This document shows positions 1 to 64,000 of a DNA stretch of 64,000 nt, piece after piece (the first letter of the stretch is position 1; every line of letters starts with the position of its first letter). The position numbers were made by a program, and so were the translations under genes. Origin of the DNA: Methylophaga thalassica MP (GTDB lineage: Bacteria > Pseudomonadota > Gammaproteobacteria > Nitrosococcales > Methylophagaceae); the NCBI RefSeq assembly GCF_000214595.1, contig NZ_AFIG01000001.1, forward strand, positions 1-64,000, given 5' to 3'. Below the pieces are notes generated by a model. The model searched no databases. It saw only the letters and a list, made by a program, of their open reading frames with translations, and was not told the origin of the DNA.

Positions 1-39
1 CCTAACGTAAGTACCCACACAAATTACTTGATACTATTT

Positions 40-51
40 TGTTAAAGAGCG
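40..51 (-). promoter_or_regulatory. boxA-like antitermination sequence of an rRNA leader
   Basis: On the minus strand this reads GCTCTTTAACAA, the boxA core found in enterobacterial-type rRNA leaders. It is followed toward the left edge by the GTGTGGGTAC-like stretch that usually sits upstream of 16S rRNA. It lies just downstream of a near-consensus promoter. The rRNA gene itself is outside the window; 16S is inferred. Confidence 0.75.
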
Positions 52-87
52 TTTGTTGCTGATGTTTCCTGCAACAAAGAAGCGAGA

Positions 88-115
88 ATTATACAGCTCT
101 CTGCCAGACTGTCAA
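88..115 (-). promoter_or_regulatory. Downstream rRNA promoter (P2-like)
   Basis: Read on the minus strand: a perfect -35 TTGACA (110-115), a 16-base spacer and a perfect -10 TATAAT (88-93). The boxA-like site lies about 40 bases further on. Consensus boxes in this position fit a strong sigma-70 promoter for the rRNA operon beyond the left edge. Confidence 0.8.
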
Positions 116-207
116 CTTAATTTTTTACATTTTTTGAAACTGTAAACCTTAAGCCAAATGCCAATTCAACTAGCCTTTTCGGGCTCCCTCATCAGCAAGA
201 GGGGCGC

Positions 208-236
208 ATATTACGCGAGGAAATTCATGAAAGCAA
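208..236 (-). promoter_or_regulatory. Upstream rRNA promoter (P1-like)
   Basis: Minus strand -35 TTGCTT (231-236), a 17-base spacer and -10 TAATAT (208-213), followed by a GC-rich discriminator (GCGCCCC). AT-rich DNA upstream could act as an UP element. A GC-rich discriminator is typical of stringently controlled rRNA P1 promoters. It forms a tandem pair with the promoter at 88-115. Confidence 0.6.
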
Positions 237-239
237 CAC

Positions 240-802
240 AAAACCGTAATATTTTTGTCATTTTCCTTTCCCTTTAAAAGCAGACACCCCTTTACTCACC
301 GATAACCACTTAATAAATAAGAAGGTAATTATCAAAACGTATTCCACTTGCACCGTATTTAATTCTGCTTATGTCGGTATAACCACTTTTCATAAGCAAA
401 ACTAAGCGCTGCCAAGTAGCCGTTTAGCTCATTCAAACGTTTAAAAATCTACTTGATAATTTTAGCCAACGATACAGACCTGCATATAAGAACAAACTCT
501 TTAGCTAATAAAGCCAGAGTTTTGAGACCTCCCAACAAGGCTGCTAGGCATCGCTAAATTTATTATAAAAATTTAGTTGATCATTCAATGGTAGGAAATC
601 GAAGTTGTTATTGAGGGTATTAAATATGAAACGGAGTGATTGATACGTCCGTATCTACTTTTCACTCGTCATAACGACCGCAGATACATAATCCTAGTAT
701 GGAGAAACTTATTTTTTTGGAAACAACGATTACAACTGAGTGGAGATAATTGAATTGTGCAGTTTTGTGATATGGCTCAAGCAAAGCATAAACTACAGGC
801 AA
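240..802. other. Non-coding region upstream of the rRNA promoters
   Basis: No convincing open reading frame on either strand. The stretch is AT-rich and lies between the rRNA promoters and the tRNA-Lys terminator. It may hold activator sites for the rRNA promoter, but I could not identify one. No RNA gene was recognised. Confidence 0.5.
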
Positions 803-835
803 TAAAAAAGGGTTATGCTTTTAGCATAACCCTTT
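803..835 (-). terminator. Intrinsic terminator of tRNA-Lys
   Basis: A perfect 12-bp stem (807-818 pairs with 824-835) with a short loop. On the minus strand it is followed by a run of T. It lies directly downstream of the tRNA-Lys gene. Confidence 0.85.
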
Positions 836-842
836 GAATTTG

Positions 843-918
843 TGGTGGGCCGTCTGCGACTCGAACGCAGGACCATCGGATTAAAAGTCCGGTGCTCTAC
901 CAACTGAGCTAACGGCCC
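843..918 (-). tRNA. tRNA-Lys (anticodon TTT)
   Basis: On the minus strand a complete 76-nt cloverleaf begins GGGCCGTTAGCTCAG. The anticodon loop CTTTTAA gives anticodon TTT (UUU, lysine). The T-arm is GTTCGAGTC, the acceptor stem GGGCCGT pairs with ACGGCCC, and CCA is encoded. It is followed by its own terminator and stands alone on its strand between the unknown gene at 1002 and the rRNA promoter region. Confidence 0.96.
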
Positions 919-1001
919 AAACCAAGCGGCATATAATACCGTTTTCTAAATAAATGACAACCCTTTTGGCACATTTTTTTTAAATTAATTGTGAGGTGTC
1001 T

Positions 1002-1289
1002 ATGATCAGCATAGCTAAACCTGATGAAGCGACACTAAAAACCGCTTTAAATAACGCCGAATTAATGCTCGAAACAGGCCATGATCATCAACATGTTGCT
1101 CAGGCATTATTGTATATGGATGAAAGAAACCATCTCATGAGCAATATTGTGAGCGCCGTAGAGAACTATTTTCTATTGGAGAACGAACAGGCCAGAAGTG
1201 ATTTATTAACAGCGTTTAAACGTTTCAAAACATTTGAGATTGAATCAGCAACTGAAATAGAAGCTGAATTAACCTTAGATCAGTCTTGA
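1002..1289 (+). CDS. Small conserved-looking protein of unknown function
   Basis: A 95-residue soluble, acidic, probably all-helical protein. It has no signal peptide, membrane segment or cysteine motif. ATG 1002 was chosen because GTGAGG lies 5 bases upstream; a GTG two codons earlier overlaps that site. The gene converges on queC and overlaps its 3' end by about 10 bases. A DHQHV stretch and a helical pattern are visible, but I recognise no family. It is likely real because of its ribosome site and clean position after the tRNA. Confidence 0.7.
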
Positions 1290-1951
1290 TAAGGTGTTGG
1301 ATCAGTTATGCCTGCTTGCCTGAAACCTTCCTTACGGAATCGGCAAGAATCACATTCACCACATGCACGGCCTTCATTATCAGCTTGATAGCATGACACC
1401 GTCAGACTGTAATCCACGCCTAAGGAAATACCTTTTTCAATAATGGCCTGCTTACTTAAGTCTATTAGTGGAGTCTCTATCGTTAACTTATGACCTTCCA
1501 CACCCGTTTTTGTTGCTAAATTGGCCATCTTCTCAAAAGCAGCAATGTATTCAGGACGACAATCCGGATAGCCAGAATAATCTACCGCATTGACACCAAC
1601 AAAAATGGCATCCGCTTCTAAAACCTCAGCCCATCCTAATGCAATTGATAAAAATACTGTATTTCGTGCTGGCACATAGGTAATAGGAATGCCTTCTTCG
1701 TGCTGTTGTGGAACAGCTATGGACGAATCAGTCAGTGCTGAACCACCAATGGCAGTGAGATCAATATTGATAACTTTATGTTCAGTAACACCCATGGCTT
1801 CAGCAAGTTTGGCTGAGGCGTGTAATTCTGCTCGATGGCGTTGACCATAATCAAAGCTCATCGTGAAACATTTATATCCCTGTTGCTGGGCAATCGCCAG
1901 CACAGTCGCAGAGTCAAGTCCACCGGATAAAAGAATGACGGCTTTTTTCAA
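1280..1951 (-). CDS. queC: 7-cyano-7-deazaguanine synthase QueC
   Basis: Catalyses ATP-dependent conversion of 7-carboxy-7-deazaguanine to preQ0 in queuosine biosynthesis. The protein is 223 residues. It has the PP-loop SGGLDS at residues 9-14 and four C-terminal zinc-ligand cysteines (187, 197, 200, 203) in the usual C-x9-C-x2-C-x2-C arrangement. Length is normal for the family. Its start overlaps the 3' end of queE by 4 bases, so the two consecutive pathway steps are probably translationally coupled. They sit at the 3' end of the tol-pal block. Confidence 0.97.
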
Positions 1952-2589
1952 CGTCCTTTCTCCTCACCCCATAGATATTTGTGCATCTGTATTTGCATTC
2001 TTACGGGTAAATTGTCTTCAACAACCCACTCAGCAAGCTCAGCTGGTTGTAACTGCCCGTGAATAGGGGAAAACAATACTTCACATCGTTCATTTAGCTG
2101 ATGCTGCTGTAATTTCTGTTTTGCCCAGTCATAATCATCACGGTGACAAACCACAAATTTAAGTTGATCGTGAGTATTTAATAGTTCGATATTCTCATAA
2201 CGATTTTTACTTTCTTCGCCTGAGCCTGGTGTTTTCAGGTCCATAACGCGGCTGACTCGTTTATCCACTTTACTTATATCCATAGCCCCACTGGTTTCTA
2301 ATGACACCTCATAACCACGATCACACAATGCCGTTAATAGAGGTATACAGTTGGGCTGAGCGAGGGGTTCACCACCAGTCACACAGACATATCGAGGATT
2401 AAACGCAGCGACTTTGGCCACAATCTCATCGAGGTCCATCTTTTCTCCGCCATGAAATGCATACTCAGTATCACAATAACCACAGCGAAGCGGACAGCCT
2501 GTCAGCCTGACAAACACAGTCGGCAGTCCTACTGTACGGGACTCACCCTGTAGAGAATAAAAAATTTCCGTTATACGACATTGCGCCAT
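1948..2589 (-). CDS. queE: 7-carboxy-7-deazaguanine synthase QueE (radical SAM)
   Basis: Radical SAM enzyme converting 6-carboxy-tetrahydropterin to 7-carboxy-7-deazaguanine, the step before QueC. The 213-residue protein shows C-x3-C-x2-C cysteines at 32, 36 and 39 for the 4Fe-4S cluster. A GGEPL motif, typical for SAM binding, follows in the middle of the protein. The gene overlaps queC by 4 bases and begins 21 bases after cpoB. The order cpoB-queE-queC is common in gammaproteobacteria. Confidence 0.96.
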
Positions 2590-2609
2590 AAAATTACCGG
2601 CTCACTGTC

Positions 2610-3413
2610 TTAATTAGCTTGCTGATTGATACGTTCTAACCTGGCTTTTGCGAGTCTGGCTGCAGAACTATTTGGGTACTTTTCTACTACTTGATTCAAC
2701 GTAGCTTCAGCTCGTTGGCTATCCCCCATTTCCTGTTCGCTAAACCCTCTTTTCAAAAGCGCATCTGCTACTTTTGAGCTTGTAGGATATTCATCAATAA
2801 CGATTTGGAAAAGCGCAGCCGCGTCAGCAAACTGTCTTAACACATATTTTGCTTCACCTTGCCAATAATAGGCATTAGGTAAATACACACTGCCCGGATA
2901 TTGTTCAGGGAATTTTGCTAAGGCATCAATTGCCTGTTGGTATTGACCGCTTCGCAACGTTTGCAGGGCAGCTTGATAGGCGGCCTCACCATTTTCAACA
3001 GCGACTGGTGCTGCATCAGTAGGAGATGGCTCATCAGTTGTTTCATTAATACCAGCATTCGCCATTGAAGTATCTGCTGGCTCATCACTGCTTACTAAGT
3101 TACTGGCATTCGTAGAGGCATTGTTTTCTAATTTTTGCAGGCGCTCGTCTAAGTCAATATACATTTCTTTCTGACGTTTTTGCGCTTGCTCTAGCTCATG
3201 CCTTAATGTTTCATTATCACCATTAAGACGCTGAATTTCATTTTGTAACTGATCAACACGAGTAATCAGGTTCATCAGCCCCTGGCCTTGAATGATTCGC
3301 TCCAGCCTTTCTACACGCTGCTGAAGTGGCTCTGTCTCTGCCCAACTAATATTGGGCAGAGTAACAGCCAGAATCACGGCACAAATGAATTTTCTTTTGC
3401 CGTTAATCTGCAT
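2610..3413 (-). CDS. cpoB: Cell division coordinator CpoB (YbgF), TPR protein
   Basis: Periplasmic TolA partner that links outer-membrane constriction with septal peptidoglycan synthesis. The 267-residue protein has an N-terminal signal peptide ending near the ISWAE sequence and a coiled coil at about 30-100 (heptads in QRVERLERIIQ and LRHELEQAQKR). A low-complexity linker leads to C-terminal TPR repeats at about 145-262. This is the standard YbgF layout. It starts 4 bases after the pal stop and is the last tol-pal gene. Confidence 0.94.
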   Translation of the reverse strand: MQINGKRKFICAVILAVTLPNISWAETEPLQQRVERLERIIQGQGLMNLITRVDQLQNEIQRLNGDNETLRHELEQAQKRQKEMYIDLDERLQKLENNASTNASNLVSSDEPADTSMANAGINETTDEPSPTDAAPVAVENGEAAYQAALQTLRSGQYQQAIDALAKFPEQYPGSVYLPNAYYWQGEAKYVLRQFADAAALFQIVIDEYPTSSKVADALLKRGFSEQEMGDSQRAEATLNQVVEKYPNSSAARLAKARLERINQQAN

Positions 3414-3417
3414 TTTT

Positions 3418-3990
3418 CTATCGACCTAAATAAACAATTTCTACACGACGGTTTTGCGCCCAGGCAGATTCATCAGAACCATCAACTGCTGGTCTTTCTT
3501 CACCAAAACTTGTTACCTGAAATTGACTCATATCAGCCCCTTGTAACATTAAAATTTGACGAATAGATAAAGCACGGCGTTCACCTAATGCAAGGTTATA
3601 TTCACGCGAACCACGTTCGTCAGTATGACCTTCTAATCTGACTGTCACATTAGGGTGTTTCGCTAAATAAGCAGCATGAGCCTGTAAGGTAGCTTGATCT
3701 TCCTGACGAACATTCGCACTGTCATATTCAAAGTAAACCACACGGTTAGATAACGGATTTGAAGGATCATTCAACTCATTACCCTGGTAATCATCTTCAC
3801 CCACGACAACCTGAGTTTCTGAGCCGTACTCACTACCATCAGCATTACCTTGGCCATTAACACCTGATGTTTGTGCGCTTAGATCCTCTACAGCCACATC
3901 GCCTTCATTCATACCTTTATTCGGTGTTGAACTACAAGCAGCTAACCATAACAATGGAACTAAGACCGCAAACAATTTTAATTTTTTCAT
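3418..3990 (-). CDS. pal: Peptidoglycan-associated lipoprotein Pal
   Basis: Outer-membrane lipoprotein that binds peptidoglycan and TolB. Its 190 residues begin with a lipoprotein signal peptide whose lipobox LAAC makes Cys19 the lipidated residue. A variable acidic linker follows, then an OmpA-like domain from about residue 80 with the motifs VYFEYDSA, LEGHTDERGS and NRRVEIVY. It lies between tolB and cpoB with 18- and 4-base gaps. Family length is normal. Confidence 0.97.
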   Translation of the reverse strand: MKKLKLFAVLVPLLWLAACSSTPNKGMNEGDVAVEDLSAQTSGVNGQGNADGSEYGSETQVVVGEDDYQGNELNDPSNPLSNRVVYFEYDSANVRQEDQATLQAHAAYLAKHPNVTVRLEGHTDERGSREYNLALGERRALSIRQILMLQGADMSQFQVTSFGEERPAVDGSDESAWAQNRRVEIVYLGR

Positions 3991-4008
3991 TTAATTGACT
4001 CCTATCAC

Positions 4009-5316
4009 TTACTTTTTAAAAGGCGACCATGCCGGTTCACGTACCGCACTACCTGATTCTCCCAGGCGTTGTTTAATTCGGCCATCAACGGACACTGCCG
4101 CTAATACACCTCTGCCTTTTTGCTCGGTTGCATATAAAATCATGCGGCCGTTTGGCGCAAAGCTCGGGGACTCATCAGCCCGCGTTTCAGTTAACACCTG
4201 AACCGCGCCTGTCTCTAAATCCTGCACGGCAATATGAAACTTACCGTTAACGCCATGCACCATTGTCATCATGCGTCCATCAGGAGAAATATCTGCAGAG
4301 GCATTGTAGTTGCCTTCAAAGGTAACGCGTTCAGCACGGCCACCATCTGCATTCACTTTATAAATTTGTGGTCTGCCACCACGATCAGAGGTAAATAAAA
4401 TCTCACGACCATTTGGCATCCATACCGCTTCAGTGTCAATCGCTTGTGAATTGTGTGTCACACGCGACAATTTTCCAGTGCTTAATTCTAAGACATAAAT
4501 TTCCGGGTTACCGTTTTTTGATAAGGTAACCGCTAATTTTTTGCCATCAGGTGACCATGCTGGCGCACTGTTCAAACCACGAAAAGAAGCGACTGATTGT
4601 CTTTTACCGGTGCTAAGTTCTTGCACAAAAATTTCAGATTTTGCATTTTCAAATGTCACATAGGCGAGACGATCACCATCAGGTGCCCAACTTGGCGACA
4701 TGATAGGTTGTCTTGATTGCAGTACTGTTCTTGGGTTTGCACCATCTGCATCAGAGATTTGTAAGGCATAACGCTTACTGCCATCTGCATTCTTAATTTC
4801 TGTCACAAAGGCCAGACGCGTCGAAAAGACGCCTTTTTCACCTGTCAGGGTTTCATAAACGATATCGGCGATTTGATGTGCAAGGTTGCGCATACCGGAC
4901 GCGGGCACATTATAGCGTTTACCCACAAGTTGCTGTGATTTGTATACATCATACAATTGGAATTGTACTTGATAGTTTTCCCCATCCTGGCTGCTAACCT
5001 TACCGATCAATAAGCCTTCAGAGCGCAATAACCGCCAATCCGCAAAGTTCACCTGCTGGCCTTCATGTGGCTGCGAAATTAACTCGCTTTGTTTTAATGG
5101 TGCGAACCGACCGCTACTTTTTAGATCATTACTGATAATACTGGAAATATCTTCCGGCGGCGCGAAGCCTTCATTGCCAAATGGGACGACAGCAATTGGT
5201 AGCGCAGCTTCCGAACCACCTGTAATTTCGATTGTTAATAACGCATGTGCCGGCCATGGCACAAAAAACATTAATAGCGCGACTGTTTTTAACCAACGTG
5301 TGAACATCGCATCCAT
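4009..5316 (-). CDS. tolB: Tol-Pal system protein TolB
   Basis: Periplasmic beta-propeller that interacts with Pal, TolA and outer-membrane proteins. The 435-residue product has an N-terminal signal peptide ending around PAHA, an N-terminal alpha/beta domain (about 25-160), and a six-bladed propeller. The propeller is marked by repeats such as SPSWAPDGDRLAYV, APAWSPDGKKLAV and SPDGRMM. The start sits 3 bases after the tolA stop, consistent with one operon. Confidence 0.97.
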   Translation of the reverse strand: MDAMFTRWLKTVALLMFFVPWPAHALLTIEITGGSEAALPIAVVPFGNEGFAPPEDISSIISNDLKSSGRFAPLKQSELISQPHEGQQVNFADWRLLRSEGLLIGKVSSQDGENYQVQFQLYDVYKSQQLVGKRYNVPASGMRNLAHQIADIVYETLTGEKGVFSTRLAFVTEIKNADGSKRYALQISDADGANPRTVLQSRQPIMSPSWAPDGDRLAYVTFENAKSEIFVQELSTGKRQSVASFRGLNSAPAWSPDGKKLAVTLSKNGNPEIYVLELSTGKLSRVTHNSQAIDTEAVWMPNGREILFTSDRGGRPQIYKVNADGGRAERVTFEGNYNASADISPDGRMMTMVHGVNGKFHIAVQDLETGAVQVLTETRADESPSFAPNGRMILYATEQKGRGVLAAVSVDGRIKQRLGESGSAVREPAWSPFKK

Positions 5317-5319
5317 CCT

Positions 5320-6435
5320 CTATTCGGGTTTAAAGATAAATTGAAAATCTCGTAATGCTGCTGCAGCTTTTGGATCTGAAGGCTGCGGTAGCGGCGCTGC
5401 TTTATATACAGCTGACTCAGCAGATCGATCAAAGACTGCATTGCCACTACTTTTAACAATTTTCACATTCTTAACATCACCACCGGGTAACAGTGACACT
5501 TGTACTGTACATTGAAGTCCTGATTGAACATTTGCCGGCCTTAACCAATAACGTTTTACACGTTGTTGAATCATCAGGCTGTATTGATCGACAACGCTTT
5601 TTACCCGGCGTGCTTCACGCTCCTGCTGTTCCTGCTCAAGTTGGCGTTGAAGATCTGACTCGGCAGCTTTCCTGCGAGCTTCCTCTTCAGCCTTACGTTT
5701 CGCTTCTTCTGCTTTACGTTTGGCTTCAGCTTCGGCTTTACGTTTTTCTTCCTCTAAACGTTTCTTCTCAGCTTCGGCCTTTTGTTTGGCTTCTTCCGCT
5801 TTACGCTTCTCTTCCTCTAAACGTTTTTTCTCTGCCGCCGCTTTTTGTTTTTCTTCTTCTATACGCTTTTGCTCAGCTTCAGCTTTACGCTTTTCTTCCT
5901 CTAGGCGTTTTTTCTCGGCTTCTACTTTTTGTTTTTCAAGTTCAGCCTGTTTACGCTCAGCTTCAGCTTTTTGTTTACGTTCTTCTTCCAGCTTTCTTTG
6001 TTTTTCTGCTTCTAAACGTTTTTGTTCTTCCGCTTCTCTTTGTTTAGCTAGATCAGCAATACGTTGTTTTTCTTCTTCTGCAGCCTTCGCTCTTTGTTCT
6101 GCTTCAATACGAGAGCGTTCTTCCATGTCCTGATATTCCTGCTCCTTACGGGCAAGTTCTTTTTGTGTTTCTTCCAACTGCTCCTGCACTTTTTGCTGAC
6201 GTTCCTGCTCAGCGTTTTTCTTATCTTGCTCAAGCTTCTCCAGACGGGCAACTTCTTGCTCGACAAGGTTTTCATCTAACACGGTTGCCTGAACAATTTC
6301 TTTTTGTGGTTCTTGTGCTAATGGTTTTGGCGTTGAAGTCCAATCCATACCAATGATGAACATGGCGAAAAGGACGATATGTAACACCAGAGATGATGCG
6401 CCAGCAAAAAGATTGTCGACGATGTTGTGTTTCAT
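5320..6435 (-). CDS. tolA: Tol-Pal system protein TolA
   Basis: Inner-membrane protein spanning the periplasm and transmitting proton-motive force from TolQR to Pal/TolB. It is 371 residues, with one N-terminal membrane helix (about 13-32), a very long Lys/Glu/Ala-rich helical rod at about 45-275 built of KRLEEEKRKAEAE-like repeats, and a C-terminal TolA/TonB-like domain (about 280-371). The low-complexity rod produces long antisense frames that are not genes. The start lies 4 bases after tolR. Confidence 0.96.
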   Translation of the reverse strand: MKHNIVDNLFAGASSLVLHIVLFAMFIIGMDWTSTPKPLAQEPQKEIVQATVLDENLVEQEVARLEKLEQDKKNAEQERQQKVQEQLEETQKELARKEQEYQDMEERSRIEAEQRAKAAEEEKQRIADLAKQREAEEQKRLEAEKQRKLEEERKQKAEAERKQAELEKQKVEAEKKRLEEEKRKAEAEQKRIEEEKQKAAAEKKRLEEEKRKAEEAKQKAEAEKKRLEEEKRKAEAEAKRKAEEAKRKAEEEARRKAAESDLQRQLEQEQQEREARRVKSVVDQYSLMIQQRVKRYWLRPANVQSGLQCTVQVSLLPGGDVKNVKIVKSSGNAVFDRSAESAVYKAAPLPQPSDPKAAAALRDFQFIFKPE

Positions 6436-6439
6436 AATA

Positions 6440-6892
6440 TTACTGAGCGTTCTCGGTTGATTCTGGCTGCTGGGTAATCAGGCCAACACTAGGCGCACCT
6501 GCTTTTTGCAATAACGCCATTGCAGAAACTACATGCCCATAACTCGCTGCACTATCGCCTTTGACCATCACAGGTGTTTTAGGGTTACGACTCAAGACTG
6601 CGCTAGTTATTGCCATCAGTCTTTCTGGCCCAACAGCTTCATCTTGCTTGTCACCTACTGCCGCATAAAAGTTGCCTTCTGCATCAACGGAAACAACAAA
6701 AGGTTCTGTATTTTCTGGTGAGTCAACGGGGTTTGCATCTGCCTGCGGTAACTCAACCTGAACCCCCTGAGTCAACATGGGGGCAGTGATCATAAAGATG
6801 ATTAATAACACCAGCATGACGTCGATATAGGGCACAACATTAATGTCGCTCATCGCCTTGCGTCGTTGTCGTCTGTTTGAATGTACAGCCAT
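6440..6892 (-). CDS. tolR: Tol-Pal system protein TolR
   Basis: ExbD/TolR-family protein of the TolQR proton channel. It has 150 residues and one N-terminal membrane helix. The essential helix aspartate is visible as Asp24 in the VVPYIDVMLVLL motif. A periplasmic domain follows. It sits between tolQ and tolA. This canonical Asp-in-helix motif is useful for comparison with the DUF2149 protein at 16764-17078. Confidence 0.96.
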   Translation of the reverse strand: MAVHSNRRQRRKAMSDINVVPYIDVMLVLLIIFMITAPMLTQGVQVELPQADANPVDSPENTEPFVVSVDAEGNFYAAVGDKQDEAVGPERLMAITSAVLSRNPKTPVMVKGDSAASYGHVVSAMALLQKAGAPSVGLITQQPESTENAQ

Positions 6893-6907
6893 GACCTAAC
6901 CTCGGGG

Positions 6908-7576
6908 CTAACTATGTTGACGCTGTAAAATAGAAGAAAACTCTTCCAGGAAAGTATCGTAGCGATTGATTAAACGCTCAACTTCGTTGGAGTAACGGTT
7001 GTATGCAATAACGGCTGGAATAGCAGCAAACAAACCCATTGCGGTAGCGATCAACGCTTCTGAAATCCCTGGCGCAACCATGGATAACGTTGCCTGCTGT
7101 ACATTACCTAATGCACGGAAAGAATTCATAATCCCCCAAACCGTACCAAACAAACCGATATAAGGACTGGTAGAACCAGCTGTTGCCAGGAAAGGCAGTG
7201 AGGTTTCTAATTGGTCAATTTCTCTTGCCAGCGAAATTCGCATCACACGCTGGGCGCCTTCAAGTACATAGTTACTATCTGTCGAGGTTTTCTTTAAGCG
7301 GACAAATTCTTTAAAACCGACTTCAAAGATACCTTCCATGCCTCGGCTGGTGTGTGGACGTGAGGAAATATCTTCATAGAGTCGATTCAGCTCGTTGCCA
7401 GACCAGAATTTATCTTCAAAATTATCCGCGTCACGTTTTGCTTTTGCCAACTCGCCCCGCTTACGGAAGATAATCAGCCACGAATAAAATGAAATCATTA
7501 ATAACACCAGCATCACCAGTTTAACAATCAAACTAGCTTCAGCTATTAAGGTGATAATCGATAGATCAGCAGTCAC
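6908..7576 (-). CDS. tolQ: Tol-Pal system protein TolQ
   Basis: MotA/TolQ/ExbB-family channel subunit, 222 residues. It has three membrane helices: about 12-35, then a pair near 130-155 and 165-190 with motifs ATAGSTSPYIGLFGTVWGIM and ALIATAMGLFAAIPAV. It works with TolR to harvest proton-motive force. Its start overlaps the ybgC 3' end by 11 bases, indicating coupled expression. Confidence 0.97.
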   Translation of the reverse strand: MTADLSIITLIAEASLIVKLVMLVLLMISFYSWLIIFRKRGELAKAKRDADNFEDKFWSGNELNRLYEDISSRPHTSRGMEGIFEVGFKEFVRLKKTSTDSNYVLEGAQRVMRISLAREIDQLETSLPFLATAGSTSPYIGLFGTVWGIMNSFRALGNVQQATLSMVAPGISEALIATAMGLFAAIPAVIAYNRYSNEVERLINRYDTFLEEFSSILQRQHS

Positions 7577-7985
7577 TATGCAACTCCGTCAAAATAAAAT
7601 TAGGTATGGGTTTGGGGCGAAATGTCTCTGCATTAAGACTCGCAACTCTGACCAAAGCATCACACAACAGTTCCTCACCGCGATAGATACTCTGCTCAAA
7701 AACAATACTGGCACCGGATCTTTTCTGCAGACGGGAGATGACTTGTAAGAGGTCATTAAATACAGCAGGACGCCGATAATTAATCTGCATTGAATGCACA
7801 GCAAACAACAAACCTTGTTCTTGTCTGAGTGTACTCTGCTCAACGCCTAACGCTCTTAACCACTCCGTTCTTGCCCGTTCCATAAAGTTCACGTATTGCG
7901 AATGATACACGACTCCGCCGCTATCGGTATCTTCATAATAAACCCGGATTGGCCAAACAAATTCTTTCATAAAATTATTGACCAT
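7566..7985 (-). CDS. ybgC: Acyl-CoA thioesterase YbgC (hotdog fold)
   Basis: Tol-pal-associated thioesterase of the 4-hydroxybenzoyl-CoA thioesterase family. It is 139 residues in the longest form. The motif [25 protein letters not shown] carries the catalytic aspartate and the helix start of the hotdog fold. Two starts are plausible: 7985, overlapping ruvB by 11 bases, and ATG 7970, which better matches the short N-terminus of family members. It is located between ruvB and tolQ, a typical arrangement. Confidence 0.93.
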
Positions 7986-8988
7986 CCAATGTCAGATCAG
8001 GACTTAATCCCAGGTGCAGCCAGGCACGTTTGGTCGCGACACGACCGCGTGGAGTGCGCATGATAAAGCCTTCCTGAATCAAGTATGGCTCCAGTACATC
8101 TTCTATCGTGCCACGTTCTTCACCAATGGCCGCCGCCAGGTTATCTAAACCCACAGGTCCGCCTTCAAACTTCTCAATAATCGCCAGCAGTAATTTCCGG
8201 TCTAACATATCAAAGCCGTAATTATCGACATCAAGTAAATCCAGTGCCTGTCTGGCAATTTCCGCTGTCACCTCTCCGTTAAAACGGACCTCAGCGTAAT
8301 CTCTAACACGGCGCAGCAGACGATTGGCTATACGCGGTGTACCGCGTGAGCGTCGTGCGACTTCATGAGCACCACTGACATCTAACTTTACATTCAATAT
8401 TCGAGCACTTCGTTCAACAATCGTACTTAAATCCTGTGTATTGTAGAACTCCAGCCGTTGAACAATCCCAAAGCGATCACGTAAAGGTGAAGTGAGCGAA
8501 CCCGCCCGAGTGGTAGCCCCCACCAGCGTAAAGGGTTCCAGGTCCAGCTTGATAGAACGAGCAGCAGGGCCTTCACCTATCATGATATCGATTTGGTAGT
8601 CTTCCATCGCCGGATAAAGCACTTCCTCAACGATAGGACTCAGTCGGTGAATCTCATCAACAAACAAAACATCATTAGGTTCGAGGTTAGTCAGTAAGGC
8701 AGCCAAATCACCTGGTCTCTCCAGAACGGGCCCCGATGTTTGGCGTAGATTGACCCCCATTTCATTGGCAATAATATTCGCCAGAGTCGTTTTACCTAAC
8801 CCGGGCGGCCCAAAAATCAAGGTGTGATCAAGTGCCTCTTTTCGCTGTTTAGCCGCTGAAATAAACAAGTCCATCTGCTCACGGACAACAGGTTGACCAA
8901 TATAATCCTCAAGTGTAATCGGACGAATTGCACGATCAATACGTTCTTCATCGTTATTGCTCTGTGGAGAAATAAACCGTTCTTCCAT
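7975..8988 (-). CDS. ruvB: Holliday junction branch migration ATPase RuvB
   Basis: AAA+ motor of the RuvAB complex that drives Holliday junction branch migration. It has 337 residues with Walker [10 protein letters not shown] near residue 60, Walker B DEIHRL, sensor GATTRAG, and a C-terminal winged-helix domain with TPRGRVAT. Family length is normal. It begins one base after ruvA. I saw no clear LexA box within the operon. Confidence 0.98.
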
Positions 8989-8989
8989 G

Positions 8990-9586
8990 TCAGTTTCTCT
9001 GCAATGCTTGGCGGATGATTTGTTCGGTGCTCATACCTTCACTATCAAAGCTACGTAACATTTTATCGGCTTCGTTAGGTTTATAACCCAGTGCCACCAG
9101 CGCTTCAATCGCTTCACTTTTGGCACCCGCTGTTGTCATTGGCATTTCCGAAACAATGGTATCAATGCCCATAGCTGAGCTGACTTCTTTAAGTCGGTCA
9201 CGCATTTCGACAATCAATCTTTCGGCTGTTTTTTTACCTACACCAGGTAAACGGGTGAGACTGGCAGTATCCCCTTCCTGCACACTACGGGCAAAAGTAT
9301 CCACATCACTGCCAGAAAGAATCGTTAAGGCAAGCTTGGCGCCTACTCCGTTGACTTTCAATAGACTTCTGAAAAGTAAGCGCTCACGTTCAGTCGCAAA
9401 AGCATATAAAAGCTGAGCATCCTCTCTCACCACCATATGGGTGAAAAGCATCACTTCTTCATTCACAGCAGGTAAATTAAAGAACGTCGACATGGGTGCT
9501 GATAACTCATAACCAACACCATGCACATCCAGAACAAGCTCTGGTGGCTGCTTTTCAATAATAATGCCCCGCAAACGTCCAATCAT
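8990..9586 (-). CDS. ruvA: Holliday junction DNA helicase subunit RuvA
   Basis: Tetrameric Holliday junction-binding protein that loads RuvB. It has 198 residues, beginning MIGRLRGII with the N-terminal OB domain. Helix-hairpin-helix motifs are seen in the middle ([13 protein letters not shown] and [12 protein letters not shown]). The C-terminal domain III contacts RuvB. It overlaps ruvC by 4 bases and abuts ruvB. Confidence 0.98.
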
Positions 9587-10119
9587 CGACTATATCTTCC
9601 CCCGCGCCGAGTGGTGCGCATACCTGCTGGTAATTTACTCTGACTACCACCAATAGCAGAGTGATGTGCATGTGTGAGAGCGCAGGCCAAAGCATCGGCC
9701 GCATCCTCTTCGGGTGATTCAGGTAAACTCAAAATCACCGACATCATATATTGAATTTGTGCTTTATTTGCATGGCCATTGCCGACCACGGCTTTTTTTA
9801 TTTGGGTCGCCGTATATTCTGACACGGTCAATTGCTGATTTACCGCCGCACAGATAGCCGCACCACGGGCCTGACCCAGTTTTAAAGCAGAATCGGCGTT
9901 TTTATGTAAAAAGACTTTTTCAATCGCCATCATATCGGGTTGATAACGTTCAATCAGATCCGTTAAACCTTCAAAAATTTGCCTTAATCTATCGGCAAAC
10001 TCGCCATCACCGACCATTAAACGGCCGTTGATGACGTGTTTTATTTTTTTTCCATCAATTTCGATAATGCCAAAACCGGTTTTTCTTGAACCAGGATCAA
10101 TCCCCAGGATACGCGGCAT
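9583..10119 (-). CDS. ruvC: Crossover junction endodeoxyribonuclease RuvC
   Basis: Holliday junction resolvase, 178 residues. Catalytic acidic residues are visible in GIDPGSRKTG (Asp near residue 7), the AIEKVF motif (Glu) and the EDAADALACALTH motif (two Asp). It ends with a basic tail. The ruvC-ruvA-ruvB order and the 4-base overlap with ruvA are normal. yebC lies 11 bases upstream. Confidence 0.98.
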   Translation of the reverse strand: MPRILGIDPGSRKTGFGIIEIDGKKIKHVINGRLMVGDGEFADRLRQIFEGLTDLIERYQPDMMAIEKVFLHKNADSALKLGQARGAAICAAVNQQLTVSEYTATQIKKAVVGNGHANKAQIQYMMSVILSLPESPEEDAADALACALTHAHHSAIGGSQSKLPAGMRTTRRGGRYSR

Positions 10120-10130
10120 ACCTTATGACA

Positions 10131-10880
10131 TCAGCTATTCAGCTGAGCCATGACCTCATCAGAAAAGTCTGCGTTAGAATACACTTCCTGCACATCATCC
10201 AGATCTTCAAATGCTTCGATCATATTGATGGCTTTTTGGGCATCATCGACATCCAGACTGACGGTGGTATCAGGATGCATGGTTACCTGGGCTGATTCAG
10301 CTTCCAGCCCAGCAGCATCTAATGCATCTTTGACCGTTGAATAGTCTTCAGGCGAAGTAAACACATCAATAGATCCATCAGCATTAGTCACAATATCTTC
10401 AGCACCTGCTTCAAGTGCCACTTCCATCACCGCATCTTCATCAGTGCCACTAGCCAGTGAAATAATGCCTTTTTTGTTAAACAGAAAAGCGACGCAACCA
10501 TCCGTTCCCATATTGCCACCACGTTTGGTGAAAACATTACGCACAGCGGCAACAGTGCGGTTACGGTTATCAGTCATGCAGTCAACCATAATCGCCGTGC
10601 CATTTGGACCATAACCTTCATAGCGTATTTCTTCATAGTTAACGCCTTCCAGTTCACCGGCACCACGTTTCGTTGCACGCTCGATGACATCTTTTGTCAT
10701 GTTCGCGCCTAATGCTTTATCTATTGCAGCACGTAACCGTGGGTTAGAAGCTGGATCACTGCCGCCCATTTTGGCTGCAACAGTAATTTCACGAATCAGC
10801 TTAGTGAAGAGTTTGCCGCGCTTGGCATCCTGCGCACCTTTTCTATGCTGAATATTTGCCCACTTACTATGACCTGCCAT
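10131..10880 (-). CDS. yebC: YebC/PmpR family protein (TACO1-like)
   Basis: YebC-family protein linked in bacteria to transcriptional regulation and to relief of ribosome stalling at proline runs. The chosen start at 10880 gives 249 residues beginning [18 protein letters not shown], the universal family N-terminus. A 13-residue in-frame upstream extension has no such support. It stands immediately upstream of ruvC, a very common arrangement. Confidence 0.95.
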
Positions 10881-10941
10881 GTACTTATTTACCTCTTTTA
10901 TTGCCAGCCTGAACCTCACTGCTCAGGCGAATAGTCCTAAA

Positions 10942-11874
10942 TTATCGAACTAATGTGTTCCAGTTTTTGTAAACATCACTGCGACCATAAACCTGGTCAA
11001 AATACATTGCCTGAAGTTTTTCAGTGATGGGACCACGTGTACCCTCACCAATCGGACGGTTATCCAATTCTCTGATAGGGGTAACTTCAGCCGCTGTACC
11101 AGTGAAAAAGGCTTCGTCAGCGATATACACTTCATCACGGGTGATACGTTTTTCAACGACTTTCAGGCCAATATCACGTGCCAGCGTCATAACTGTTTCA
11201 CGGGTGATGCCTTCCAACGCCGATGTCAGCTCAGGTGTATATAAAACCCCATCACGTACCATAAAGAAGTTTTCACCACTACCTTCACACACAAAGCCTT
11301 GTGCATCTAATAATAATGCTTCGTCATAACCACAGCTAACCGCCTCTTGCAGCGCCATCATTGAGTTCATGTAGTTACCGTTGGCTTTCGCTTTACACAT
11401 GGTGATATTGACATGGTGACGTGTGAACGATGATGTTCTGATGCGAATACCTTTTGTCATATTTTCTTCACCGAGGTAAGCACCCCAGTGCCATGCCGCG
11501 ACCATAACGTGTGTGTTTAGATTATCAGCACGGATCCCCATGCCTTCTGAACCATAAAAACACATTGGTCTGATATAAGCTGAATCCAGATTATTTTCAC
11601 GAACCACAGTCCGTTGAGCTTCGTTGATCGTTTCCTTATCAAATGGCATGCCCATGCCTAAAATTTTGGCACTGCGAAAAAGACGATCAGTGTGCTCCTG
11701 CATACGGAAGATAGCCGTGCCTTGTTCTGTTTTATAAGCACGCACCCCTTCGAATACGCCCATGCCGTAATGAAGAGTATGAGTCAGGACGTGGACTTTG
11801 GCCTCACGCCACGGTACTAATTCACCGTCGAGCCAGATAACGCCATCACGATCTGCCATTGTTGCTACTGCCAT
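10942..11874 (-). CDS. ilvE: Branched-chain amino acid aminotransferase IlvE
   Basis: PLP-dependent class IV aminotransferase for the last step of valine, leucine and isoleucine synthesis. The start at 11874 (MAVATMADRDGVIWLDGE) gives 310 residues, matching family length. Longer in-frame versions add 18 residues and run into the end of glnE. The PLP-lysine motif KAKANGNYMNSM is near the middle and GSGENFFMV near two-thirds. It probably shares a transcript with glnE. ilvD of the same pathway is at 39.1-41.0 kb. Confidence 0.94.
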   Translation of the reverse strand: MAVATMADRDGVIWLDGELVPWREAKVHVLTHTLHYGMGVFEGVRAYKTEQGTAIFRMQEHTDRLFRSAKILGMGMPFDKETINEAQRTVVRENNLDSAYIRPMCFYGSEGMGIRADNLNTHVMVAAWHWGAYLGEENMTKGIRIRTSSFTRHHVNITMCKAKANGNYMNSMMALQEAVSCGYDEALLLDAQGFVCEGSGENFFMVRDGVLYTPELTSALEGITRETVMTLARDIGLKVVEKRITRDEVYIADEAFFTGTAAEVTPIRELDNRPIGEGTRGPITEKLQAMYFDQVYGRSDVYKNWNTLVR

Positions 11875-11914
11875 ATGCTTTATTCCAAGTTCATTGATTA
11901 ATCTGAGTCTGATT

Positions 11915-14731
11915 TCAGGCGTTATCACCTAACCAGCGCTGCCAAATCTGCACAACCTGCTGCGGAAAGTCTTGTAACTGAGTTACCGACATTAATGTGG
12001 GTCTATCCTGTAAAACACAGTGGTTGGCTTCGTTCCGATAATAACGATAGGCGTCTGCCAACATTTCCCCTTCAGCGGGTTTAAGCTTTCCGGAAGCCAC
12101 TAGCGCTCCCAAAATCCTAATATTATCGGTGTAAACGAGTAATTCAGGCAAGTCCATTGACCATGCCAATACTGCATATTGCACCATAAATTCGATATCA
12201 GTGATACCACCTTTACCCTGTTTTAGATCAAATAGTTGGCTATCACTCTTATCCAGTTGCTGACGCATTTTCGCACGCATCTCTCTAACTTGCTCCGCCA
12301 GCATCGCTTCGTCGCGGGGTCTCGCCAATATATCTTGACGAACATCCGTCACTTTTTGCGCAAGTTGGCGGTCTCCAATCACGTTGCGCGCACGCACCAG
12401 CGCCTGATGTTCCCAGGTCCATGCTTCTTTTTGCTGATATTCTGTAAACCCTGATAATGGGCTGACTAATAAGCCAGATGCACCGCTCGGCCGCAAGCGC
12501 ATATCCACTTCATAAAGAATACCGCCAGGAGTCACCGTATTTAGCAGGTGAATCATGCGTTGAGCCAATCGGGTATAAAACACTATTAAATCAACTGGCC
12601 GCTCACCATCGGTCATACCTTCCTGCTCATCATCAAAAATAAAGACAAGATCGAGATCGGAACCATACCCAAGCTCCAGCCCCCCCAACTTACCATAGGC
12701 AAGAATGGTAAAACCGCACTGCTGAGGATCATCATTATCGGTAACCGGTGGATAACCATGCTTGGCAACCAAGTGTTCCCAAGCGATTCGCCATACTTGC
12801 TCCAGAAGAAGTTCTGCGAGTTCTGTTAATTGATCACCGACCCCCATCAGAGGCAACACGCCTGTCACATCCGCTGCAGCCACGTGTAAAGTCGCAATCT
12901 GACGAAACTCACGCAGACGATTCATTAATTGCTCTAAATCATCGGCATCAACGGATGATAAAAACTGCAGTAACTGTATTTTTAACTCTTCTTTTTCAGG
13001 GACTTCATAAAGTGAGCGAGGATCGAGCAACTCATCCAGCAACACAGGGTATTTTGCCAACTGGGTACTGATTAGAGGACTAGCAGCACAGAGCTTGACC
13101 AGTTGCGATAATGCCATCGGGTTTTCTACTAATAGCGCCATATAGGCACTGCGACGCATAATAGATTCCATCAATGGCATTAAGCGTGGCAAACACGCAT
13201 CAGCATTCTCGACATTGCCTGTTGCTTGTAATAACAGCGGTAATAATTTCTCAAGCCGTTGCCTGCCGGTTTGACTCAAATTTCGGCAGATATGCAGATC
13301 AAGTAATTTATCGACAACGGCCAATATTTCAGCAGGGTCGTCGTAACCACATTGTTCAATAAACGATAACTTTTCTTCAGGCTGGGCATTGAACAAAGAA
13401 ATTTTTATCCCAGCACCATCATCACCGGCTTGTGGCGCCGTCAGCAACTGGTCAAAATGCTCTTGTATCTGTTGCCGATAGTCTTTGAGTACTGAATAAA
13501 AACTTCTCCAATCGTCAAAGCCCATACTTTGTGCAAGTCGGTATCTTGATGCGTCATCACTGGGCAAAATATGGGTTTGTTGATCGGCCCAGGCCTGAAT
13601 ACGATGCTCTGTTCTACGCAGAAATTCATAAGCGCGTTTTAACTGGCTTACCGCATAAGTAGACAATAATTTTCTATCCGCTAATAAATCGAGAATGGTC
13701 AGAATAGGTCGTTGTTGCAGGGGCCGATCACGCCCACCATAAATTAGCTGAAAAACCTGGCCAATAAATTCAACTTCACGGATACCACCTGCGCCCAATT
13801 TGATATTGTCGTCCATGCCACGGTGATGCATTTGTCCAGCAATCATTGACTTCATTTCACGTAATGAGTCAAACATGCCGTAGTCTAAATAACGCCGATA
13901 AACAAAGGGACGCAACATATCTGATAGAGCTTTTTTATCGGCTTCATTGCCGGTGATAGCCCGGGCTTTAATCATGGCATAGCGTTCCCACTCTCGTCCT
14001 TGAGTCTGGTAATACTCTTCCATCGCGTCAAAACTCGAGACCAAGGCACCGCTTTCGCCAAAGGGGCGTAGCCGCATATCCACACGAAAGACAAAACCAT
14101 CGACGGTCTGGTTATCCAGCGCCTGAATTAATTTTCGTCCTAAGCGAACAAAAAACTCACTATTGCTCAGCGGTTTTCTGCCCCCTTCGGTTTCCCCTTC
14201 TTCTGGATAAGTGAATATAAGATCAATATCGGATGACAGATTCAGCTCTCCCGCCCCCAGCTTACCCATCCCTAGCACAATCATCTGTTGTTGATGACCA
14301 TCTGGCCGTCGGGGCACGCCATTAATCTCAACTTGCCATTGATATAGGATGTCCAACGTCTGTTGGATACAGACATCTGCCATCGTCGAAAGATCTGCCA
14401 TGGTCTCGGCTAAATCAGCCAAACCGGCCAGGTCCCGCCAGATAATGCGTACCATCATCCATTGCCGGAAATAGCGTAATTTCTGATGTAACAGCTCCTC
14501 AGTTGTGACGCCTTGCAGCATGGTAGCCAGCTGCTGACCAATCTCATCCTGAGAAAGCTTTTTTTGCAGTTGTTGTGATTCAAGCAACTGCATCAGCATC
14601 TTTTCCTGTCTCTGCCCCCAATGATTAACATAATCACTTGCCGCTAACACTTTTGGTGCTTCATTGAGCAACTCTGGGTAAGTCTTTAAGGCATGCTGCC
14701 AAGGTTCTGGCAAAACAAATGCTGAGGACAT
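11915..14731 (-). CDS. glnE: Glutamine synthetase adenylyltransferase/deadenylase GlnE
   Basis: Bifunctional enzyme that adds and removes AMP on glutamine synthetase in response to PII. The start at 14731 (MSSAFVLPEPWQ) is preceded by CGGAG at 7 bases and gives 938 residues. Both nucleotidyltransferase domains are visible: the N-terminal GMGKLGAGELNLSSDIDL and the C-terminal AYGKLGGLELGYGSDLDL. GlnD/PII-type linker regions follow each. Family length is normal. The downstream neighbour is ilvE. Confidence 0.97.
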   Translation of the reverse strand: MSSAFVLPEPWQHALKTYPELLNEAPKVLAASDYVNHWGQRQEKMLMQLLESQQLQKKLSQDEIGQQLATMLQGVTTEELLHQKLRYFRQWMMVRIIWRDLAGLADLAETMADLSTMADVCIQQTLDILYQWQVEINGVPRRPDGHQQQMIVLGMGKLGAGELNLSSDIDLIFTYPEEGETEGGRKPLSNSEFFVRLGRKLIQALDNQTVDGFVFRVDMRLRPFGESGALVSSFDAMEEYYQTQGREWERYAMIKARAITGNEADKKALSDMLRPFVYRRYLDYGMFDSLREMKSMIAGQMHHRGMDDNIKLGAGGIREVEFIGQVFQLIYGGRDRPLQQRPILTILDLLADRKLLSTYAVSQLKRAYEFLRRTEHRIQAWADQQTHILPSDDASRYRLAQSMGFDDWRSFYSVLKDYRQQIQEHFDQLLTAPQAGDDGAGIKISLFNAQPEEKLSFIEQCGYDDPAEILAVVDKLLDLHICRNLSQTGRQRLEKLLPLLLQATGNVENADACLPRLMPLMESIMRRSAYMALLVENPMALSQLVKLCAASPLISTQLAKYPVLLDELLDPRSLYEVPEKEELKIQLLQFLSSVDADDLEQLMNRLREFRQIATLHVAAADVTGVLPLMGVGDQLTELAELLLEQVWRIAWEHLVAKHGYPPVTDNDDPQQCGFTILAYGKLGGLELGYGSDLDLVFIFDDEQEGMTDGERPVDLIVFYTRLAQRMIHLLNTVTPGGILYEVDMRLRPSGASGLLVSPLSGFTEYQQKEAWTWEHQALVRARNVIGDRQLAQKVTDVRQDILARPRDEAMLAEQVREMRAKMRQQLDKSDSQLFDLKQGKGGITDIEFMVQYAVLAWSMDLPELLVYTDNIRILGALVASGKLKPAEGEMLADAYRYYRNEANHCVLQDRPTLMSVTQLQDFPQQVVQIWQRWLGDNA

Positions 14732-14929
14732 AAACACTCCGGATAACGATGAGAAAAACACTACTTTAACCTATGGTTACGTAAAGCCAAATGTCCTTCG
14801 ATAAAAATGGGGATAGACACTTGAATAGGCTTATTGCCTTGCACACAATCTTATTTGTGTTATTTTGAATCGGGTTATTGATTGCCTCGGGTAGTCATCA
14901 ACACCAATAATTAATGAGGAGTAAGACAT

Positions 14930-15328
14930 ATGGATTTTTTTAGACGTTTGAACAAAGTCATTCCGGTTTTATCAATCATGGCTTTTTTGAGTATCTACAT
15001 GGCACCTGTTCATGCAGCAATGATCGATAACCAACAACTTATTACTCAATCTCAAAGTGACATCACAAAACAAGAAGTGTTACAGCAACTTGACCGCCAG
15101 GAAGTCAAACAACAATTATTATCTATGGGCGTTGACCTGAATGATGCGAAAGCACGTATCAATCAAATGAGTGATCAGGAGCTGGCACAGTTAGCACAAA
15201 ACTTTGATGAAATGCCTGCAGGTAGTGGCATTATTGGAGCCATTCTCGTTGTATTTATCGTTTTAGTGATTACTGATATGCTGGGTGCAACCGACGTATT
15301 TGGATTTGTACATGATATTAATCACTAA
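14930..15328 (+). CDS. PA2779-family small membrane protein
   Basis: A 132-residue protein with a signal peptide or first membrane segment ending near PVHAA, a central amphipathic Gln-rich region with EVLQQLDRQEVKQQLLSMGVD, and a C-terminal hydrophobic helix (about 98-120: GSGIIGAILVVFIVLVITD). This matches the PA2779/DUF6627-type protein paired in Pseudomonas with a C39-like peptidase lipoprotein. The partner follows directly with a 17-base overlap. ATG 14930 has GAGGAG upstream. Molecular function is unknown. Confidence 0.8.
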   Translation: MDFFRRLNKVIPVLSIMAFLSIYMAPVHAAMIDNQQLITQSQSDITKQEVLQQLDRQEVKQQLLSMGVDLNDAKARINQMSDQELAQLAQNFDEMPAGSGIIGAILVVFIVLVITDMLGATDVFGFVHDINH

Positions 15329-16328
15329 ACAATCATTTTTTAGTGAATTCAAAAACGCCAGACTTTCTGGCGTTTTTTTTATTCTGCTTTTCTTATCTGC
15401 TTGTGCCAGTGCACCACAAACCAAAGATTTACTGAACTCACCGCCTGCTAACATTCCGCTACAACACGAACTCACAGAAACAGCCTTTTTTCCTCAGGAA
15501 GAATACCAATGTGGACCTGCAGCACTGGCGACCATATTAACGTCTGAAGGTATTGATGTAGTCCCTCAGGATTTAACAGCCAAAGTCTATCTGCCTGAGA
15601 AAAAAGGCAGTTTACAGGTAGAAATGATCGCAACGGCACGTAGCTATCAGCTCATGCCGTATAAACTTAGTCCTGATATCAAAGCCATCATTGAAGAAGT
15701 TAACTCGGGCAGACCTGTATTGGTTTTCCAAAATCTGGGCCTAACCTGGTATCCCGTATGGCATTACGCCGTCGTTATTGGTTATGAATTAGACAATCAA
15801 TTACTTATCTTGCGTTCAGGCACCGAAAAAAGACATCAGGTAAGTTTTCAAACCTTCGAACATACCTGGCAAAGAGGCCGCTACTGGGCCTATGTTTTCG
15901 TACAACCCAATGAAGTCCCTGTCACCGCCAATCTTCTTAGTTATACCCGTGCAGCTGATGCTCTAATGCAAGTAGGGCAAGATAAGAATGCCTTATTGGC
16001 ACATAAAACCGCCACACAGCAATGGCCAGATCAGACCTTATCACATATGGCTCTGGGTAATGCCGAGTTCAAAGCTGGACACTACAAGGAAGCTGGATTA
16101 GCTTTTGAGAATGCGATAAGAGTTGCCCCGGAAAACGCTCAGGCATGGAATAATTTGAGCTATGCATTAATGAAAAATAATTGCAGGTTTGCGGCGACTC
16201 GTGCCATCGTCTGCGCCACCAGAATAGCTCCTGACGATGATAATTTAAAAGACAGTCTGCAAGAAATTATCGGACAACGATCAATGCCTGGCGGTCAGTG
16301 TGAAATTCCAACGTGCCCTGAGTTTTAA
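15312..16328 (+). CDS. PA2778-like C39-family cysteine peptidase lipoprotein with TPR
   Basis: The start at ATG 15312 overlaps the preceding gene. The product is 338 residues. A lipoprotein signal peptide ends in the lipobox LSAC. A C39-like papain-fold domain follows with the catalytic Cys in EEYQCGPAALATIL and the His in WYPVWHYAVVIGYE. C-terminal TPR repeats (ALGNAEFKAGHYKEAGLAFENA) come last. Its substrate is unknown; it may process or guard the upstream small membrane protein. A perfect intrinsic terminator lies inside the signal-peptide codons. Confidence 0.85.
   Translation: MILITKQSFFSEFKNARLSGVFFILLFLSACASAPQTKDLLNSPPANIPLQHELTETAFFPQEEYQCGPAALATILTSEGIDVVPQDLTAKVYLPEKKGSLQVEMIATARSYQLMPYKLSPDIKAIIEEVNSGRPVLVFQNLGLTWYPVWHYAVVIGYELDNQLLILRSGTEKRHQVSFQTFEHTWQRGRYWAYVFVQPNEVPVTANLLSYTRAADALMQVGQDKNALLAHKTATQQWPDQTLSHMALGNAEFKAGHYKEAGLAFENAIRVAPENAQAWNNLSYALMKNNCRFAATRAIVCATRIAPDDDNLKDSLQEIIGQRSMPGGQCEIPTCPEF
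15351..15380 (+). terminator. Intrinsic terminator inside the signal-peptide coding region
   Basis: The stem 352-362 pairs with 366-376 (last three digits; AAAACGCCAGA with TCTGGCGTTTT) around a 3-base loop, followed by an eight-T run. It lies 23 bases past the stop of the upstream gene and about 40 bases inside the downstream gene. It would end most transcripts after the first gene unless translation or a protein prevents hairpin formation. Confidence 0.8.
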
Positions 16329-16338
16329 AGGATCAATC

Positions 16339-16761
16339 ATGTTAAGTCGTCTGTTCGTGGTGCTAACTTTATTCATTAGTTTCTCTGTTTTTGCTCATAC
16401 AGAAACTGACTGCGCATCAGCCTTTACCACATTGGAAATTAATGCATGTCTTAATGAAGAACTTCAGCAAAAACAAGACCTCATGAAACATTATCTGGCG
16501 GCGGCAAAGCAACGTTATCACGATGAAACTCAAGTCATAGAAGCCATTGAAACAGGGCAATCCGCCTGGGAGGCTTATAAAAACGCCCATTGTGACAGCA
16601 TTTACATCATTTGGATGGGCGGCACTATTCGTGGTGCCATGTCGCTTGGCTGTAAAATAAAGCTCACTCAGGTAAGAACCCATGAACTTTGGTCCAGCTA
16701 CCTGATCTTCCCGGACAGCACGCCGGCATTACTGCCAGAGCCAGAATTACCACTTGATTAA
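16339..16761 (+). CDS. LprI/DUF1311-family exported protein
   Basis: A 140-residue exported protein. ATG 16339 was chosen for the AAGGA site upstream and the following signal peptide (MLSRLFVVLTLF...FAHTETDC). The mature part has the DUF1311/LprI pattern: cysteines spaced across the domain, the NACLNEELQQKQD helix, QSAWEAYKNAHC and a C-terminal RTHEL motif. Some members inhibit lysozyme; the role here is not known. It is the third gene of the plus-strand cassette, 10 bases after the peptidase gene. Confidence 0.82.
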   Translation: MLSRLFVVLTLFISFSVFAHTETDCASAFTTLEINACLNEELQQKQDLMKHYLAAAKQRYHDETQVIEAIETGQSAWEAYKNAHCDSIYIIWMGGTIRGAMSLGCKIKLTQVRTHELWSSYLIFPDSTPALLPEPELPLD

Positions 16762-16763
16762 TA

Positions 16764-17078
16764 TCATTGCCCAATCATGATGAGCTTGCCCGTTTTCGGG
16801 TCGCGATAGACTTGGCCAACAGACTCGTATCCATCAGCGCCACCCTGCATTCCCTCCGGTATCTGCGGTAACTCTTTCATCGATTGTAATTCCGTCAAGG
16901 CATGATCCGCCTGATTTTTCTCTGACTGGAAATGGTCTTGTAACTGACTGCTCATTGAGATCAATGCCGCGATCAAGCCGCAGGCAAACACCAACATTAA
17001 GTCTAATAGATTGGCCATAGGGCCTAATGGTTCATCATCATTGCCATCAAAACGACTATTGCGCCAACGTCTAGCCAT
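16764..17078 (-). CDS. DUF2149-family membrane protein, ExbD/TolR-like helix
   Basis: The start at 17078 (MARRWRNSRFDG) gives 104 residues. There is one membrane helix at about 22-42 with sequence PMANLLDLMLVFACGLIAAL. Asp26 lies in the helix exactly like the essential Asp of TolR/ExbD (compare VVPYIDVMLVLL in this window's TolR). A short periplasmic tail with Gly/Tyr and a YRDPKTGKL motif follows. It overlaps the upstream ExbB-like gene by 8 bases. Family membership is recognised; its function as a channel partner is inferred from the Asp and the neighbours. Confidence 0.8.
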   Translation of the reverse strand: MARRWRNSRFDGNDDEPLGPMANLLDLMLVFACGLIAALISMSSQLQDHFQSEKNQADHALTELQSMKELPQIPEGMQGGADGYESVGQVYRDPKTGKLIMIGQ

Positions 17079-17517
17079 GAGCTTGTTCCATTGAGGACAA
17101 TACCTCCTCATACCAGCGTCGTCTTAACCGCCCTAAAACAAAACCGATAATGCCGACAAACAAACCCAACACCGTAGTATCAAATGCCACACTCATCGCG
17201 GTGGTTAAAATGCTTAATTCGCCATTACCCAAGGCTGATAAGCCGGGGCCAAGAGGAATCAGCGTTCCCATCAAACCGAGCATAGGCGCGATTCTGGCTA
17301 AAAAGTCACTTCGTTCGATTCGTTTAAACGCTAAGGTTTCAAACGCGTCAGTTTGGCCCGACTGTTGCCACTTCTTTAAACCAGAAAAACGCTCGGCTAG
17401 TGCAATACCTATATCTATAATGCTCAAGGCAGCAAACAGCATTAGTGCCCATATAACTGGTTCCAGTAAAAATCCCACTAAGTGATGCATCACACCTATC
17501 GACTGTGAACTCAACAT
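17071..17517 (-). CDS. MotA/TolQ/ExbB-family proton channel protein
   Basis: A short ExbB/TolQ-like protein of 148 residues. Membrane helices lie at about 15-38, 77-97 and 108-128. The typical motif IAPMLGLMGTLIPLGPGLSAL is followed by SVAFDTTVLGLFVGIIGFVLG. It is shorter than TolQ. The start is 3 bases after the cobN-like stop, with AAGGAG overlapping that stop, so translation is coupled. With the DUF2149 gene downstream it forms a putative proton-motive-force module for the CobN-like protein. Confidence 0.85.
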   Translation of the reverse strand: MLSSQSIGVMHHLVGFLLEPVIWALMLFAALSIIDIGIALAERFSGLKKWQQSGQTDAFETLAFKRIERSDFLARIAPMLGLMGTLIPLGPGLSALGNGELSILTTAMSVAFDTTVLGLFVGIIGFVLGRLRRRWYEEVLSSMEQAHG

Positions 17518-17520
17518 AAC

Positions 17521-20500
17521 TTACTCCTTAGCCTTTGAAGCAGGTGCACGCCCCCCTTTTGCAATACCGACCAGTACCAATAACATCACCAGACCTAATA
17601 TCACATACAGCCAGAAACGTTGTTGCTGGTTTTGTTCTAGCTGTTGTTCCTCAGATGAATTTGTTTGTTGTTGCTCAGCCTGAGTCGCTGTTTGTTCAGT
17701 GACCTCGGCAATATGGCTTGGTGCATTAGGCAAATCCGCTTCTGGCATTTTTGCTGCGTTTAACACCTCAGCTAATTGCTGCTGGTGATTTGCATCTAAA
17801 TAATCGTTTAACCAGACATACATCGGATGTGACGGCGTGGTATGACCACTTCCCGGCAGACCATTTGCTGCAACTAAATCGGTAAACTGCTGTGCCAGAT
17901 CTTGTAAGGTCGACTCATCTGCCTGCCAAAAGCCTTTATATGCTGCAACCAGCATAATCGCGAGCATATTGCTTTTCACATGCACATTGTGATCTTGTTC
18001 AAGGAACTCATCTAAGCCGAGATCCAGACCATCATCGACATACACGCGTTTGACTTCATCCCATACCCAGCTTTTCACAATACCGGGATTGGTTACCTGC
18101 CAGCCCCATAGATACTCTAAAAACTCACTGCCCATGGTGCGCGCGCCAGCATAACCTTCATTCATCAGAGGTTTCAGCCACTGAGGATTCAAGTAGCGGC
18201 CTCGTAATTCGCTCAACAACACACTTTGTAAGGGATCGACCCGTAAATCACTACTATCACTATGTGCCAGAATATAATTATTCGGTGCCTGACCACGGCT
18301 GGTCTCAATGGCTAAACTCAGTCCACCCAAATAATCAAAGGCATCATTGTTATCCATGACGCCATACAGATTACTGCCTCGCCCCAAATAGGTTTGGCCG
18401 ACATGTTTTAACCGCTGTTGAAACAGGGCCTGCTGTGCCTCGCCGTCCAGCTCTGCGCCATAAGCATGGCCCATGCGATGAATATACGTTTCCGCGACTT
18501 GTTCACGATTTTCCCAAGCACCTGAACGCTCCACCAAACGATTCACTCCCGCGCCATATGCGCCGGGAGGTGCGCCAAAAATACGGTAACTTGCTGTCAG
18601 CCCGGCTTCTTGTTGAGATATACCGGCTCGTAATGCCGCACTGGCATCAGCTACCCAACGAGCCGCCACTTGGTTCTGCTCTAAAGATTCAAACCCCGGC
18701 TTTTCTTTTATCTGCAAACGTTCCAAGGCGGCATCTAAAGATAATGTCAGCGCTGGATAATCACGGCGAATCAGCCCCGAAGAGGCATCTAAAGCCATTA
18801 AGACTGCTTGCTCCAACCACACTAACTGCGAACCATACAAATCACGAAATAAACCCGATGTGGTCAGTAACATATCCCGGCGGATACGCGGCGGATTTGA
18901 ACTAAAGTCTGCTGAGGTCAGCTCTAACCGCTCCAATCCGCTAAAAATCCCACGGCTATTCCAGGTCGGTTTCACACCTAACATATCGTAAGCAAAGGCA
19001 ATCATCGCACCTTCATCACGCACCACATCCGAGGCCCATAACACTAAAGCATCACTGTCCTGTTTAGCATTGGCTGGCGACTCAGCACGGGCTTTTTCTG
19101 CTAAAGCAATGCCAACTTTGTAGCCTAATCTGGATGGAATCAAGCTATCATCTAAGGCATAGAAATTACGCCCCGTAGGTAAAGCCGATGGTGTGCGAAT
19201 CGGATCATTGCCTTTACCGGGCTCGACAAAATGGCCATTCAGAGCAGCCAGTAAAGCCGACATTTCTGCCGCCGGAGATTTGCGTAACAGTGGCTCCCAA
19301 TTCTCCGTGGTTTGTTTGCCATTATTCATCGACGTCAGCATGGTTTGAATCGCTTTTTCAGACCAATCACGACCAAACACATGCAAACCTAACGGCATGA
19401 AATCTTCTTGCAGTGTGGTCAGGTAATGCCCGATTTCATGCACTAATAAATCATCATCTACCTGTTCAAATGAACTTAAGCCACGCACTTCCAATTCAGC
19501 TGACATATTGGCTGTCAGCTCATCTTCCAAATTCAACTCGGTAACCAAACGTTTCATTTCATCAATTGCACGGTCGCGCATTGCGCTGGCATTCACCGGT
19601 GCCGACTCATAACTTTCAACTACCTGACGAAGCGCCAATAATTGGTCATACAGTTCCGTGCTAGCCAGTGGCGGAGTAAGGTGATCAATCATTACAGCCA
19701 AACCACGGCGTTTCGCCTGAATGCCCTCGCCAACCCCGTCTACAATGTATGGATAAATACTGGGTAAATCAGCCAAAATCGCCTGCGGATAATCATTTTC
19801 CGCCATCCCCACACGATGTCGCGGTAGAAACTCGTAAGTGGAATGTCGGCCTAAATGCACTAAGGCATCGGCATGAAACTCATTTCTCAGCCATTGGTAA
19901 AAGGCCATATACTGATGTGGCGGTGGGAAGGATAAGTTCGCATGCAATAACTCCTCATTCAGCTCCCAGCCTCTTGGCGGTTGCGGTCCAACAAAAATAT
20001 TGCCAAATTGAATACCGGGAATCAGGATTTTATGGTCATATACCATTACATTACCCGGTGCTTCTCCCCAGCCTCGTACACCTTCAATCCACTGCTGACT
20101 AATCGCCGTAATTAATTGCTCAGCCTGCTGCCAATCCATCTCGTCTGAACGTTGCTGATAAAGGATCTGGAGCTGAGTGAGTAATTGCAAAACACGATCC
20201 CGACCAGCATGCTCTGCCCCATCCACCACATGGCGGATATCTTCCATCACTCTGGCTAATAAGTGTTTTGCAATACTGGGATCTTTTAACGCTTTCGCTT
20301 GTTTTAAATTGGCGTGCAATAAACCCAGCGGTCCATTGACCATTTCCTGCTGTAATGACTCCGGTAAGGTATGAAACCAGGACAGATAAGTTTGGCTATC
20401 AACAGTATTTACGACGGATGACATGGCGGCCAGTGCTTCATGATCTTCTGGCAGGTTCACACCACGCTGCTGTAATAAGTCTAATAACTCCGCTGATGTT

Positions 20501-21852
20501 TTTGGCAGTTCACCCGTGTTGTAGCCACTATTGTTGAGTGAATGCAAAATATCGAATAAAGACTCCACCACATTTAAATTATCCGCCCCGATATTGTGAC
20601 GGCCCGGCGGATGGTTGTAATAAATGATGGCGACTTTTTTATCCTGATTCGCTTTATTCTGCAATTGTTGCCAGCGTTTTAGACGCTGTGACAATAAGCT
20701 CACTTGTGAAGCAACTGGCTCAGAAAAAGCGAGTCTGGCACCGGTGAGCTTATCGACCTCAGCAGGTGTCATCGTCGCGACGACCATTGGTTGAGAAAGC
20801 CCCTGCAACTCAGGCATAGCGACCCGGTAATGCACCGAATCCCAGCTAATCCCGGCTTCAGACAGTTCCCACTCAGCACGGGTGCTGTCACTTAAACGCA
20901 TCGCTTTGATAACTGGCACATCCAGTTCTTTTAACTCATCGGTGACCGCTTGCCGATGTTCAGAGCCACCTATTACAAAGTCTTGTAATGATACTATCGA
21001 GCTGATCTGTGATTTATGTTCTGTCAGTAGCTTAATCGCAGATAAACTGGCATCCCCCCAGGCAGTAAGCACTGACACACACCCGGTCTTTTCATCAGCT
21101 ACGTTTTCGCAAACCGCATCCAGCAAAGCCTTTTCTCCGGGTCGTTCCCCGGTTTCATAATCGAGCAATACTACCCACGAAGATTTTGCTGAAAACTCAA
21201 ACTGCTCTGGTAAGGTGATTTTACCTTGATGATAAAGTCTGAGCTGTGCAGCTAATTGCGGACGCTGAATCGTATCTTCATGTCGAACGATATGATGCAG
21301 ATGATTAATTAAACCCTGCATATTTTCACTGTTTCTTCCTAACCAGAAGAAGCGCGTGATCAGCCAGGCTTGCTGTTCAGGATGTTGCTGTAATAGCGAT
21401 GCCATCCATTGTTCAGTTGATAAGCTGGGATCAGGATGTTGCATCAACTTATCAGGCGGCCCGGCTAATAATGCTTTGCCATCAAGACTTGAGGCCATCA
21501 CCAGACGTTGATCACTATGCAAAGCAATAAGATTGTTTAACAAACCTTTTTTGCTATATTCCACCAGTTGATTGGCGGTTTCGCCAAACACACCGCCAGC
21601 AAACACTAAATCTGACTGCTGCAATAACTGTGATTGCTTTTGTGTGGATAAATCTTGCCACTGCTCTGTTGTACGTATTTGTACAGAGACGGGCTGTTGC
21701 GATGTGTCTTTTAAAAATTCATGTGCACCTGATACCACTTCCGGTACATTCCTTGGCGTCACAATCAGTAAGAGTTGCTCAGCGAATGCTGATGCAGAGA
21801 AAAGAAACAGGACTAAACAGAGAACAATTCGGTTATACACAGCGCTTTCCAT
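17521..21852 (-). CDS. Periplasmic membrane-anchored CobN-like protein
   Basis: A very large (1443-residue) protein of the CobN/ChlH class, normally the large subunit of cobaltochelatase or magnesium chelatase. Unlike cytoplasmic CobN it begins with a signal peptide (ending FSASAFAEQ) and ends with a Gln-rich stretch, one hydrophobic helix (WLYVILGLVMLLVLVGIA) and a basic tail, so the bulk should be periplasmic. Family motifs include YYNHPPGRHNIGADNLNV, GNVMVYDHKILIPGIQFGN and HLGRHSTYEFLPRHRVG. No CobS/CobT ATPase partner is nearby. Start 21852 is chosen for the signal peptide; a GTG at 21897 is also open. A cobalamin riboswitch precedes it. Confidence 0.88.
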   Translation of the reverse strand: MESAVYNRIVLCLVLFLFSASAFAEQLLLIVTPRNVPEVVSGAHEFLKDTSQQPVSVQIRTTEQWQDLSTQKQSQLLQQSDLVFAGGVFGETANQLVEYSKKGLLNNLIALHSDQRLVMASSLDGKALLAGPPDKLMQHPDPSLSTEQWMASLLQQHPEQQAWLITRFFWLGRNSENMQGLINHLHHIVRHEDTIQRPQLAAQLRLYHQGKITLPEQFEFSAKSSWVVLLDYETGERPGEKALLDAVCENVADEKTGCVSVLTAWGDASLSAIKLLTEHKSQISSIVSLQDFVIGGSEHRQAVTDELKELDVPVIKAMRLSDSTRAEWELSEAGISWDSVHYRVAMPELQGLSQPMVVATMTPAEVDKLTGARLAFSEPVASQVSLLSQRLKRWQQLQNKANQDKKVAIIYYNHPPGRHNIGADNLNVVESLFDILHSLNNSGYNTGELPKTSAELLDLLQQRGVNLPEDHEALAAMSSVVNTVDSQTYLSWFHTLPESLQQEMVNGPLGLLHANLKQAKALKDPSIAKHLLARVMEDIRHVVDGAEHAGRDRVLQLLTQLQILYQQRSDEMDWQQAEQLITAISQQWIEGVRGWGEAPGNVMVYDHKILIPGIQFGNIFVGPQPPRGWELNEELLHANLSFPPPHQYMAFYQWLRNEFHADALVHLGRHSTYEFLPRHRVGMAENDYPQAILADLPSIYPYIVDGVGEGIQAKRRGLAVMIDHLTPPLASTELYDQLLALRQVVESYESAPVNASAMRDRAIDEMKRLVTELNLEDELTANMSAELEVRGLSSFEQVDDDLLVHEIGHYLTTLQEDFMPLGLHVFGRDWSEKAIQTMLTSMNNGKQTTENWEPLLRKSPAAEMSALLAALNGHFVEPGKGNDPIRTPSALPTGRNFYALDDSLIPSRLGYKVGIALAEKARAESPANAKQDSDALVLWASDVVRDEGAMIAFAYDMLGVKPTWNSRGIFSGLERLELTSADFSSNPPRIRRDMLLTTSGLFRDLYGSQLVWLEQAVLMALDASSGLIRRDYPALTLSLDAALERLQIKEKPGFESLEQNQVAARWVADASAALRAGISQQEAGLTASYRIFGAPPGAYGAGVNRLVERSGAWENREQVAETYIHRMGHAYGAELDGEAQQALFQQRLKHVGQTYLGRGSNLYGVMDNNDAFDYLGGLSLAIETSRGQAPNNYILAHSDSSDLRVDPLQSVLLSELRGRYLNPQWLKPLMNEGYAGARTMGSEFLEYLWGWQVTNPGIVKSWVWDEVKRVYVDDGLDLGLDEFLEQDHNVHVKSNMLAIMLVAAYKGFWQADESTLQDLAQQFTDLVAANGLPGSGHTTPSHPMYVWLNDYLDANHQQQLAEVLNAAKMPEADLPNAPSHIAEVTEQTATQAEQQQTNSSEEQQLEQNQQQRFWLYVILGLVMLLVLVGIAKGGRAPASKAKE

Positions 21853-21979
21853 CAATATATAAAAACACTGAGCTATCAAACCATGTCGGAAAACCACACA
21901 CCGCTTAACAACTCAAAGATGATTCGCCATTAAACGGTTTCCCGCTCCAACTGCACACCCCGGCCATCGGATAACAACG

Positions 21980-22155
21980 TTTTTATGGCAGATATCCTGG
22001 CTCACGCTTCATCACTCCCGACTCACCTTCCCGAAATCGACTAATTTCAGTGGTTTTACATCATCGTTGTCGGAAACTTCACGTATACAGTTGCGGGGAC
22101 AGCTTCGGTTAAGAATTCCCTTTTAACTCTGGTAAGAGACCATAAAGACCTGAAT
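21980..22155 (-). promoter_or_regulatory. Cobalamin riboswitch upstream of the cobN-like operon
   Basis: Read on the minus strand, the leader holds conserved cobalamin-riboswitch elements in order: a GGGAA box, GCTGTCCCCGCAACTGT, a CACTGAAATT/GGGAAGG segment, and near the 3' end GAGCCAGGATATCTGCC. Class is clear by motif, exact ends are estimated. It lies about 130 bases upstream of the cobN-like start, so this operon should be shut off when B12 is plentiful. Confidence 0.9.
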
Positions 22156-22159
22156 TATA
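22154..22159 (-). promoter_or_regulatory. -10 element of the riboswitch transcript
   Basis: A perfect TATAAT on the minus strand just upstream of the riboswitch 5' end. No good -35 match was found at the expected distance, so the promoter is only partly supported. Confidence 0.5.
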
Positions 22160-22341
22160 CGTACATCGCTTAATAACAACCACGGTTTGGTGACGCATAC
22201 AAAATCGCACACAATATTCATGCGCCAACTAAAGCTAGACAGTCAAAATAGCGATGGCTAATATCCCACAGAGACGCCATGTTTAATCGAGTGGCTCTGC
22301 TCCCTAATTTTCAGCGAAAAAATAACAAGAGGAATAAAAGG

Positions 22342-22797
22342 ATGTTGAAAGAATTCAAAGAATTTGCAATGCGTGGCAATGTGTTAGACATGGCTGTGGG
22401 TATTATTATCGGTGGTGCGTTTGGCACGATTGTCAAAAGTCTGGTTGCTGACGTTATCATGCCACCTATCGGCCTGTTACTCGGAGGTGTCGACTTTTCA
22501 GACTTATTCGTTACCTTGAAAGAAGGAACTGTAGCGGGACCATATGCCACCCTCGCTAATGCTCAAGAAGCCGGCGCCGTGGTGATCAGTTATGGTGTCT
22601 TTATTAATGCGGTGATTAGCTTTCTGATCGTGGCTTTTGCTGTGTTCTTATTAATCCGCTCAGTCAATAAACTTCAACGTGAAAAAGAAGCTGAGCCAGC
22701 ACCGACAGAAGCTACTAATAAAGAATGTCCAAAATGTTTTTCAACCATTCTAGTCAAAGCAACCCGTTGCCCGCATTGCACATCTGAAATTGCCTAA
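22342..22797 (+). CDS. mscL: Large-conductance mechanosensitive channel MscL
   Basis: Osmotic emergency valve of the inner membrane. ATG 22342 ([20 protein letters not shown]) follows an AAAAGG site, giving 151 residues. TM1 is at about 16-45 and TM2 at about 75-100, with the amphipathic N-terminal helix typical of the family. The C-terminus carries two CPxC pairs ([10 protein letters not shown] and [10 protein letters not shown]), a zinc-ribbon-like tail absent from E. coli MscL. It converges on groEL across a shared terminator. Confidence 0.95.
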
Positions 22798-22798
22798 A

Positions 22799-22834
22799 CA
22801 AAAAAGCCCCGACCAAATGGCCGGGGCTTTTTTT
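22799..22834. terminator. Bidirectional terminator between mscL and groEL
   Basis: A GC-rich hairpin (AAAAAGCCCCG pairing with CGGGGCTTTTT) flanked by A and T runs, lying between two convergent genes. It can terminate transcription from either side. Confidence 0.88.
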
Positions 22835-22856
22835 AGCTTTAGAGGCTGAGGGATGA

Positions 22857-24515
<1,659 letters not shown>

Positions 24516-24541
24516 TTAAAAAAAGCAAATGAGTCCAGGGA

Positions 24542-24832
24542 TTAGCCTTCGATAACAGCAACGATGTCATCTTCACGCATGACTAACAGTTCTTCACCGT
24601 CAACCTTAACTTCAGTACCGGCATATTTGCCAAACAGTACTTTGTCACCCACTTTTACCGCCAAAGGGCGAACTTCGCCTGAATCTGTAACCTTGCCATC
24701 ACCAGCAGCGAGAATTTCACCACGAGATGGTTTTTCTGCGGCGTTATCAGGGATAACGATACCGCCAGCGCTCATTGTTTCTTCTTCCATGCGACGAACA
24801 ATCACACGATCATGAAGGGGACGAAGATTCAT
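24542..24832 (-). CDS. groS: Co-chaperonin GroES
   Basis: The 96-residue lid of the GroEL cage. It starts [18 protein letters not shown], has the mobile loop around [12 protein letters not shown] and ends [13 protein letters not shown]. Family length is exact. A GGAGG-like site precedes the start. It is the first gene of the operon. Confidence 0.99.
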
Positions 24833-24890
24833 CTGTATTTCCTCCGAAAAATGTCTATTTAATGACTAACTTAAATTGTAGGGAACTCAT

Positions 24891-24919
24891 ACAATGGGGT
24901 TACAAAACCTGCTTTCAAG
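24891..24919 (-). promoter_or_regulatory. Sigma-32-type heat-shock promoter of groESL
   Basis: Minus strand reads CTTGAAA (24913-24919), a 13-base spacer, then CCCCATTGT (24891-24899). This fits the RpoH consensus CTTGAAA-N11-16-CCCCATnT. It lies about 60 bases upstream of groES. No CIRCE inverted repeat was seen. Confidence 0.85.
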
Positions 24920-24947
24920 GGGACTAAGCAAAAAAATTTAAATTTTT

Positions 24948-25421
24948 TTATCGAAGATGATGTTTGTCATCGTCATCGACCACTTCCCCATCAATTACAT
25001 CACCTTCACGATAATCAGATCGGTAACGTTGTTGTGAAAAAGCACCACTTCGATTTTGTGTGTACAAAATACGACGGTTCTTTGCCATATGCTTAATCAC
25101 AAGCCTTCTTATATTAGGTATCAACAATAGAAAACCCAAAGTATCCGTGACGAATCCGGGGGTTAACAACATCGCCCCGGCGATGACCAGGCAGACACCT
25201 TCTAACATCTCCGTAGCAGGAATTTGCCCGCTTGCCAGCGACTGCTGTGCTCTTTGTAAGGTCTGAAAACCTTGCAAACGTAAAAGAAATGCACCTAATA
25301 CGGCTGTCGCCACCACCAGAAAAATGGTCGGCAATGCACCAATAACATCGCCAACCTGAATCAAAACATAGATTTCAACGATGGGAATAATTAAAAACAG
25401 GAGAAATAAAAATCGAAACAT
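24948..25421 (-). CDS. fxsA: FxsA-family inner membrane protein
   Basis: Protein of 157 residues with three or four membrane helices (about 2-20, 25-45, 75-100) and a hydrophilic acidic C-terminus (DVIDGEVVDDDDKHH). The family (E. coli FxsA/YtxA) relieves exclusion of phage T7 by the F plasmid when overproduced; its normal role is unclear. Location next to groESL is widely conserved. The start MFRFLFLLFLIIPIVEIYVL is typical. Confidence 0.92.
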   Translation of the reverse strand: MFRFLFLLFLIIPIVEIYVLIQVGDVIGALPTIFLVVATAVLGAFLLRLQGFQTLQRAQQSLASGQIPATEMLEGVCLVIAGAMLLTPGFVTDTLGFLLLIPNIRRLVIKHMAKNRRILYTQNRSGAFSQQRYRSDYREGDVIDGEVVDDDDKHHLR

Positions 25422-25530
25422 AAGACGTCCATCGTAATAGTTATAACTATGGATATTGGTGCGACTTTGCTGATTTCAAGCCCTGATCGTAAATGTCGCC
25501 TAAATACAACAAAAATCAGGATTTGTATCA

Positions 25531-25549
25531 CTGTCACAAAACTGTAACG
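25531..25549 (+). promoter_or_regulatory. Pho box upstream of the porin gene
   Basis: CTGTCACAAAACTGTAACG matches the two direct CTGTMAY half-sites, 11-bp phased, of a PhoB-binding box. It lies about 90 bases before the start of a phosphate-selective-type porin, which fits induction under phosphate starvation. Confidence 0.8.
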
Positions 25550-25639
25550 TTTCCTTCATCATGCTGAAACAATACAGGCATAAGGTGTGCGGGACTTCGG
25601 CTCTTACCGAATTGATAAACCAACCTAGAGGATAGTCCC

Positions 25640-27001
25640 TTGAAATTGAAAACTACATCTTTATTAATTGCCGGTACCTTGTTTGGTGCAGCAATGTTGC
25701 CTGCACAGGCAAACAACGAAGCGATGGCTGACCTGTTAAAAGTCCTTCGTGACAAAGGCACCATCAGTGCTGAAGACTACAACATGTTGAAAAATGCTGC
25801 AGCTGCTGATCAAGAAAAAACTGAAGCGGCTCAAGCTGAAGTGAAAAAGCAAGTTGAAGAAGCAACAGCGAACATGCCTGTTATCGAAACTGACGGTAAA
25901 TTAGTTATTGCTGACCGTGAAGGTAACTGGGAATTCCAACCTATCGGCCGTGTTATGTGGGATGCGATTGACACTGACGAAGATGATTCAGGTGCGGAAG
26001 ATTTCCACGGTACTGAATTACGTCGTGCACGTTTAGGTTTTGAAGGTTCCATCTATGACTGGGGCTACAAATTTGAAGCAGACTTCGCTACCGGTGGTAA
26101 TAGTGGTAGTGACTCTGAAGTATCGATCAAAGATGCATTCATCAGCTACGGAAACAAATTCAACGATTTAGCCTATGACGTGAAATTAGGTCAATCTCAT
26201 ATCGCTTACGGCTTAAACACAAAAATCAGCTCTAAATACATGACATTCATGGATCGCCCATGGTTTGCTGATAGCACCGTATCTCCTGCACGTGAAAGCG
26301 GTGCTGTTTTTTCATTAGCTGAAAAAGATTACAGATGGTTAGTGTCAGCTGGCCTAACTAACGGTGAAATTGAAGGTGGCTCAACAGACAGTAACGGTAG
26401 CACATTCTCAGCACGTGCTTCTTTCGTTCCTTACATGCAAGATAAAAATCACCTGATTCAAGTTGGTCTGGGTTATTTAACCAAGGGCGGCGGTGATGAC
26501 TTCCGTTTCAGACAACGTCTTGTCAGTCATAAAGATGCTACACGTCATTTAGACACATCAACTTTTGAAATTGATGGTGCAGATGCTTACACAGTAGACG
26601 CCATGGGCGTATTTGGTTCATTCCATGCAATGGCTGAATACAACGACTTTACTGCAGAACGCACAGCTGGTTCTGATGTGGATATTACTGGCTACGCTGT
26701 TGAAGCTGGTTACTTCTTAACAGGCGAATCATTGAAATGGAAAAAAGGTTTTACCTCAGGTATTTCACCTAATTCTTCTGCAGGTGCATGGCAAATTGCA
26801 GCACGTTTCGAAACACTGGAGATTGATGACTCAGCTAATAGCGACGAAGCTGACAAATGGACTGTTGGTCTTAACTACTATCCGACAAAAAACACTCGTT
26901 TAATGTTGAACTATGACAAAGTTACTGACCTGAAAGTTGATGGCTCAAGCGTAAATTACGAACCATCTGCACTTAAATTCCGTGCACAAGCTTACTGGTA
27001 G
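25640..27001 (+). CDS. Phosphate-selective porin (OprP/OprO family)
   Basis: Outer-membrane porin of 453 residues. It has a signal peptide (AAMLPAQANN), a short N-terminal coiled-coil region, then repeated amphipathic beta strands ending in an aromatic strand LKFRAQAYW. Family features include ELRRARLGFEGSIYDWGYKFEADF and VKLGQSHIAYG. The start is TTG 25640, supported by GAGGA 7 bases upstream and the signal peptide. The Pho box supports a phosphate or polyphosphate uptake role. An intrinsic terminator follows. Confidence 0.88.
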   Translation: MKLKTTSLLIAGTLFGAAMLPAQANNEAMADLLKVLRDKGTISAEDYNMLKNAAAADQEKTEAAQAEVKKQVEEATANMPVIETDGKLVIADREGNWEFQPIGRVMWDAIDTDEDDSGAEDFHGTELRRARLGFEGSIYDWGYKFEADFATGGNSGSDSEVSIKDAFISYGNKFNDLAYDVKLGQSHIAYGLNTKISSKYMTFMDRPWFADSTVSPARESGAVFSLAEKDYRWLVSAGLTNGEIEGGSTDSNGSTFSARASFVPYMQDKNHLIQVGLGYLTKGGGDDFRFRQRLVSHKDATRHLDTSTFEIDGADAYTVDAMGVFGSFHAMAEYNDFTAERTAGSDVDITGYAVEAGYFLTGESLKWKKGFTSGISPNSSAGAWQIAARFETLEIDDSANSDEADKWTVGLNYYPTKNTRLMLNYDKVTDLKVDGSSVNYEPSALKFRAQAYW

Positions 27002-27025
27002 GCCTTACCTCTGGAAAGCACTGAT

Positions 27026-27056
27026 AAAAGCCTCACCCCAGGGTGGGGCTTTTTTC
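27026..27056 (+). terminator. Intrinsic terminator after the porin gene
   Basis: A hairpin of AAGCCTCACCC pairing with GGGTGGGGCTT followed by a T run, 25 bases past the porin stop. Confidence 0.8.
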
Positions 27057-27090
27057 TGATTAGGAGATATTAGCAAGAGAAGATAAGACG

Positions 27091-28356
27091 ATGACACAAG
27101 AAGAATTACACCACTATCACTCATTACAGGAAATTCTCAGTCATGGACGTCTGACAGCTCTGTTTCAACCCATTATATCTCTACACAACCAACAGATTTT
27201 TGGTTATGAGGCTTTGATAAGAGGCCCTTCGGATGGCCCTCTTCATTCACCTCTAACCTTATTTGATACAGCCCTTAAACATGATTGTTTGGCTGAATTG
27301 GATTTACTTTGTCGAGAAACTGCCATCAAACGCTATGGCCAACTCGGTCTCAAAGAAAAACTTTTCATCAATACGACCCCGGTCGCCATTTTAAATAGTG
27401 ATTACCCACACGGCTTAACACTGCAATATGTTGAAGAAGCGGGGCTATCAGCACAGCAAGTCATTATTGAATTAACAGAACAATATCCAATTGATGATTA
27501 TGAATTAATGCGAGCGGCCACTGAACACTATCGTGATATGGGTTTTTCTATTGCCATAGATGATTTAGGTGCCGGCTATTCCGGTTTACGTACCTGGTCT
27601 GAACTGAAACCTGACTTCGTTAAACTGGATCGTCACTTTATGCAAAATATCCATGAAGACAGGCAGAAACGTCAATTCGTACAATCAATGATAGATATTG
27701 CCCAGAGTATTGGCTGTCAGGTCATTGGTGAAGGCATTGAAGTACGGCAGGAATATATCACGGCCCAAAGTCTGGATATGCGTTTTGTGCAAGGCTATTA
27801 CTTTGGCAGACCCAATCGCAATCCACAAAAAGAACTCGATGCCAGCCTGTTTGCACAGCGTAAAGAAACGGCCATGCAACGGACTGGTCGCCCCAGAGCC
27901 AACACATTAGTTAGCAGTCTGCTTACAGAATTAGACCCTGTCAGACATAACGATACGATAGATCGAATCTCTGAACGCTTCCAAAAGGCGCTCAAACTTA
28001 ACGCCCTTCCGGTAATCGATGATAATAATCGCGTGGTCGGTATCGTTTGGCGTGATGATTTTATGACTATGTATGCGAGCCGTTTTGGTCGCGAACTCTA
28101 TGGTAGAAAACCGATTAAAGATTTTATGGATAAAAATCCCATCGTTGTTGAAACTGAGTTGCCACTGAAAAAGCTCAGTTATCAAATCACCAGTCAGGAA
28201 GCACATCATCAGCACAGCGCGTTCGTCATTACTGAGCAAGGCCGCTATCGCGGTGTAGGAAGTTTAATGGACTTGCTACGTCAGATTACCGATATGCAAA
28301 TCACCATGGCTCGCCATGCTAACCCACTAAGTGGTCTGCGGGAAATGTCCCATTAA
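27091..28356 (+). pseudogene. EAL-CBS portion of a frameshifted c-di-GMP protein
   Basis: This 421-residue reading frame has an N-terminal EAL domain (about 10-250) with YEALIRG, IDDLGAGYSGL and GEGIE motifs, so phosphodiesterase residues look intact. A pair of CBS motifs (about 280-400) follows. The frame breaks at about 28339 where a single base seems lost in a run of C/G; the natural continuation (GNVPLSEH) and a GGDEF-like domain run on in the next frame to 28904. It may still make an active EAL-CBS protein. It could also be a sequencing error. Confidence 0.75.
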
Positions 28357-28904
28357 GTGAGCATACCCGTGAGATTATTGAGCAAAGCCGTGACGCCACT
28401 GTCTGTTATTTCGATCTGGATAATTTCAAACCCTACAATGATATTTATGGTTATGGCAAAGGCGATAAAGTCATCAGCCTGACCGCCAAAACATTAACGG
28501 AACACGTCGATCAGGACATCGATTTTGTCGGTCATGTTGGCGGTGATGATTTTATTATCTTGTTTGAAAGCAAGGACTGGCAGGAACGCTGTCAGCAAAT
28601 TTTGCATGCGTTCGAGACGCTTTACCCACAACTGTATAACTTAAGGCATCTTCAACAAGCAGGAATCAACGCAGTTGATCGGCATGGCAATGAAACATTC
28701 TATCCACTGCTTAGCTTATCTATCGGCGCGGTAAGAATTTTAGACTTTGCGAATATAAAAGCAGAAATTGATCTGACCGAATACGCCAGTAAAGCAAAAT
28801 CAATGGCTAAACGGCTTACGGGTAACAGTCTGTATCAGCTCAAGCCAGCGAATGAGAACGAGGTTATCCAAAAGCCCCGTATACGTTTAGTCACCGAACA
28901 ATAG
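28341..28904 (+). pseudogene. GGDEF-like 3' part of the frameshifted gene
   Basis: In the frame starting 28341 the codons read GNVPLSEHTREIIEQSRD, then YFDLDNFKPYNDIYGYGKGD and GHVGGDDFIILF, a GGDEF domain whose signature reads GGDDF. It continues to a stop at 28904. It has no start codon of its own near the break. Joined with 27091-28340, it would be a full EAL-CBS-GGDEF protein. An ATG at 28560 would give only a truncated domain. Confidence 0.78.
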
Positions 28905-28911
28905 CAGCCTG

Positions 28912-29346
28912 CTAGACAGCTGTTTCGTATGCAACCTGTTCCAGCACAAACTCGACACGTTGACGTACTTTTTCACGTGTCTCACGAAATAGGGCTATCA
29001 CCTCTTCTTCTGTGCCTCGCATTTTTGCAGGGTCAGGTAGAGGCAGGTGAACCTTTACCGTATGGGGACTAAGCAATGGACACTGCTCTTCAGCGTTGTC
29101 ACACAATGTCACTAACAAATCCGCCCATTCCAGCATTTCGCCGTTCACACGGATGGATTCCTGCTGAGAAATATCAATCCCAACTTCAGACATGATTTTA
29201 ATCGCGCGCTGATTTTGCCCATGCGCTTCTATGCCAGCAGATTTAATCTCGACTTCTTCGCCGGCTAATGCTCTTGCCCAGCCTTCGGCCATTTGTGAAC
29301 GGCATGAATTGCCTGTGCACAAGAACATGACTCTTATCTTTTCCAT
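28912..29346 (-). CDS. arsC: Arsenate reductase, thioredoxin-coupled ArsC type
   Basis: Low-molecular-weight phosphatase-fold arsenate reductase. Start 29346 (MEKIRVMFLCTGNSC) follows AAGGG and gives 144 residues. The P-loop CTGNSCRS carries Cys10 and Cys15. Cys82 and Cys89 (LCDNAEEQCP) complete the relay set used by the S. aureus pI258 enzyme, at the same residue numbers. No arsR or arsenite pump is adjacent. A phosphatase role is less likely because the relay cysteines are present. Confidence 0.88.
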   Translation of the reverse strand: MEKIRVMFLCTGNSCRSQMAEGWARALAGEEVEIKSAGIEAHGQNQRAIKIMSEVGIDISQQESIRVNGEMLEWADLLVTLCDNAEEQCPLLSPHTVKVHLPLPDPAKMRGTEEEVIALFRETREKVRQRVEFVLEQVAYETAV

Positions 29347-29495
29347 TTCTAACCCTTTTTTTATAGCAGGCCGACCATAACAAACCAATATGACAAAGCA
29401 GTTACGGTGACATAACATTTTGATTTATTGTTAATTCCTAATTCAGACTTGAAGCGAACAGCATCGCTTCTGTTAAAATGCCTGTTTATCAAAGA

Positions 29496-30185
29496 ATGAA
29501 GATCTCAATTGTGAAAAAACTTATTGGTCATATCCTCATTTCAGCAGCGCTGCTGACACCTATCTTCGCCCAAGCACAGACTACGCGTTATGTGTCGGAT
29601 AAACTCGAAATTACCATGCGAAATGGGCAAGGAGTGAAATTCAACATTCGTAAAATGCTGGAGTCCGGTACACGACTCGAAGTATTGGAAACCGACCCGG
29701 CAGGTTATTCAAAAGTCAGAACCACCGATGGTGTTGAAGGTTGGGTGTTAACCCGATATCTAACCAATACCCCCAGCGCGCGCGATCAACTTGAAGCCAG
29801 CCAAAAACGTGTTGCCAATCTGGAACTGGAAATTGCGAAATATAAAGAAGAGATATCGTCTTTAAGTGATCAGAACTCTGACGTTGATACACAAAATATG
29901 TCGTTAAAAGAAAAGTCACAACGTTTGAGTAAAGAACTGGACGACCTCCGTCGTACCGCGTCAAATGCCGTGGCTTTAGATAACGAAAATCGCCAACTGA
30001 AAGAAAAGCTGCAGGAAATCGATCACGAAAATCAGTCTCTGGTTATCGAAAACAATGCATTGAAAGATAACAGCACTCGTAGTTGGTTTCTGGTTGGCGC
30101 CGCAGTGTTATTTGCCGGAATTCTGTTAGGCATTATTCTACCTCGATTAAAGGTTCGTAAAAAGGATAGCTGGGGCAGCCTCTGA
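29496..30185 (+). CDS. TIGR04211/YgiM-type SH3 domain protein
   Basis: An exported protein of 229 residues. It has a signal peptide ending at about AQAQ, a bacterial SH3 domain (about 30-95, with TRYVSDKLEITMRNGQG and GVEGWVLTRYL), a long coiled coil (about 100-195), and a C-terminal membrane helix plus basic tail (LVGAAVLFAGILLGIILPRLKVRKK). This is the YgiM layout. Start 29496 is preferred; ATG 29478 and GTG 29511 are alternatives. Function is not established. A terminator follows at 30209. Confidence 0.88.
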   Translation: MKISIVKKLIGHILISAALLTPIFAQAQTTRYVSDKLEITMRNGQGVKFNIRKMLESGTRLEVLETDPAGYSKVRTTDGVEGWVLTRYLTNTPSARDQLEASQKRVANLELEIAKYKEEISSLSDQNSDVDTQNMSLKEKSQRLSKELDDLRRTASNAVALDNENRQLKEKLQEIDHENQSLVIENNALKDNSTRSWFLVGAAVLFAGILLGIILPRLKVRKKDSWGSL

Positions 30186-30208
30186 TAACAGATTATTATC
30201 TCGTCAAT

Positions 30209-30237
30209 AAAAAAGGACGCATCGAGCGTCCTTTTTT
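30209..30237 (+). terminator. Intrinsic terminator after the SH3 protein gene
   Basis: AAAAAAGGACGC pairs with GCGTCCTTTTTT around ATCGA. The symmetric A/T flanks also allow termination of the hugZ fragment coming from the right. Confidence 0.88.
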
Positions 30238-30255
30238 CTTCCTACAACCAGTCTA

Positions 30256-30496
30256 TTAAGCACGCTTTTTGTGTCCATCTCTCAGATGAGACAAGCCTTC
30301 TCCAGCTAAAGAGCCACCATCAATCTGATACGCCTTACCAAAGCCTTTCACATAACGGCCACCGATAGGGTTTAGCTTAAATAACTTAAAATCGCTCAAT
30401 TGACTTAAGTTTTGTATGCGATCGCCATGACGATCGGTTAAACACTGAATACCCACATCCCAGTCTGCAGAATCGACTGGCAATAGTTCTGTGGTC
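30256..30496 (-). pseudogene. hugZ 3' fragment (haem-use protein), cut by the transposon
   Basis: About 80 codons remain. The sequence ELLPVDSADWDVGIQ followed by LSQLSDFKLFKLNPIGGRYVKGFGKAYQI resembles the C-terminal domain of HugZ-type haem utilisation proteins (pyridoxamine-phosphate-oxidase fold). The 5' two-thirds are missing and the frame runs into the transposon end. The apparent start codons lie inside the transposon repeat, so no functional product is expected. The partner haem gene hmuV is likewise broken on the other side of the element. Confidence 0.7.
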
Positions 30497-30504
30497 GGAC
30501 TAGC

Positions 30505-30542
30505 GGGAGCATTTGAACAGAAACTTACGGTATCGCCCTCGC
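30505..30542 (+). repeat. Left terminal inverted repeat of the transposon
   Basis: The outer 27 bases match the right end with one mismatch; the inner 11 are less similar. A second block of similarity (CAAACCGTAAA near 30553 and its complement near 36590) continues the repeat inward. Outside it lies GGACTAGC. Confidence 0.85.
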
Positions 30543-30629
30543 GGAGCCAGCTCAAACCGTAAAACCCTGTACAAAATCACCCTGGTCGCTTTATCTCTGA
30601 ATAATCCTCATGATGATTGCTCGCCATTT

Positions 30630-31205
30630 TCAAGGGTTCTTCCACTGGCTGCCTTTGGCGGCATCAATGTACTTGTAGAGCGTGGGCTTTGAAATCCCCA
30701 TCATTTTGCAGATTTGATCCACCGTGTGTTTCTTCTCGTCGTATAACTTCACGGCCAGGGCCTGTTTGTCTTTGTTGAGTGCTTTGGGCCTGCCGCCTTT
30801 TCGTCCACGTGCTCGCGCCGCCTGGAGGCCTGCCTGGGTACGTTCGCGGATCAGGTTACGTTCGAACTCGGCTAACGCACCGAAGATATGAAAGATTAGC
30901 TTGCCGGAGCTGGATGAGGTGTCGATGGCTTCCTGGAGGCTCTTCAAGCCAATCCCCTTGAATTCAAGCAACGTCACCATCTCGATCAAGTCTTTTAGTG
31001 ACCGGCTGAGCCGATCTAGTCGCCAGACCACTATGGTGTCACCGGCTCTCGCATACTGCAAAGCCTGGTGCAGTCCTGGTCGTTCAGCTTTGGCACCGCT
31101 AAGTTGATCCTCGAAGATATTTTCACACCCAGCTTGGCTGAGAGCATCTCTTTGCAAGTTGAGGTTTTGATCATCGGTCGAGACTCGTGCATAACCAACC
31201 AGCAT
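30630..31205 (-). CDS. tnpR: TnpR serine resolvase
   Basis: Site-specific recombinase that resolves Tn3 cointegrates. It has 191 residues, with the N-terminal catalytic motif VGYARVSTDDQ (nucleophile Ser9) and the conserved arginines in VVWRLDRLSRS. FGALAEFERNLIRERT follows, and the C-terminal helix-turn-helix is near TVDQICKMMGISKPTLYKY. Length and layout are normal. It is transcribed toward the left end, away from the putative res region. Confidence 0.95.
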   Translation of the reverse strand: MLVGYARVSTDDQNLNLQRDALSQAGCENIFEDQLSGAKAERPGLHQALQYARAGDTIVVWRLDRLSRSLKDLIEMVTLLEFKGIGLKSLQEAIDTSSSSGKLIFHIFGALAEFERNLIRERTQAGLQAARARGRKGGRPKALNKDKQALAVKLYDEKKHTVDQICKMMGISKPTLYKYIDAAKGSQWKNP

Positions 31206-31521
31206 ATGCTTCTCACTCTCCAGGCAAACTTTACAAATTTCGGGCTTCTTCCGCCGAGCCTAAAAAGTTGGCGGTTATCGCAGCTACCCGGTCATCACTC
31301 AAAAGTTAATATACTCGTTGGGCAAAAATGAATATTAACATTGAAATATTGACCCAGTATATTAACTTCACCTCTGCTGCAATTCCGTTGCCTTTTAAGG
31401 GTCGTACGGATTGGTTAATAAAACGAGGGTTTTCTTTACCGCTCCAAAATCAGAGCGTTCTATAGTTATTAGAATTACATTATAATTGAATTATCATAGT
31501 TATGATGTGAGGAACTTAAAG
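31206..31521. other. Putative res/regulatory region between tnpR and the RHH gene
   Basis: About 315 bases without a gene. It contains an inverted repeat (AAGTTAATATACT at 31303-31315, AGTATATTAACTT at 31356-31368), well placed for a resolvase crossover or binding subsite. Further on, AT-rich sequence with AATTATCAT (31489-31497) precedes the RHH gene. Subsites II and III could not be drawn confidently. Confidence 0.55.
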
Positions 31522-31719
31522 GTGGAGAACAAGACAGCGCGTTTTACCGTATTGATGGACCCACGAAAAAAACAAGCCTTCGAAAGACTGTGTGCTTCCC
31601 AGGATTTAACCCCGTCTCAGGTTGTCAGGCAGCTGATCCGCGAATACCTGGAGAAGCACGATGTGAGTTACTTGGAGGATGAGTCAAATGCAGTCAACAA
31701 TCCGCAGGTGAAACTTTAG
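31522..31719 (+). CDS. Ribbon-helix-helix (CopG-like) regulator
   Basis: GTG 31522 with GAGG 9-12 bases upstream gives a 65-residue protein. Its core TARFTVLMDPRKKQAFERLC, then LTPSQVVRQLIREYLEKH, fits the beta-strand plus two-helix RHH fold used for DNA binding. An in-frame TTG further upstream is less likely. Its stop overlaps the convergent sulP stop by 4 bases. An autoregulatory or transposition-control role is inferred from shared AT-rich motifs at 31489 and 33510. No toxin partner is visible. Confidence 0.8.
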   Translation: MENKTARFTVLMDPRKKQAFERLCASQDLTPSQVVRQLIREYLEKHDVSYLEDESNAVNNPQVKL

Positions 31720-33485
31720 TCACAATCTTTTTTGCTGCGTTGCTCAGACGATGACAAAAAATATTTACGGCTAGTATTAAGAAATTGTTGAACAGGATCG
31801 CTTTCGGCTACTTTCTGGCTATGTTGCTCCTCTGCGCTTTCATTTCGACGCGTTTTCAGAAAATCCAATGCCTCATCAAAACTAGAGAAATGGTTCGTTT
31901 CGCCAATTAAATTGATGATCCCAACCTTTATTAATTTATCCCTGACGCGACTGTTAGCGCCGGAGAGCATGACATTGACTCCGCGTTTTTGAAGGTCTCT
32001 TATGACTTCTTCCAGCGTTTGTAACCCCGTTATGTCAATAAACGGCACCCATTTTAAACGAATGATCAGATGCTGCGGGTCCGTATGGGTTCCAGCCAAG
32101 GCTCGTTCGAAATTTTCAACCGCACCAAAGAAGAAAGGGCCTTCTACAGCAAAAACCAACACACCTGGTGGAAGGTTAATAAAGCCTTTATGAGAAAATT
32201 CCTGTGTCAGTTCCTGCTCGGTAGACTGTCGCACTTCGACGCTGGTAGCCATTCTCCGAAGAAAATGGAGAGTTGCCAATATAACACCAATATTGACCGC
32301 GACAACCAGATCCGCAAATACGGTCAGAGTAAAGGTCACTAACAAGATGGCAACGTCTGCGCGAGGTGCACGGCGCACCATTTTAACAAAATGCTTGGCT
32401 TCACTCATGTTCCAAGCCACTACAAAAAGTATGGCCGCTAATGTTGCGAGTGGAATATGCACGGCCAAGGGAGCTAGTAGCAGCAAAATAACAATCAACG
32501 TAATCGAGTGAACAATACCAGCAATAGGGCTTGTGCCACCATTGCGAATATTGGTCGCTGTTCTTGCAATTGCCCCAGTCGCTGCAAAACCGCCAAAAAA
32601 AGGCGCGATAATATTTGCCAACCCCTGGCCAACCAGTTCCTGATTGGAGTCATGCCGAGTGCCGGCCATTCCGTCAGCCACGACGGCAGACAATAGAGAC
32701 TCTATGGCGCCTAACATGGCTATCGTAAAAGCCGGACCAATCAATTCAATGACTTCTCCCCACGTGATAGAAGGAGCGGCAAACTCTGGTAATCCGTGTG
32801 GAATGCCGCCGAAAGCCGTGCCAATCGTCTTTATACCTTCAAACTGAAAGGTTATTTGAATTAAGGTTGTCACGACTAAAGCTACCAAAGGGCCTGGGAC
32901 ACGCTTCAGACCAGGCAGTTTGGGACTGTAAATGACCAACGAAATTGCGAGCACAGCTAATAAAGTGGTTGCGAGGTCAAACTGGGGAAATACCTGCAGT
33001 AAGTTATACAGTTTGGTGTGAAAGTGCTCCCCGACTACCTCGGGCAGCCCAAAAAAATATTTCCATTGTCCGACCCAGATAATGACGCCAATTCCGGCTG
33101 TAAATCCAACGATGACAGGATCCGGGATAAACTTTATGATACCGCCCATTTTCGCCAAGCCAAGCAACAACAAGATCACACCTGCCATCAGGCTTGCGAT
33201 CTGCAAACCTTCAATACCGTATTTTGCGGTGATCCCAGATAAAACGACAATAAAAGCGCCGGTGGGGCCGGCAATTTGAAGTCGGGTTCCCCCAAATATA
33301 GATACAAACAAACCGGCAACAATTGCGGTATATAGGCCTTGTTCGGGTTTCGCACCCGATGCAATCGCAAATGCCATAGCAAGAGGTAAAGCCACAACAC
33401 CAACAATCACGCCTGCAACAATATTGCTAAGCCAATGATTTCGGTTAAGAAGCCCCGCTTTTTTTGCCTCCAAAATCGCTAACAT
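31716..33485 (-). CDS. SulP-family anion transporter with STAS domain
   Basis: An inner-membrane transporter of 589 residues. Ten or more hydrophobic segments cover about 20-420, with SulP signatures ALPLAMAFAIASGAKPEQGLY and AGPTGAFIVVLSGI. A cytoplasmic STAS domain follows at about 440-550 (FIDITGLQTLEEVIRDL). Substrate may be sulfate, bicarbonate or another anion; the sequence does not decide. It is a passenger gene of the transposon, divergent from tnpA and convergent with the RHH gene. Confidence 0.93.
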   Translation of the reverse strand: MLAILEAKKAGLLNRNHWLSNIVAGVIVGVVALPLAMAFAIASGAKPEQGLYTAIVAGLFVSIFGGTRLQIAGPTGAFIVVLSGITAKYGIEGLQIASLMAGVILLLLGLAKMGGIIKFIPDPVIVGFTAGIGVIIWVGQWKYFFGLPEVVGEHFHTKLYNLLQVFPQFDLATTLLAVLAISLVIYSPKLPGLKRVPGPLVALVVTTLIQITFQFEGIKTIGTAFGGIPHGLPEFAAPSITWGEVIELIGPAFTIAMLGAIESLLSAVVADGMAGTRHDSNQELVGQGLANIIAPFFGGFAATGAIARTATNIRNGGTSPIAGIVHSITLIVILLLLAPLAVHIPLATLAAILFVVAWNMSEAKHFVKMVRRAPRADVAILLVTFTLTVFADLVVAVNIGVILATLHFLRRMATSVEVRQSTEQELTQEFSHKGFINLPPGVLVFAVEGPFFFGAVENFERALAGTHTDPQHLIIRLKWVPFIDITGLQTLEEVIRDLQKRGVNVMLSGANSRVRDKLIKVGIINLIGETNHFSSFDEALDFLKTRRNESAEEQHSQKVAESDPVQQFLNTSRKYFLSSSEQRSKKDCD

Positions 33486-33509
33486 GGTTGTGCCCTACAC
33501 TGGAATAAC

Positions 33510-33540
33510 ATGATAATAATATTATCATATAATTATCATG
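33510..33540. promoter_or_regulatory. Palindromic operator-like site between sulP and tnpA
   Basis: ATGATAATAATATTATCAT (33510-33528) is a perfect 9-bp inverted repeat around one base, followed by another ATTATCAT copy (33532-33539). The same word occurs upstream of the RHH gene (AATTATCAT, 31489). Probable binding site of the element-borne RHH regulator, placed to affect both divergent genes. Confidence 0.6.
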
Positions 33541-33566
33541 TATCAGCAATTGGTATACTTGATGCT

Positions 33567-36509
33567 ATGACTGCGGCTCCAGGATTCCTTAAAACGAAAA
33601 AACGCTATCAATCCATTGCGCTACCTCATGATTTCTCCGATGAGGAAATGGTCAGAGACTGGACGCTATCGGAGGCAGACAAGAAAGAAGTCAATCGCTA
33701 CCGCACCAACTCCCGCTTGTTCATTGCTATTCAACTTTGTGCCGTGCGCCTGTATGGCCGTTTCCTAGTGGAGGTCAACGATCTGTCGCGACGCATTGTA
33801 AGCTACCTAAACAGCCAGCTCGAATTACCACCATCGCTGACCATCAACACCCCGGATCGGGATGCCACTTTTTCCGAGCAACGCAAAAACATCCTGACCT
33901 ACCTGGGCTTTTCCAAATACGATGACAACGCCGGGGCCTGCTTGGAAAAGTGGTTGTCGAAACAGGCCGGGCAAGGTTGCTTACCGGACGAACTGTTTTT
34001 GCGGGCAGAGCAGTATTTACTGAATGCCAAGGTGATCCTGCCAGGACCAAGTGTTATGGAACGCTTGATTATCAGTGTTTGCTCTGATGTGCATGAGCGA
34101 CTGTTTGAATCTCTTTACCAGCAATTATCAGCGGAAATCCGGCGAGCCATCGATGAGCTGTTGACCGCCGTACCTGGAGATCAGCGTTCACTGTTCTACC
34201 ATCTGAAAGAATATCCACCTTCGGCCACCATCACTTCGATTCAAAGCTACTTGGAGCGGTACTGGTCTCTTGATGGTACCGGCATCGATGCCATTGAATC
34301 CCGAATCGTGGATCCGGCCTTTATGGATTACCTCTACAAACTGGCGCGCCGTTACAATGCCAAGGACATCAAACGGTTCAAGGAAAACAAACGCTATTCT
34401 CTGATGCTGTGTTTCCTGCTGGAAACACGCAAGGTAGTGCTGGATCACCTGGTGAAAATGCACGACCAGTACATACTGGATATGCTGCGTAAGGGAAAGC
34501 AGGTTCACGAGAAAAAGCACCGTGAATTTCGCAAACGCCAAAAGAAAGCCATCGATATGGTGCTCAATGTCACCCACTTGCTCCTGGAATGGCCAGATGA
34601 CAGTCCGTTGAACAAGGTGGATTTGTGGCAACGTATTGATGAAAAGAAGCTGCTGGAATCCGTAGATGATTTACATATCTTCAAGCGCCTGGAAGAGCGC
34701 GGCTATGGTAATCTGCTACTGGCCCGTTATCCCAGTTTGCGCAAGTATTTCCCGGAATTCCTGCACCTGCCGTTCCAGGCCAAGCCCGGTAGCGAACCAC
34801 TCCTGAAGTCCATACACCTGATACGCCAGCTCGACGCCGGTGAACTGAAAATCCTGCCCGAAGATGTGCCGACTTACTTCATTCCCAAGGAGCTGCGACG
34901 CTGCCTGAAAGGCAAAAACGGCAAAATCCAGCGCAACGCCTGGGAACTGGGCGTGGCGATGGCTATGAAGGAGGCTCTTCGCTCCGGGGACTTGTTTCTG
35001 CCCAAGAGCAAACAGCACGTCTCTTTCTGGGATTTGATGCTGAACCCGTATCGTTGGGAGGACACCCGCGAAGCCGCCTACAAGGACCTTCAGCAACCGT
35101 TCAAAGACCAGGTAAAAGCACAATTGATTCTGCAATTCCACCAGAGCGTGGGCGAAGCAGACAAGCGTTTCGACCTGGATACCTTCGCTGTCATCAAGGG
35201 TGGCAATCTCAAGCTGAAACGCGACGACAAGGCAGAAATACCGGAGGCGGTAAAGAAACTCCAGAAGGTCATTGATGCCAGTATGCCTACCATTCGCATT
35301 GAGCAATTACTGATGGAAGTGGACAGGGAAACCAATTTCAGCCGCCACTTTATCCCGGTACAGCAGCACCATTCCAGGCCGAAGAAATTTTACAAAACGC
35401 TGATCTCAGCACTGATCTCCCAAGCCACTAACCTGGGCGTGGTAGCGATGAGCGCGAGCGTCGATGGTGTGACAGTGGATATGCTGCGCCACGTCTTGCA
35501 GTTCTACGTGCGCGAAGAAACCATCACAGCGGCCAGTGCCGAGATTGTGAACCAGCATCACCAGTTGCCGTTTAGTGTGGTACACGGCGCTGGCCAAGTG
35601 TCGTCATCGGATGCACAACGCTTCCGTATCCGGGCCGACAGCCTGTTGGCGGCTTACTATCCTCGATACTACGGCTACTATGAGAAAGCGATCGGCATCT
35701 ATACCCATGTGTCCGATCAATACTCGGTATACAGCACCAAGGCCATTTCCTGTAATCCAAGGGAAGCCCTGTACGTTCTCGATGGCCTGCTGGAAAACAA
35801 TACGATCTTGCAGATCCGCGAACATACTACCGACACCCATGGCTACACCGAAATCATCTTTGCGCTGTGCTACTTGCTGGGGTACTACTTCATGCCCCGG
35901 ATCCGCGACCTCAAGGATCAGCAGCTCTACCGGGTGGAGCGCAATGTCAATTACGGTGTATTCACCCCTTTACTGAACAAGACGGCGGATTTGGATATTG
36001 TTGAAGAACAGTGGGATGAAATGATTCATGTAGCCACGTCGTTAAAAGAACGTACGGCACCGGCGCACGTAATTGTGGAGCGGCTGACCAACAGCTTTCC
36101 CTCTGACAGGTTGGCGAAGGCCTTCACCAATCTGGGCAGGATCATTAAAACCGAGTACATCCTGCGTTACATTACCGACAAGGATTTGCGCCGAACGGTT
36201 CAACTCCAGCTCAACAAAGGTGAGTACCGGCACAATCTTCCACGCTGGATCTTCTTTGCCAACCAGGGTGAGTTCACCACCGGTGACTACCTGGAGATCA
36301 TGAACAAGGCGAGCGCGTTGAGCCTGGTATCCAATGCTATCTTGTACTGGAACACATCCAGGATCAGCAAAATCGTCGATGAACTCCGAAAACAAGGTGA
36401 GACAGTAGACGATGACCTTCTAGCCCATATCTCCCTATTGCCGTACAAACACGTGTTGCCGAATGGAACATACTTTGTCGAAGGAGAGGCTAAATCCGAT
36501 GATGAGTAA
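33567..36509 (+). CDS. tnpA: TnpA transposase, Tn3 family (DUF4158 type)
   Basis: Start 33567 (MTAAPGFLKTKKRYQS) gives 980 residues, normal for Tn3 transposases. An earlier ATG lies inside the palindrome and is unlikely. The N-terminal DUF4158-like region is at about 1-170. The C-terminal DDE domain shows VVHGAGQVSSSDAQRFR, REHTTDTHGYTEIIFALCYLLG and PRIRDLKDQQLYR. No stop or frameshift was seen, so it looks functional. It ends about 95 bases before the right repeat. Confidence 0.93.
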   Translation: MTAAPGFLKTKKRYQSIALPHDFSDEEMVRDWTLSEADKKEVNRYRTNSRLFIAIQLCAVRLYGRFLVEVNDLSRRIVSYLNSQLELPPSLTINTPDRDATFSEQRKNILTYLGFSKYDDNAGACLEKWLSKQAGQGCLPDELFLRAEQYLLNAKVILPGPSVMERLIISVCSDVHERLFESLYQQLSAEIRRAIDELLTAVPGDQRSLFYHLKEYPPSATITSIQSYLERYWSLDGTGIDAIESRIVDPAFMDYLYKLARRYNAKDIKRFKENKRYSLMLCFLLETRKVVLDHLVKMHDQYILDMLRKGKQVHEKKHREFRKRQKKAIDMVLNVTHLLLEWPDDSPLNKVDLWQRIDEKKLLESVDDLHIFKRLEERGYGNLLLARYPSLRKYFPEFLHLPFQAKPGSEPLLKSIHLIRQLDAGELKILPEDVPTYFIPKELRRCLKGKNGKIQRNAWELGVAMAMKEALRSGDLFLPKSKQHVSFWDLMLNPYRWEDTREAAYKDLQQPFKDQVKAQLILQFHQSVGEADKRFDLDTFAVIKGGNLKLKRDDKAEIPEAVKKLQKVIDASMPTIRIEQLLMEVDRETNFSRHFIPVQQHHSRPKKFYKTLISALISQATNLGVVAMSASVDGVTVDMLRHVLQFYVREETITAASAEIVNQHHQLPFSVVHGAGQVSSSDAQRFRIRADSLLAAYYPRYYGYYEKAIGIYTHVSDQYSVYSTKAISCNPREALYVLDGLLENNTILQIREHTTDTHGYTEIIFALCYLLGYYFMPRIRDLKDQQLYRVERNVNYGVFTPLLNKTADLDIVEEQWDEMIHVATSLKERTAPAHVIVERLTNSFPSDRLAKAFTNLGRIIKTEYILRYITDKDLRRTVQLQLNKGEYRHNLPRWIFFANQGEFTTGDYLEIMNKASALSLVSNAILYWNTSRISKIVDELRKQGETVDDDLLAHISLLPYKHVLPNGTYFVEGEAKSDDE

Positions 36510-36605
36510 TAATTCCTAAGCGTATGTTTTCTTACCGCTGGACTTCACTGGTTATTTTACAGACAGGGTAATTCTGCTCAGAAATTTACGGTTTGGGATG
36601 AACCG

Positions 36606-36643
36606 ACAAAGGGGAAACCGTAAGTTTCTGTTCAAATGCCCCC
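36606..36643 (-). repeat. Right terminal inverted repeat of the transposon
   Basis: Complement of the left end over the outer 27 bases with one mismatch. It ends in CCC at 36643, followed by GCTAGTCC, the reverse complement of the eight bases outside the left end. Host hmuV codons resume by 36649. Confidence 0.85.
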
Positions 36644-36648
36644 GCTAG

Positions 36649-37275
36649 TCCATCACTAGCGAGTGGAAACCTAGCTCAGGCCATGTTTTTTTACATGGTA
36701 AAAATGTGAATGAATGGTCTCGTCGAGAGCGTGCGAAACACTTAGGTATTTTGCCCCAATCATCACAATTAACCTTTCCCTTTAGTGCAAGTGAAGTCGT
36801 GGCGATAGGTGCGACGCCGCTGTCTCTATCTGCTGATGAGTTAGCTCAGCAAACACGATTTTGGATGGAAAAAACCGATACCTGGCAATTTGCCGATCGG
36901 TTGTTCACCAGCCTCTCTGGTGGAGAGCGGCAACGCGTGCAGCTAGCGCGAATATTACTCCAGGTATCACAAGCCGAAAAACCACCTGTTGTTTTGTTGG
37001 ATGAACCCACATCAGCACAAGACTTAGGTCAACAGCATCATTTATTACAACTCGTTCGTCAGCTTAGTCATGAATCACAATTCTCGATCGTGGCCATTTT
37101 GCATGATCTTAACCAAGCAACGCGTTATGCCGATAAGATTTGGTTGCTAAATCAGGGTAAAATGTTTGCTCAAGGTTCACCACAGGCGATATTAACACCT
37201 GATACCGTCAGTGCGGTCTGGGGTTATATTCCTGAGAAACTGATCACCCAAGCAGGAAACAACGTTCTAATTTAA
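36649..37275 (+). pseudogene. hmuV 3' fragment (haem ABC transporter ATPase) without Walker A
   Basis: The HmuV-like reading frame resumes at 36649 (SITSEWKPSSG), continues through LHGKNVNEWSRRERAKHLGILPQ, the signature LSGGERQRVQLAR, Walker B LLDEPTSAQD and the switch His in AILHDLNQATRY. It stops at 37275. The first ~45 residues, including the P-loop, lie beyond the transposon and are gone, so it cannot bind ATP normally. A GTG at 36706 could start a truncated product. hmuT and hmuU are absent. Confidence 0.82.
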
Positions 37276-37284
37276 TGACTTTAT

Positions 37285-39069
37285 ATGACTGACAAAAGCA
37301 GCTATGAGCTGAGCGGCATCCTCAAGCAAGCCCTTCTGTACAAAAAGCATCTCGTCAAAGCCAATATCATTGCGCTACTGGCGACACTCTGTGCCGTGCC
37401 TGTTCCTCTATTATTGCCTCTGATGGTTGACGAAGTGTTACTCGAAGAGCCAGGCCCAACCGTCGCCTTCATTCAGCAATTCAGTCCAGATAGCTGGCAT
37501 GGTCCGGTTTTATATATTTTGGCTGTGTTGTTATTTACATTGGTGTTACGTGTGGCATCGGTCATTTTGAATGTGGCTCAGTCACGTTATTTCACCCTTA
37601 TTGCTAAACGCATCACCTTCCGCATTCGGCAAAAACTGATTAAACGGCTGGGTAGAATTGCCATCAGTGAATATGAGACCCGTGGTAGCGCGGGCATTGC
37701 CTCACATTTTGTTACCGATATTGAGGTGATTGATAATTTTATCGGCAATACCATCAGTCGATTTATCGTAGCGACACTAAGTATTATCGGTACAGCAGTG
37801 ATATTGCTGTTTTTACACTGGCAACTGGCGTTATTAATTTTGTTTATGAATCCGCTGGTGATCTATTTCACTATGGTGGTTGGTAAACATGTCAAAGAGC
37901 TTAAAAAGAAAGAAAACGCCGCCTTTGAGATTTTCCAACAGAGCCTGACTGAAACACTGGATGGTATTCAGCAAATACGTACCGCTAACCGTGAAAAACA
38001 TTATCTACTTCGTGTTATCGATAATGCACGTCAAGTGAGAAACCATGCCTCGGAATTTGCCTGGAAAAGTGATGCGGCAAACCGCTTTTCCTTTGTGATA
38101 TTTCTGTTTGGCTTTGATGTGTTTAGAGCTGTCAGCATGTTTATGGTGATTTTCTCAAACTTAAGTATTGGTGAGATGTTCGCCGTATTTGGTTATCTCT
38201 GGTTTATGATGAGCCCGGTGCAAGAAATACTGAATATCCAATATTCGTTTTATTCTGCCAGCGCCGCCGTTTCACGACTCAATAGCTTATTCAGCATGCA
38301 TGAGGAAGTGACTTATCCAAATGAGGTCAATCCTTTTGTAGATGGGCAGCCGAGCAGCATTCGTATAGAAAACCTACACTTTAAATATGGTGATAATAAT
38401 AAAGTGCTTAGCGGCGTTTCGCTGAATATCAACGCAGGTGAAAAGGTCGCTTTAGTCGGCGCCAGCGGTGCAGGGAAATCAACGCTGGTGAATGTCTTAC
38501 TGGGTTTATATCCCGCTGATGAAGGCATGGTATTTTTTAATGATGTGCCTGTCAGTAAGATCGGTTTAGATACCGTTCGGGAGCACGTCTCGACTGTATT
38601 GCAAAGCCCCGCTTTATTTAATGATACCGTTCGTCAAAATATAACGATGGGCCGTGTTTATAAAGATGAGGCTATCTGGGAGGCCATTCGAATTGCTCAG
38701 ATAGAAACGGTGATTCAGGATCTCCCTCAGCAACTAGATACCATCATAGGTCGTGATGGCGTGAAGTTATCTGGTGGTCAACGTCAGCGTCTGGCGATTG
38801 CCCGCATGGCATTAGTCAATCCCAGCGTTGTAGTTCTCGATGAAGCCACATCGGCTTTAGATAGTGAAACGGAATATCAGCTACATAATGCCTTAGAAAA
38901 CTATCTGCAAAATCGTACTACCATCATTATTGCTCACCGCCTGAGTGCCGTAAAACAAGCCGATCGGATTATTGTGTTTGATGGTGGCGAAATTATTGCT
39001 GAAGGCAGCCATGATTCATTAATTAATCAGGATGGTTTGTACCAAAAGCTTTACGCACAACAGATATAA
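37285..39069 (+). CDS. ABC exporter, fused membrane and ATPase domains
   Basis: An MsbA/McjD-type half-exporter of 594 residues. Six membrane helices lie at about 25-315. The nucleotide-binding domain (about 350-594) has Walker A GASGAGKST, signature LSGGQRQRLAIAR, Walker B VVLDEATSALDSE and a switch His in IIAHRLSAV. The substrate is not determinable. It begins 9 bases after the hmuV fragment, so it may once have been cotranscribed with the haem genes. A terminator follows. Confidence 0.9.
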   Translation: MTDKSSYELSGILKQALLYKKHLVKANIIALLATLCAVPVPLLLPLMVDEVLLEEPGPTVAFIQQFSPDSWHGPVLYILAVLLFTLVLRVASVILNVAQSRYFTLIAKRITFRIRQKLIKRLGRIAISEYETRGSAGIASHFVTDIEVIDNFIGNTISRFIVATLSIIGTAVILLFLHWQLALLILFMNPLVIYFTMVVGKHVKELKKKENAAFEIFQQSLTETLDGIQQIRTANREKHYLLRVIDNARQVRNHASEFAWKSDAANRFSFVIFLFGFDVFRAVSMFMVIFSNLSIGEMFAVFGYLWFMMSPVQEILNIQYSFYSASAAVSRLNSLFSMHEEVTYPNEVNPFVDGQPSSIRIENLHFKYGDNNKVLSGVSLNINAGEKVALVGASGAGKSTLVNVLLGLYPADEGMVFFNDVPVSKIGLDTVREHVSTVLQSPALFNDTVRQNITMGRVYKDEAIWEAIRIAQIETVIQDLPQQLDTIIGRDGVKLSGGQRQRLAIARMALVNPSVVVLDEATSALDSETEYQLHNALENYLQNRTTIIIAHRLSAVKQADRIIVFDGGEIIAEGSHDSLINQDGLYQKLYAQQI

Positions 39070-39097
39070 AAAAGCCCGGTCGAACCGGGCTTTTTTT
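39068..39097. terminator. Bidirectional terminator between ABC exporter and ilvD
   Basis: AAAAGCCCGGT pairs with ACCGGGCTTTT around CGA, with A and T runs on the two sides, between convergent genes. Confidence 0.9.
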
Positions 39098-39103
39098 TAT
39101 TTT

Positions 39104-40957
39104 CTAGCGACGCTTGAGCTGTTCTACATCCCGAACAGCACCTTTCGCCGCCGAAGTCGTTAATGCTGCATAGGCTTGCAGTGCTAAACTCACTTCACGT
39201 TCACGGCCAATGGGTTTCCAGGCATCATCACCCCTTGCTTCCATGGCTGCACGACGATGAGCCAGTTCTTCGTCACTTAATTCAACATTGATCTTACGAT
39301 TAGGGATATCAATATGAATGATATCGCCTTCTTCAACTAAGCCAATATTACCGCCTTCAGCTGCTTCAGGTGAGGCGTGACCAATAGACAAACCCGATGT
39401 ACCACCAGAGAAGCGGCCATCGGTTAACAAAGCACACGCTTTACCCAAGCCTTTTGACTTCAGGTAACTGGTGGGATACAGCATTTCCTGCATGCCTGGC
39501 CCACCTTTCGGACCTTCATAACGGATAAGGACAACATCACCTTCTTTGATATCTCCCCTTAAGATAGCCGCTACAGACTCGTCTTGAGATTCAAAAATAC
39601 GGGCTGGGCCGGAAAAGGTCAGAATAGATTCATCCACACCTGCCGTTTTCACAATACAGCCATCTTCAGCCAAGTTGCCATAAAGCACAGCCAAACCGCC
39701 ATCTTTGCTGTAAGCATGCTCGACATCACGAATACAACCATTTTCACGGTCCAGATCCAGCTCTGGCCAGCGACAATTCTGACTAAAGGCTTGTTGGGTT
39801 GGAATACCCGCAGGACCTGCAAGATAGCGTGTTAATGCAGGCTCATATTGGCTACGCTTAACATCCCATTGTTTTAAGCCTTCACCCATCGTTTTACTAT
39901 GAACAGTAGGTGCGTCCGTATGTAAAAGACCCGCCGCGGCCAACTCCCCCAGGATAGCGATAACGCCACCAGCACGGTGTACATCTTCCATATGGTATTT
40001 ATTGGTAGCCGGCGCGACTTTACATAAGTTCGGAATTTTACGAGACATACGGTCAATATCTGCCATAGTGAAATCAACTTTCGCTTCATTCGCAGCAGCT
40101 AATAAATGGAGTACGGTATTAGTCGAACCGCCCATCGCGATATCCAAAGCAATGGCATTTTCAAACGCAGCTTTAGTCGCAATCGAACGTGGCAGTACGT
40201 CAACTTCATCATTTTCGTAATAACGTTTTGCTAAATCGACAATACGACGGCCCGCTTCCAGAAACAGTTCTTCCCGATCCGCATGGGTCGCTAACAAAGA
40301 ACCATTACCCGGTAAAGACAACCCTAATGCTTCTGTCAGACAGTTCATCGAGTTTGCCGTAAACATACCAGAACATGAACCACATGTCGGACAAGCGCTA
40401 CGCTCAACCTGCTCAACATCGGCATCGCTAACATGCTCATCCGCCGCTTGAACCATGGCATCAACCAGATCCAGTTTGACGTCTTTGCCGGCCAATTTTG
40501 TTTTACCGGCTTCCATCGGGCCACCAGAAACAAAAATAACCGGAATATTCAGGCGCATGGCGGCCATTAACATTCCAGGCGTGATTTTGTCGCAATTTGA
40601 AATACAGACAATCGCATCCGCACAGTGCGCGTTAACCATGTACTCAACAGAGTCAGCGATAATGTCGCGCGATGGCAAACTGTAAAGCATGCCACCATGC
40701 CCCATGGCGATACCGTCATCAACGGCAATGGTATTAAATTCTTTCGCAACACCGCCCGCTTTTTCGATTTCGCGCGCAACCAGTTGACCCAGATCTTTTA
40801 AGTGAACATGTCCGGGAACAAACTGCGTAAACGAGTTAGCCACGGCGATGATAGGTTTGTTGAAATCATCATCTTTCATTCCTGTAGCCCGCCACAAGGC
40901 GCGTGCACCAGCCATATTTCTGCCGGCAGTAGATGTTCTTGAACGATATTGAGGCAT
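39104..40957 (-). CDS. ilvD: Dihydroxy-acid dehydratase IlvD
   Basis: Fe-S dehydratase making 2-oxo acids in branched-chain amino acid synthesis, feeding IlvE. Start 40957 ([22 protein letters not shown]) has GGAGAG 7 bases upstream and gives 617 residues. Cluster-ligand cysteines are seen in [12 protein letters not shown] and [18 protein letters not shown]. The signature [10 protein letters not shown]-like motif reads [15 protein letters not shown]. Family length is normal. Confidence 0.97.
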
Positions 40958-41075
40958 GCGAAATCTCTCCAAAATCTGTTTTGCTCCATGTAACCCTTAG
41001 ATCACACGGTAATAATCTGATAAATTTTACACGACACTCGGCAAGCGTGCTGAGTCTGAGATAAAAAGAACATTA

Positions 41076-42377
41076 ATGAACGACACTGTAAAGCCTGTTA
41101 CACCACAAAACTTAGCCACAACAACAAGCTGGTTTCGTACCGCCGCGCCTTATATTCATAGTCATCGTGGCGCTACATTTGTCATTGCTTTTGATGGCGA
41201 AACTATCGATAGCCAAGAATTTGAACCGTTACTGCATGATATCTCTATTCTTAATAGTTTAGGAATCAAACTCGTACTGGTATACGGTGCCAGACCGCAA
41301 ATTGAAGCAAGTTGCATTCAACAGAATGTTCCTGTCCGTTATCACAGTGGTTTGCGGGTAACTGATGATGTCAGTCTCGTTATCGCCAAAGCCGCAATTG
41401 GTAAACTTCGCCTCGACATTGAATCGAAATTATCCTTTGGTCTACCCCATACTCCGATGGCCGATGCCCGCATTCGCTGCATCAGTGGCAATTTAGTTAT
41501 CGCCAGACCGGCTGGCATTATTGATGGTGTGGATCTTGGTCATACTGGCGAAGTTCGTCGCATTGATAGCGAAGGTATTAATCAGCAGTTAGCTGCGGGG
41601 AATATCGTATTACTCCCCCCGCTAGGTTACTCGTTAACCGGTGAAAGCTTTAATGTGTCAGCAGAATCTATCGCTACCGAAGTTGCGACAGCACTACGCG
41701 CTGACAAACTCATTTTTATTGGTCACAGTAATAAGACCATGCCACGTGAACTGACAGTTGATGAAGCACAAAAAACGTTGTCTTCTCATCCCTCATTACC
41801 GGCCGCGGTCAAGGCATGTAAAGCCGGTGTGACTCGGGTTCATATTCTGGACAGAGCCATCAACGGCGTATTGTTACAAGAACTATTTAGTCGTGATGGT
41901 GCCGGCACCCTGGTCACCGCAACCTCTTTCGAAACCACAAGACAAGCTGTGATCGATGACGTCGGCGGAATATTAGAATTACTCCAGCCATTGGAAGAAA
42001 AAGGCATTGTCGTAAAACGGTCCAGAGAATTGCTCGAGCGTGAAATTGATCATTTCACCGTGATGGAACGTGATGGCAGTGTGGTCGCTTGTGCTGCGCT
42101 CTACCCTTATCCTGAAAATGATATGGCTGAGCTCGCTTGCCTTGCAGTTTCCAATCACTATCAAAGCCATGGTAGAGGTAAACAGTTATTAGCAGTATTG
42201 GAGCAATCCGCTCAGGCGCAAGGTATCAATCATCTCTGTGTGCTGACCACACAAACAGCCCATTGGTTTTTGGAACAAGGTTTCAAGCCTGCAGAGATTG
42301 CAGACCTCCCCGTAGCCAAGCAAGCCCTGTATAACTACCACCGTAATTCACGCGTATTTAGAAAGCAGCTGGCTTAG
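41076..42377 (+). CDS. argA: N-acetylglutamate synthase ArgA
   Basis: First enzyme of arginine biosynthesis. It has 433 residues, with an N-terminal amino-acid-kinase-like domain (about 20-285; [14 protein letters not shown]) and a C-terminal GNAT acetyltransferase domain (about 295-430; [21 protein letters not shown], where Q/RxxGxG/A binds acetyl-CoA). This two-domain layout is ArgA. It converges on rppH, overlapping its 3' end by 4 bases. Confidence 0.96.
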
Positions 42378-42883
42378 CGATTCTTTTTGTTACTCAGCTT
42401 GCGACGGTACTCGGGGAATAACAATGGCGCGAATTCGTGTAATGCTTTTTCATAAACGCGACGTTTAAAAAACACGATCTCATCAACAGGGGTCCAGTAA
42501 TCGACCCAACGCCAGTCATCAAACTCCGGTTTTTCATGCAGGTTAAGTTTGACGTCTTCTTCCTTGCCGGTGAAGCGCATTAAAAACCAGCGCTGCTTCT
42601 GGCCAATGCAAAGCGGCTTATTACCGTATCGCAGGTAACGTTTCGGCAACCTGTAACGCAACCACCCGCGAGTGGAAGCAATTAACTCAACATGTTCTGG
42701 CAGTAAACCCACCTCTTCCGTAAGCTCACGATAAGCTGCTTGCTCAGGAGTCTCATGGGACTTAATCCCCCCCTGAGGAAACTGCCACGAATCATGTTGC
42801 GCACGCTGCGCCCACAACACCTGATTCTCTTCGTTGCAGAGTATTATCCCTACATTAGGCCTGAAGCCATCTTTATCAATCAC
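42374..42883 (-). CDS. rppH: RNA pyrophosphohydrolase RppH
   Basis: Nudix hydrolase that removes pyrophosphate from mRNA 5' ends and starts decay. It has 169 residues, beginning [17 protein letters not shown] as in the family. The Nudix box runs [20 protein letters not shown] followed by VGL. A basic C-terminal tail ([11 protein letters not shown]) follows. Overlaps argA tail to tail. Confidence 0.96.
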
Positions 42884-43031
42884 GACTTAAGTCTCTGGCT
42901 GGCTGAGCGCAATCACCCCCAGCGGTTTATTCTCAATTAGCGATTAGATTATTAAAAGCACTGTCAGTATGCAATGCATTTTGACATACAATAGTCGTAT
43001 TTTTGATCCAAACGGAGACTTTTTCTGCATC

Positions 43032-43685
43032 ATGGCGTTGGCAATTTTTGATTTAGACAATACTTTATTGGCTGGTGATAGCGACTATTTATGGGGCCGA
43101 TACCTGTGTGAAAATAACATTGTAGATGAGGTTGCATACAGAACTGCCAACGATCATTTCTACCAGCAATATGTTAATGGCACATTGGATATTTACGAAT
43201 TTCTGGAATTTGTATTTACGCCCTACGCCAATCATTCCATGCAGGAACTTAAAAGCTGGCGTGCGGCATATCTGGATGAAAAAATTAAACCGATTATCTT
43301 GCCAGCGGGTATTGAGCTCATCGAAAAACATCGAGCCAAGGGCGATACCTTACTGATCATTACCGCAACCAATAGCTTTCTGACTCAACCTATTGCCGAA
43401 CTTTTGGGTATCGAACATCTTATTGGCACCGAACCTGAAATGATCGACGGTGAGTTTACTGGCAAAGTATCCGGCCCTCCATCATTCCAGCATGGCAAAA
43501 TCGAACGTTTGAAAATGTGGTTAAAGCAGCGGGATGAAGATATGGAAAACAGTATTTTCTACAGTGACTCCCATAATGATATTCCATTATTAGAATTAGT
43601 TGATACTGCCGTGGCTGTTGATCCGGATGACAAGCTTGAAGCTGTCGCGAAGGAAAAAGGCTGGAAAATTCTCAGTTTGCGTTAA
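43032..43685 (+). CDS. HAD-IB family phosphatase (SerB-like)
   Basis: Start 43032 ([22 protein letters not shown]) gives 217 residues. The HAD motif I is FDLDNTLL, motif II lies near [10 protein letters not shown], and motif III/IV near [15 protein letters not shown]. This HAD subfamily IB includes phosphoserine phosphatase-like and CicA-type enzymes; the substrate is unknown. The N-terminal in-frame extension to 42969 lacks support. gatB follows after about 50 bases. Confidence 0.87.
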
Positions 43686-43734
43686 TAATTGTTACAATTC
43701 ATCGTTTTTTATCATTCATAATCAGGCCGTCAAT

Positions 43735-45177
43735 ATGGAATGGGAAGTTGTTATTGGGTTAGAAATTCATACCCAACTCGCCACCAAGTCTAAAATTTTC
43801 TCTGGTGCTGCCACCGCATACGGTGCCGAACCTAATACACAAGCATGTGCTGTGGACCTAGGTTTACCGGGCGTGTTACCTGTACTCAACGCTGAAGCAG
43901 TCAGAATGGCCATTAAATTTGGCCTCGCCGTTGATGCCGAAATTTCTGAACGTTCAGTCTTTGCTCGCAAAAATTACTTCTATCCTGACTTACCAAAAGG
44001 CTATCAAATCAGCCAATATGAGCTACCCGTAGTGGGTAAAGGCCATATCAATATTGAGCTGGAAGATGGCACAGAAAAAGTGATAGGTATCACCCGTGCT
44101 CACCTTGAAGAAGATGCCGGTAAATCACTGCATGAAGACTTTGATGGCCAAACTGGTATTGATTTAAACCGTGCTGGCACGCCTTTATTAGAGATTGTTT
44201 CTGAACCTGATATGCGTAGTGCAAAAGAAGCCGTTGCCTACATGAAAAAAATTCATTCTCTGGTTCGCTATCTCGAAATATGTGATGGCAATATGCAGGA
44301 AGGTTCTTTCCGCTGTGATGCTAACGTTTCTGTTCGACCCAAAGGCCAGGAAAAATTTGGTACACGTGCTGAACTGAAAAACATCAACTCTTTCCGTAAT
44401 GTTGAACGTGCGATTAATTACGAAATCGAACGTCAGATTGATGTACTGGAATCTGGTGGCGAAGTGGTTCAGGAAACCCGTCTGTATGATGCAGACAAAA
44501 ATGAAACACGCGCTATGCGCAGCAAAGAAGAAGCGAATGACTACCGCTACTTCCCGGATCCTGATTTGCTGCCTCTTATCGTTGATGATGCCACTATCAA
44601 CGAAATTAAAGCGACATTGCCCGAATTACCGAATGAAAAACGTGACCGTTTCGTTAATGAACTAGGTCTGTCTCTCTATGATGCATCAGTCTTAACCAGC
44701 AGCCGTGAGCTGGCAAGCTACTTCGAATCATTGTTGCAAGCCACCGGAGGCAAAGATGCCAAGCAGTGTGCTAACTGGGTTATTGGTGATGTATCCGCTG
44801 CGTTAAATAAGGCTAATCTGGATATCTCAGAATCACCAGTTAGCGCAGAACAACTGGCCAGCGTATTAAACAGAATCAGTGACAATACAATTTCTGGCAA
44901 GATTGCCAAAACGGTATTTGAAGCATTATGGGCTGGCGAAGGCAAAGATGCGGATGAAATCATTGAAAACAAAGGCCTGAAACAAGTCACTGACACCGCC
45001 GCTATTGAAGCGATGGTGGATGAGGTTCTGGCAAATAATCCAGACCAGGTTCAACAATATCGGGATGGTAAGGAACAGCTGATAGGCTTCTTTGTAGGTC
45101 AAATCATGAAAGCCTCAAAAGGCAAGGCTAACCCAGCTCAGGTCAATGAATTATTAAAGAAAAAACTCAACGGATAA
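43735..45177 (+). CDS. gatB: Asp-tRNA(Asn)/Glu-tRNA(Gln) amidotransferase subunit B
   Basis: GatB activates and transfers amide onto misacylated tRNA. Start 43735 ([20 protein letters not shown]) matches the universal N-terminus; 480 residues. Motifs [17 protein letters not shown] and [19 protein letters not shown] are intact, and the C-terminal YqeY-like tail ends [14 protein letters not shown]. No gatC or gatA is beside it, so they must lie elsewhere. A terminator follows. Confidence 0.97.
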
Positions 45178-45203
45178 TCAATATCCAAAACCAAGAGAAA
45201 CCG

Positions 45204-45230
45204 AAAAAGCCGCATTTATGCGGCTTTTTA
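45204..45230 (+). terminator. Intrinsic terminator after gatB
   Basis: AAAAAGCCGCA pairs with TGCGGCTTTTT around a 4-base loop, 25 bases past the gatB stop. Confidence 0.88.
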
Positions 45231-45251
45231 TTTTCAATTTTACGTTCTCAT

Positions 45252-45267
45252 TGTGAGGCAGCTCACA
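45252..45267 (+). promoter_or_regulatory. CRP/Vfr-like binding site upstream of the FIST gene
   Basis: TGTGAGGCAGCTCACA is an exact TGTGA-N6-TCACA palindrome, the CRP consensus, 78 bases before the next gene's start. The site is intergenic, which supports function. Whether this organism has a CRP/Vfr protein cannot be seen here. Confidence 0.6.
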
Positions 45268-45344
45268 AATTCCTATTCACCTGATTCCCCTTCACAGCTA
45301 AACGATGTAGTATCACTCGATGGATTTGTTACGCTTTTTTGACT

Positions 45345-46529
45345 ATGGCGCTAAAAGCCAATGATGGAGCAAAGGTTCACCAACCAATGAAGTTTGTACA
45401 GGAGCACCTCCCCGCCAAGACGGGTTTAAATAAATTACCGTCGGCCTCTCCCTTACCTGAAGCCAACTGGGTTCTCGTTTTCGGTTCTGTGAGCCGCTTC
45501 AATGATAAAGGTTTTGCTAAAACCATAAAAAAACGCTATCCAAATGCAGAAATCATTGGCTGCACTACTTCGGGCGAGATTACTGGTGATGGCGTTTATG
45601 ACGACAGCATCCATATCACCGCCATGCAATGGGAACGAAGCACTCTCCGGTTTATTAGCAAACCAGTGAATAGTATGGAACAGTCTCATGCTTTGGGTGC
45701 ACAAATCGCTGCTGAATTAAAAATGGACGATCTGAAAGGCGTCTTTGTGCTCAGTGATGGTTTGAATGTCAATGGTTCAGAGTTGGTAGAAGGCCTTCAG
45801 GAAATTTTACCAAACGTTCCTATCACAGGGGGGTTAGCAGGTGACTCTGCTGCATTTAAACAGACTCTGTTAATCAATAATGACAAGATTCAGGATCGTG
45901 TGGTGATTGCCGTTGGTATTTACGGTGAGGATGCCATCGTCACCAGTGGTGCCTTAGGTGGCTGGCAACCGTATGGTCCTCCCAGACAAATTACGCGTTC
46001 AAACAAAAATGTTGTATATGAGCTGGATAATAAACCGGCTTTACCACTTTATAAGATGTATATCGGTTATTACGCTAATCAATTACCCGCTTCAGGGCTG
46101 AATTTTCCATTTGCGATCATGGATGAGAAGAATGTTAATGTAATCAGAACATTGCTCGCCATTAACGAAAAAGAAAATAGCCTAACCTTTGCGGGTAATA
46201 TCAAAGAAGGTTCAACCGTGCGTTTTCTAAAGTCAGATCATGACCGTTTGGTGCTTGGTGCCAGTGAAGCAGCCAGACAAATTTTGCAAAAAGACGTCAA
46301 TATCAACGATAAAGCGCTGGCCATATGTGTCAGTTGTGTCGGTCGCAAACTGGTGATGGAATCACAAGTCTCAGATGAAGTCTTTGCTGTTCAAAGGCTA
46401 TTAGGTATGCAGACAGGTATTACGGGTTTCTATTCAAACGGTGAAATCTGCTCAGGTGAAGATGACAGTCATAGCCTGCTACATAATCAAACAATGACTA
46501 TCGCCTATTTAAGTGAGCGCAACGCCTGA
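45345..46529 (+). CDS. FIST-domain sensor protein
   Basis: A 394-residue FIST N + FIST C protein; FIST is a ligand-sensing domain thought to bind small molecules, possibly amino acids. The N domain (about 40-220) has IIGCTTSGEI and VFVLSDGLNVNGSELV; the C domain (about 225-370) follows, ending GFYSNGEICS and HNQTMTIAYL, both conserved. No output domain is attached. ATG 45345 was chosen; start is not certain because no clear ribosome site is seen. It may signal to a separate chemosensory or cyclase partner. Confidence 0.85.
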   Translation: MALKANDGAKVHQPMKFVQEHLPAKTGLNKLPSASPLPEANWVLVFGSVSRFNDKGFAKTIKKRYPNAEIIGCTTSGEITGDGVYDDSIHITAMQWERSTLRFISKPVNSMEQSHALGAQIAAELKMDDLKGVFVLSDGLNVNGSELVEGLQEILPNVPITGGLAGDSAAFKQTLLINNDKIQDRVVIAVGIYGEDAIVTSGALGGWQPYGPPRQITRSNKNVVYELDNKPALPLYKMYIGYYANQLPASGLNFPFAIMDEKNVNVIRTLLAINEKENSLTFAGNIKEGSTVRFLKSDHDRLVLGASEAARQILQKDVNINDKALAICVSCVGRKLVMESQVSDEVFAVQRLLGMQTGITGFYSNGEICSGEDDSHSLLHNQTMTIAYLSERNA

Positions 46530-46534
46530 TTAAA

Positions 46535-47809
46535 TCAGGCGATTTCTCTTGCTGCCGCTAACAATGCCAGTCTGGCAATAACGCCATACGCATAAAAACG
46601 ATTCGGTTCAGCATCTGGCAGATCATTCTGTTCGGGTGTACTACACGACTGGGCAAAGGCCAATGGCTCAAAATGCATACCCGGCGCATTTAAATTCTCG
46701 TTCACACCACGTCCCGTGTGTACCCGATAAAATCCACCTATGACATAACGATCCATCATATAGATAACCGGTTCAGCCACAGCCTTTTCATCTCCCAAGG
46801 TCTCGAAGGTATACACACCTTCCTGAACTAACACATTATCAACAACCAGCCCTTCTTTAGCAGAAGACATTTTATTTCGCTGTTTGCGATTAAGGTTCTC
46901 AATTTCCTCAGCACTTTTCACCGTCATAATTCCCATGCCATAAGTACCGGAATCCGCCTTGACCACCACAAACGGCTCTCTATCGATATCATATTCTGCA
47001 TATTTGGCACGAATAGAGGTCAGTAAATTATTGACATTTCTGGCCAGGCACTCTATGCCAGACTTTTCTTTAAAATTCACCTCACCACATTGCAATGTCA
47101 GAGGTGAAACCAGCCAGGGATCAATACCAATCTGTTCGGCAAATTCCTTTGCCACATCATTATATTGCGTGAAATGATCAGATTTTTTTCTGGTAGACCA
47201 ACCTGCACGCAATGGTGGGACAACTTCTTGCTCAAGGTTCTCCAGAATATCAGGGCGTCCTGCTGATAAATCATTATTCAATAAGACAAGACAAGGCGAG
47301 AAATCACCGACAGCAACACGATTCCCGTTTCTAACCAACGGTTCCAGAGTAATTTTTTTACCTGATGGTAAATCAATACTCACAGGTTCCTTAATGTCTT
47401 CTAACAAGCTACCAATACGTGCTTCCATCCCTGCTTTCTGAAAAATATCCCGCAAGGTCTCCAGGCTTTCCAGATAAAATAGATTCCGAGTGTGATTTTC
47501 AGCCACAATTAATACACGCTTTGCAGTAGGACAGACACGTTCAACTGCTGCCTGAGCGGCATGAATACACAAAGGGATAAATGACGGATTGAGATTATTA
47601 AATCCCGCAGGGAAAAGGTTGGTATCTACCGGAGCCAGTTTGAAACCTGCATTGCGTAAGTCGACAGAAGCATAAAAAGGCGCAGGAGTCTTGAGCCATT
47701 GCTGTCTTAACCAGGTTTCGACTTGCGTCTGCTTTTCTAACAATATTGCCTCTAATTTAAGTAGAGGTCCATTAAGTGCTGTAGTTAAATGTGGGACACC
47801 AGAAGTCAT
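46535..47809 (-). CDS. gshA: Glutamate-cysteine ligase, TIGR02049 type
   Basis: First enzyme of glutathione synthesis in the proteobacterial gshA_ferroox family, distinct from E. coli GshA. It has 424 residues; features include VKADSGTYGMGIMTVKS (ATP-grasp-like) and YMMDRYVIGGFYRVHTGRG. Glutathione matters for formaldehyde detoxification in many methylotrophs, but the main route here is H4MPT-linked. It ends 5 bases from the FIST gene, converging on it. Confidence 0.88.
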   Translation of the reverse strand: MTSGVPHLTTALNGPLLKLEAILLEKQTQVETWLRQQWLKTPAPFYASVDLRNAGFKLAPVDTNLFPAGFNNLNPSFIPLCIHAAQAAVERVCPTAKRVLIVAENHTRNLFYLESLETLRDIFQKAGMEARIGSLLEDIKEPVSIDLPSGKKITLEPLVRNGNRVAVGDFSPCLVLLNNDLSAGRPDILENLEQEVVPPLRAGWSTRKKSDHFTQYNDVAKEFAEQIGIDPWLVSPLTLQCGEVNFKEKSGIECLARNVNNLLTSIRAKYAEYDIDREPFVVVKADSGTYGMGIMTVKSAEEIENLNRKQRNKMSSAKEGLVVDNVLVQEGVYTFETLGDEKAVAEPVIYMMDRYVIGGFYRVHTGRGVNENLNAPGMHFEPLAFAQSCSTPEQNDLPDAEPNRFYAYGVIARLALLAAAREIA

Positions 47810-48026
47810 GATTGGCTCGCTTGTGATTTAAAGTGTAGAGATCAGTATAAATGTCGATAAGAAGAGACATGGGACACAAATTTGATATTTCAAGTCATTC
47901 ATACTTATTCCATTGTGAAATTGGGGCTCGCTGATATCGTTATTCAACTCAAGTCATCACTAGCCTGTAAAACAAAAATGGGTTATCTTCGTCTGAAATA
48001 CAATATAATTCAGGTATAACATTGTC

Positions 48027-48437
48027 GTGAGCCAGAGTGATAACGAATTTAACGGCCTAAAAGTGATGGTGATTGATGACAGTAACACCATTCGCCGCAC
48101 AGCTGAAACACTGTTAAAAAAAGCTGGTTGTGATGTACTGACAGCTGATAATGGATTTGAAGCTTTACCCGTCATCAGCGCTCATCACCCAGATATTTTG
48201 TTTATTGATATTATGATGCCTCGGCTGGATGGATATCAGACCTGTGCATTAGTTAAAAATAACCCTAAATTTAGGGACATACCCGTAGTAATGCTCTCCA
48301 GCAAGGATGGTTTATTTGATAGGGCAAAAGGGCGCGTTGTAGGGGCTGAACAATATTTAACCAAGCCTTTTACTCGTGAAGACTTACTCGGTGCCATCCG
48401 AACACATTTGCTGGAAAAAACTCAGGACGCAAATTAA
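48027..48437 (+). CDS. pilG: Twitching-motility response regulator PilG
   Basis: Single-domain CheY-like receiver of the Pil-Chp chemosensory system controlling type IV pili. GTG start at 48027; 136 residues. Acidic pocket VIDDSNTIRR, phosphoacceptor Asp in ILFIDIMMPRLDGYQ, and Lys in YLTKPFTREDL. The operon order pilG-pilH-pilI-pilJ-chpA-chpC is seen downstream. A TATAAT at 48004 could be its promoter -10, with no clear -35. Confidence 0.93.
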   Translation: MSQSDNEFNGLKVMVIDDSNTIRRTAETLLKKAGCDVLTADNGFEALPVISAHHPDILFIDIMMPRLDGYQTCALVKNNPKFRDIPVVMLSSKDGLFDRAKGRVVGAEQYLTKPFTREDLLGAIRTHLLEKTQDAN

Positions 48438-48440
48438 CTT

Positions 48441-48806
48441 ATGGCTCGAATTTTAATCGCTGACGATTCCCCTACAGAAGTTTATGTTCTACAAAAACTA
48501 TTAGAAAGACATGGTCATCAGATTTTGATCGCAGAAGACGGCGAACAAGCCGTAGCGATAACTCAAACAGAACAACCAGACCTGGTTCTGATGGACGTTG
48601 TGATGCCAAATCTAAATGGATTCCAGGCAACGCGAATTCTAAGTCGTGACAATGAAACAAGTCACATTCCCATCATTATTGTCTCCTCAAAGAATCAGGA
48701 AACCGATAAGATGTGGGGACTGCGCCAGGGAGCAAAAGGCTATCTTGGTAAACCGGTCTCAGAGGATGAGATCATTGAGCAGATTCAATCGTTGCTGGAT
48801 AAATGA
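48441..48806 (+). CDS. pilH: Twitching-motility response regulator PilH
   Basis: Second CheY-like receiver of the system, 121 residues. ILIADDSPTEV (acidic pocket), LVLMDVVMPNLNGFQ (Asp phosphoacceptor) and GYLGKPVSEDE (Lys) are intact. It lies 3 bases after pilG and overlaps pilI by 4 bases. In Pseudomonas PilG drives extension and PilH retraction or damping; the same split is inferred here. Confidence 0.93.
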   Translation: MARILIADDSPTEVYVLQKLLERHGHQILIAEDGEQAVAITQTEQPDLVLMDVVMPNLNGFQATRILSRDNETSHIPIIIVSSKNQETDKMWGLRQGAKGYLGKPVSEDEIIEQIQSLLDK

Positions 48807-49357
48807 CTATGATGCAACCACAATCACCTGAAGACATCATTGCCATACTGCAAGATATCGAACAGCGCAGTAGACAAAAAGCCGCCGGTTTAACGCAGCA
48901 GGAAATACTCGGACAAAGTTGGTCGGCTATTGGGTTTCGTGTTGGTAATCATCACTTTGTTATTCCGTTAAACGATTCAAGAGAAGTGTTTCCGGTACCA
49001 GATCATATCACCGCTGTTCCCAAAGCTAAGTCATGGGTATTTGGCATTGTGAATCTGCGAGGTGAGTTATTGCCAGTGCTGGATCTGAAACATTACCTTA
49101 TCGACAAACCAAGCAGAGTATCTAAACGTAGCCGCATCATTGTGATTAACGACGCGGATATCAATAGCGGTTTATTAGTTGATGAAGTCTATGGGCTTAA
49201 ACATTTTCAACGTGAACCGGATGAAATAAATACACCGTCTCATAAAGATATTTCGCCTTATCTGACCGGCACGGTTTATCAACAAGACACACAGTGGGAC
49301 GTTTTCAGTTTTTCAAAACTTATTGAAGATGAAAGGTTTATTAATGCTGCCGCATAA
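48803..49357 (+). CDS. pilI: CheW-like adaptor PilI
   Basis: CheW-domain coupling protein, 184 residues, linking the PilJ receptor to the ChpA kinase. The CheW fold covers about 40-175: GFRVGNHHFVIPLNDSREV, GIVNLRGELLPVLDLKHYL and GLLVDEVYGLKHF. The start overlaps the pilH stop (ATGA), and pilJ begins 24 bases after. Confidence 0.92.
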   Translation: MTMMQPQSPEDIIAILQDIEQRSRQKAAGLTQQEILGQSWSAIGFRVGNHHFVIPLNDSREVFPVPDHITAVPKAKSWVFGIVNLRGELLPVLDLKHYLIDKPSRVSKRSRIIVINDADINSGLLVDEVYGLKHFQREPDEINTPSHKDISPYLTGTVYQQDTQWDVFSFSKLIEDERFINAAA

Positions 49358-49381
49358 TAATTTGATATCAGGACAAGATAT

Positions 49382-50647
49382 ATGAACTCAACCAGCAAGC
49401 TTTTATTTTCGTCGCTGAAAAACAGTAAGAACTGGCCAGGATTACTCGCCTTTATCGTGCTGTTTGCTCTGTCATTGGCAGGTTTAGCCATTATTGCTAC
49501 CGGGTTTTACACACTTATTTACCCCAACCTGCTATTTATAGCCATCGGGGTAGGTGTGTTGTTTATTCTCAGTACACTTGCCGCCATCAATCTGTGCTTC
49601 CCAACTATCCAGCAGTTAAAAGTTTCACTGGATAAAATGGAATTGCAAAACCGCCATAATCAGGATGCCATTCTGCGCTTACTCGATGAAATGGGCGATC
49701 TGGCTGATGGTGACCTTACAGTGAGCGCGACCGTGACTGAAGACATTACGGGTGCAATCGCCGACTCAGTCAACTATACGATTGACGCATTAAGAAGTCT
49801 GGTTGAGCAAATTAACTCGACCACCATGCAAGTGGCTTCCGCCGCACAAGAAACTCAGGCAACAGCATTACACCTGACTGATGCCAGTGAACATCAGGCC
49901 CAGCAAATTACTGAAGTAAGTTCATCGATCACTCAAATGGCAGGGTCTATCGAACAGGTATCCCGCAGTGCCAGCCAGTCATCTGACGTGGCAAAACAAT
50001 CTGTATCCCTGGCAATCCAGGGTAACAGTGCGGTGAAAAAAGCCATTCACGGCATGGATACCATTCGTGAACAAATCCAGGAAACATCAAAACGTATTAA
50101 ACGTCTGGGTGAGAGCTCGCAACAAATCGGTGACATCGTTGAACTCATTAACGACATTGCTGAACAAACCAATATCCTGTCATTAAACGCTGCTATCCAG
50201 GCGGCCATGGCGGGTGAAGCCGGTCGTGGTTTTGCGGTCGTTGCTGATGAGGTTCAGCGTCTGGCTGAACGATCCAGTAACGCAACCCGGCAGATTGATG
50301 CGCTGGTTAAGACCATTCAAAGTGACACCAATGAAGCGATCAGCTCAATGGAACAAAGTACGACCGAAGTGGTTGCTGGCGCCAAGTTATCTCAGGATGC
50401 CGGTACTTCTCTTGAACAGATTGAAAGCGTTTCTCATCAATTGGCCGAACTTATCAACAACATCTCTGATAATGCCAAACAACAGGCAACAGCCGCTGTG
50501 ACAACCTCTGAAAACATGAATGTTATTCAGGAAATCACTATGCAGACATCAACCGGTACAAATGAGAGTGCAGCCTCCATTGGTCGATTACTTGAGTTAA
50601 CCAATGAACTGCGTAAATCTGTCTCTGGCTTCAAGTTGCCACGCTAA
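49382..50647 (+). CDS. pilJ: Methyl-accepting protein PilJ, without sensor domain
   Basis: A chemoreceptor of 421 residues. Two close hydrophobic helices (about 18-45 and 48-70) are separated by only a few residues, so there is no periplasmic ligand domain. A HAMP-like or linker stretch follows and then the cytoplasmic MCP signalling domain, whose tip is [20 protein letters not shown] and [15 protein letters not shown]. aeruginosa PilJ has about 680 residues with a large PilJ-type periplasmic domain. Assigned by position in pilGHIJ-chpA. Confidence 0.87.
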
Positions 50648-50670
50648 GCTTATCTGGAGAAAGTCATCTA

Positions 50671-53600
50671 ATGGCACAACTCATCAAAGGCAATTACGAT
50701 GCATTAGTCTGGCTGCAAGATGAATTGCAACAGTCGCTTGCTCATGCCTTAGCGGCCATGAATAATTTTCTTGATGGTCAGGCTGACGATAAACTACTCA
50801 CCGACACCATCGAGTCTCTTTATCAAGTGAAAGGCACATTGGACATGATTAATATGTCTGGTGCTGCCATGCTGACAGATGAAACACTAAAAACCGTCAG
50901 AGCCTTACAGAATAATCAAGTAGCCAATACATCCATGGCACAAGATGCCATTGTGAAATCACTATTACTATTACCTAATTATTTAAAACTGCTGAATAAC
51001 GACTTCCAGGACCATCCACTTGCCGTACTGGAATTGATCAATGAACTAAGGAAAGCTTACAAAGCGGACGCAAAAACTGAAATGGAGATGTTCAACCCGA
51101 GCTTCTCCGTAGTATTACCGGATAGCATTGCCCCTAACCCGGCACGGAAAATCCCGGCATTAAATATCGAGCAACGTAAGCTGGGTCACGTTTTTCAAGT
51201 ATTGTTATTACAGTGGTTGCGTAAGCAGGATGAGGATAGTTTGAGACAAATGCATGCGATTGTGCATTTTTTACGATTATCCAGCCATCAGGAAAAAGTC
51301 TGTTTATTCTGGTGGACAGCTGAAACCCTTATCGAAGCCATTCAACAACAAGGCCTGACCTCTGCAGGCCAGATAAAACCCTTACTAGGCAAACTGGTTC
51401 AACCGATCAAGCAACATAGCGAATCGGGTGAGGCGGCAGTGCAATTAAACTTCCCAGACGATCTGGAAAAGCAACTGCTGCTTGCTATCGCCAGAGCCAG
51501 CAGCCGTGGGCCTAATGTCACACTATTAAAAGCCACTTTGCAGCTCTATTTCTTTGATCAACGCTCACGTATCTATGGCATGAGTGATAACGCATTAGGC
51601 GATGCCCACCTGGCTTTACTTGAGCAGCTTCAGGACATTAAAGATCAGCTCGATCAGCATGCCCATGACAACAACATCACTGTTGAAACCATTGAATCAA
51701 CGACAAAGCAACTACAAAGCATGTCCGATACTCTGGCCCTACTTGCCGAGTACGAAGCCAGTAATTTATTACACCATCAGGTCGAGCAACTTAATGCCAT
51801 TAGCAGCAGAGGTGATGTTCCGGGAGATGATGATCTAACCCAGCTTGCTGATAGCCTGTTGCAGGCTGAATCACTACTGCAATCATCAACACAGGCGAAT
51901 GTTAACGATCAATTACGCCAAACAGTGATGTCTGAATGTTTGCTTGAATTATCCAACATCAAAGAAACCCTCACTTTGATGGAAAAATCCGAGCGTTACG
52001 CCGATGGACTGGGCGACACAGAACAACAGCTCATTTTGATAGCCGGTAGTTTGGATATGCTGGATCAATCTGCCGCAGCGGAAATAATCAAACTGACCGC
52101 AGACACATTGTCTGAATATAAGCAGGGTAACAATGATTTTTCTGCCACTAAATTACAAAAGCTAGCGGACATCATCGCCTGCTGTGAACTCTATATGGAA
52201 GGAATTCGTCATCATGGTCATGCGGATGATGATTATTTAGCAACAGCAAAAACAAAACTGCATCAATTTGATAGTGACAGCGAAATATCTGCTGGGCCTG
52301 AATTCACAGCCGAACCAGAGATAGCCCTAGAAGATATTGCTACAGAGCACGCTGAAGCGGCTATTGAGCCTATCATGCCAGATGCTGAGCCATCATTGTC
52401 TTTTGCTAATGATGACGAAACGCCAATCAGCTTATCTGAAGAAGATCAGAGCCTTTCGGTTTTAGATGATGTAAAAAATAGCGATTTACCCGCTACCGAG
52501 CTTTGGCAATTTGCTGAAGGTATCGATAGAGAAGTCGCTGAAATATTTATCGAAGAAGCCACAGAGGTGTTACAGGAATTAGCTCATCAGATTCCCGCCT
52601 GGATCGATCAACAGGATGAGACCGCCCGGGCAGAAACCCGTCGTCATTTCCATACTCTAAAAGGCAGTGGTCGAATGGCCAGTGCGACGGTCATTGCCGA
52701 GCTCTGCTGGGCTGTTGAAGATGTATTAAATCACGTGATAGAAGGCAATCGCAATGATAATCATCTGGTGAAAAAACTGGTGCAAGAGTCCTATCAGGTA
52801 TTGCCCGATTTATTATCACGCTTCACTCAAGCTGATATCAGCACACCTGATAAAATCAATGCCTTGTATGAACTCAAAGAAACCTGCCTCAATCCGCTAC
52901 TGAAAGAAGCAAAAGAACAACCTGAACAGTATCGACCGACTTCTGTTGAACGCTATATCCAAATTCGTAAAGCCCGCGATGAGGCAAGACTGGATATTGA
53001 TTTAACAACGTATCAGGCACAGCACGATGCTCAGAAATTCCCGGCAAAACCACTGTTTGAAATAGATGCCATTATTCCTACCAGCGTTGAGCGTTATATC
53101 CGAGATAAATGGGGTGTTGAACCACAGCCTGCTAAGGCAGCCACCAGCGTTGAAAAATACCTCCAGAGACTGGCGTCAAAACAAAAACAATCAGCTGAAG
53201 AACCTCAACAAACTGGTGTTGAACGCTATATTGCACAACAAAATCGACTGACAGAAATCGATGCATTCCGCTCAGCGCTATCAACACCGATACAACAGAC
53301 ATCACTAAGCTCTGTTGACCATTACATTATTGAGCTTGGGCAAAAAAATACCGGTGTTTCTGAATATATAAAAGCAAAAGCCTTATCAGAAGCAGAAGCG
53401 GATGAAATTGCTGATGAAGAAGATAACGAATTATTATCTATCTTTGTTGCTGAGGCTAAACAGCATATTGCCAACCTCAAACAAAGCCTTAACGATATTG
53501 CTTTCTCAAGACAAATTACCTCTCCTGTCTTACGTTCAGTTCACTCACTAAAAGGCTGTGCCAATATTGCAGGCGTTAAAGCCATGGCGATGATTGCGAC

Positions 53601-56580
53601 GGAAATGGATCAAGCAGTCAAACAGCTTCATATGAATGATGTTGTGTTAGACAATCATCAGATGAAACTGATGAATAATGTGGTAGAAGGCTTTGAGCTG
53701 GTACTGCAGCATATTACCGGAGAGGGTGAACAGCCTGATCTTATTGAATTATCATCATACATCTCAGAGCTCATGCCATCAGGTGAAAATCTGCAAGCGC
53801 CAGTCATTGATCCTGAATTTTTAATGACATTGCTGGAAGAAACAGACGAACTGCTTGAGGACTACACAACACAATTAAAGCAATGGCAACAGGTCCCATC
53901 TGATCAAGAAAATATTGAAGCGATAACGGCTACCCTGAGTAAACTGGAACAAACGGCATCGGACGCACAACAAAGGTTGATTGCAAACACCTATGCCAGC
54001 CTGAGTAAACTTATCAATCACTGCCATCCCCAGGATATCGGTTTAAATGCTTTACTGGAGCAGGGATACGAACAGCTCAACCAGTTTATTGAAAGCTTGT
54101 TGCAAAATAAGCCTTTATCAACCTCCTCTGATTTTCCAACGCGTGTTGATAATTATTTAACGCAGAAAGCGCTGCATCAAGATGGCATTGACTTAGACGA
54201 AACCGACTATGCCATCCCTACAGATGTGGATGATGATTTATTGTCAGCCTTTGCGGCTGAAGCACAAGAGCTACTCGACTCCAGTCGTCAAATCATCAAG
54301 GCTTGGGTAAGTAATACCCACACTGAACAAGACACATTACAACTTCAACGTGATCTACATACACTAAAAGGTGGTGCCAGACTGACAGGCATTATGCCTA
54401 TGGCAGATCTGACGCATCAGATCGAAACCTTAGTGCTGGCGGTCAGTGATGGTCTACAAAAAGCGGACGAAGACTTCTTTGATTTATTGCAGCGCTGTCA
54501 GGATAAGTTGGCTGAAATGCAGGAGCAGTTAGCTAATCAACAAGCCGTCAAAACCGCTTTATCACTGATTGCTGAAATCACTGCACGCACACAAGGTCAA
54601 GATTTACATATTGAAGACAGGCCATTACCTGCCCCAGAAAAAGTTAAACAAGCCGAGCACGATGCGGATGGATCTGCTGATATTTTGCCTGTTGCACCAT
54701 CGCAAACAGATGTCGCCGTTACCCCACAACATGTTGAGCAAGTCAGGGTAAGAGCTGATCTTCTGGATTATCTGACTAATTTTGCTGGTGAAGTGAGTAT
54801 TTCTCGTGATCGTGTAACACAACAACATGTTGCGCTTCGTCAGCAGCTGCATGAAATGGAAGAAACCGTTGCCCGCCTGCATGATCAGTTACGTAATTTA
54901 GAGATTGAAACGGAAACCCAGATTCTTTTCCGTTACGAAGATGAACGGATCAAAAACGAATCAGATTTTGACCCTCTAGAATTAGATCGTTTCTCGATGA
55001 TTCAACAACTCTCACGCAGTCTGACAGAGAGTGTTATCGACTTACATGACATCAGCCATTCAATGAACACGCTGGTGAGAGAGACTGATGCAATATTACT
55101 TCAACAGTCTCGACTGAACACTGACTTACAACAAGGCTTGATGACTACGCGACTTTTGCCCTTTAGTGGCATCGTTGGCAGACTGGAGCGAATTGTCAGA
55201 CAAACAGCATCCGAGCTGGGCAAAAAAGTAGAGTTAAAGATCCGAGGCTCAGAGCTGGATATAGACAGAACCATTCTGGATCGACTTGTCGCACCGCTGG
55301 AACATATTCTTCGCAACGCGATTGCGCATGGTATTGAAGATAGTGACGAACGTATCAATAATGGCAAACCAGACAATGGACTGCTGTCATTGATTATCAC
55401 TCGTGAAGGTTCTGAGATTGTCATCAATATCAGTGATGACGGCCAAGGTATCAATATAGACAAGGTTCGTGAAAAAGCATTATCGATGAACCTCATCAGT
55501 CACGATAACATGCCATCAGATGATGAATTGACACAATTAATTCTGAGTTCAGGCTTTAGCACCGCAGACAATGTTTCTCAACTTGCTGGCCGCGGTGTTG
55601 GCATGGACGTCGTCAGTAATGAGATTCGTGGCATGAAAGGTCGCCTCAGCATCAAGTCTGAACGTGGCAAAGGCAGCACCTTTATTATTCGTCTGCCGCT
55701 GACCTTGTCGGTCATTCAGGCCCTGCTCATTCGAGTTCAAGATGAGCAATATGCCTTACCGCTTAACACCATAAACGCTGGTCAGCGCATTAGCGTTCGC
55801 GATATCAAACTGATGTTAGGCACGCATAAACCGCACTATGATTTCCATGGAGAGAAATATCGGTTTATGCCGCTCAGTTCATTACTCGATAAGCCATTGT
55901 CACTGTCTGATAACTTAAAACATCAAATGCCGCTACTGCTATTCCGCTCAGGTGATTTGCGTATTGCCCTATTAGTCGATGATATTGTCAGTAATCGTGA
56001 AATTGTCATAAAGTCAGTCGGTACTCAGCTTGGACATATCTCCGCAATCAATGGTGCTACCATTCTGGGTGATGGTCATGTGGTATTTATTCTGGATATC
56101 CCGACATTAATGGATAGCAGTCAACACATCACGCTAGATACTGACGATGCAATTAATCTTGAACGAGAGTTAGAGCAATTACAGGACAGATTACCAACAG
56201 CCATGGTCGTTGATGACTCGATCACCATGCGCAAGGCTACAGGCAATTTACTACGTCGAATCGGTTTTGAAGTCATGACAGCTCGTGACGGCGTGGATGC
56301 TCTGTCGCAACTACATGAACAAAAACCGGACATCATTCTGTTAGACGTTGAGATGCCCCGCATGGATGGATTTGAGTTCGCATCCATTGTTCGCAACGAT
56401 AAAGAATTCAGGCATCTTCCTATCATCATGATTACCTCAAGAACAGGTAATAAACACCGTGAAAGAGCTCTCGAAATAGGTGTCAATGCTTATTTAGGTA
56501 AACCTTATCAGGAAGAAGAGCTTATCTGGCAGATGCAAAAGCTGCTCGGTAAAGACACGTTTCAAGAACCCACACAGTAG
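50671..56580 (+). CDS. chpA: ChpA hybrid CheA-type kinase with three Hpt domains
   Basis: A 1969-residue hub kinase for type IV pilus control. A FimL-like N-terminal region occupies about 1-330. Hpt phosphorylation sites are His661 (HTLKGSGRM), His958 (HSLKGCANI) and His1230 (HTLKGGARL). The kinase core includes NAIAHGIEDSDERINNG and SDDGQGI, then the G-box GRGVGMDVV. A CheW domain and a C-terminal receiver follow (VVDDSITMRK; Asp in LLDVEMPRMDG; KPYQEEE). The Hpt count is lower than in P. aeruginosa ChpA. A short (T/S)xVxxYI motif recurs between Hpt modules. No frameshift was seen. Confidence 0.93.
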   Translation: MAQLIKGNYDALVWLQDELQQSLAHALAAMNNFLDGQADDKLLTDTIESLYQVKGTLDMINMSGAAMLTDETLKTVRALQNNQVANTSMAQDAIVKSLLLLPNYLKLLNNDFQDHPLAVLELINELRKAYKADAKTEMEMFNPSFSVVLPDSIAPNPARKIPALNIEQRKLGHVFQVLLLQWLRKQDEDSLRQMHAIVHFLRLSSHQEKVCLFWWTAETLIEAIQQQGLTSAGQIKPLLGKLVQPIKQHSESGEAAVQLNFPDDLEKQLLLAIARASSRGPNVTLLKATLQLYFFDQRSRIYGMSDNALGDAHLALLEQLQDIKDQLDQHAHDNNITVETIESTTKQLQSMSDTLALLAEYEASNLLHHQVEQLNAISSRGDVPGDDDLTQLADSLLQAESLLQSSTQANVNDQLRQTVMSECLLELSNIKETLTLMEKSERYADGLGDTEQQLILIAGSLDMLDQSAAAEIIKLTADTLSEYKQGNNDFSATKLQKLADIIACCELYMEGIRHHGHADDDYLATAKTKLHQFDSDSEISAGPEFTAEPEIALEDIATEHAEAAIEPIMPDAEPSLSFANDDETPISLSEEDQSLSVLDDVKNSDLPATELWQFAEGIDREVAEIFIEEATEVLQELAHQIPAWIDQQDETARAETRRHFHTLKGSGRMASATVIAELCWAVEDVLNHVIEGNRNDNHLVKKLVQESYQVLPDLLSRFTQADISTPDKINALYELKETCLNPLLKEAKEQPEQYRPTSVERYIQIRKARDEARLDIDLTTYQAQHDAQKFPAKPLFEIDAIIPTSVERYIRDKWGVEPQPAKAATSVEKYLQRLASKQKQSAEEPQQTGVERYIAQQNRLTEIDAFRSALSTPIQQTSLSSVDHYIIELGQKNTGVSEYIKAKALSEAEADEIADEEDNELLSIFVAEAKQHIANLKQSLNDIAFSRQITSPVLRSVHSLKGCANIAGVKAMAMIATEMDQAVKQLHMNDVVLDNHQMKLMNNVVEGFELVLQHITGEGEQPDLIELSSYISELMPSGENLQAPVIDPEFLMTLLEETDELLEDYTTQLKQWQQVPSDQENIEAITATLSKLEQTASDAQQRLIANTYASLSKLINHCHPQDIGLNALLEQGYEQLNQFIESLLQNKPLSTSSDFPTRVDNYLTQKALHQDGIDLDETDYAIPTDVDDDLLSAFAAEAQELLDSSRQIIKAWVSNTHTEQDTLQLQRDLHTLKGGARLTGIMPMADLTHQIETLVLAVSDGLQKADEDFFDLLQRCQDKLAEMQEQLANQQAVKTALSLIAEITARTQGQDLHIEDRPLPAPEKVKQAEHDADGSADILPVAPSQTDVAVTPQHVEQVRVRADLLDYLTNFAGEVSISRDRVTQQHVALRQQLHEMEETVARLHDQLRNLEIETETQILFRYEDERIKNESDFDPLELDRFSMIQQLSRSLTESVIDLHDISHSMNTLVRETDAILLQQSRLNTDLQQGLMTTRLLPFSGIVGRLERIVRQTASELGKKVELKIRGSELDIDRTILDRLVAPLEHILRNAIAHGIEDSDERINNGKPDNGLLSLIITREGSEIVINISDDGQGINIDKVREKALSMNLISHDNMPSDDELTQLILSSGFSTADNVSQLAGRGVGMDVVSNEIRGMKGRLSIKSERGKGSTFIIRLPLTLSVIQALLIRVQDEQYALPLNTINAGQRISVRDIKLMLGTHKPHYDFHGEKYRFMPLSSLLDKPLSLSDNLKHQMPLLLFRSGDLRIALLVDDIVSNREIVIKSVGTQLGHISAINGATILGDGHVVFILDIPTLMDSSQHITLDTDDAINLERELEQLQDRLPTAMVVDDSITMRKATGNLLRRIGFEVMTARDGVDALSQLHEQKPDIILLDVEMPRMDGFEFASIVRNDKEFRHLPIIMITSRTGNKHRERALEIGVNAYLGKPYQEEELIWQMQKLLGKDTFQEPTQ

Positions 56581-57051
56581 ATGTCAGATATGGAAAAACC
56601 AGCTCAAGCCCAATTTATTCATTGCATGCTGATTCCATTGCAAAAGCATTACCTGCTGCTGCCGAACAGTACGATTACTGAAGTTATTCCGAAAGCCACC
56701 ATCAACTCCTCCTCAACAAGAACAACACCATGGTTGGAATGGGTTGATTGGCAGCAAAAATCGCTGGCAGTTGTCGATCTTGAAACCTTGTTAGCACAGG
56801 ATGTGGAAACAGTTTATCCGGCCAATAAACTCTGTATCATTGAAGGCATCAATACTGAAGCAGATATCGGTTTTTATGCTATTCCCTGCACAGGCTCCCC
56901 CCAACTCATCACCTTAAATGCATCTGCGTTAAAAATGACGCATGATCAGAATGCTTCTGAGTACTTATATTGTCAGATTAAAATCGGCAATAAAGTCGCG
57001 TTCATCCCTCATCTTGATAATCTTGAACTGGCTATCAAGAATGCCAGTTAA
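56581..57051 (+). CDS. chpC: CheW-like protein ChpC
   Basis: A 156-residue CheW-domain protein closing the Pil-Chp operon. It begins directly after the chpA stop (zero-base gap). FIHCMLIPLQKHYLLLPNSTITEVI and WQQKSLAVVDLETLL fit the CheW fold, more divergent than PilI. It is called ChpC by position; ChpC links some chemoreceptors to ChpA in Pseudomonas. Confidence 0.82.
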   Translation: MSDMEKPAQAQFIHCMLIPLQKHYLLLPNSTITEVIPKATINSSSTRTTPWLEWVDWQQKSLAVVDLETLLAQDVETVYPANKLCIIEGINTEADIGFYAIPCTGSPQLITLNASALKMTHDQNASEYLYCQIKIGNKVAFIPHLDNLELAIKNAS

Positions 57052-57161
57052 TTAGTCTGAAACGATTAAAATCCGACCTTCGATTAACACAGTCAATCAC
57101 TCTCAATTTTTATTTATTGATGGGCTGATTTTGTTTGTATATATGGTTTAACATAGTAGCT

Positions 57162-59084
57162 ATGAAACTACTCAAAACACTGCCGTTTTTTATTCTATGT
57201 CTGCTGTTAAGTCCTCTGGCTTATAGCGATGATGCCGCGCAACTCGCAAAACAGCGTCAATTATTTCAACAGGCCAAAAAAGCATTACAGGACAACCAGA
57301 TCCCCCGCTATCAAGCGCTCTATAAACAACTGGATGGTTATCCACTACAAGGATATTTACAGTATCTTTACCTCAATGGCCGACTCAATCAGGCAAGTAA
57401 TGCATCAATGCATCAATTTCTGACAAAAGAAGATGGCAGCTTTTATGCAGAACGCTTACGCAACTTTTGGTTAAATAAATTAGCTCAGCAAAAAAGGTGG
57501 ACTGATTATCTGAGCTTTTATCAGGCACCACAAACAGCAACAAGGCAGTGTTATTACCTGCAAGCTTTACTGGCTACCGGCCAAAAACAAAAAGCATTCG
57601 AGCAGGCACCAGAATTATGGCTTGTTCCCCACTCTCAGGAAAAAGCGTGTGACCCGGTATTTTCAGCCTGGGAAGCCGCTGGCTTATTAAATAAAGATCT
57701 ACGTCATCAACGCATGATGTTAGCGCTTCGTGATAATCAGTTTTCTATGGCCAATTACTTAGCCAAATCAACAGCCAATCCTGAACAAAACCAGCTATTA
57801 GTCAAACAGTGGCAATCCATTCATGATAACCCTCTCCCTGTTTTGAATGGACTGGCTAAAGATAAAACATTAAGCAAGGATAATGCGCTAAACCGCGAAA
57901 TCATTATTCATGGTCTACAACGACTGGCCAGACGCTCGCCAGAACAAGCCTTCAACAGTTGGTTAAACATCAAACCTCGCTATCAATTTACGCAACAAGA
58001 TGTCATTGAAGTCAGAAAAGCCATCGGTAAATGGGCGGCACTTAACCGCGATAAAAAAGCACTGACCTATTTCGGTGATATCCCTGGCGGCGAATGGCAG
58101 GCTCGCGCAGCTTTGTGGCAAAAAGACTGGAAAGCCGTAGAGAAAGCTATCAAGCTAATGAACATTGATGAGCTGGGCTCGACACGCTGGCAGTATTGGC
58201 TGGGCAGAAGTCAGGAAGCGCAGGGACAAAAAGCAGCGGCTAATCAGACCTTTTCAGCCATTCTCGGCAAACGTGACTATTATTCGTTTCTTGCTTCCGA
58301 CCACTTAACCCAGCCTTATAAAATGAATCACCGGCCCATACCGGTTACTAAAGAAGAAATGGCAGCACTGAGAAAACAGCCTGCTATTCAACGTTTACAT
58401 GAGTTTTTTCTGCAAAATATGCATTTGGAAGCGCGCCGGGAAGCCTATCACTTGAAACAGACACGGCCAGATCGCGAGCTTCAGATGATCGCCATGATCA
58501 CTCATGAATGGGGTTGGCATAATCAAACCATCGCTTTATTAGGTAAAGCACAATACTGGGATGCCCTGGACCTGCGTTTCCCAGTTGTCTATGACGATGC
58601 CATGTTGCAAGCTGGAAAAGCTCAGGGGCTGGATCCATCCTGGCTGTTAGCCATTGCCCGTCAGGAAAGTGCCTTTAACCCTGAAGCTAGGTCTCATGCC
58701 GGTGCGATGGGACTTATGCAGTTAATGCCGGACACCGGACGATTAATCTCCAAAATCATTAATCGTCCACTCAAACAACTTAGTGAGTTGTACCGTCCAG
58801 AACGTAATATCGAACTCGGCAGTGCCTATTTACGCCGTATGTATGATGAAAACCAGAAAAACCCGGTTCTGGCTACAGCGGCATACAATGCCGGACCACA
58901 TCGCGTGAACAAGTGGTTGCCAGACAGCTCACTTGATGCTGATATATGGGCTGAAAATATTCCTTTTAATGAAACACGGCATTATGTTCAGACAGTGATG
59001 AGCTACGCGGCTATTTTTGATAGTCAGCGTAACCAATCCATTAAACCGTTGTCTGAAAGAATGCCCAAAGTAAAATCGGAGTAA
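57162..59084 (+). CDS. slt: Soluble lytic murein transglycosylase Slt
   Basis: Periplasmic enzyme that cleaves glycan strands. ATG 57162 leads into a signal peptide (MKLLKTLPFFILCLLLSP) and gives 640 residues. A long helical-repeat U-domain (about 25-470) precedes the lysozyme-like domain. The catalytic Glu lies in LAIARQESAFNPEARSHAG, with MGLMQLMPDTG and ATAAYNAGPHRV also conserved. Length is near the E. coli Slt70 size. The cca reading frame begins 8 bases after its stop. Confidence 0.95.
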   Translation: MKLLKTLPFFILCLLLSPLAYSDDAAQLAKQRQLFQQAKKALQDNQIPRYQALYKQLDGYPLQGYLQYLYLNGRLNQASNASMHQFLTKEDGSFYAERLRNFWLNKLAQQKRWTDYLSFYQAPQTATRQCYYLQALLATGQKQKAFEQAPELWLVPHSQEKACDPVFSAWEAAGLLNKDLRHQRMMLALRDNQFSMANYLAKSTANPEQNQLLVKQWQSIHDNPLPVLNGLAKDKTLSKDNALNREIIIHGLQRLARRSPEQAFNSWLNIKPRYQFTQQDVIEVRKAIGKWAALNRDKKALTYFGDIPGGEWQARAALWQKDWKAVEKAIKLMNIDELGSTRWQYWLGRSQEAQGQKAAANQTFSAILGKRDYYSFLASDHLTQPYKMNHRPIPVTKEEMAALRKQPAIQRLHEFFLQNMHLEARREAYHLKQTRPDRELQMIAMITHEWGWHNQTIALLGKAQYWDALDLRFPVVYDDAMLQAGKAQGLDPSWLLAIARQESAFNPEARSHAGAMGLMQLMPDTGRLISKIINRPLKQLSELYRPERNIELGSAYLRRMYDENQKNPVLATAAYNAGPHRVNKWLPDSSLDADIWAENIPFNETRHYVQTVMSYAAIFDSQRNQSIKPLSERMPKVKSE

Positions 59085-59091
59085 GGTTGTT

Positions 59092-60324
59092 ATCGACACC
59101 ATACAAACTTATCTTGTAGGTGGTTGCGTTCGGGACAAACTGCTTGGAAAACCCGTCAAAGATCGTGACTGGGTGGTGGTTGGTGCCACTACAGACTATA
59201 TGTTAAAAAACGGATATAAACCCGTAGGTAAAGACTTTCCGGTTTTTCTTCATCCTAAAACTCAGGAAGAATATGCCCTCGCCAGAACGGAACGAAAATC
59301 CGGCCATGGTTATCAGGGCTTTACTGTTTATGCTTCACCAGAGGTTACATTAGAAGAAGATCTTGCTCGGCGTGATCTCACGATTAATGCCATTGCAGAA
59401 TCAGTGGATGGCGATCTTATCGATCCCTTCAATGGCATCAATGATCTAAAGAAAGGCATTCTCCGTCACGTCTCTCCTGCTTTTGTTGAGGATCCTGTCA
59501 GGGTTCTGCGAATCGCGCGCTTTGCTGCACGCTTTAATTTTGCCATTGCTGAAGAAACACAACAGCTGATCAAACAGATGGTAGCCAGTGGAGAGTTAGA
59601 ACATCTTGTTGCTGAACGCGTCTGGCAAGAATTATCAAAAGCGTTACAAACTGACCAGCCATCGGTCTTTTTCACCAGCCTTCGACAGGTGAACGCCCTT
59701 TCATGCTTATTTCCTGAAGTGGATCGGCTGTTTGGTGTGCCACAAATACCAAAATGGCACCCTGAAGTCGATACTGGAATTCATGTGATGATGGTTATTG
59801 ACCAGTCAGCAAAACTAAGCGATGACCTTGCTGTCAGATTTGCCGCTTTATGTCATGACTTAGGCAAAGGTCTAACGCCAAAAGACATCCTCCCCAGTCA
59901 TGCCGGTCATGAAGCGACAAGCATAGAACTCACTAACAAGTTATGCCAACGTTTACGAGTCCCCAAAGATATTGCCACGCTTGCCGCAAAAGTAGCGGAA
60001 TACCACACCGATGTTCACTTATTATTTGAATTGGATGCGGCAAGAGTTTTGGAGGTTATCGAAGGGCTGGATAGTTTTCGACGCCCCGAACGCTTTGAGC
60101 AGTTTTTACTCGCTGGTGAAGCCGACTTTCGTGGTCGTCCTGGTTATGAAACCGTCGATTATCCTGAAAAAAGGGCCTTTGCAGAATGCTTCCAACAAGC
60201 GTCACAGATCGATATCAAGCCACTACTTGAACAAGGTTTGGCTGGTGAACAAATCAAACAAGCCATACGCCAGCAGCGATGCGATGCCATTGAACGCGTG
60301 TTATCGACCCATCGTAGAGGCTAA
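59092..60324 (+). CDS. cca: CCA-adding enzyme (tRNA nucleotidyltransferase)
   Basis: Adds or repairs the 3' CCA of tRNA. The frame carries YLVGGCVRDKLLGKPVKDRD (GG..VRD and catalytic DxD), ARTERKSGHGY, RRDLTINAIA, RVLRIARFAARF and the HD motif CHDLGKGLT. All are needed, yet no ATG, GTG or TTG exists between the in-frame stop at 59071 and these motifs. ATC 59092, 5 bases after GTAAGG, is the best start and gives 410 residues. A GTG at 59173 would remove the active site. Family length supports 59092. Confidence 0.88.
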   Translation: MDTIQTYLVGGCVRDKLLGKPVKDRDWVVVGATTDYMLKNGYKPVGKDFPVFLHPKTQEEYALARTERKSGHGYQGFTVYASPEVTLEEDLARRDLTINAIAESVDGDLIDPFNGINDLKKGILRHVSPAFVEDPVRVLRIARFAARFNFAIAEETQQLIKQMVASGELEHLVAERVWQELSKALQTDQPSVFFTSLRQVNALSCLFPEVDRLFGVPQIPKWHPEVDTGIHVMMVIDQSAKLSDDLAVRFAALCHDLGKGLTPKDILPSHAGHEATSIELTNKLCQRLRVPKDIATLAAKVAEYHTDVHLLFELDAARVLEVIEGLDSFRRPERFEQFLLAGEADFRGRPGYETVDYPEKRAFAECFQQASQIDIKPLLEQGLAGEQIKQAIRQQRCDAIERVLSTHRRG

Positions 60325-60329
60325 TGACC

Positions 60330-60360
60330 TTGCATAAGCGAACCATTCATCACGTATAAT
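60330..60360 (+). promoter_or_regulatory. Possible promoter of the mch cluster
   Basis: A perfect TATAAT (60355-60360) is preceded by TTGCAT (60330-60335) with a long 19-base spacer. It lies about 40 bases before mch. The -10 is good; the -35 spacing is poor. Confidence 0.45.
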
Positions 60361-60399
60361 CTAAGCAACTTTTTTCGACTCTAGCTATAGGACGTTACA

Positions 60400-61383
60400 A
60401 TGAGCACAGACATTTCAGCCAAATGGACCAGTGTAAACGCTGCCTGCCAACCTCTCGTAGATGCATTAATTGATAATGCTGAAGCATTGCAACTTGAAAT
60501 CAGTACATTAAGTAATGGCACCCGCGTCGTTGATGCAGGTATCAATTGTACTGGCGGTCTTGAAGCTGGACGTCTTATTGGCGAAATTTGCATGGGTGGT
60601 CTGGGTACCGCCACACTTGGGACAAACAGTGGTTTTGCTAACTGGCCATGGTCAGTTAATGTTCATGCCAAAACACCGGTATTGAGCTGCCTTGGTAGTC
60701 AATATGCAGGATGGAGCTTATCTCATAAAAGTGAAGACAGTAAGTTTTTTGCTTTAGGATCAGGTCCAGGTCGTGCACTGGCAGCAAGAGAAGAAATCTT
60801 CAAAGAGTTTGGTTACAAAGATGAAGCAGAATCTACCGTTATTGTTCTGGAAGTGGATAGTTTCCCACCAGTAGAAGTGGCTGAAAAAGTAGCTGATAAC
60901 TGTGGTATCAAACCAGAAAATCTAACTTTTATTCTTACCCCGACATCTAGTCTGGCTGGTGTTATGCAAATTGCTATTCGCGTATTGGAAGTGGCAATGC
61001 ATAAAGCCCACGAACTGCATTTCCCGTTAGAGAAAATTGTTGATGGTTATGGCTCAACTCCTGTCGCACCACCAGGTGGGGACTTTATGACAGCCATGGG
61101 TCGCACTAACGACGCTATTCTGTTTGGTGGTCAGGTTCATTTATTTGTCGATGCCACCGATGAAGAAGCGAAAGATCTGGCTGAAAAAATGCCAAGCAAT
61201 ACCTCATCAGATTATGGCCGACCTTTTGCGGATATCTTTAAGTCATATGAATACGACTTCTTCAAAATTGACGGCATGCTGTTCAGCCCAGGTAAAGTGA
61301 TTGTGACGAGTACTAAAACAGGTAAAAGTTTTACTGCTGGTGAGCTGAATCAGGAATTACTCAACCTTTCTTTCGGACTTTAA
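60400..61383 (+). CDS. mch: Methenyltetrahydromethanopterin cyclohydrolase Mch
   Basis: Hydrolyses methenyl-H4MPT to formyl-H4MPT in the tetrahydromethanopterin-linked formaldehyde oxidation route. It has 327 residues with conserved [52 protein letters not shown] and [12 protein letters not shown]. An AGGAC site precedes the start. It leads the plus-strand cluster mch, ATP-grasp, CitG-like, fae, the order known from methylotrophs. Confidence 0.96.
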
Positions 61384-61389
61384 TTATCT

Positions 61390-62304
61390 ATGGCGACAAA
61401 TCGCCTTGTTATTTTTAATGACACACATGGCTGGCACAGCGAACAATTAACGCATTCACTGAGCCAGCTGGGTGTCGATGCGGTATTAACTGACTTAGCC
61501 GCCTGCCGTATTGATCTTGATTCCCCCACGGGCTTGTATATTCCAGGTTTTGATAATGAGCTACCCGCCGCCGCTATGGTCCGTGGAATTGCGCCAGGAT
61601 TTCTGGAACAAATCACCCTCCGTATGGATGTTTTACATACCTTGGCTGAACTGGGTGTTCCCGTTTTTAACCCGGCAACTGCGATTGAATACACGGTAGA
61701 TAAAGCCAGAACATCATTACGCTTGCATCAGGCAGGATTGAGCACCCCCAGAACCTGGGCTTGCGAAGACAGCAGCATGGCAAAACACATCATTACCCGG
61801 GAATTGAATATGGGTAATAAAATTGTGATGAAACCCCTGTTTGGCTGTCAGGGTAAAGGCATTACCTTAATAGAAGAGTTAGGCCAATTTGAACAGCTCG
61901 CTCCCGTCGGCGACGCTTATTACCTTCAGGAATATATTGCACCTGAGAAAGAAGGGATCTGGCAAGATTGGCGGTTATTAGTCATCGATAATGAAGTCTG
62001 TGCAGCAATGAGCCGACGCTCAAACAAATGGATCACCAATTTTGCTCAGGGTGCCAGTTGCTTTGCGACAACAGTCACCGAAGACATGAAACAATTAGCG
62101 ATAAAAGCCACTGCAGCAGTGAATGCAGATTACGCTGGCGTTGATCTGATTCGTGATAAAGATGGTCATTTTACGGTATTGGAAGTCAATAGCGTCCCAG
62201 CGTGGAAAGGCCTTTATCAAGCGACTGGCGTTGATGTTGCTATGCACTTAGCACAAGCACTAATCAGACGAATAGAGCAGAAACAAGCCACACATGCTCT
62301 CTGA
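61390..62304 (+). CDS. ATP-grasp (RimK-like) protein of the H4MPT cluster (Orf5)
   Basis: A 304-residue RimK-like ATP-grasp ligase, the gene called orf5 in methylotroph H4MPT clusters. It shows the glycine-rich loop near FGCQGKGITLIEE, LQEYIAPEKEGIWQDWRLLV, and metal-binding AGVDLIRDKDGHFTVLEVNSV. It likely forms an amide or peptide bond in cofactor assembly (tail of methanopterin or methylofuran), but the substrate is not fixed. It overlaps the next gene by 11 bases. Confidence 0.87.
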   Translation: MATNRLVIFNDTHGWHSEQLTHSLSQLGVDAVLTDLAACRIDLDSPTGLYIPGFDNELPAAAMVRGIAPGFLEQITLRMDVLHTLAELGVPVFNPATAIEYTVDKARTSLRLHQAGLSTPRTWACEDSSMAKHIITRELNMGNKIVMKPLFGCQGKGITLIEELGQFEQLAPVGDAYYLQEYIAPEKEGIWQDWRLLVIDNEVCAAMSRRSNKWITNFAQGASCFATTVTEDMKQLAIKATAAVNADYAGVDLIRDKDGHFTVLEVNSVPAWKGLYQATGVDVAMHLAQALIRRIEQKQATHAL

Positions 62305-63184
62305 ATCAGACATTAAAGATGCTGTGTTCTGGGCCTGTCAGCAGGAAGTATTAGCGCCTAAACCTGGTAACGTAAATGTCATCAGTGACGGCCATAATAT
62401 GGTGGTGGAAGATTTTATTAAAAGCGCTCGTGCAATTGCACCCATTATGGCAAAAACTGGCTTGACCGTAGGCGAACGTATTTTGCAATCGGTTCAGGCA
62501 ACACGACAGGTTGTTAACTGCAATACCAATTTAGGCATCGTTTTACTATTTGCACCACTTTGCCAGGCGATCCAGTATTGTCAATCATTTGATGAACTTC
62601 CACAGCGGCTCCAAGTCGTACTCAGTAACCTGACTGTTAATGATGCAATTCATTGCTACGAAGCAATACGTTTGGCTGAAGCGGGAGGGCTAGGCAAGGA
62701 AGACGAGCATGATATCAGCGCAGTACCAACCATTACCTTGCTTGAAGCCATGGACTTAGCAAAAAACCGTGATCAAATTGCCCAACAATATGTCAATAAT
62801 TTCAAGACGCTATGGGATCTGAGTTTGCCAGCATTGACAAAAGCGATAAATTCTGGGGAAAGTGTTGAATGGGCAACCGCTTTCGCGTATCTTAAGTTGT
62901 TATCGAAGGCGTTGGATAGCTTGATATCCCGTAAGCAATCCACTGCGCTGGCAACCAAAGTCAGTGAGAGAGCAAAACAGTTTGTGATCCAAATAGAAGA
63001 AACGGGTAATTTAGACACCCATTTTGATGCACTCTCTCTCTGGGATAAAGAATTAAAAGAGAAAGCAATTAACCCGGGAACATCGGCAGACCTCATCGCA
63101 GCGACATTATTACTGCACAGGTTTGGTCGACTGCTTTCTTTTAATGAATTTCAGTACCACGAAGCATTTAGCGGACGGCACTGA
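62294..63184 (+). CDS. CitG-like protein of the H4MPT cluster (Orf7)
   Basis: A 296-residue member of the triphosphoribosyl-dephospho-CoA synthase (CitG/MdcB) superfamily, known as orf7 in methylotrophs. Motifs include EVLAPKPGNVNVISDGHNM and NTNLGIVLLFAPLCQA. In fermenters CitG makes a CoA-derived prosthetic group; here a cofactor-synthesis role near Mch and Fae is inferred. It starts inside the ATP-grasp gene's 3' end. Confidence 0.85.
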   Translation: MLSESDIKDAVFWACQQEVLAPKPGNVNVISDGHNMVVEDFIKSARAIAPIMAKTGLTVGERILQSVQATRQVVNCNTNLGIVLLFAPLCQAIQYCQSFDELPQRLQVVLSNLTVNDAIHCYEAIRLAEAGGLGKEDEHDISAVPTITLLEAMDLAKNRDQIAQQYVNNFKTLWDLSLPALTKAINSGESVEWATAFAYLKLLSKALDSLISRKQSTALATKVSERAKQFVIQIEETGNLDTHFDALSLWDKELKEKAINPGTSADLIAATLLLHRFGRLLSFNEFQYHEAFSGRH

Positions 63185-63245
63185 GCAGGTGATACGTTCC
63201 TTTATTACGTATAAACCCTTCCTTTCACAATAAGGAGGGAAAAAA

Positions 63246-63806
63246 ATGAGCCTTTTTGACAATTTTTTTGGAACAGGAAAATATAACATGCCAGTTATCG
63301 ATCGCGTACTTGTAGGTGAATCATTGGTCATCGAAGATGGTGACTTAGACAACGTAGCTCACATTGACTTAATCATGGGTCCACGTGGCTCAGCAGCAGA
63401 AGATGCTTTCTGCCGTACACTCACCGACCAGAAACAAGGGGTTAATGGCTTGTTGGCTGTTGTTGCGCCTAACTTAATGGTTAAGCCAGCGACTGTAATG
63501 TTCAACAAAGTCACCATCAAAAACATGAAACAAGCCGTTCAAATGTTCGGCCCAGCACAGCGTGGTGTTTCACTTGCTGTTGCTGAATGTGTTGAAGATG
63601 GCACAATCCCAGCTGGTGAAGCTGATGACTGCTTCATTTGCGTTGGTGTATTCATCTCTCCAACTGCTGATAGCGATGAAAAAATCCAAGATTGGAACTA
63701 TCGCGCTACTAAAGAAGCTATCAAACGTGCAGTTGCTCGTGAGCCTAAAGCGGCTGACGTTGTTGCACAATACAAATCTAGCGAACACCCATTTGGTGCT
63801 AAGTAA
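63246..63806 (+). CDS. fae: Formaldehyde-activating enzyme Fae
   Basis: Condenses formaldehyde with tetrahydromethanopterin. Start 63246 follows a textbook AAGGAGG at 7 bases and gives 186 residues. Core motifs are [35 protein letters not shown] and [14 protein letters not shown]. Related Fae proteins of about 170 residues begin near [11 protein letters not shown] (63288), so this form has a 14-residue hydrophobic extension. An alternative start at 63288 has a weaker site. High expression is expected from the strong ribosome site. Confidence 0.96.
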
Positions 63807-63823
63807 GATTTAAGCAATTCATA

Positions 63824-63849
63824 CATCACTCTTCTACGGAAGAGTGATG
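63824..63849. terminator. Hairpin with TACG loop between fae and the HisA-like gene
   Basis: An 11-bp perfect stem (63824-63834 and 63839-63849) closes a C(TACG)G loop, a very stable UNCG-type tetraloop. No T run follows on the plus strand, so it may be an mRNA 3' stabiliser or a weak terminator. It covers the stop codon of the convergent gene. Confidence 0.55.
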
Positions 63850-64000
63850 TCCCTGCTTAAATTTTCGATTGCTGATTTGCTTAGTTTACCAGTGTGTAGT
63901 GCACTGGCAATTAGTGCACCTGCGACTCCCATTTCTAATAATCGTTCTAAATCATCTTCACTACGTACACCACCCGCGGCATACCAGCTCACACTCTGTT
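63834..64000 (-). CDS. HisA-like TIM-barrel protein, 3' end only
   Basis: The final ~55 codons of a minus-strand gene that enters from the right edge. SWYAAGGVRSEDDLERLLE, then GVAGALIASALHTGKLS, is the phosphate-binding end of a HisA/HisF-type TIM barrel. HisA-like genes occur near methanopterin and C1 genes in methylotrophs, so this may not be histidine HisA. The stop codon lies inside the TACG hairpin. Confidence 0.75.
   Translation of the reverse strand, partial: QSVSWYAAGGVRSEDDLERLLEMGVAGALIASALHTGKLSKSAIENLSRDITLP

Follow-up and report, generated by a model that had tools for sequence, protein, structure and literature searches.

The window analyzed here is a 64,000-nucleotide stretch of the Methylophaga thalassica MP contig NZ_AFIG01000001.1. 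On its minus strand, a cobalamin riboswitch precedes the genes of a CobN-like protein, an ExbB/TolQ-like protein, and a DUF2149 protein (Table 1). This order, including the upstream riboswitch, had been claimed in a preliminary description of the DNA, and profile searches find each element in its place. The aptamer—the RF00174 model has a gathering score of 31.5—lies about 118 bases upstream of the ATG of the CobN-like gene on the same strand; L136 and L137, two close Methylophaga relatives, share it, and the more distant L140 has retained part of it. Judging from sequence comparison, this ATG at 21852 is a likelier start than the GTG at 21897, from which the reading frame would span 17521–21897 and encode 1458 aa, since the ATG is present in L136 and L137 and the bases upstream of it carry insertions and deletions. 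L140 has no corresponding ATG. The PF02514 match of the protein consists of three stretches covering most of the model. At the other end of the operon, the start of the DUF2149 reading frame overlaps the 3′ end of exbB, and an internal start is possible.

Table 1. Features of the operon in the window
Feature	Position	Strand	Basis and remarks
Cobalamin riboswitch aptamer (RF00174)	21970–22159	−	cmscan 94.3 bits, full model 1–189
CobN-like exported class I chelatase subunit (putative)	17521–21852	−	PF02514 824.9 bits; 1443 aa from ATG
Predicted signal peptide, residues 1–24, cleavage after AFA	21781–21852	−	sequence and hydropathy
Predicted C-terminal membrane helix of the CobN-like protein, followed by a short basic tail	17524–17608	−	hydropathy peak 2.95, last 80 residues
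ExbB/TolQ/MotA-family protein, 148 aa	17071–17517	−	PF01618 44.2 bits (cut-off 22.9); 11-sequence alignment
DUF2149 protein (115 aa) with a single helix that contains Asp37	16764–17111	−	PF09919 41.7 bits

Export signals and membrane partners

Read from the ATG, the N-terminus of the CobN-like protein—MESAVYNRIVLCLVLFLFSASAFA, with EQ following the predicted cleavage site—resembles a Sec signal peptide. The C-terminus bears a single strongly hydrophobic helix, in which Gly1429 and Gly1433 are invariant among 11 aligned sequences. Signal peptide and anchor, both part of the preliminary description, were judged by hydropathy and by eye; the two are predicted together in 17/17 full-length DUF2149-linked proteins as opposed to 0/20 unlinked PF02514 proteins. 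Public records label such genes as cobaltochelatase subunit CobN, which would suit an ordinary cytoplasmic subunit whose B12 pathway is broken or incomplete. This is extremely unlikely given the predicted signal peptide and anchor, the placement of the protein in a separate clade (see below), and its scores against the NCBIfam CobN/ChlH models, none of which reaches its cut-off: the CobN equivalogs yield 652 of 1619 bits at best and 505 of 822 bits. As stated before, no CobT is encoded nearby; the sole PF06213 (CobT family) match of the genome is a weak VWA protein of 34.5 bits on another contig, C2.

The two small partners resemble the ExbB/ExbD and TolQ/TolR pairs. The first is an ExbB family match with a conserved TM2–TM3 region, and the helix of the second, NxxDxMLV, is similar to PFIDVMLV of ExbD; the Asp that had been noticed in this helix is Asp37, present in 58/58 aligned rows. 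The likeness to ExbD and TolR is, however, confined to a profile match of only 16 helix columns at 4.9% probability, and a low-confidence model of the DUF2149 protein (pLDDT 66, pTM 0.27) appears to lack an ExbD-like periplasmic domain.

Co-occurrence of the three genes and their B12 context

The CobN-like, ExbB, and DUF2149 genes form one unit. The expected association with each other and with cobalamin riboswitches is borne out by the named loci, the best 80 of 280: ExbB is found at 80/80, DUF2149 at 79/80—at the remaining one the contig ends—and a riboswitch upstream on the same strand at 59/80. Across 369 genomes of the class, PF09919 matches 21, 20 of them above cut-off, and all 20 also contain PF02514, which is present in 41/369 (hypergeometric 5e-22, with kinship ignored). 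Within the class, the riboswitch precedes 8 of 10 full-length loci of the clade that holds the window protein, referred to as B12-type, vs 0/8 Hmu/Zur-type loci. The two B12-type loci that lack it, L037 and L038, encode near relatives of the window protein, and their genomes have no CobB match among those listed.

Neighboring genes, as best-hit counts at the same best 80 named loci, comprise BtuB-like (35), CobO (25), CobB (22), BtuF-like (17), CobQ (12), BtuM (11), and BtuC-like (10) genes. The B12-switched triple is widespread among B12-scavenging bacteria. The corrinoid link proposed in the preliminary description is strengthened by these salvage genes beside many copies and by sequence motifs common to CobN.

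The BtuB-like neighbors bear on the idea that the ExbB/DUF2149 pair energizes TonB-dependent uptake through BtuB, with the CobN-like protein being independent of the pair. HmuU/HmuV are drawn in this way in PMC12583661 and PMC10100974. Such a division of labor is improbable: at the best 80 loci the pair accompanies the CobN-like gene in 79 and BtuB-like genes in only 35, and the btuB of the window lies elsewhere. By record annotation, Trichlorobacter pGLOV01 bears ExbB–DUF2149–CobN beside a separate ExbB–ExbD–TonB set, and DUF2149 is listed with TolQ linkage in methanogens, organisms without an outer membrane (PMC9425974).

A role of the module as a general substitute for B12 importers was considered and rejected, as BtuM occurs in 2/12 B12-type genomes (38/369 overall) and in several others Btu-type ABC genes are clustered with the module. 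A scan of viral contigs found no relative. On the Marinobacter plasmid NZ_CP092285.1, a B12-type protein with a predicted signal peptide occurs with no ExbB, DUF2149, or C-terminal helix within 18 kb, which shows that the unit is not universal. One deletion could remove all three features, and this case hence does not count as independent co-loss.

Relation to HmuS, CobN, and other class I chelatases

Exported CobN-like proteins with ExbB and DUF2149 partners are already known from hmu, BtuS, and a Zur operon, and the B12-type set adds a further version. Phylogenetically, the window protein falls outside CobN, ChlH, and the Hmu/Zur-type exported chelatases, in a separate clade; in the tree this clade groups with the Hmu/Zur type and not with CobN (98 SH-aLRT, with a long-branch warning). 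All 91 B12-type sequences carry GRHST, vs G[TKA]HG in 26/26 comparison sequences. The residue that follows the catalytic His, elsewhere an invariant Gly, is Ser in 91/91, and this exchange could mean altered or lost catalysis. Two further motifs are shared with CobN and found in 0/12 Hmu/Zur and ChlH sequences: GEGxQAK (89/91 B12-type, 14/14 CobN) and PGxYGAG (83/91 and 12/14). In the alignment, His670 corresponds to His-538 of HmuS, Glu709 to Glu-577 of HmuS and Glu660 of ChlH, and Glu674 to Glu625 of ChlH; all three are invariant in 11/11 aligned proteins. The second active-site loop, likewise read from the alignment, is MDNNDAFDYLGG in the window protein, with Asp1170 occupying the position of HmuS His-1209.

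A parallel to HmuS—encoded with HmuT, HmuU, and HmuV in Bacteroidota hmu operons—had been drawn before, and it holds for the architecture. HmuS is the best PDB match of the window protein, the others being ChlH and CobN. It is an exported, membrane-anchored CobN/ChlH member with ExbB-like and DUF2149 partners (PMC12583661; PMC10434189, which also gives the hmu gene order), its anchor is C-terminal as well, and its catalytic His and Glu are kept. The parallel does not extend to the HmuS-defining motifs and insertion that were compared: HFG(T/A)HG of HmuS reads HLGRHST here, LSLDHxxEFMGG with His-1209 has Asp1170 as its counterpart, and the methionine-rich insertion is absent, with 67 residues between the aligned blocks that are 273 residues apart in HmuS and 7 Met in 148 residues. 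The HmuS heme ligand His-254 is paired with Glu298 where the alignment is weak, and Met-79 falls outside it. The operons differ, too: hmu bears HmuY/HmuR and iron control, whereas here the triple lacks HmuT and is accompanied by a B12 riboswitch and B12 genes.

With CobN of CobNST, the window protein shares the superfamily fold, as judged by sequence, both motifs mentioned above, and the Asp in the second active-site loop. CobN, in contrast, has no signal peptide or anchor, uses CobS/CobT or ChlI/ChlD instead of ExbB/DUF2149, and falls into a separate clade. A third CobN type is the BtuS family, a name that PMC6460266 attributes to Rodionov 2003; it is exported and anchored in Bacteroides fragilis, where an hmu-like operon with a cobalamin riboswitch in front of it has already been published, and was suggested for metalloporphyrin salvage (PMC10100974). 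The B. fragilis proteins are, however, tied to heme iron. In PA1922–PA1925 of Pseudomonas aeruginosa, part of the Zur regulon, a TonB receptor lies beside CobN-like, ExbB/D-like, and DUF2149 genes, but this operon is zinc-controlled (PMC4542158, PMC8456098, PMC9431628).

A predicted structure of residues 190–1360 of the CobN-like protein is of low confidence (pLDDT 62, pTM 0.50, nine sequences). Foldseek ranks HmuS, CobN, and ChlH first for it at a TM of ~0.3; no conclusion was drawn from the geometry of predicted structures.

A possible periplasmic step in corrinoid metabolism

Genome profile searches find salvage genes in the Methylophaga host and no CbiC, the marker of corrin-ring synthesis. 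CbiC is absent from 9/12 B12-type genomes, the host included (G333 being only 82% complete), which hence make no corrin into which metal could be put. On the other side, G089, G236, and G121 have ring genes, including the oxygen-dependent CobG; genome profile searches for CbiX, CbiK, and further PF02514 proteins found none there, making the B12-type protein the only cobalt-chelatase candidate found in these three. They also encode CbiD, whose NCBIfam name refers to the cobalt-early route, and thus a mixed route in which another enzyme—CysG, for instance—inserts the metal early is possible. The ring operons of these three contain an ABC-2 pair, whose export role is only suggestive. Among the 15 ring genomes with unlinked PF02514, 12 have CobN by motif and G106 has ChlH only, with G191 and G195 left unclassified.

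We tentatively favor a periplasmic machine, driven by protons, that serves corrinoids as a cobaltochelatase or by metal exchange, and give this reading somewhat less than an even chance. The B12-controlled operon would supply an exported class I chelatase catalytic subunit, anchored in the inner membrane and acting in the periplasm on corrinoids. The C-terminal helix of this subunit might couple to ExbB/DUF2149 as a proton-channel pair, which would drive the conformational cycle of the catalytic subunit and stand in for CobS/CobT or ChlI/ChlD, the motors that serve CobN and ChlH in the cytoplasm at the expense of ATP. The reaction would most likely be the insertion, re-insertion, or exchange of cobalt in corrinoids that hold no metal or the wrong one. 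It would take place after BtuB has brought them through the outer membrane and before BtuM/BtuCDF carry them across the inner one, ahead of the salvage enzymes that finish the cofactor. Proton coupling, a corrinoid substrate, cobalt as the metal, and the direction of insertion are what we infer; that metal-free corrinoids are a natural food source is assumed. CobB was considered as an indicator that metal-free corrinoids are salvaged and rejected as not discriminating: among the matches listed, its model is found in 9/12 B12-type genomes (all but G143, G256, and G202), and scores of the same range occur in module-less, CbiC-less genomes such as G036 and G174. Many stronger matches (380–453 bits) presumably resemble another family, the DsrN type.

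A substrate made in the cytoplasm would need export to reach a periplasmic chelatase. For the ring-making relatives, one may picture a loop of an ABC-2 exporter in the corrin operon, periplasmic cobalt insertion, and Btu-type re-uptake. The wider proposal of an extracytoplasmic cobaltochelatase run by proton motive force instead of ATP, which serves such an export–metallate–re-import loop in ring makers and the use of metal-free or wrongly metallated corrinoids in salvagers, seems less likely than not.

L037 and L038, with neither a riboswitch nor a listed CobB match, count against the insertion reading. By analogy, it also has against it that HmuS, the nearest solved relative, removes metal and that the clade groups with the Hmu/Zur type. 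The window protein might accordingly strip cobalt or another metal from corrinoids or porphyrins in the periplasm, for metal supply or for clearing wrong corrinoids: HmuS is itself an exported de-chelatase (PMC12583661), and the exported types form one group in the tree. This is clearly unlikely, as the motif, His-1209, and Met-rich insertion of HmuS are missing and, in weak alignment, its His-254 appears replaced. Stripping corrinoids during B12 shortage would also make little sense, and cells without ring synthesis need no cobalt for B12. Moreover, corrins bind cobalt very tightly.

The Gly-to-Ser exchange next to the catalytic His would instead suit a noncatalytic carrier, a chelatase fold turned into a periplasmic platform for binding corrinoids. 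It would pass these from BtuB to BtuM/BtuCDF, perhaps removing an axial ligand on the way, with the proton pair driving loading or release. Such a carrier also fits the salvage setting, the riboswitch in CbiC-less genomes, and the BtuM or Btu-type ABC genes clustered with the module at several loci. Nevertheless, it seems rather unlikely, as His670, Glu674, and Glu709 are invariant and G089, G236, and G121 would be left without a cobaltochelatase. BtuF, furthermore, works without a proton motor of such kind.

If the favored proton-driven chelatase is true, class I chelatases would have a second energy source, and one metal-insertion step of B12 would move to the periplasm. It would explain CobN annotations in bacteria without corrin-ring genes and provide one mechanism for the iron (hmu), zinc (Zur operon), and B12 operons with a CobN-like/ExbB/DUF2149 core. 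Also, the role of the proton pair in HmuS-type systems would become directly testable.

As a minor observation, a CobW-type GTPase is encoded near the gene at 5/20 unlinked loci vs 2/90 B12-type loci—a weak difference, given unequal stretches and one query—and the two B12-type loci are the same sequence.

Locus and recurrence of the gene triple

The system encoded in the window may be a proton-driven periplasmic machine that inserts or exchanges metal in corrinoids—the favored, though tentative, reading, in which we infer the proton coupling, the substrate, the metal, and the direction. On the minus strand, the cobalamin riboswitch is followed by the genes of the CobN-like (PF02514), ExbB-like, and DUF2149 (PF09919) proteins, which almost abut or overlap. 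We take the ATG at 21852 as the CobN-like start, because two close Methylophaga relatives retain it while the upstream bases carry indels; it is absent in a third relative (locus L140). Residues are numbered from this ATG, and a GTG start would add 15 residues. On the plus strand, genes at 14930-16761 converge on the DUF2149 gene; from their sequences, these were read as a small exported protein, a lipoprotein-like peptidase/TPR protein, and a second small exported protein.

Features of the window locus and of the Trichlorobacter lovleyi cluster
Feature	Position	Strand	Detail
Cobalamin riboswitch	22159-21970	minus	94.3 bits
PF02514 CobN-like protein	start ATG 21852	minus	824.9 bits; 1443 residues
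MotA/TolQ/ExbB protein	downstream of CobN-like gene	minus	44.2 bits
DUF2149 protein	last of triple	minus	41.7 bits
L241 (NC_010815.1, pGLOV01)	2528-13937		TonB receptor, DUF2162, ExbB, DUF2149, CobN, ExbB, ExbD, TonB, second receptor

PF09919 matched 21 of the 369 genomes of the class set (20 above cut-off) and PF02514 was found in 41. The preliminary description had suggested surveying whether the three genes co-occur across genomes together with riboswitches, and the survey shows that they do: of 20 PF09919 loci fetched outside the host's own genome, 19 carry CobN-like and ExbB-like genes, the exception being the hit below cut-off. These 19 comprise 11 B12-type loci of the window's kind (L037-L047, including a fragment of 3.5 kb) and eight that we name Hmu/Zur-like (L029-L036), after their resemblance to the hmu and Zur operons. 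An Rfam riboswitch is present at 8/10 full-length B12-type loci versus 0/8 Hmu/Zur-type loci; none was found in L037, L038, or the 3.5 kb fragment. The proposed export with a C-terminal anchor likewise stands as a prediction from hydropathy and sequence: signal peptide and C-terminal helix both occur in all 17 full-length linked proteins (window included; fragments L031, L032, and L041 left out) versus none of 20 unlinked PF02514 proteins. The two sets are told apart by their C-terminal hydropathy peak (1.60 to 2.95 versus at most 0.99) but not by the N-terminal one on its own; signal peptides were judged together with the sequence by eye. At L038, a TPP riboswitch (10347-10477) immediately precedes the gene of a TonB-dependent receptor, a short way downstream of the triple. 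L044 belongs to a genome lacking CbiC; here exbB and the DUF2149 gene are separated by an inserted gene for a tetrapyrrole methylase (PF00590; 9118-9789).

Genome contigs were scanned with the B12-type alignment, which yielded 280 relatives; the best 80 of these 280 were analyzed. These comprise Gammaproteobacteria (Methylophaga, Pseudomonas, Azotobacter, Colwellia, and others), Betaproteobacteria, Nitrospirota, Nitrospinota, Myxococcota, and Campylobacterota. All 80 have the ExbB-like gene and 79 the DUF2149 gene, the remaining one being cut by a contig end. With a sequence profile built from 14 Rfam hits, a same-strand riboswitch was found upstream in 59/80 (in 36 cases no more than 500 bases from the CobN-like ORF); where no match was found, the upstream sequence spans <4 kb at 11 loci and at least 8 kb at 10. 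The orders btuM-cobB-cobN-exbB-DUF2149-cobO and btuB-cobN-exbB-DUF2149 recur. An exception is L240 on a Marinobacter sp. M3C plasmid (NZ_CP092285.1, 6983-11185), whose riboswitch-led cluster btuB-btuF-btuC-btuD-cobB-cobN-cobO encodes a B12-type CobN-like protein with a signal peptide, and where ExbB, DUF2149, and the C-terminal helix are all missing—a loss that a single deletion would explain.

Family placement, active site, and energizing partners

In a quick tree of 55 proteins (SH-aLRT supports only, and subject to a long-branch warning), B12-type (29), CobN (14), ChlH (6), and Hmu/Zur-type (6) proteins are each set apart by a branch at 100, and the two exported types group at 98. The closest solved chain is HmuS, the heme de-chelatase of Bacteroidota hmu operons (387 bits; ChlH 339, CobN 331). 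Compared with the HmuS residues in the available part of PMC12583661, His-538 and Glu-577 correspond to His670 and Glu709, whereas His-1209 and Glu-1212 are replaced by Asp1170 and Asp1173, His-254 by Glu298 (alignment less sure), and the Met-rich insertion is absent. G(T/A)HG, termed superfamily-conserved in the same text portion, appears as G[TKA]HG in 26/26 comparison proteins versus GRHST in 91/91 B12-type proteins (89 distinct). GEGxQAK is shared by 89/91 B12-type and 14/14 CobN proteins, and PGxYGAG by 83/91 and 12/14, both in contrast to 0/12 Hmu/Zur-type and ChlH proteins. The earlier parallel to HmuS thus holds for topology and fails for GRHST, Asp1170, and the missing insertion: as judged by alignment, the window protein is HmuS-like in predicted topology and in part CobN-like in its active site, and by the tests made belongs to neither.

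An Asp in the DUF2149 helix, in a TolR/ExbD-like setting, had been noticed before and recurs as Asp37 in 58/58 aligned rows with ExbD-like surroundings. The match to the ExbD/TolR profile spans only 16 columns (4.9% probability), and the low-confidence predicted structure contains one long helix, a short helix, and a hairpin; a "minimal ExbD-like" protein serves as working idea. That the ExbB/DUF2149 pair serves TonB is unlikely, since the Trichlorobacter lovleyi plasmid pGLOV01 bears ExbB-DUF2149-CobN alongside a separate ExbB-ExbD-TonB set—both energizer sets side by side in one cluster—and since a link of DUF2149 with TolQ is described for methanogens (PMC9425974, in excerpt). For the HmuS partners, the accessible text of PMC13227078 leaves the part played by HmuT, HmuU, and HmuV open.

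In literature excerpts, BtuS is cited as a third CobN type (PMC6460266, after Rodionov 2003), a cobalamin riboswitch precedes hmu-like operons in B. fragilis (PMC10100974), and the Zur-regulated PA1922-PA1925 are reported as of unknown role (PMC4542158, PMC8456098, PMC9431628). Among the open-licence papers listed by the literature searches, no title or abstract opening pointed to a description of this proteobacterial system.

Cobalt insertion in ring-making genomes

CbiC was found in three of 12 B12-type genomes (G089, G236, G121) and not in the other nine, of which G333 is only 82% complete. CobG scores 323 bits in G236 and 247 bits in G089, both above the cut-off of 234.8, and the G121 match shares 65% identity with its G236 counterpart. 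CobG is a marker of the oxygen-dependent route, in which cobalt enters late. Late cobalt insertion is likewise described in the available part of PMC7689651. Genome searches of these three found no other PF02514, no CbiX, and no CbiK, and the sole PF06213 match, a VWA protein of G089, was read as unrelated. Because of the CobG route and these absences, the B12-type protein—with a predicted signal peptide in all three—would be the only late cobaltochelatase candidate found by the PF02514, CbiX, CbiK, and PF06213 searches. Nevertheless, CbiD is also present in all three, which counts against this argument. A corrinoid carrier ranks second, after metal insertion or exchange, as a less likely reading.

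ABC-2 type ATPase and permease genes are embedded in the corrin-ring operon beside cobG in all three genomes (L039, L042, and L045 of G089, G236, and G121), and a permease was found in none of 13 stretches around CbiC elsewhere (12 from CobN-bearing genomes and one from a genome in which only ChlH is present; some stretches short). As the three genomes are related, these genes are no more than suggestive here. Among 41 CbiC genomes, 15 carry unlinked PF02514, three the B12-type, and one the Hmu/Zur type; no genome was seen to combine two of the three.

The host genome

The host genome (3.26 Mb, 100% complete; closest named relatives Methylophaga, 87-88% identity) encodes one PF02514 protein and three cobalamin riboswitches—that of the window and a divergent pair (contig C3, 883198-883684) flanking a presumed btuB, read from sequence, and a btuM-like gene. 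The BtuM-like protein (BtuM is described in the available part of PMC6072759) scores 133.7 bits against the solved chain 8c7p, and the FC.SPAY cysteine is aligned. Behind the pair, cobB, bluB, cbiB, cobD, cobQ, cobU, cobT, cobS, and cobO were read from their sequences, in the case of CobB with a family model as well. With salvage genes present and CbiC/CobH not found in the genome, the host appears to live by corrinoid salvage.

Genes for CobT-like VWA proteins lie on a separate host contig (L086, G000:C2:131740-132522) and, far from B12 genes, in G089 (L085), in each case following an ORF of ~340 residues; both look like mobile-element genes, not a chelatase subunit. Downstream of btuB and metB-like genes, host locus L007 (18988-19600) bears a long simple repeat of serine-glutamine/glycine-serine type.
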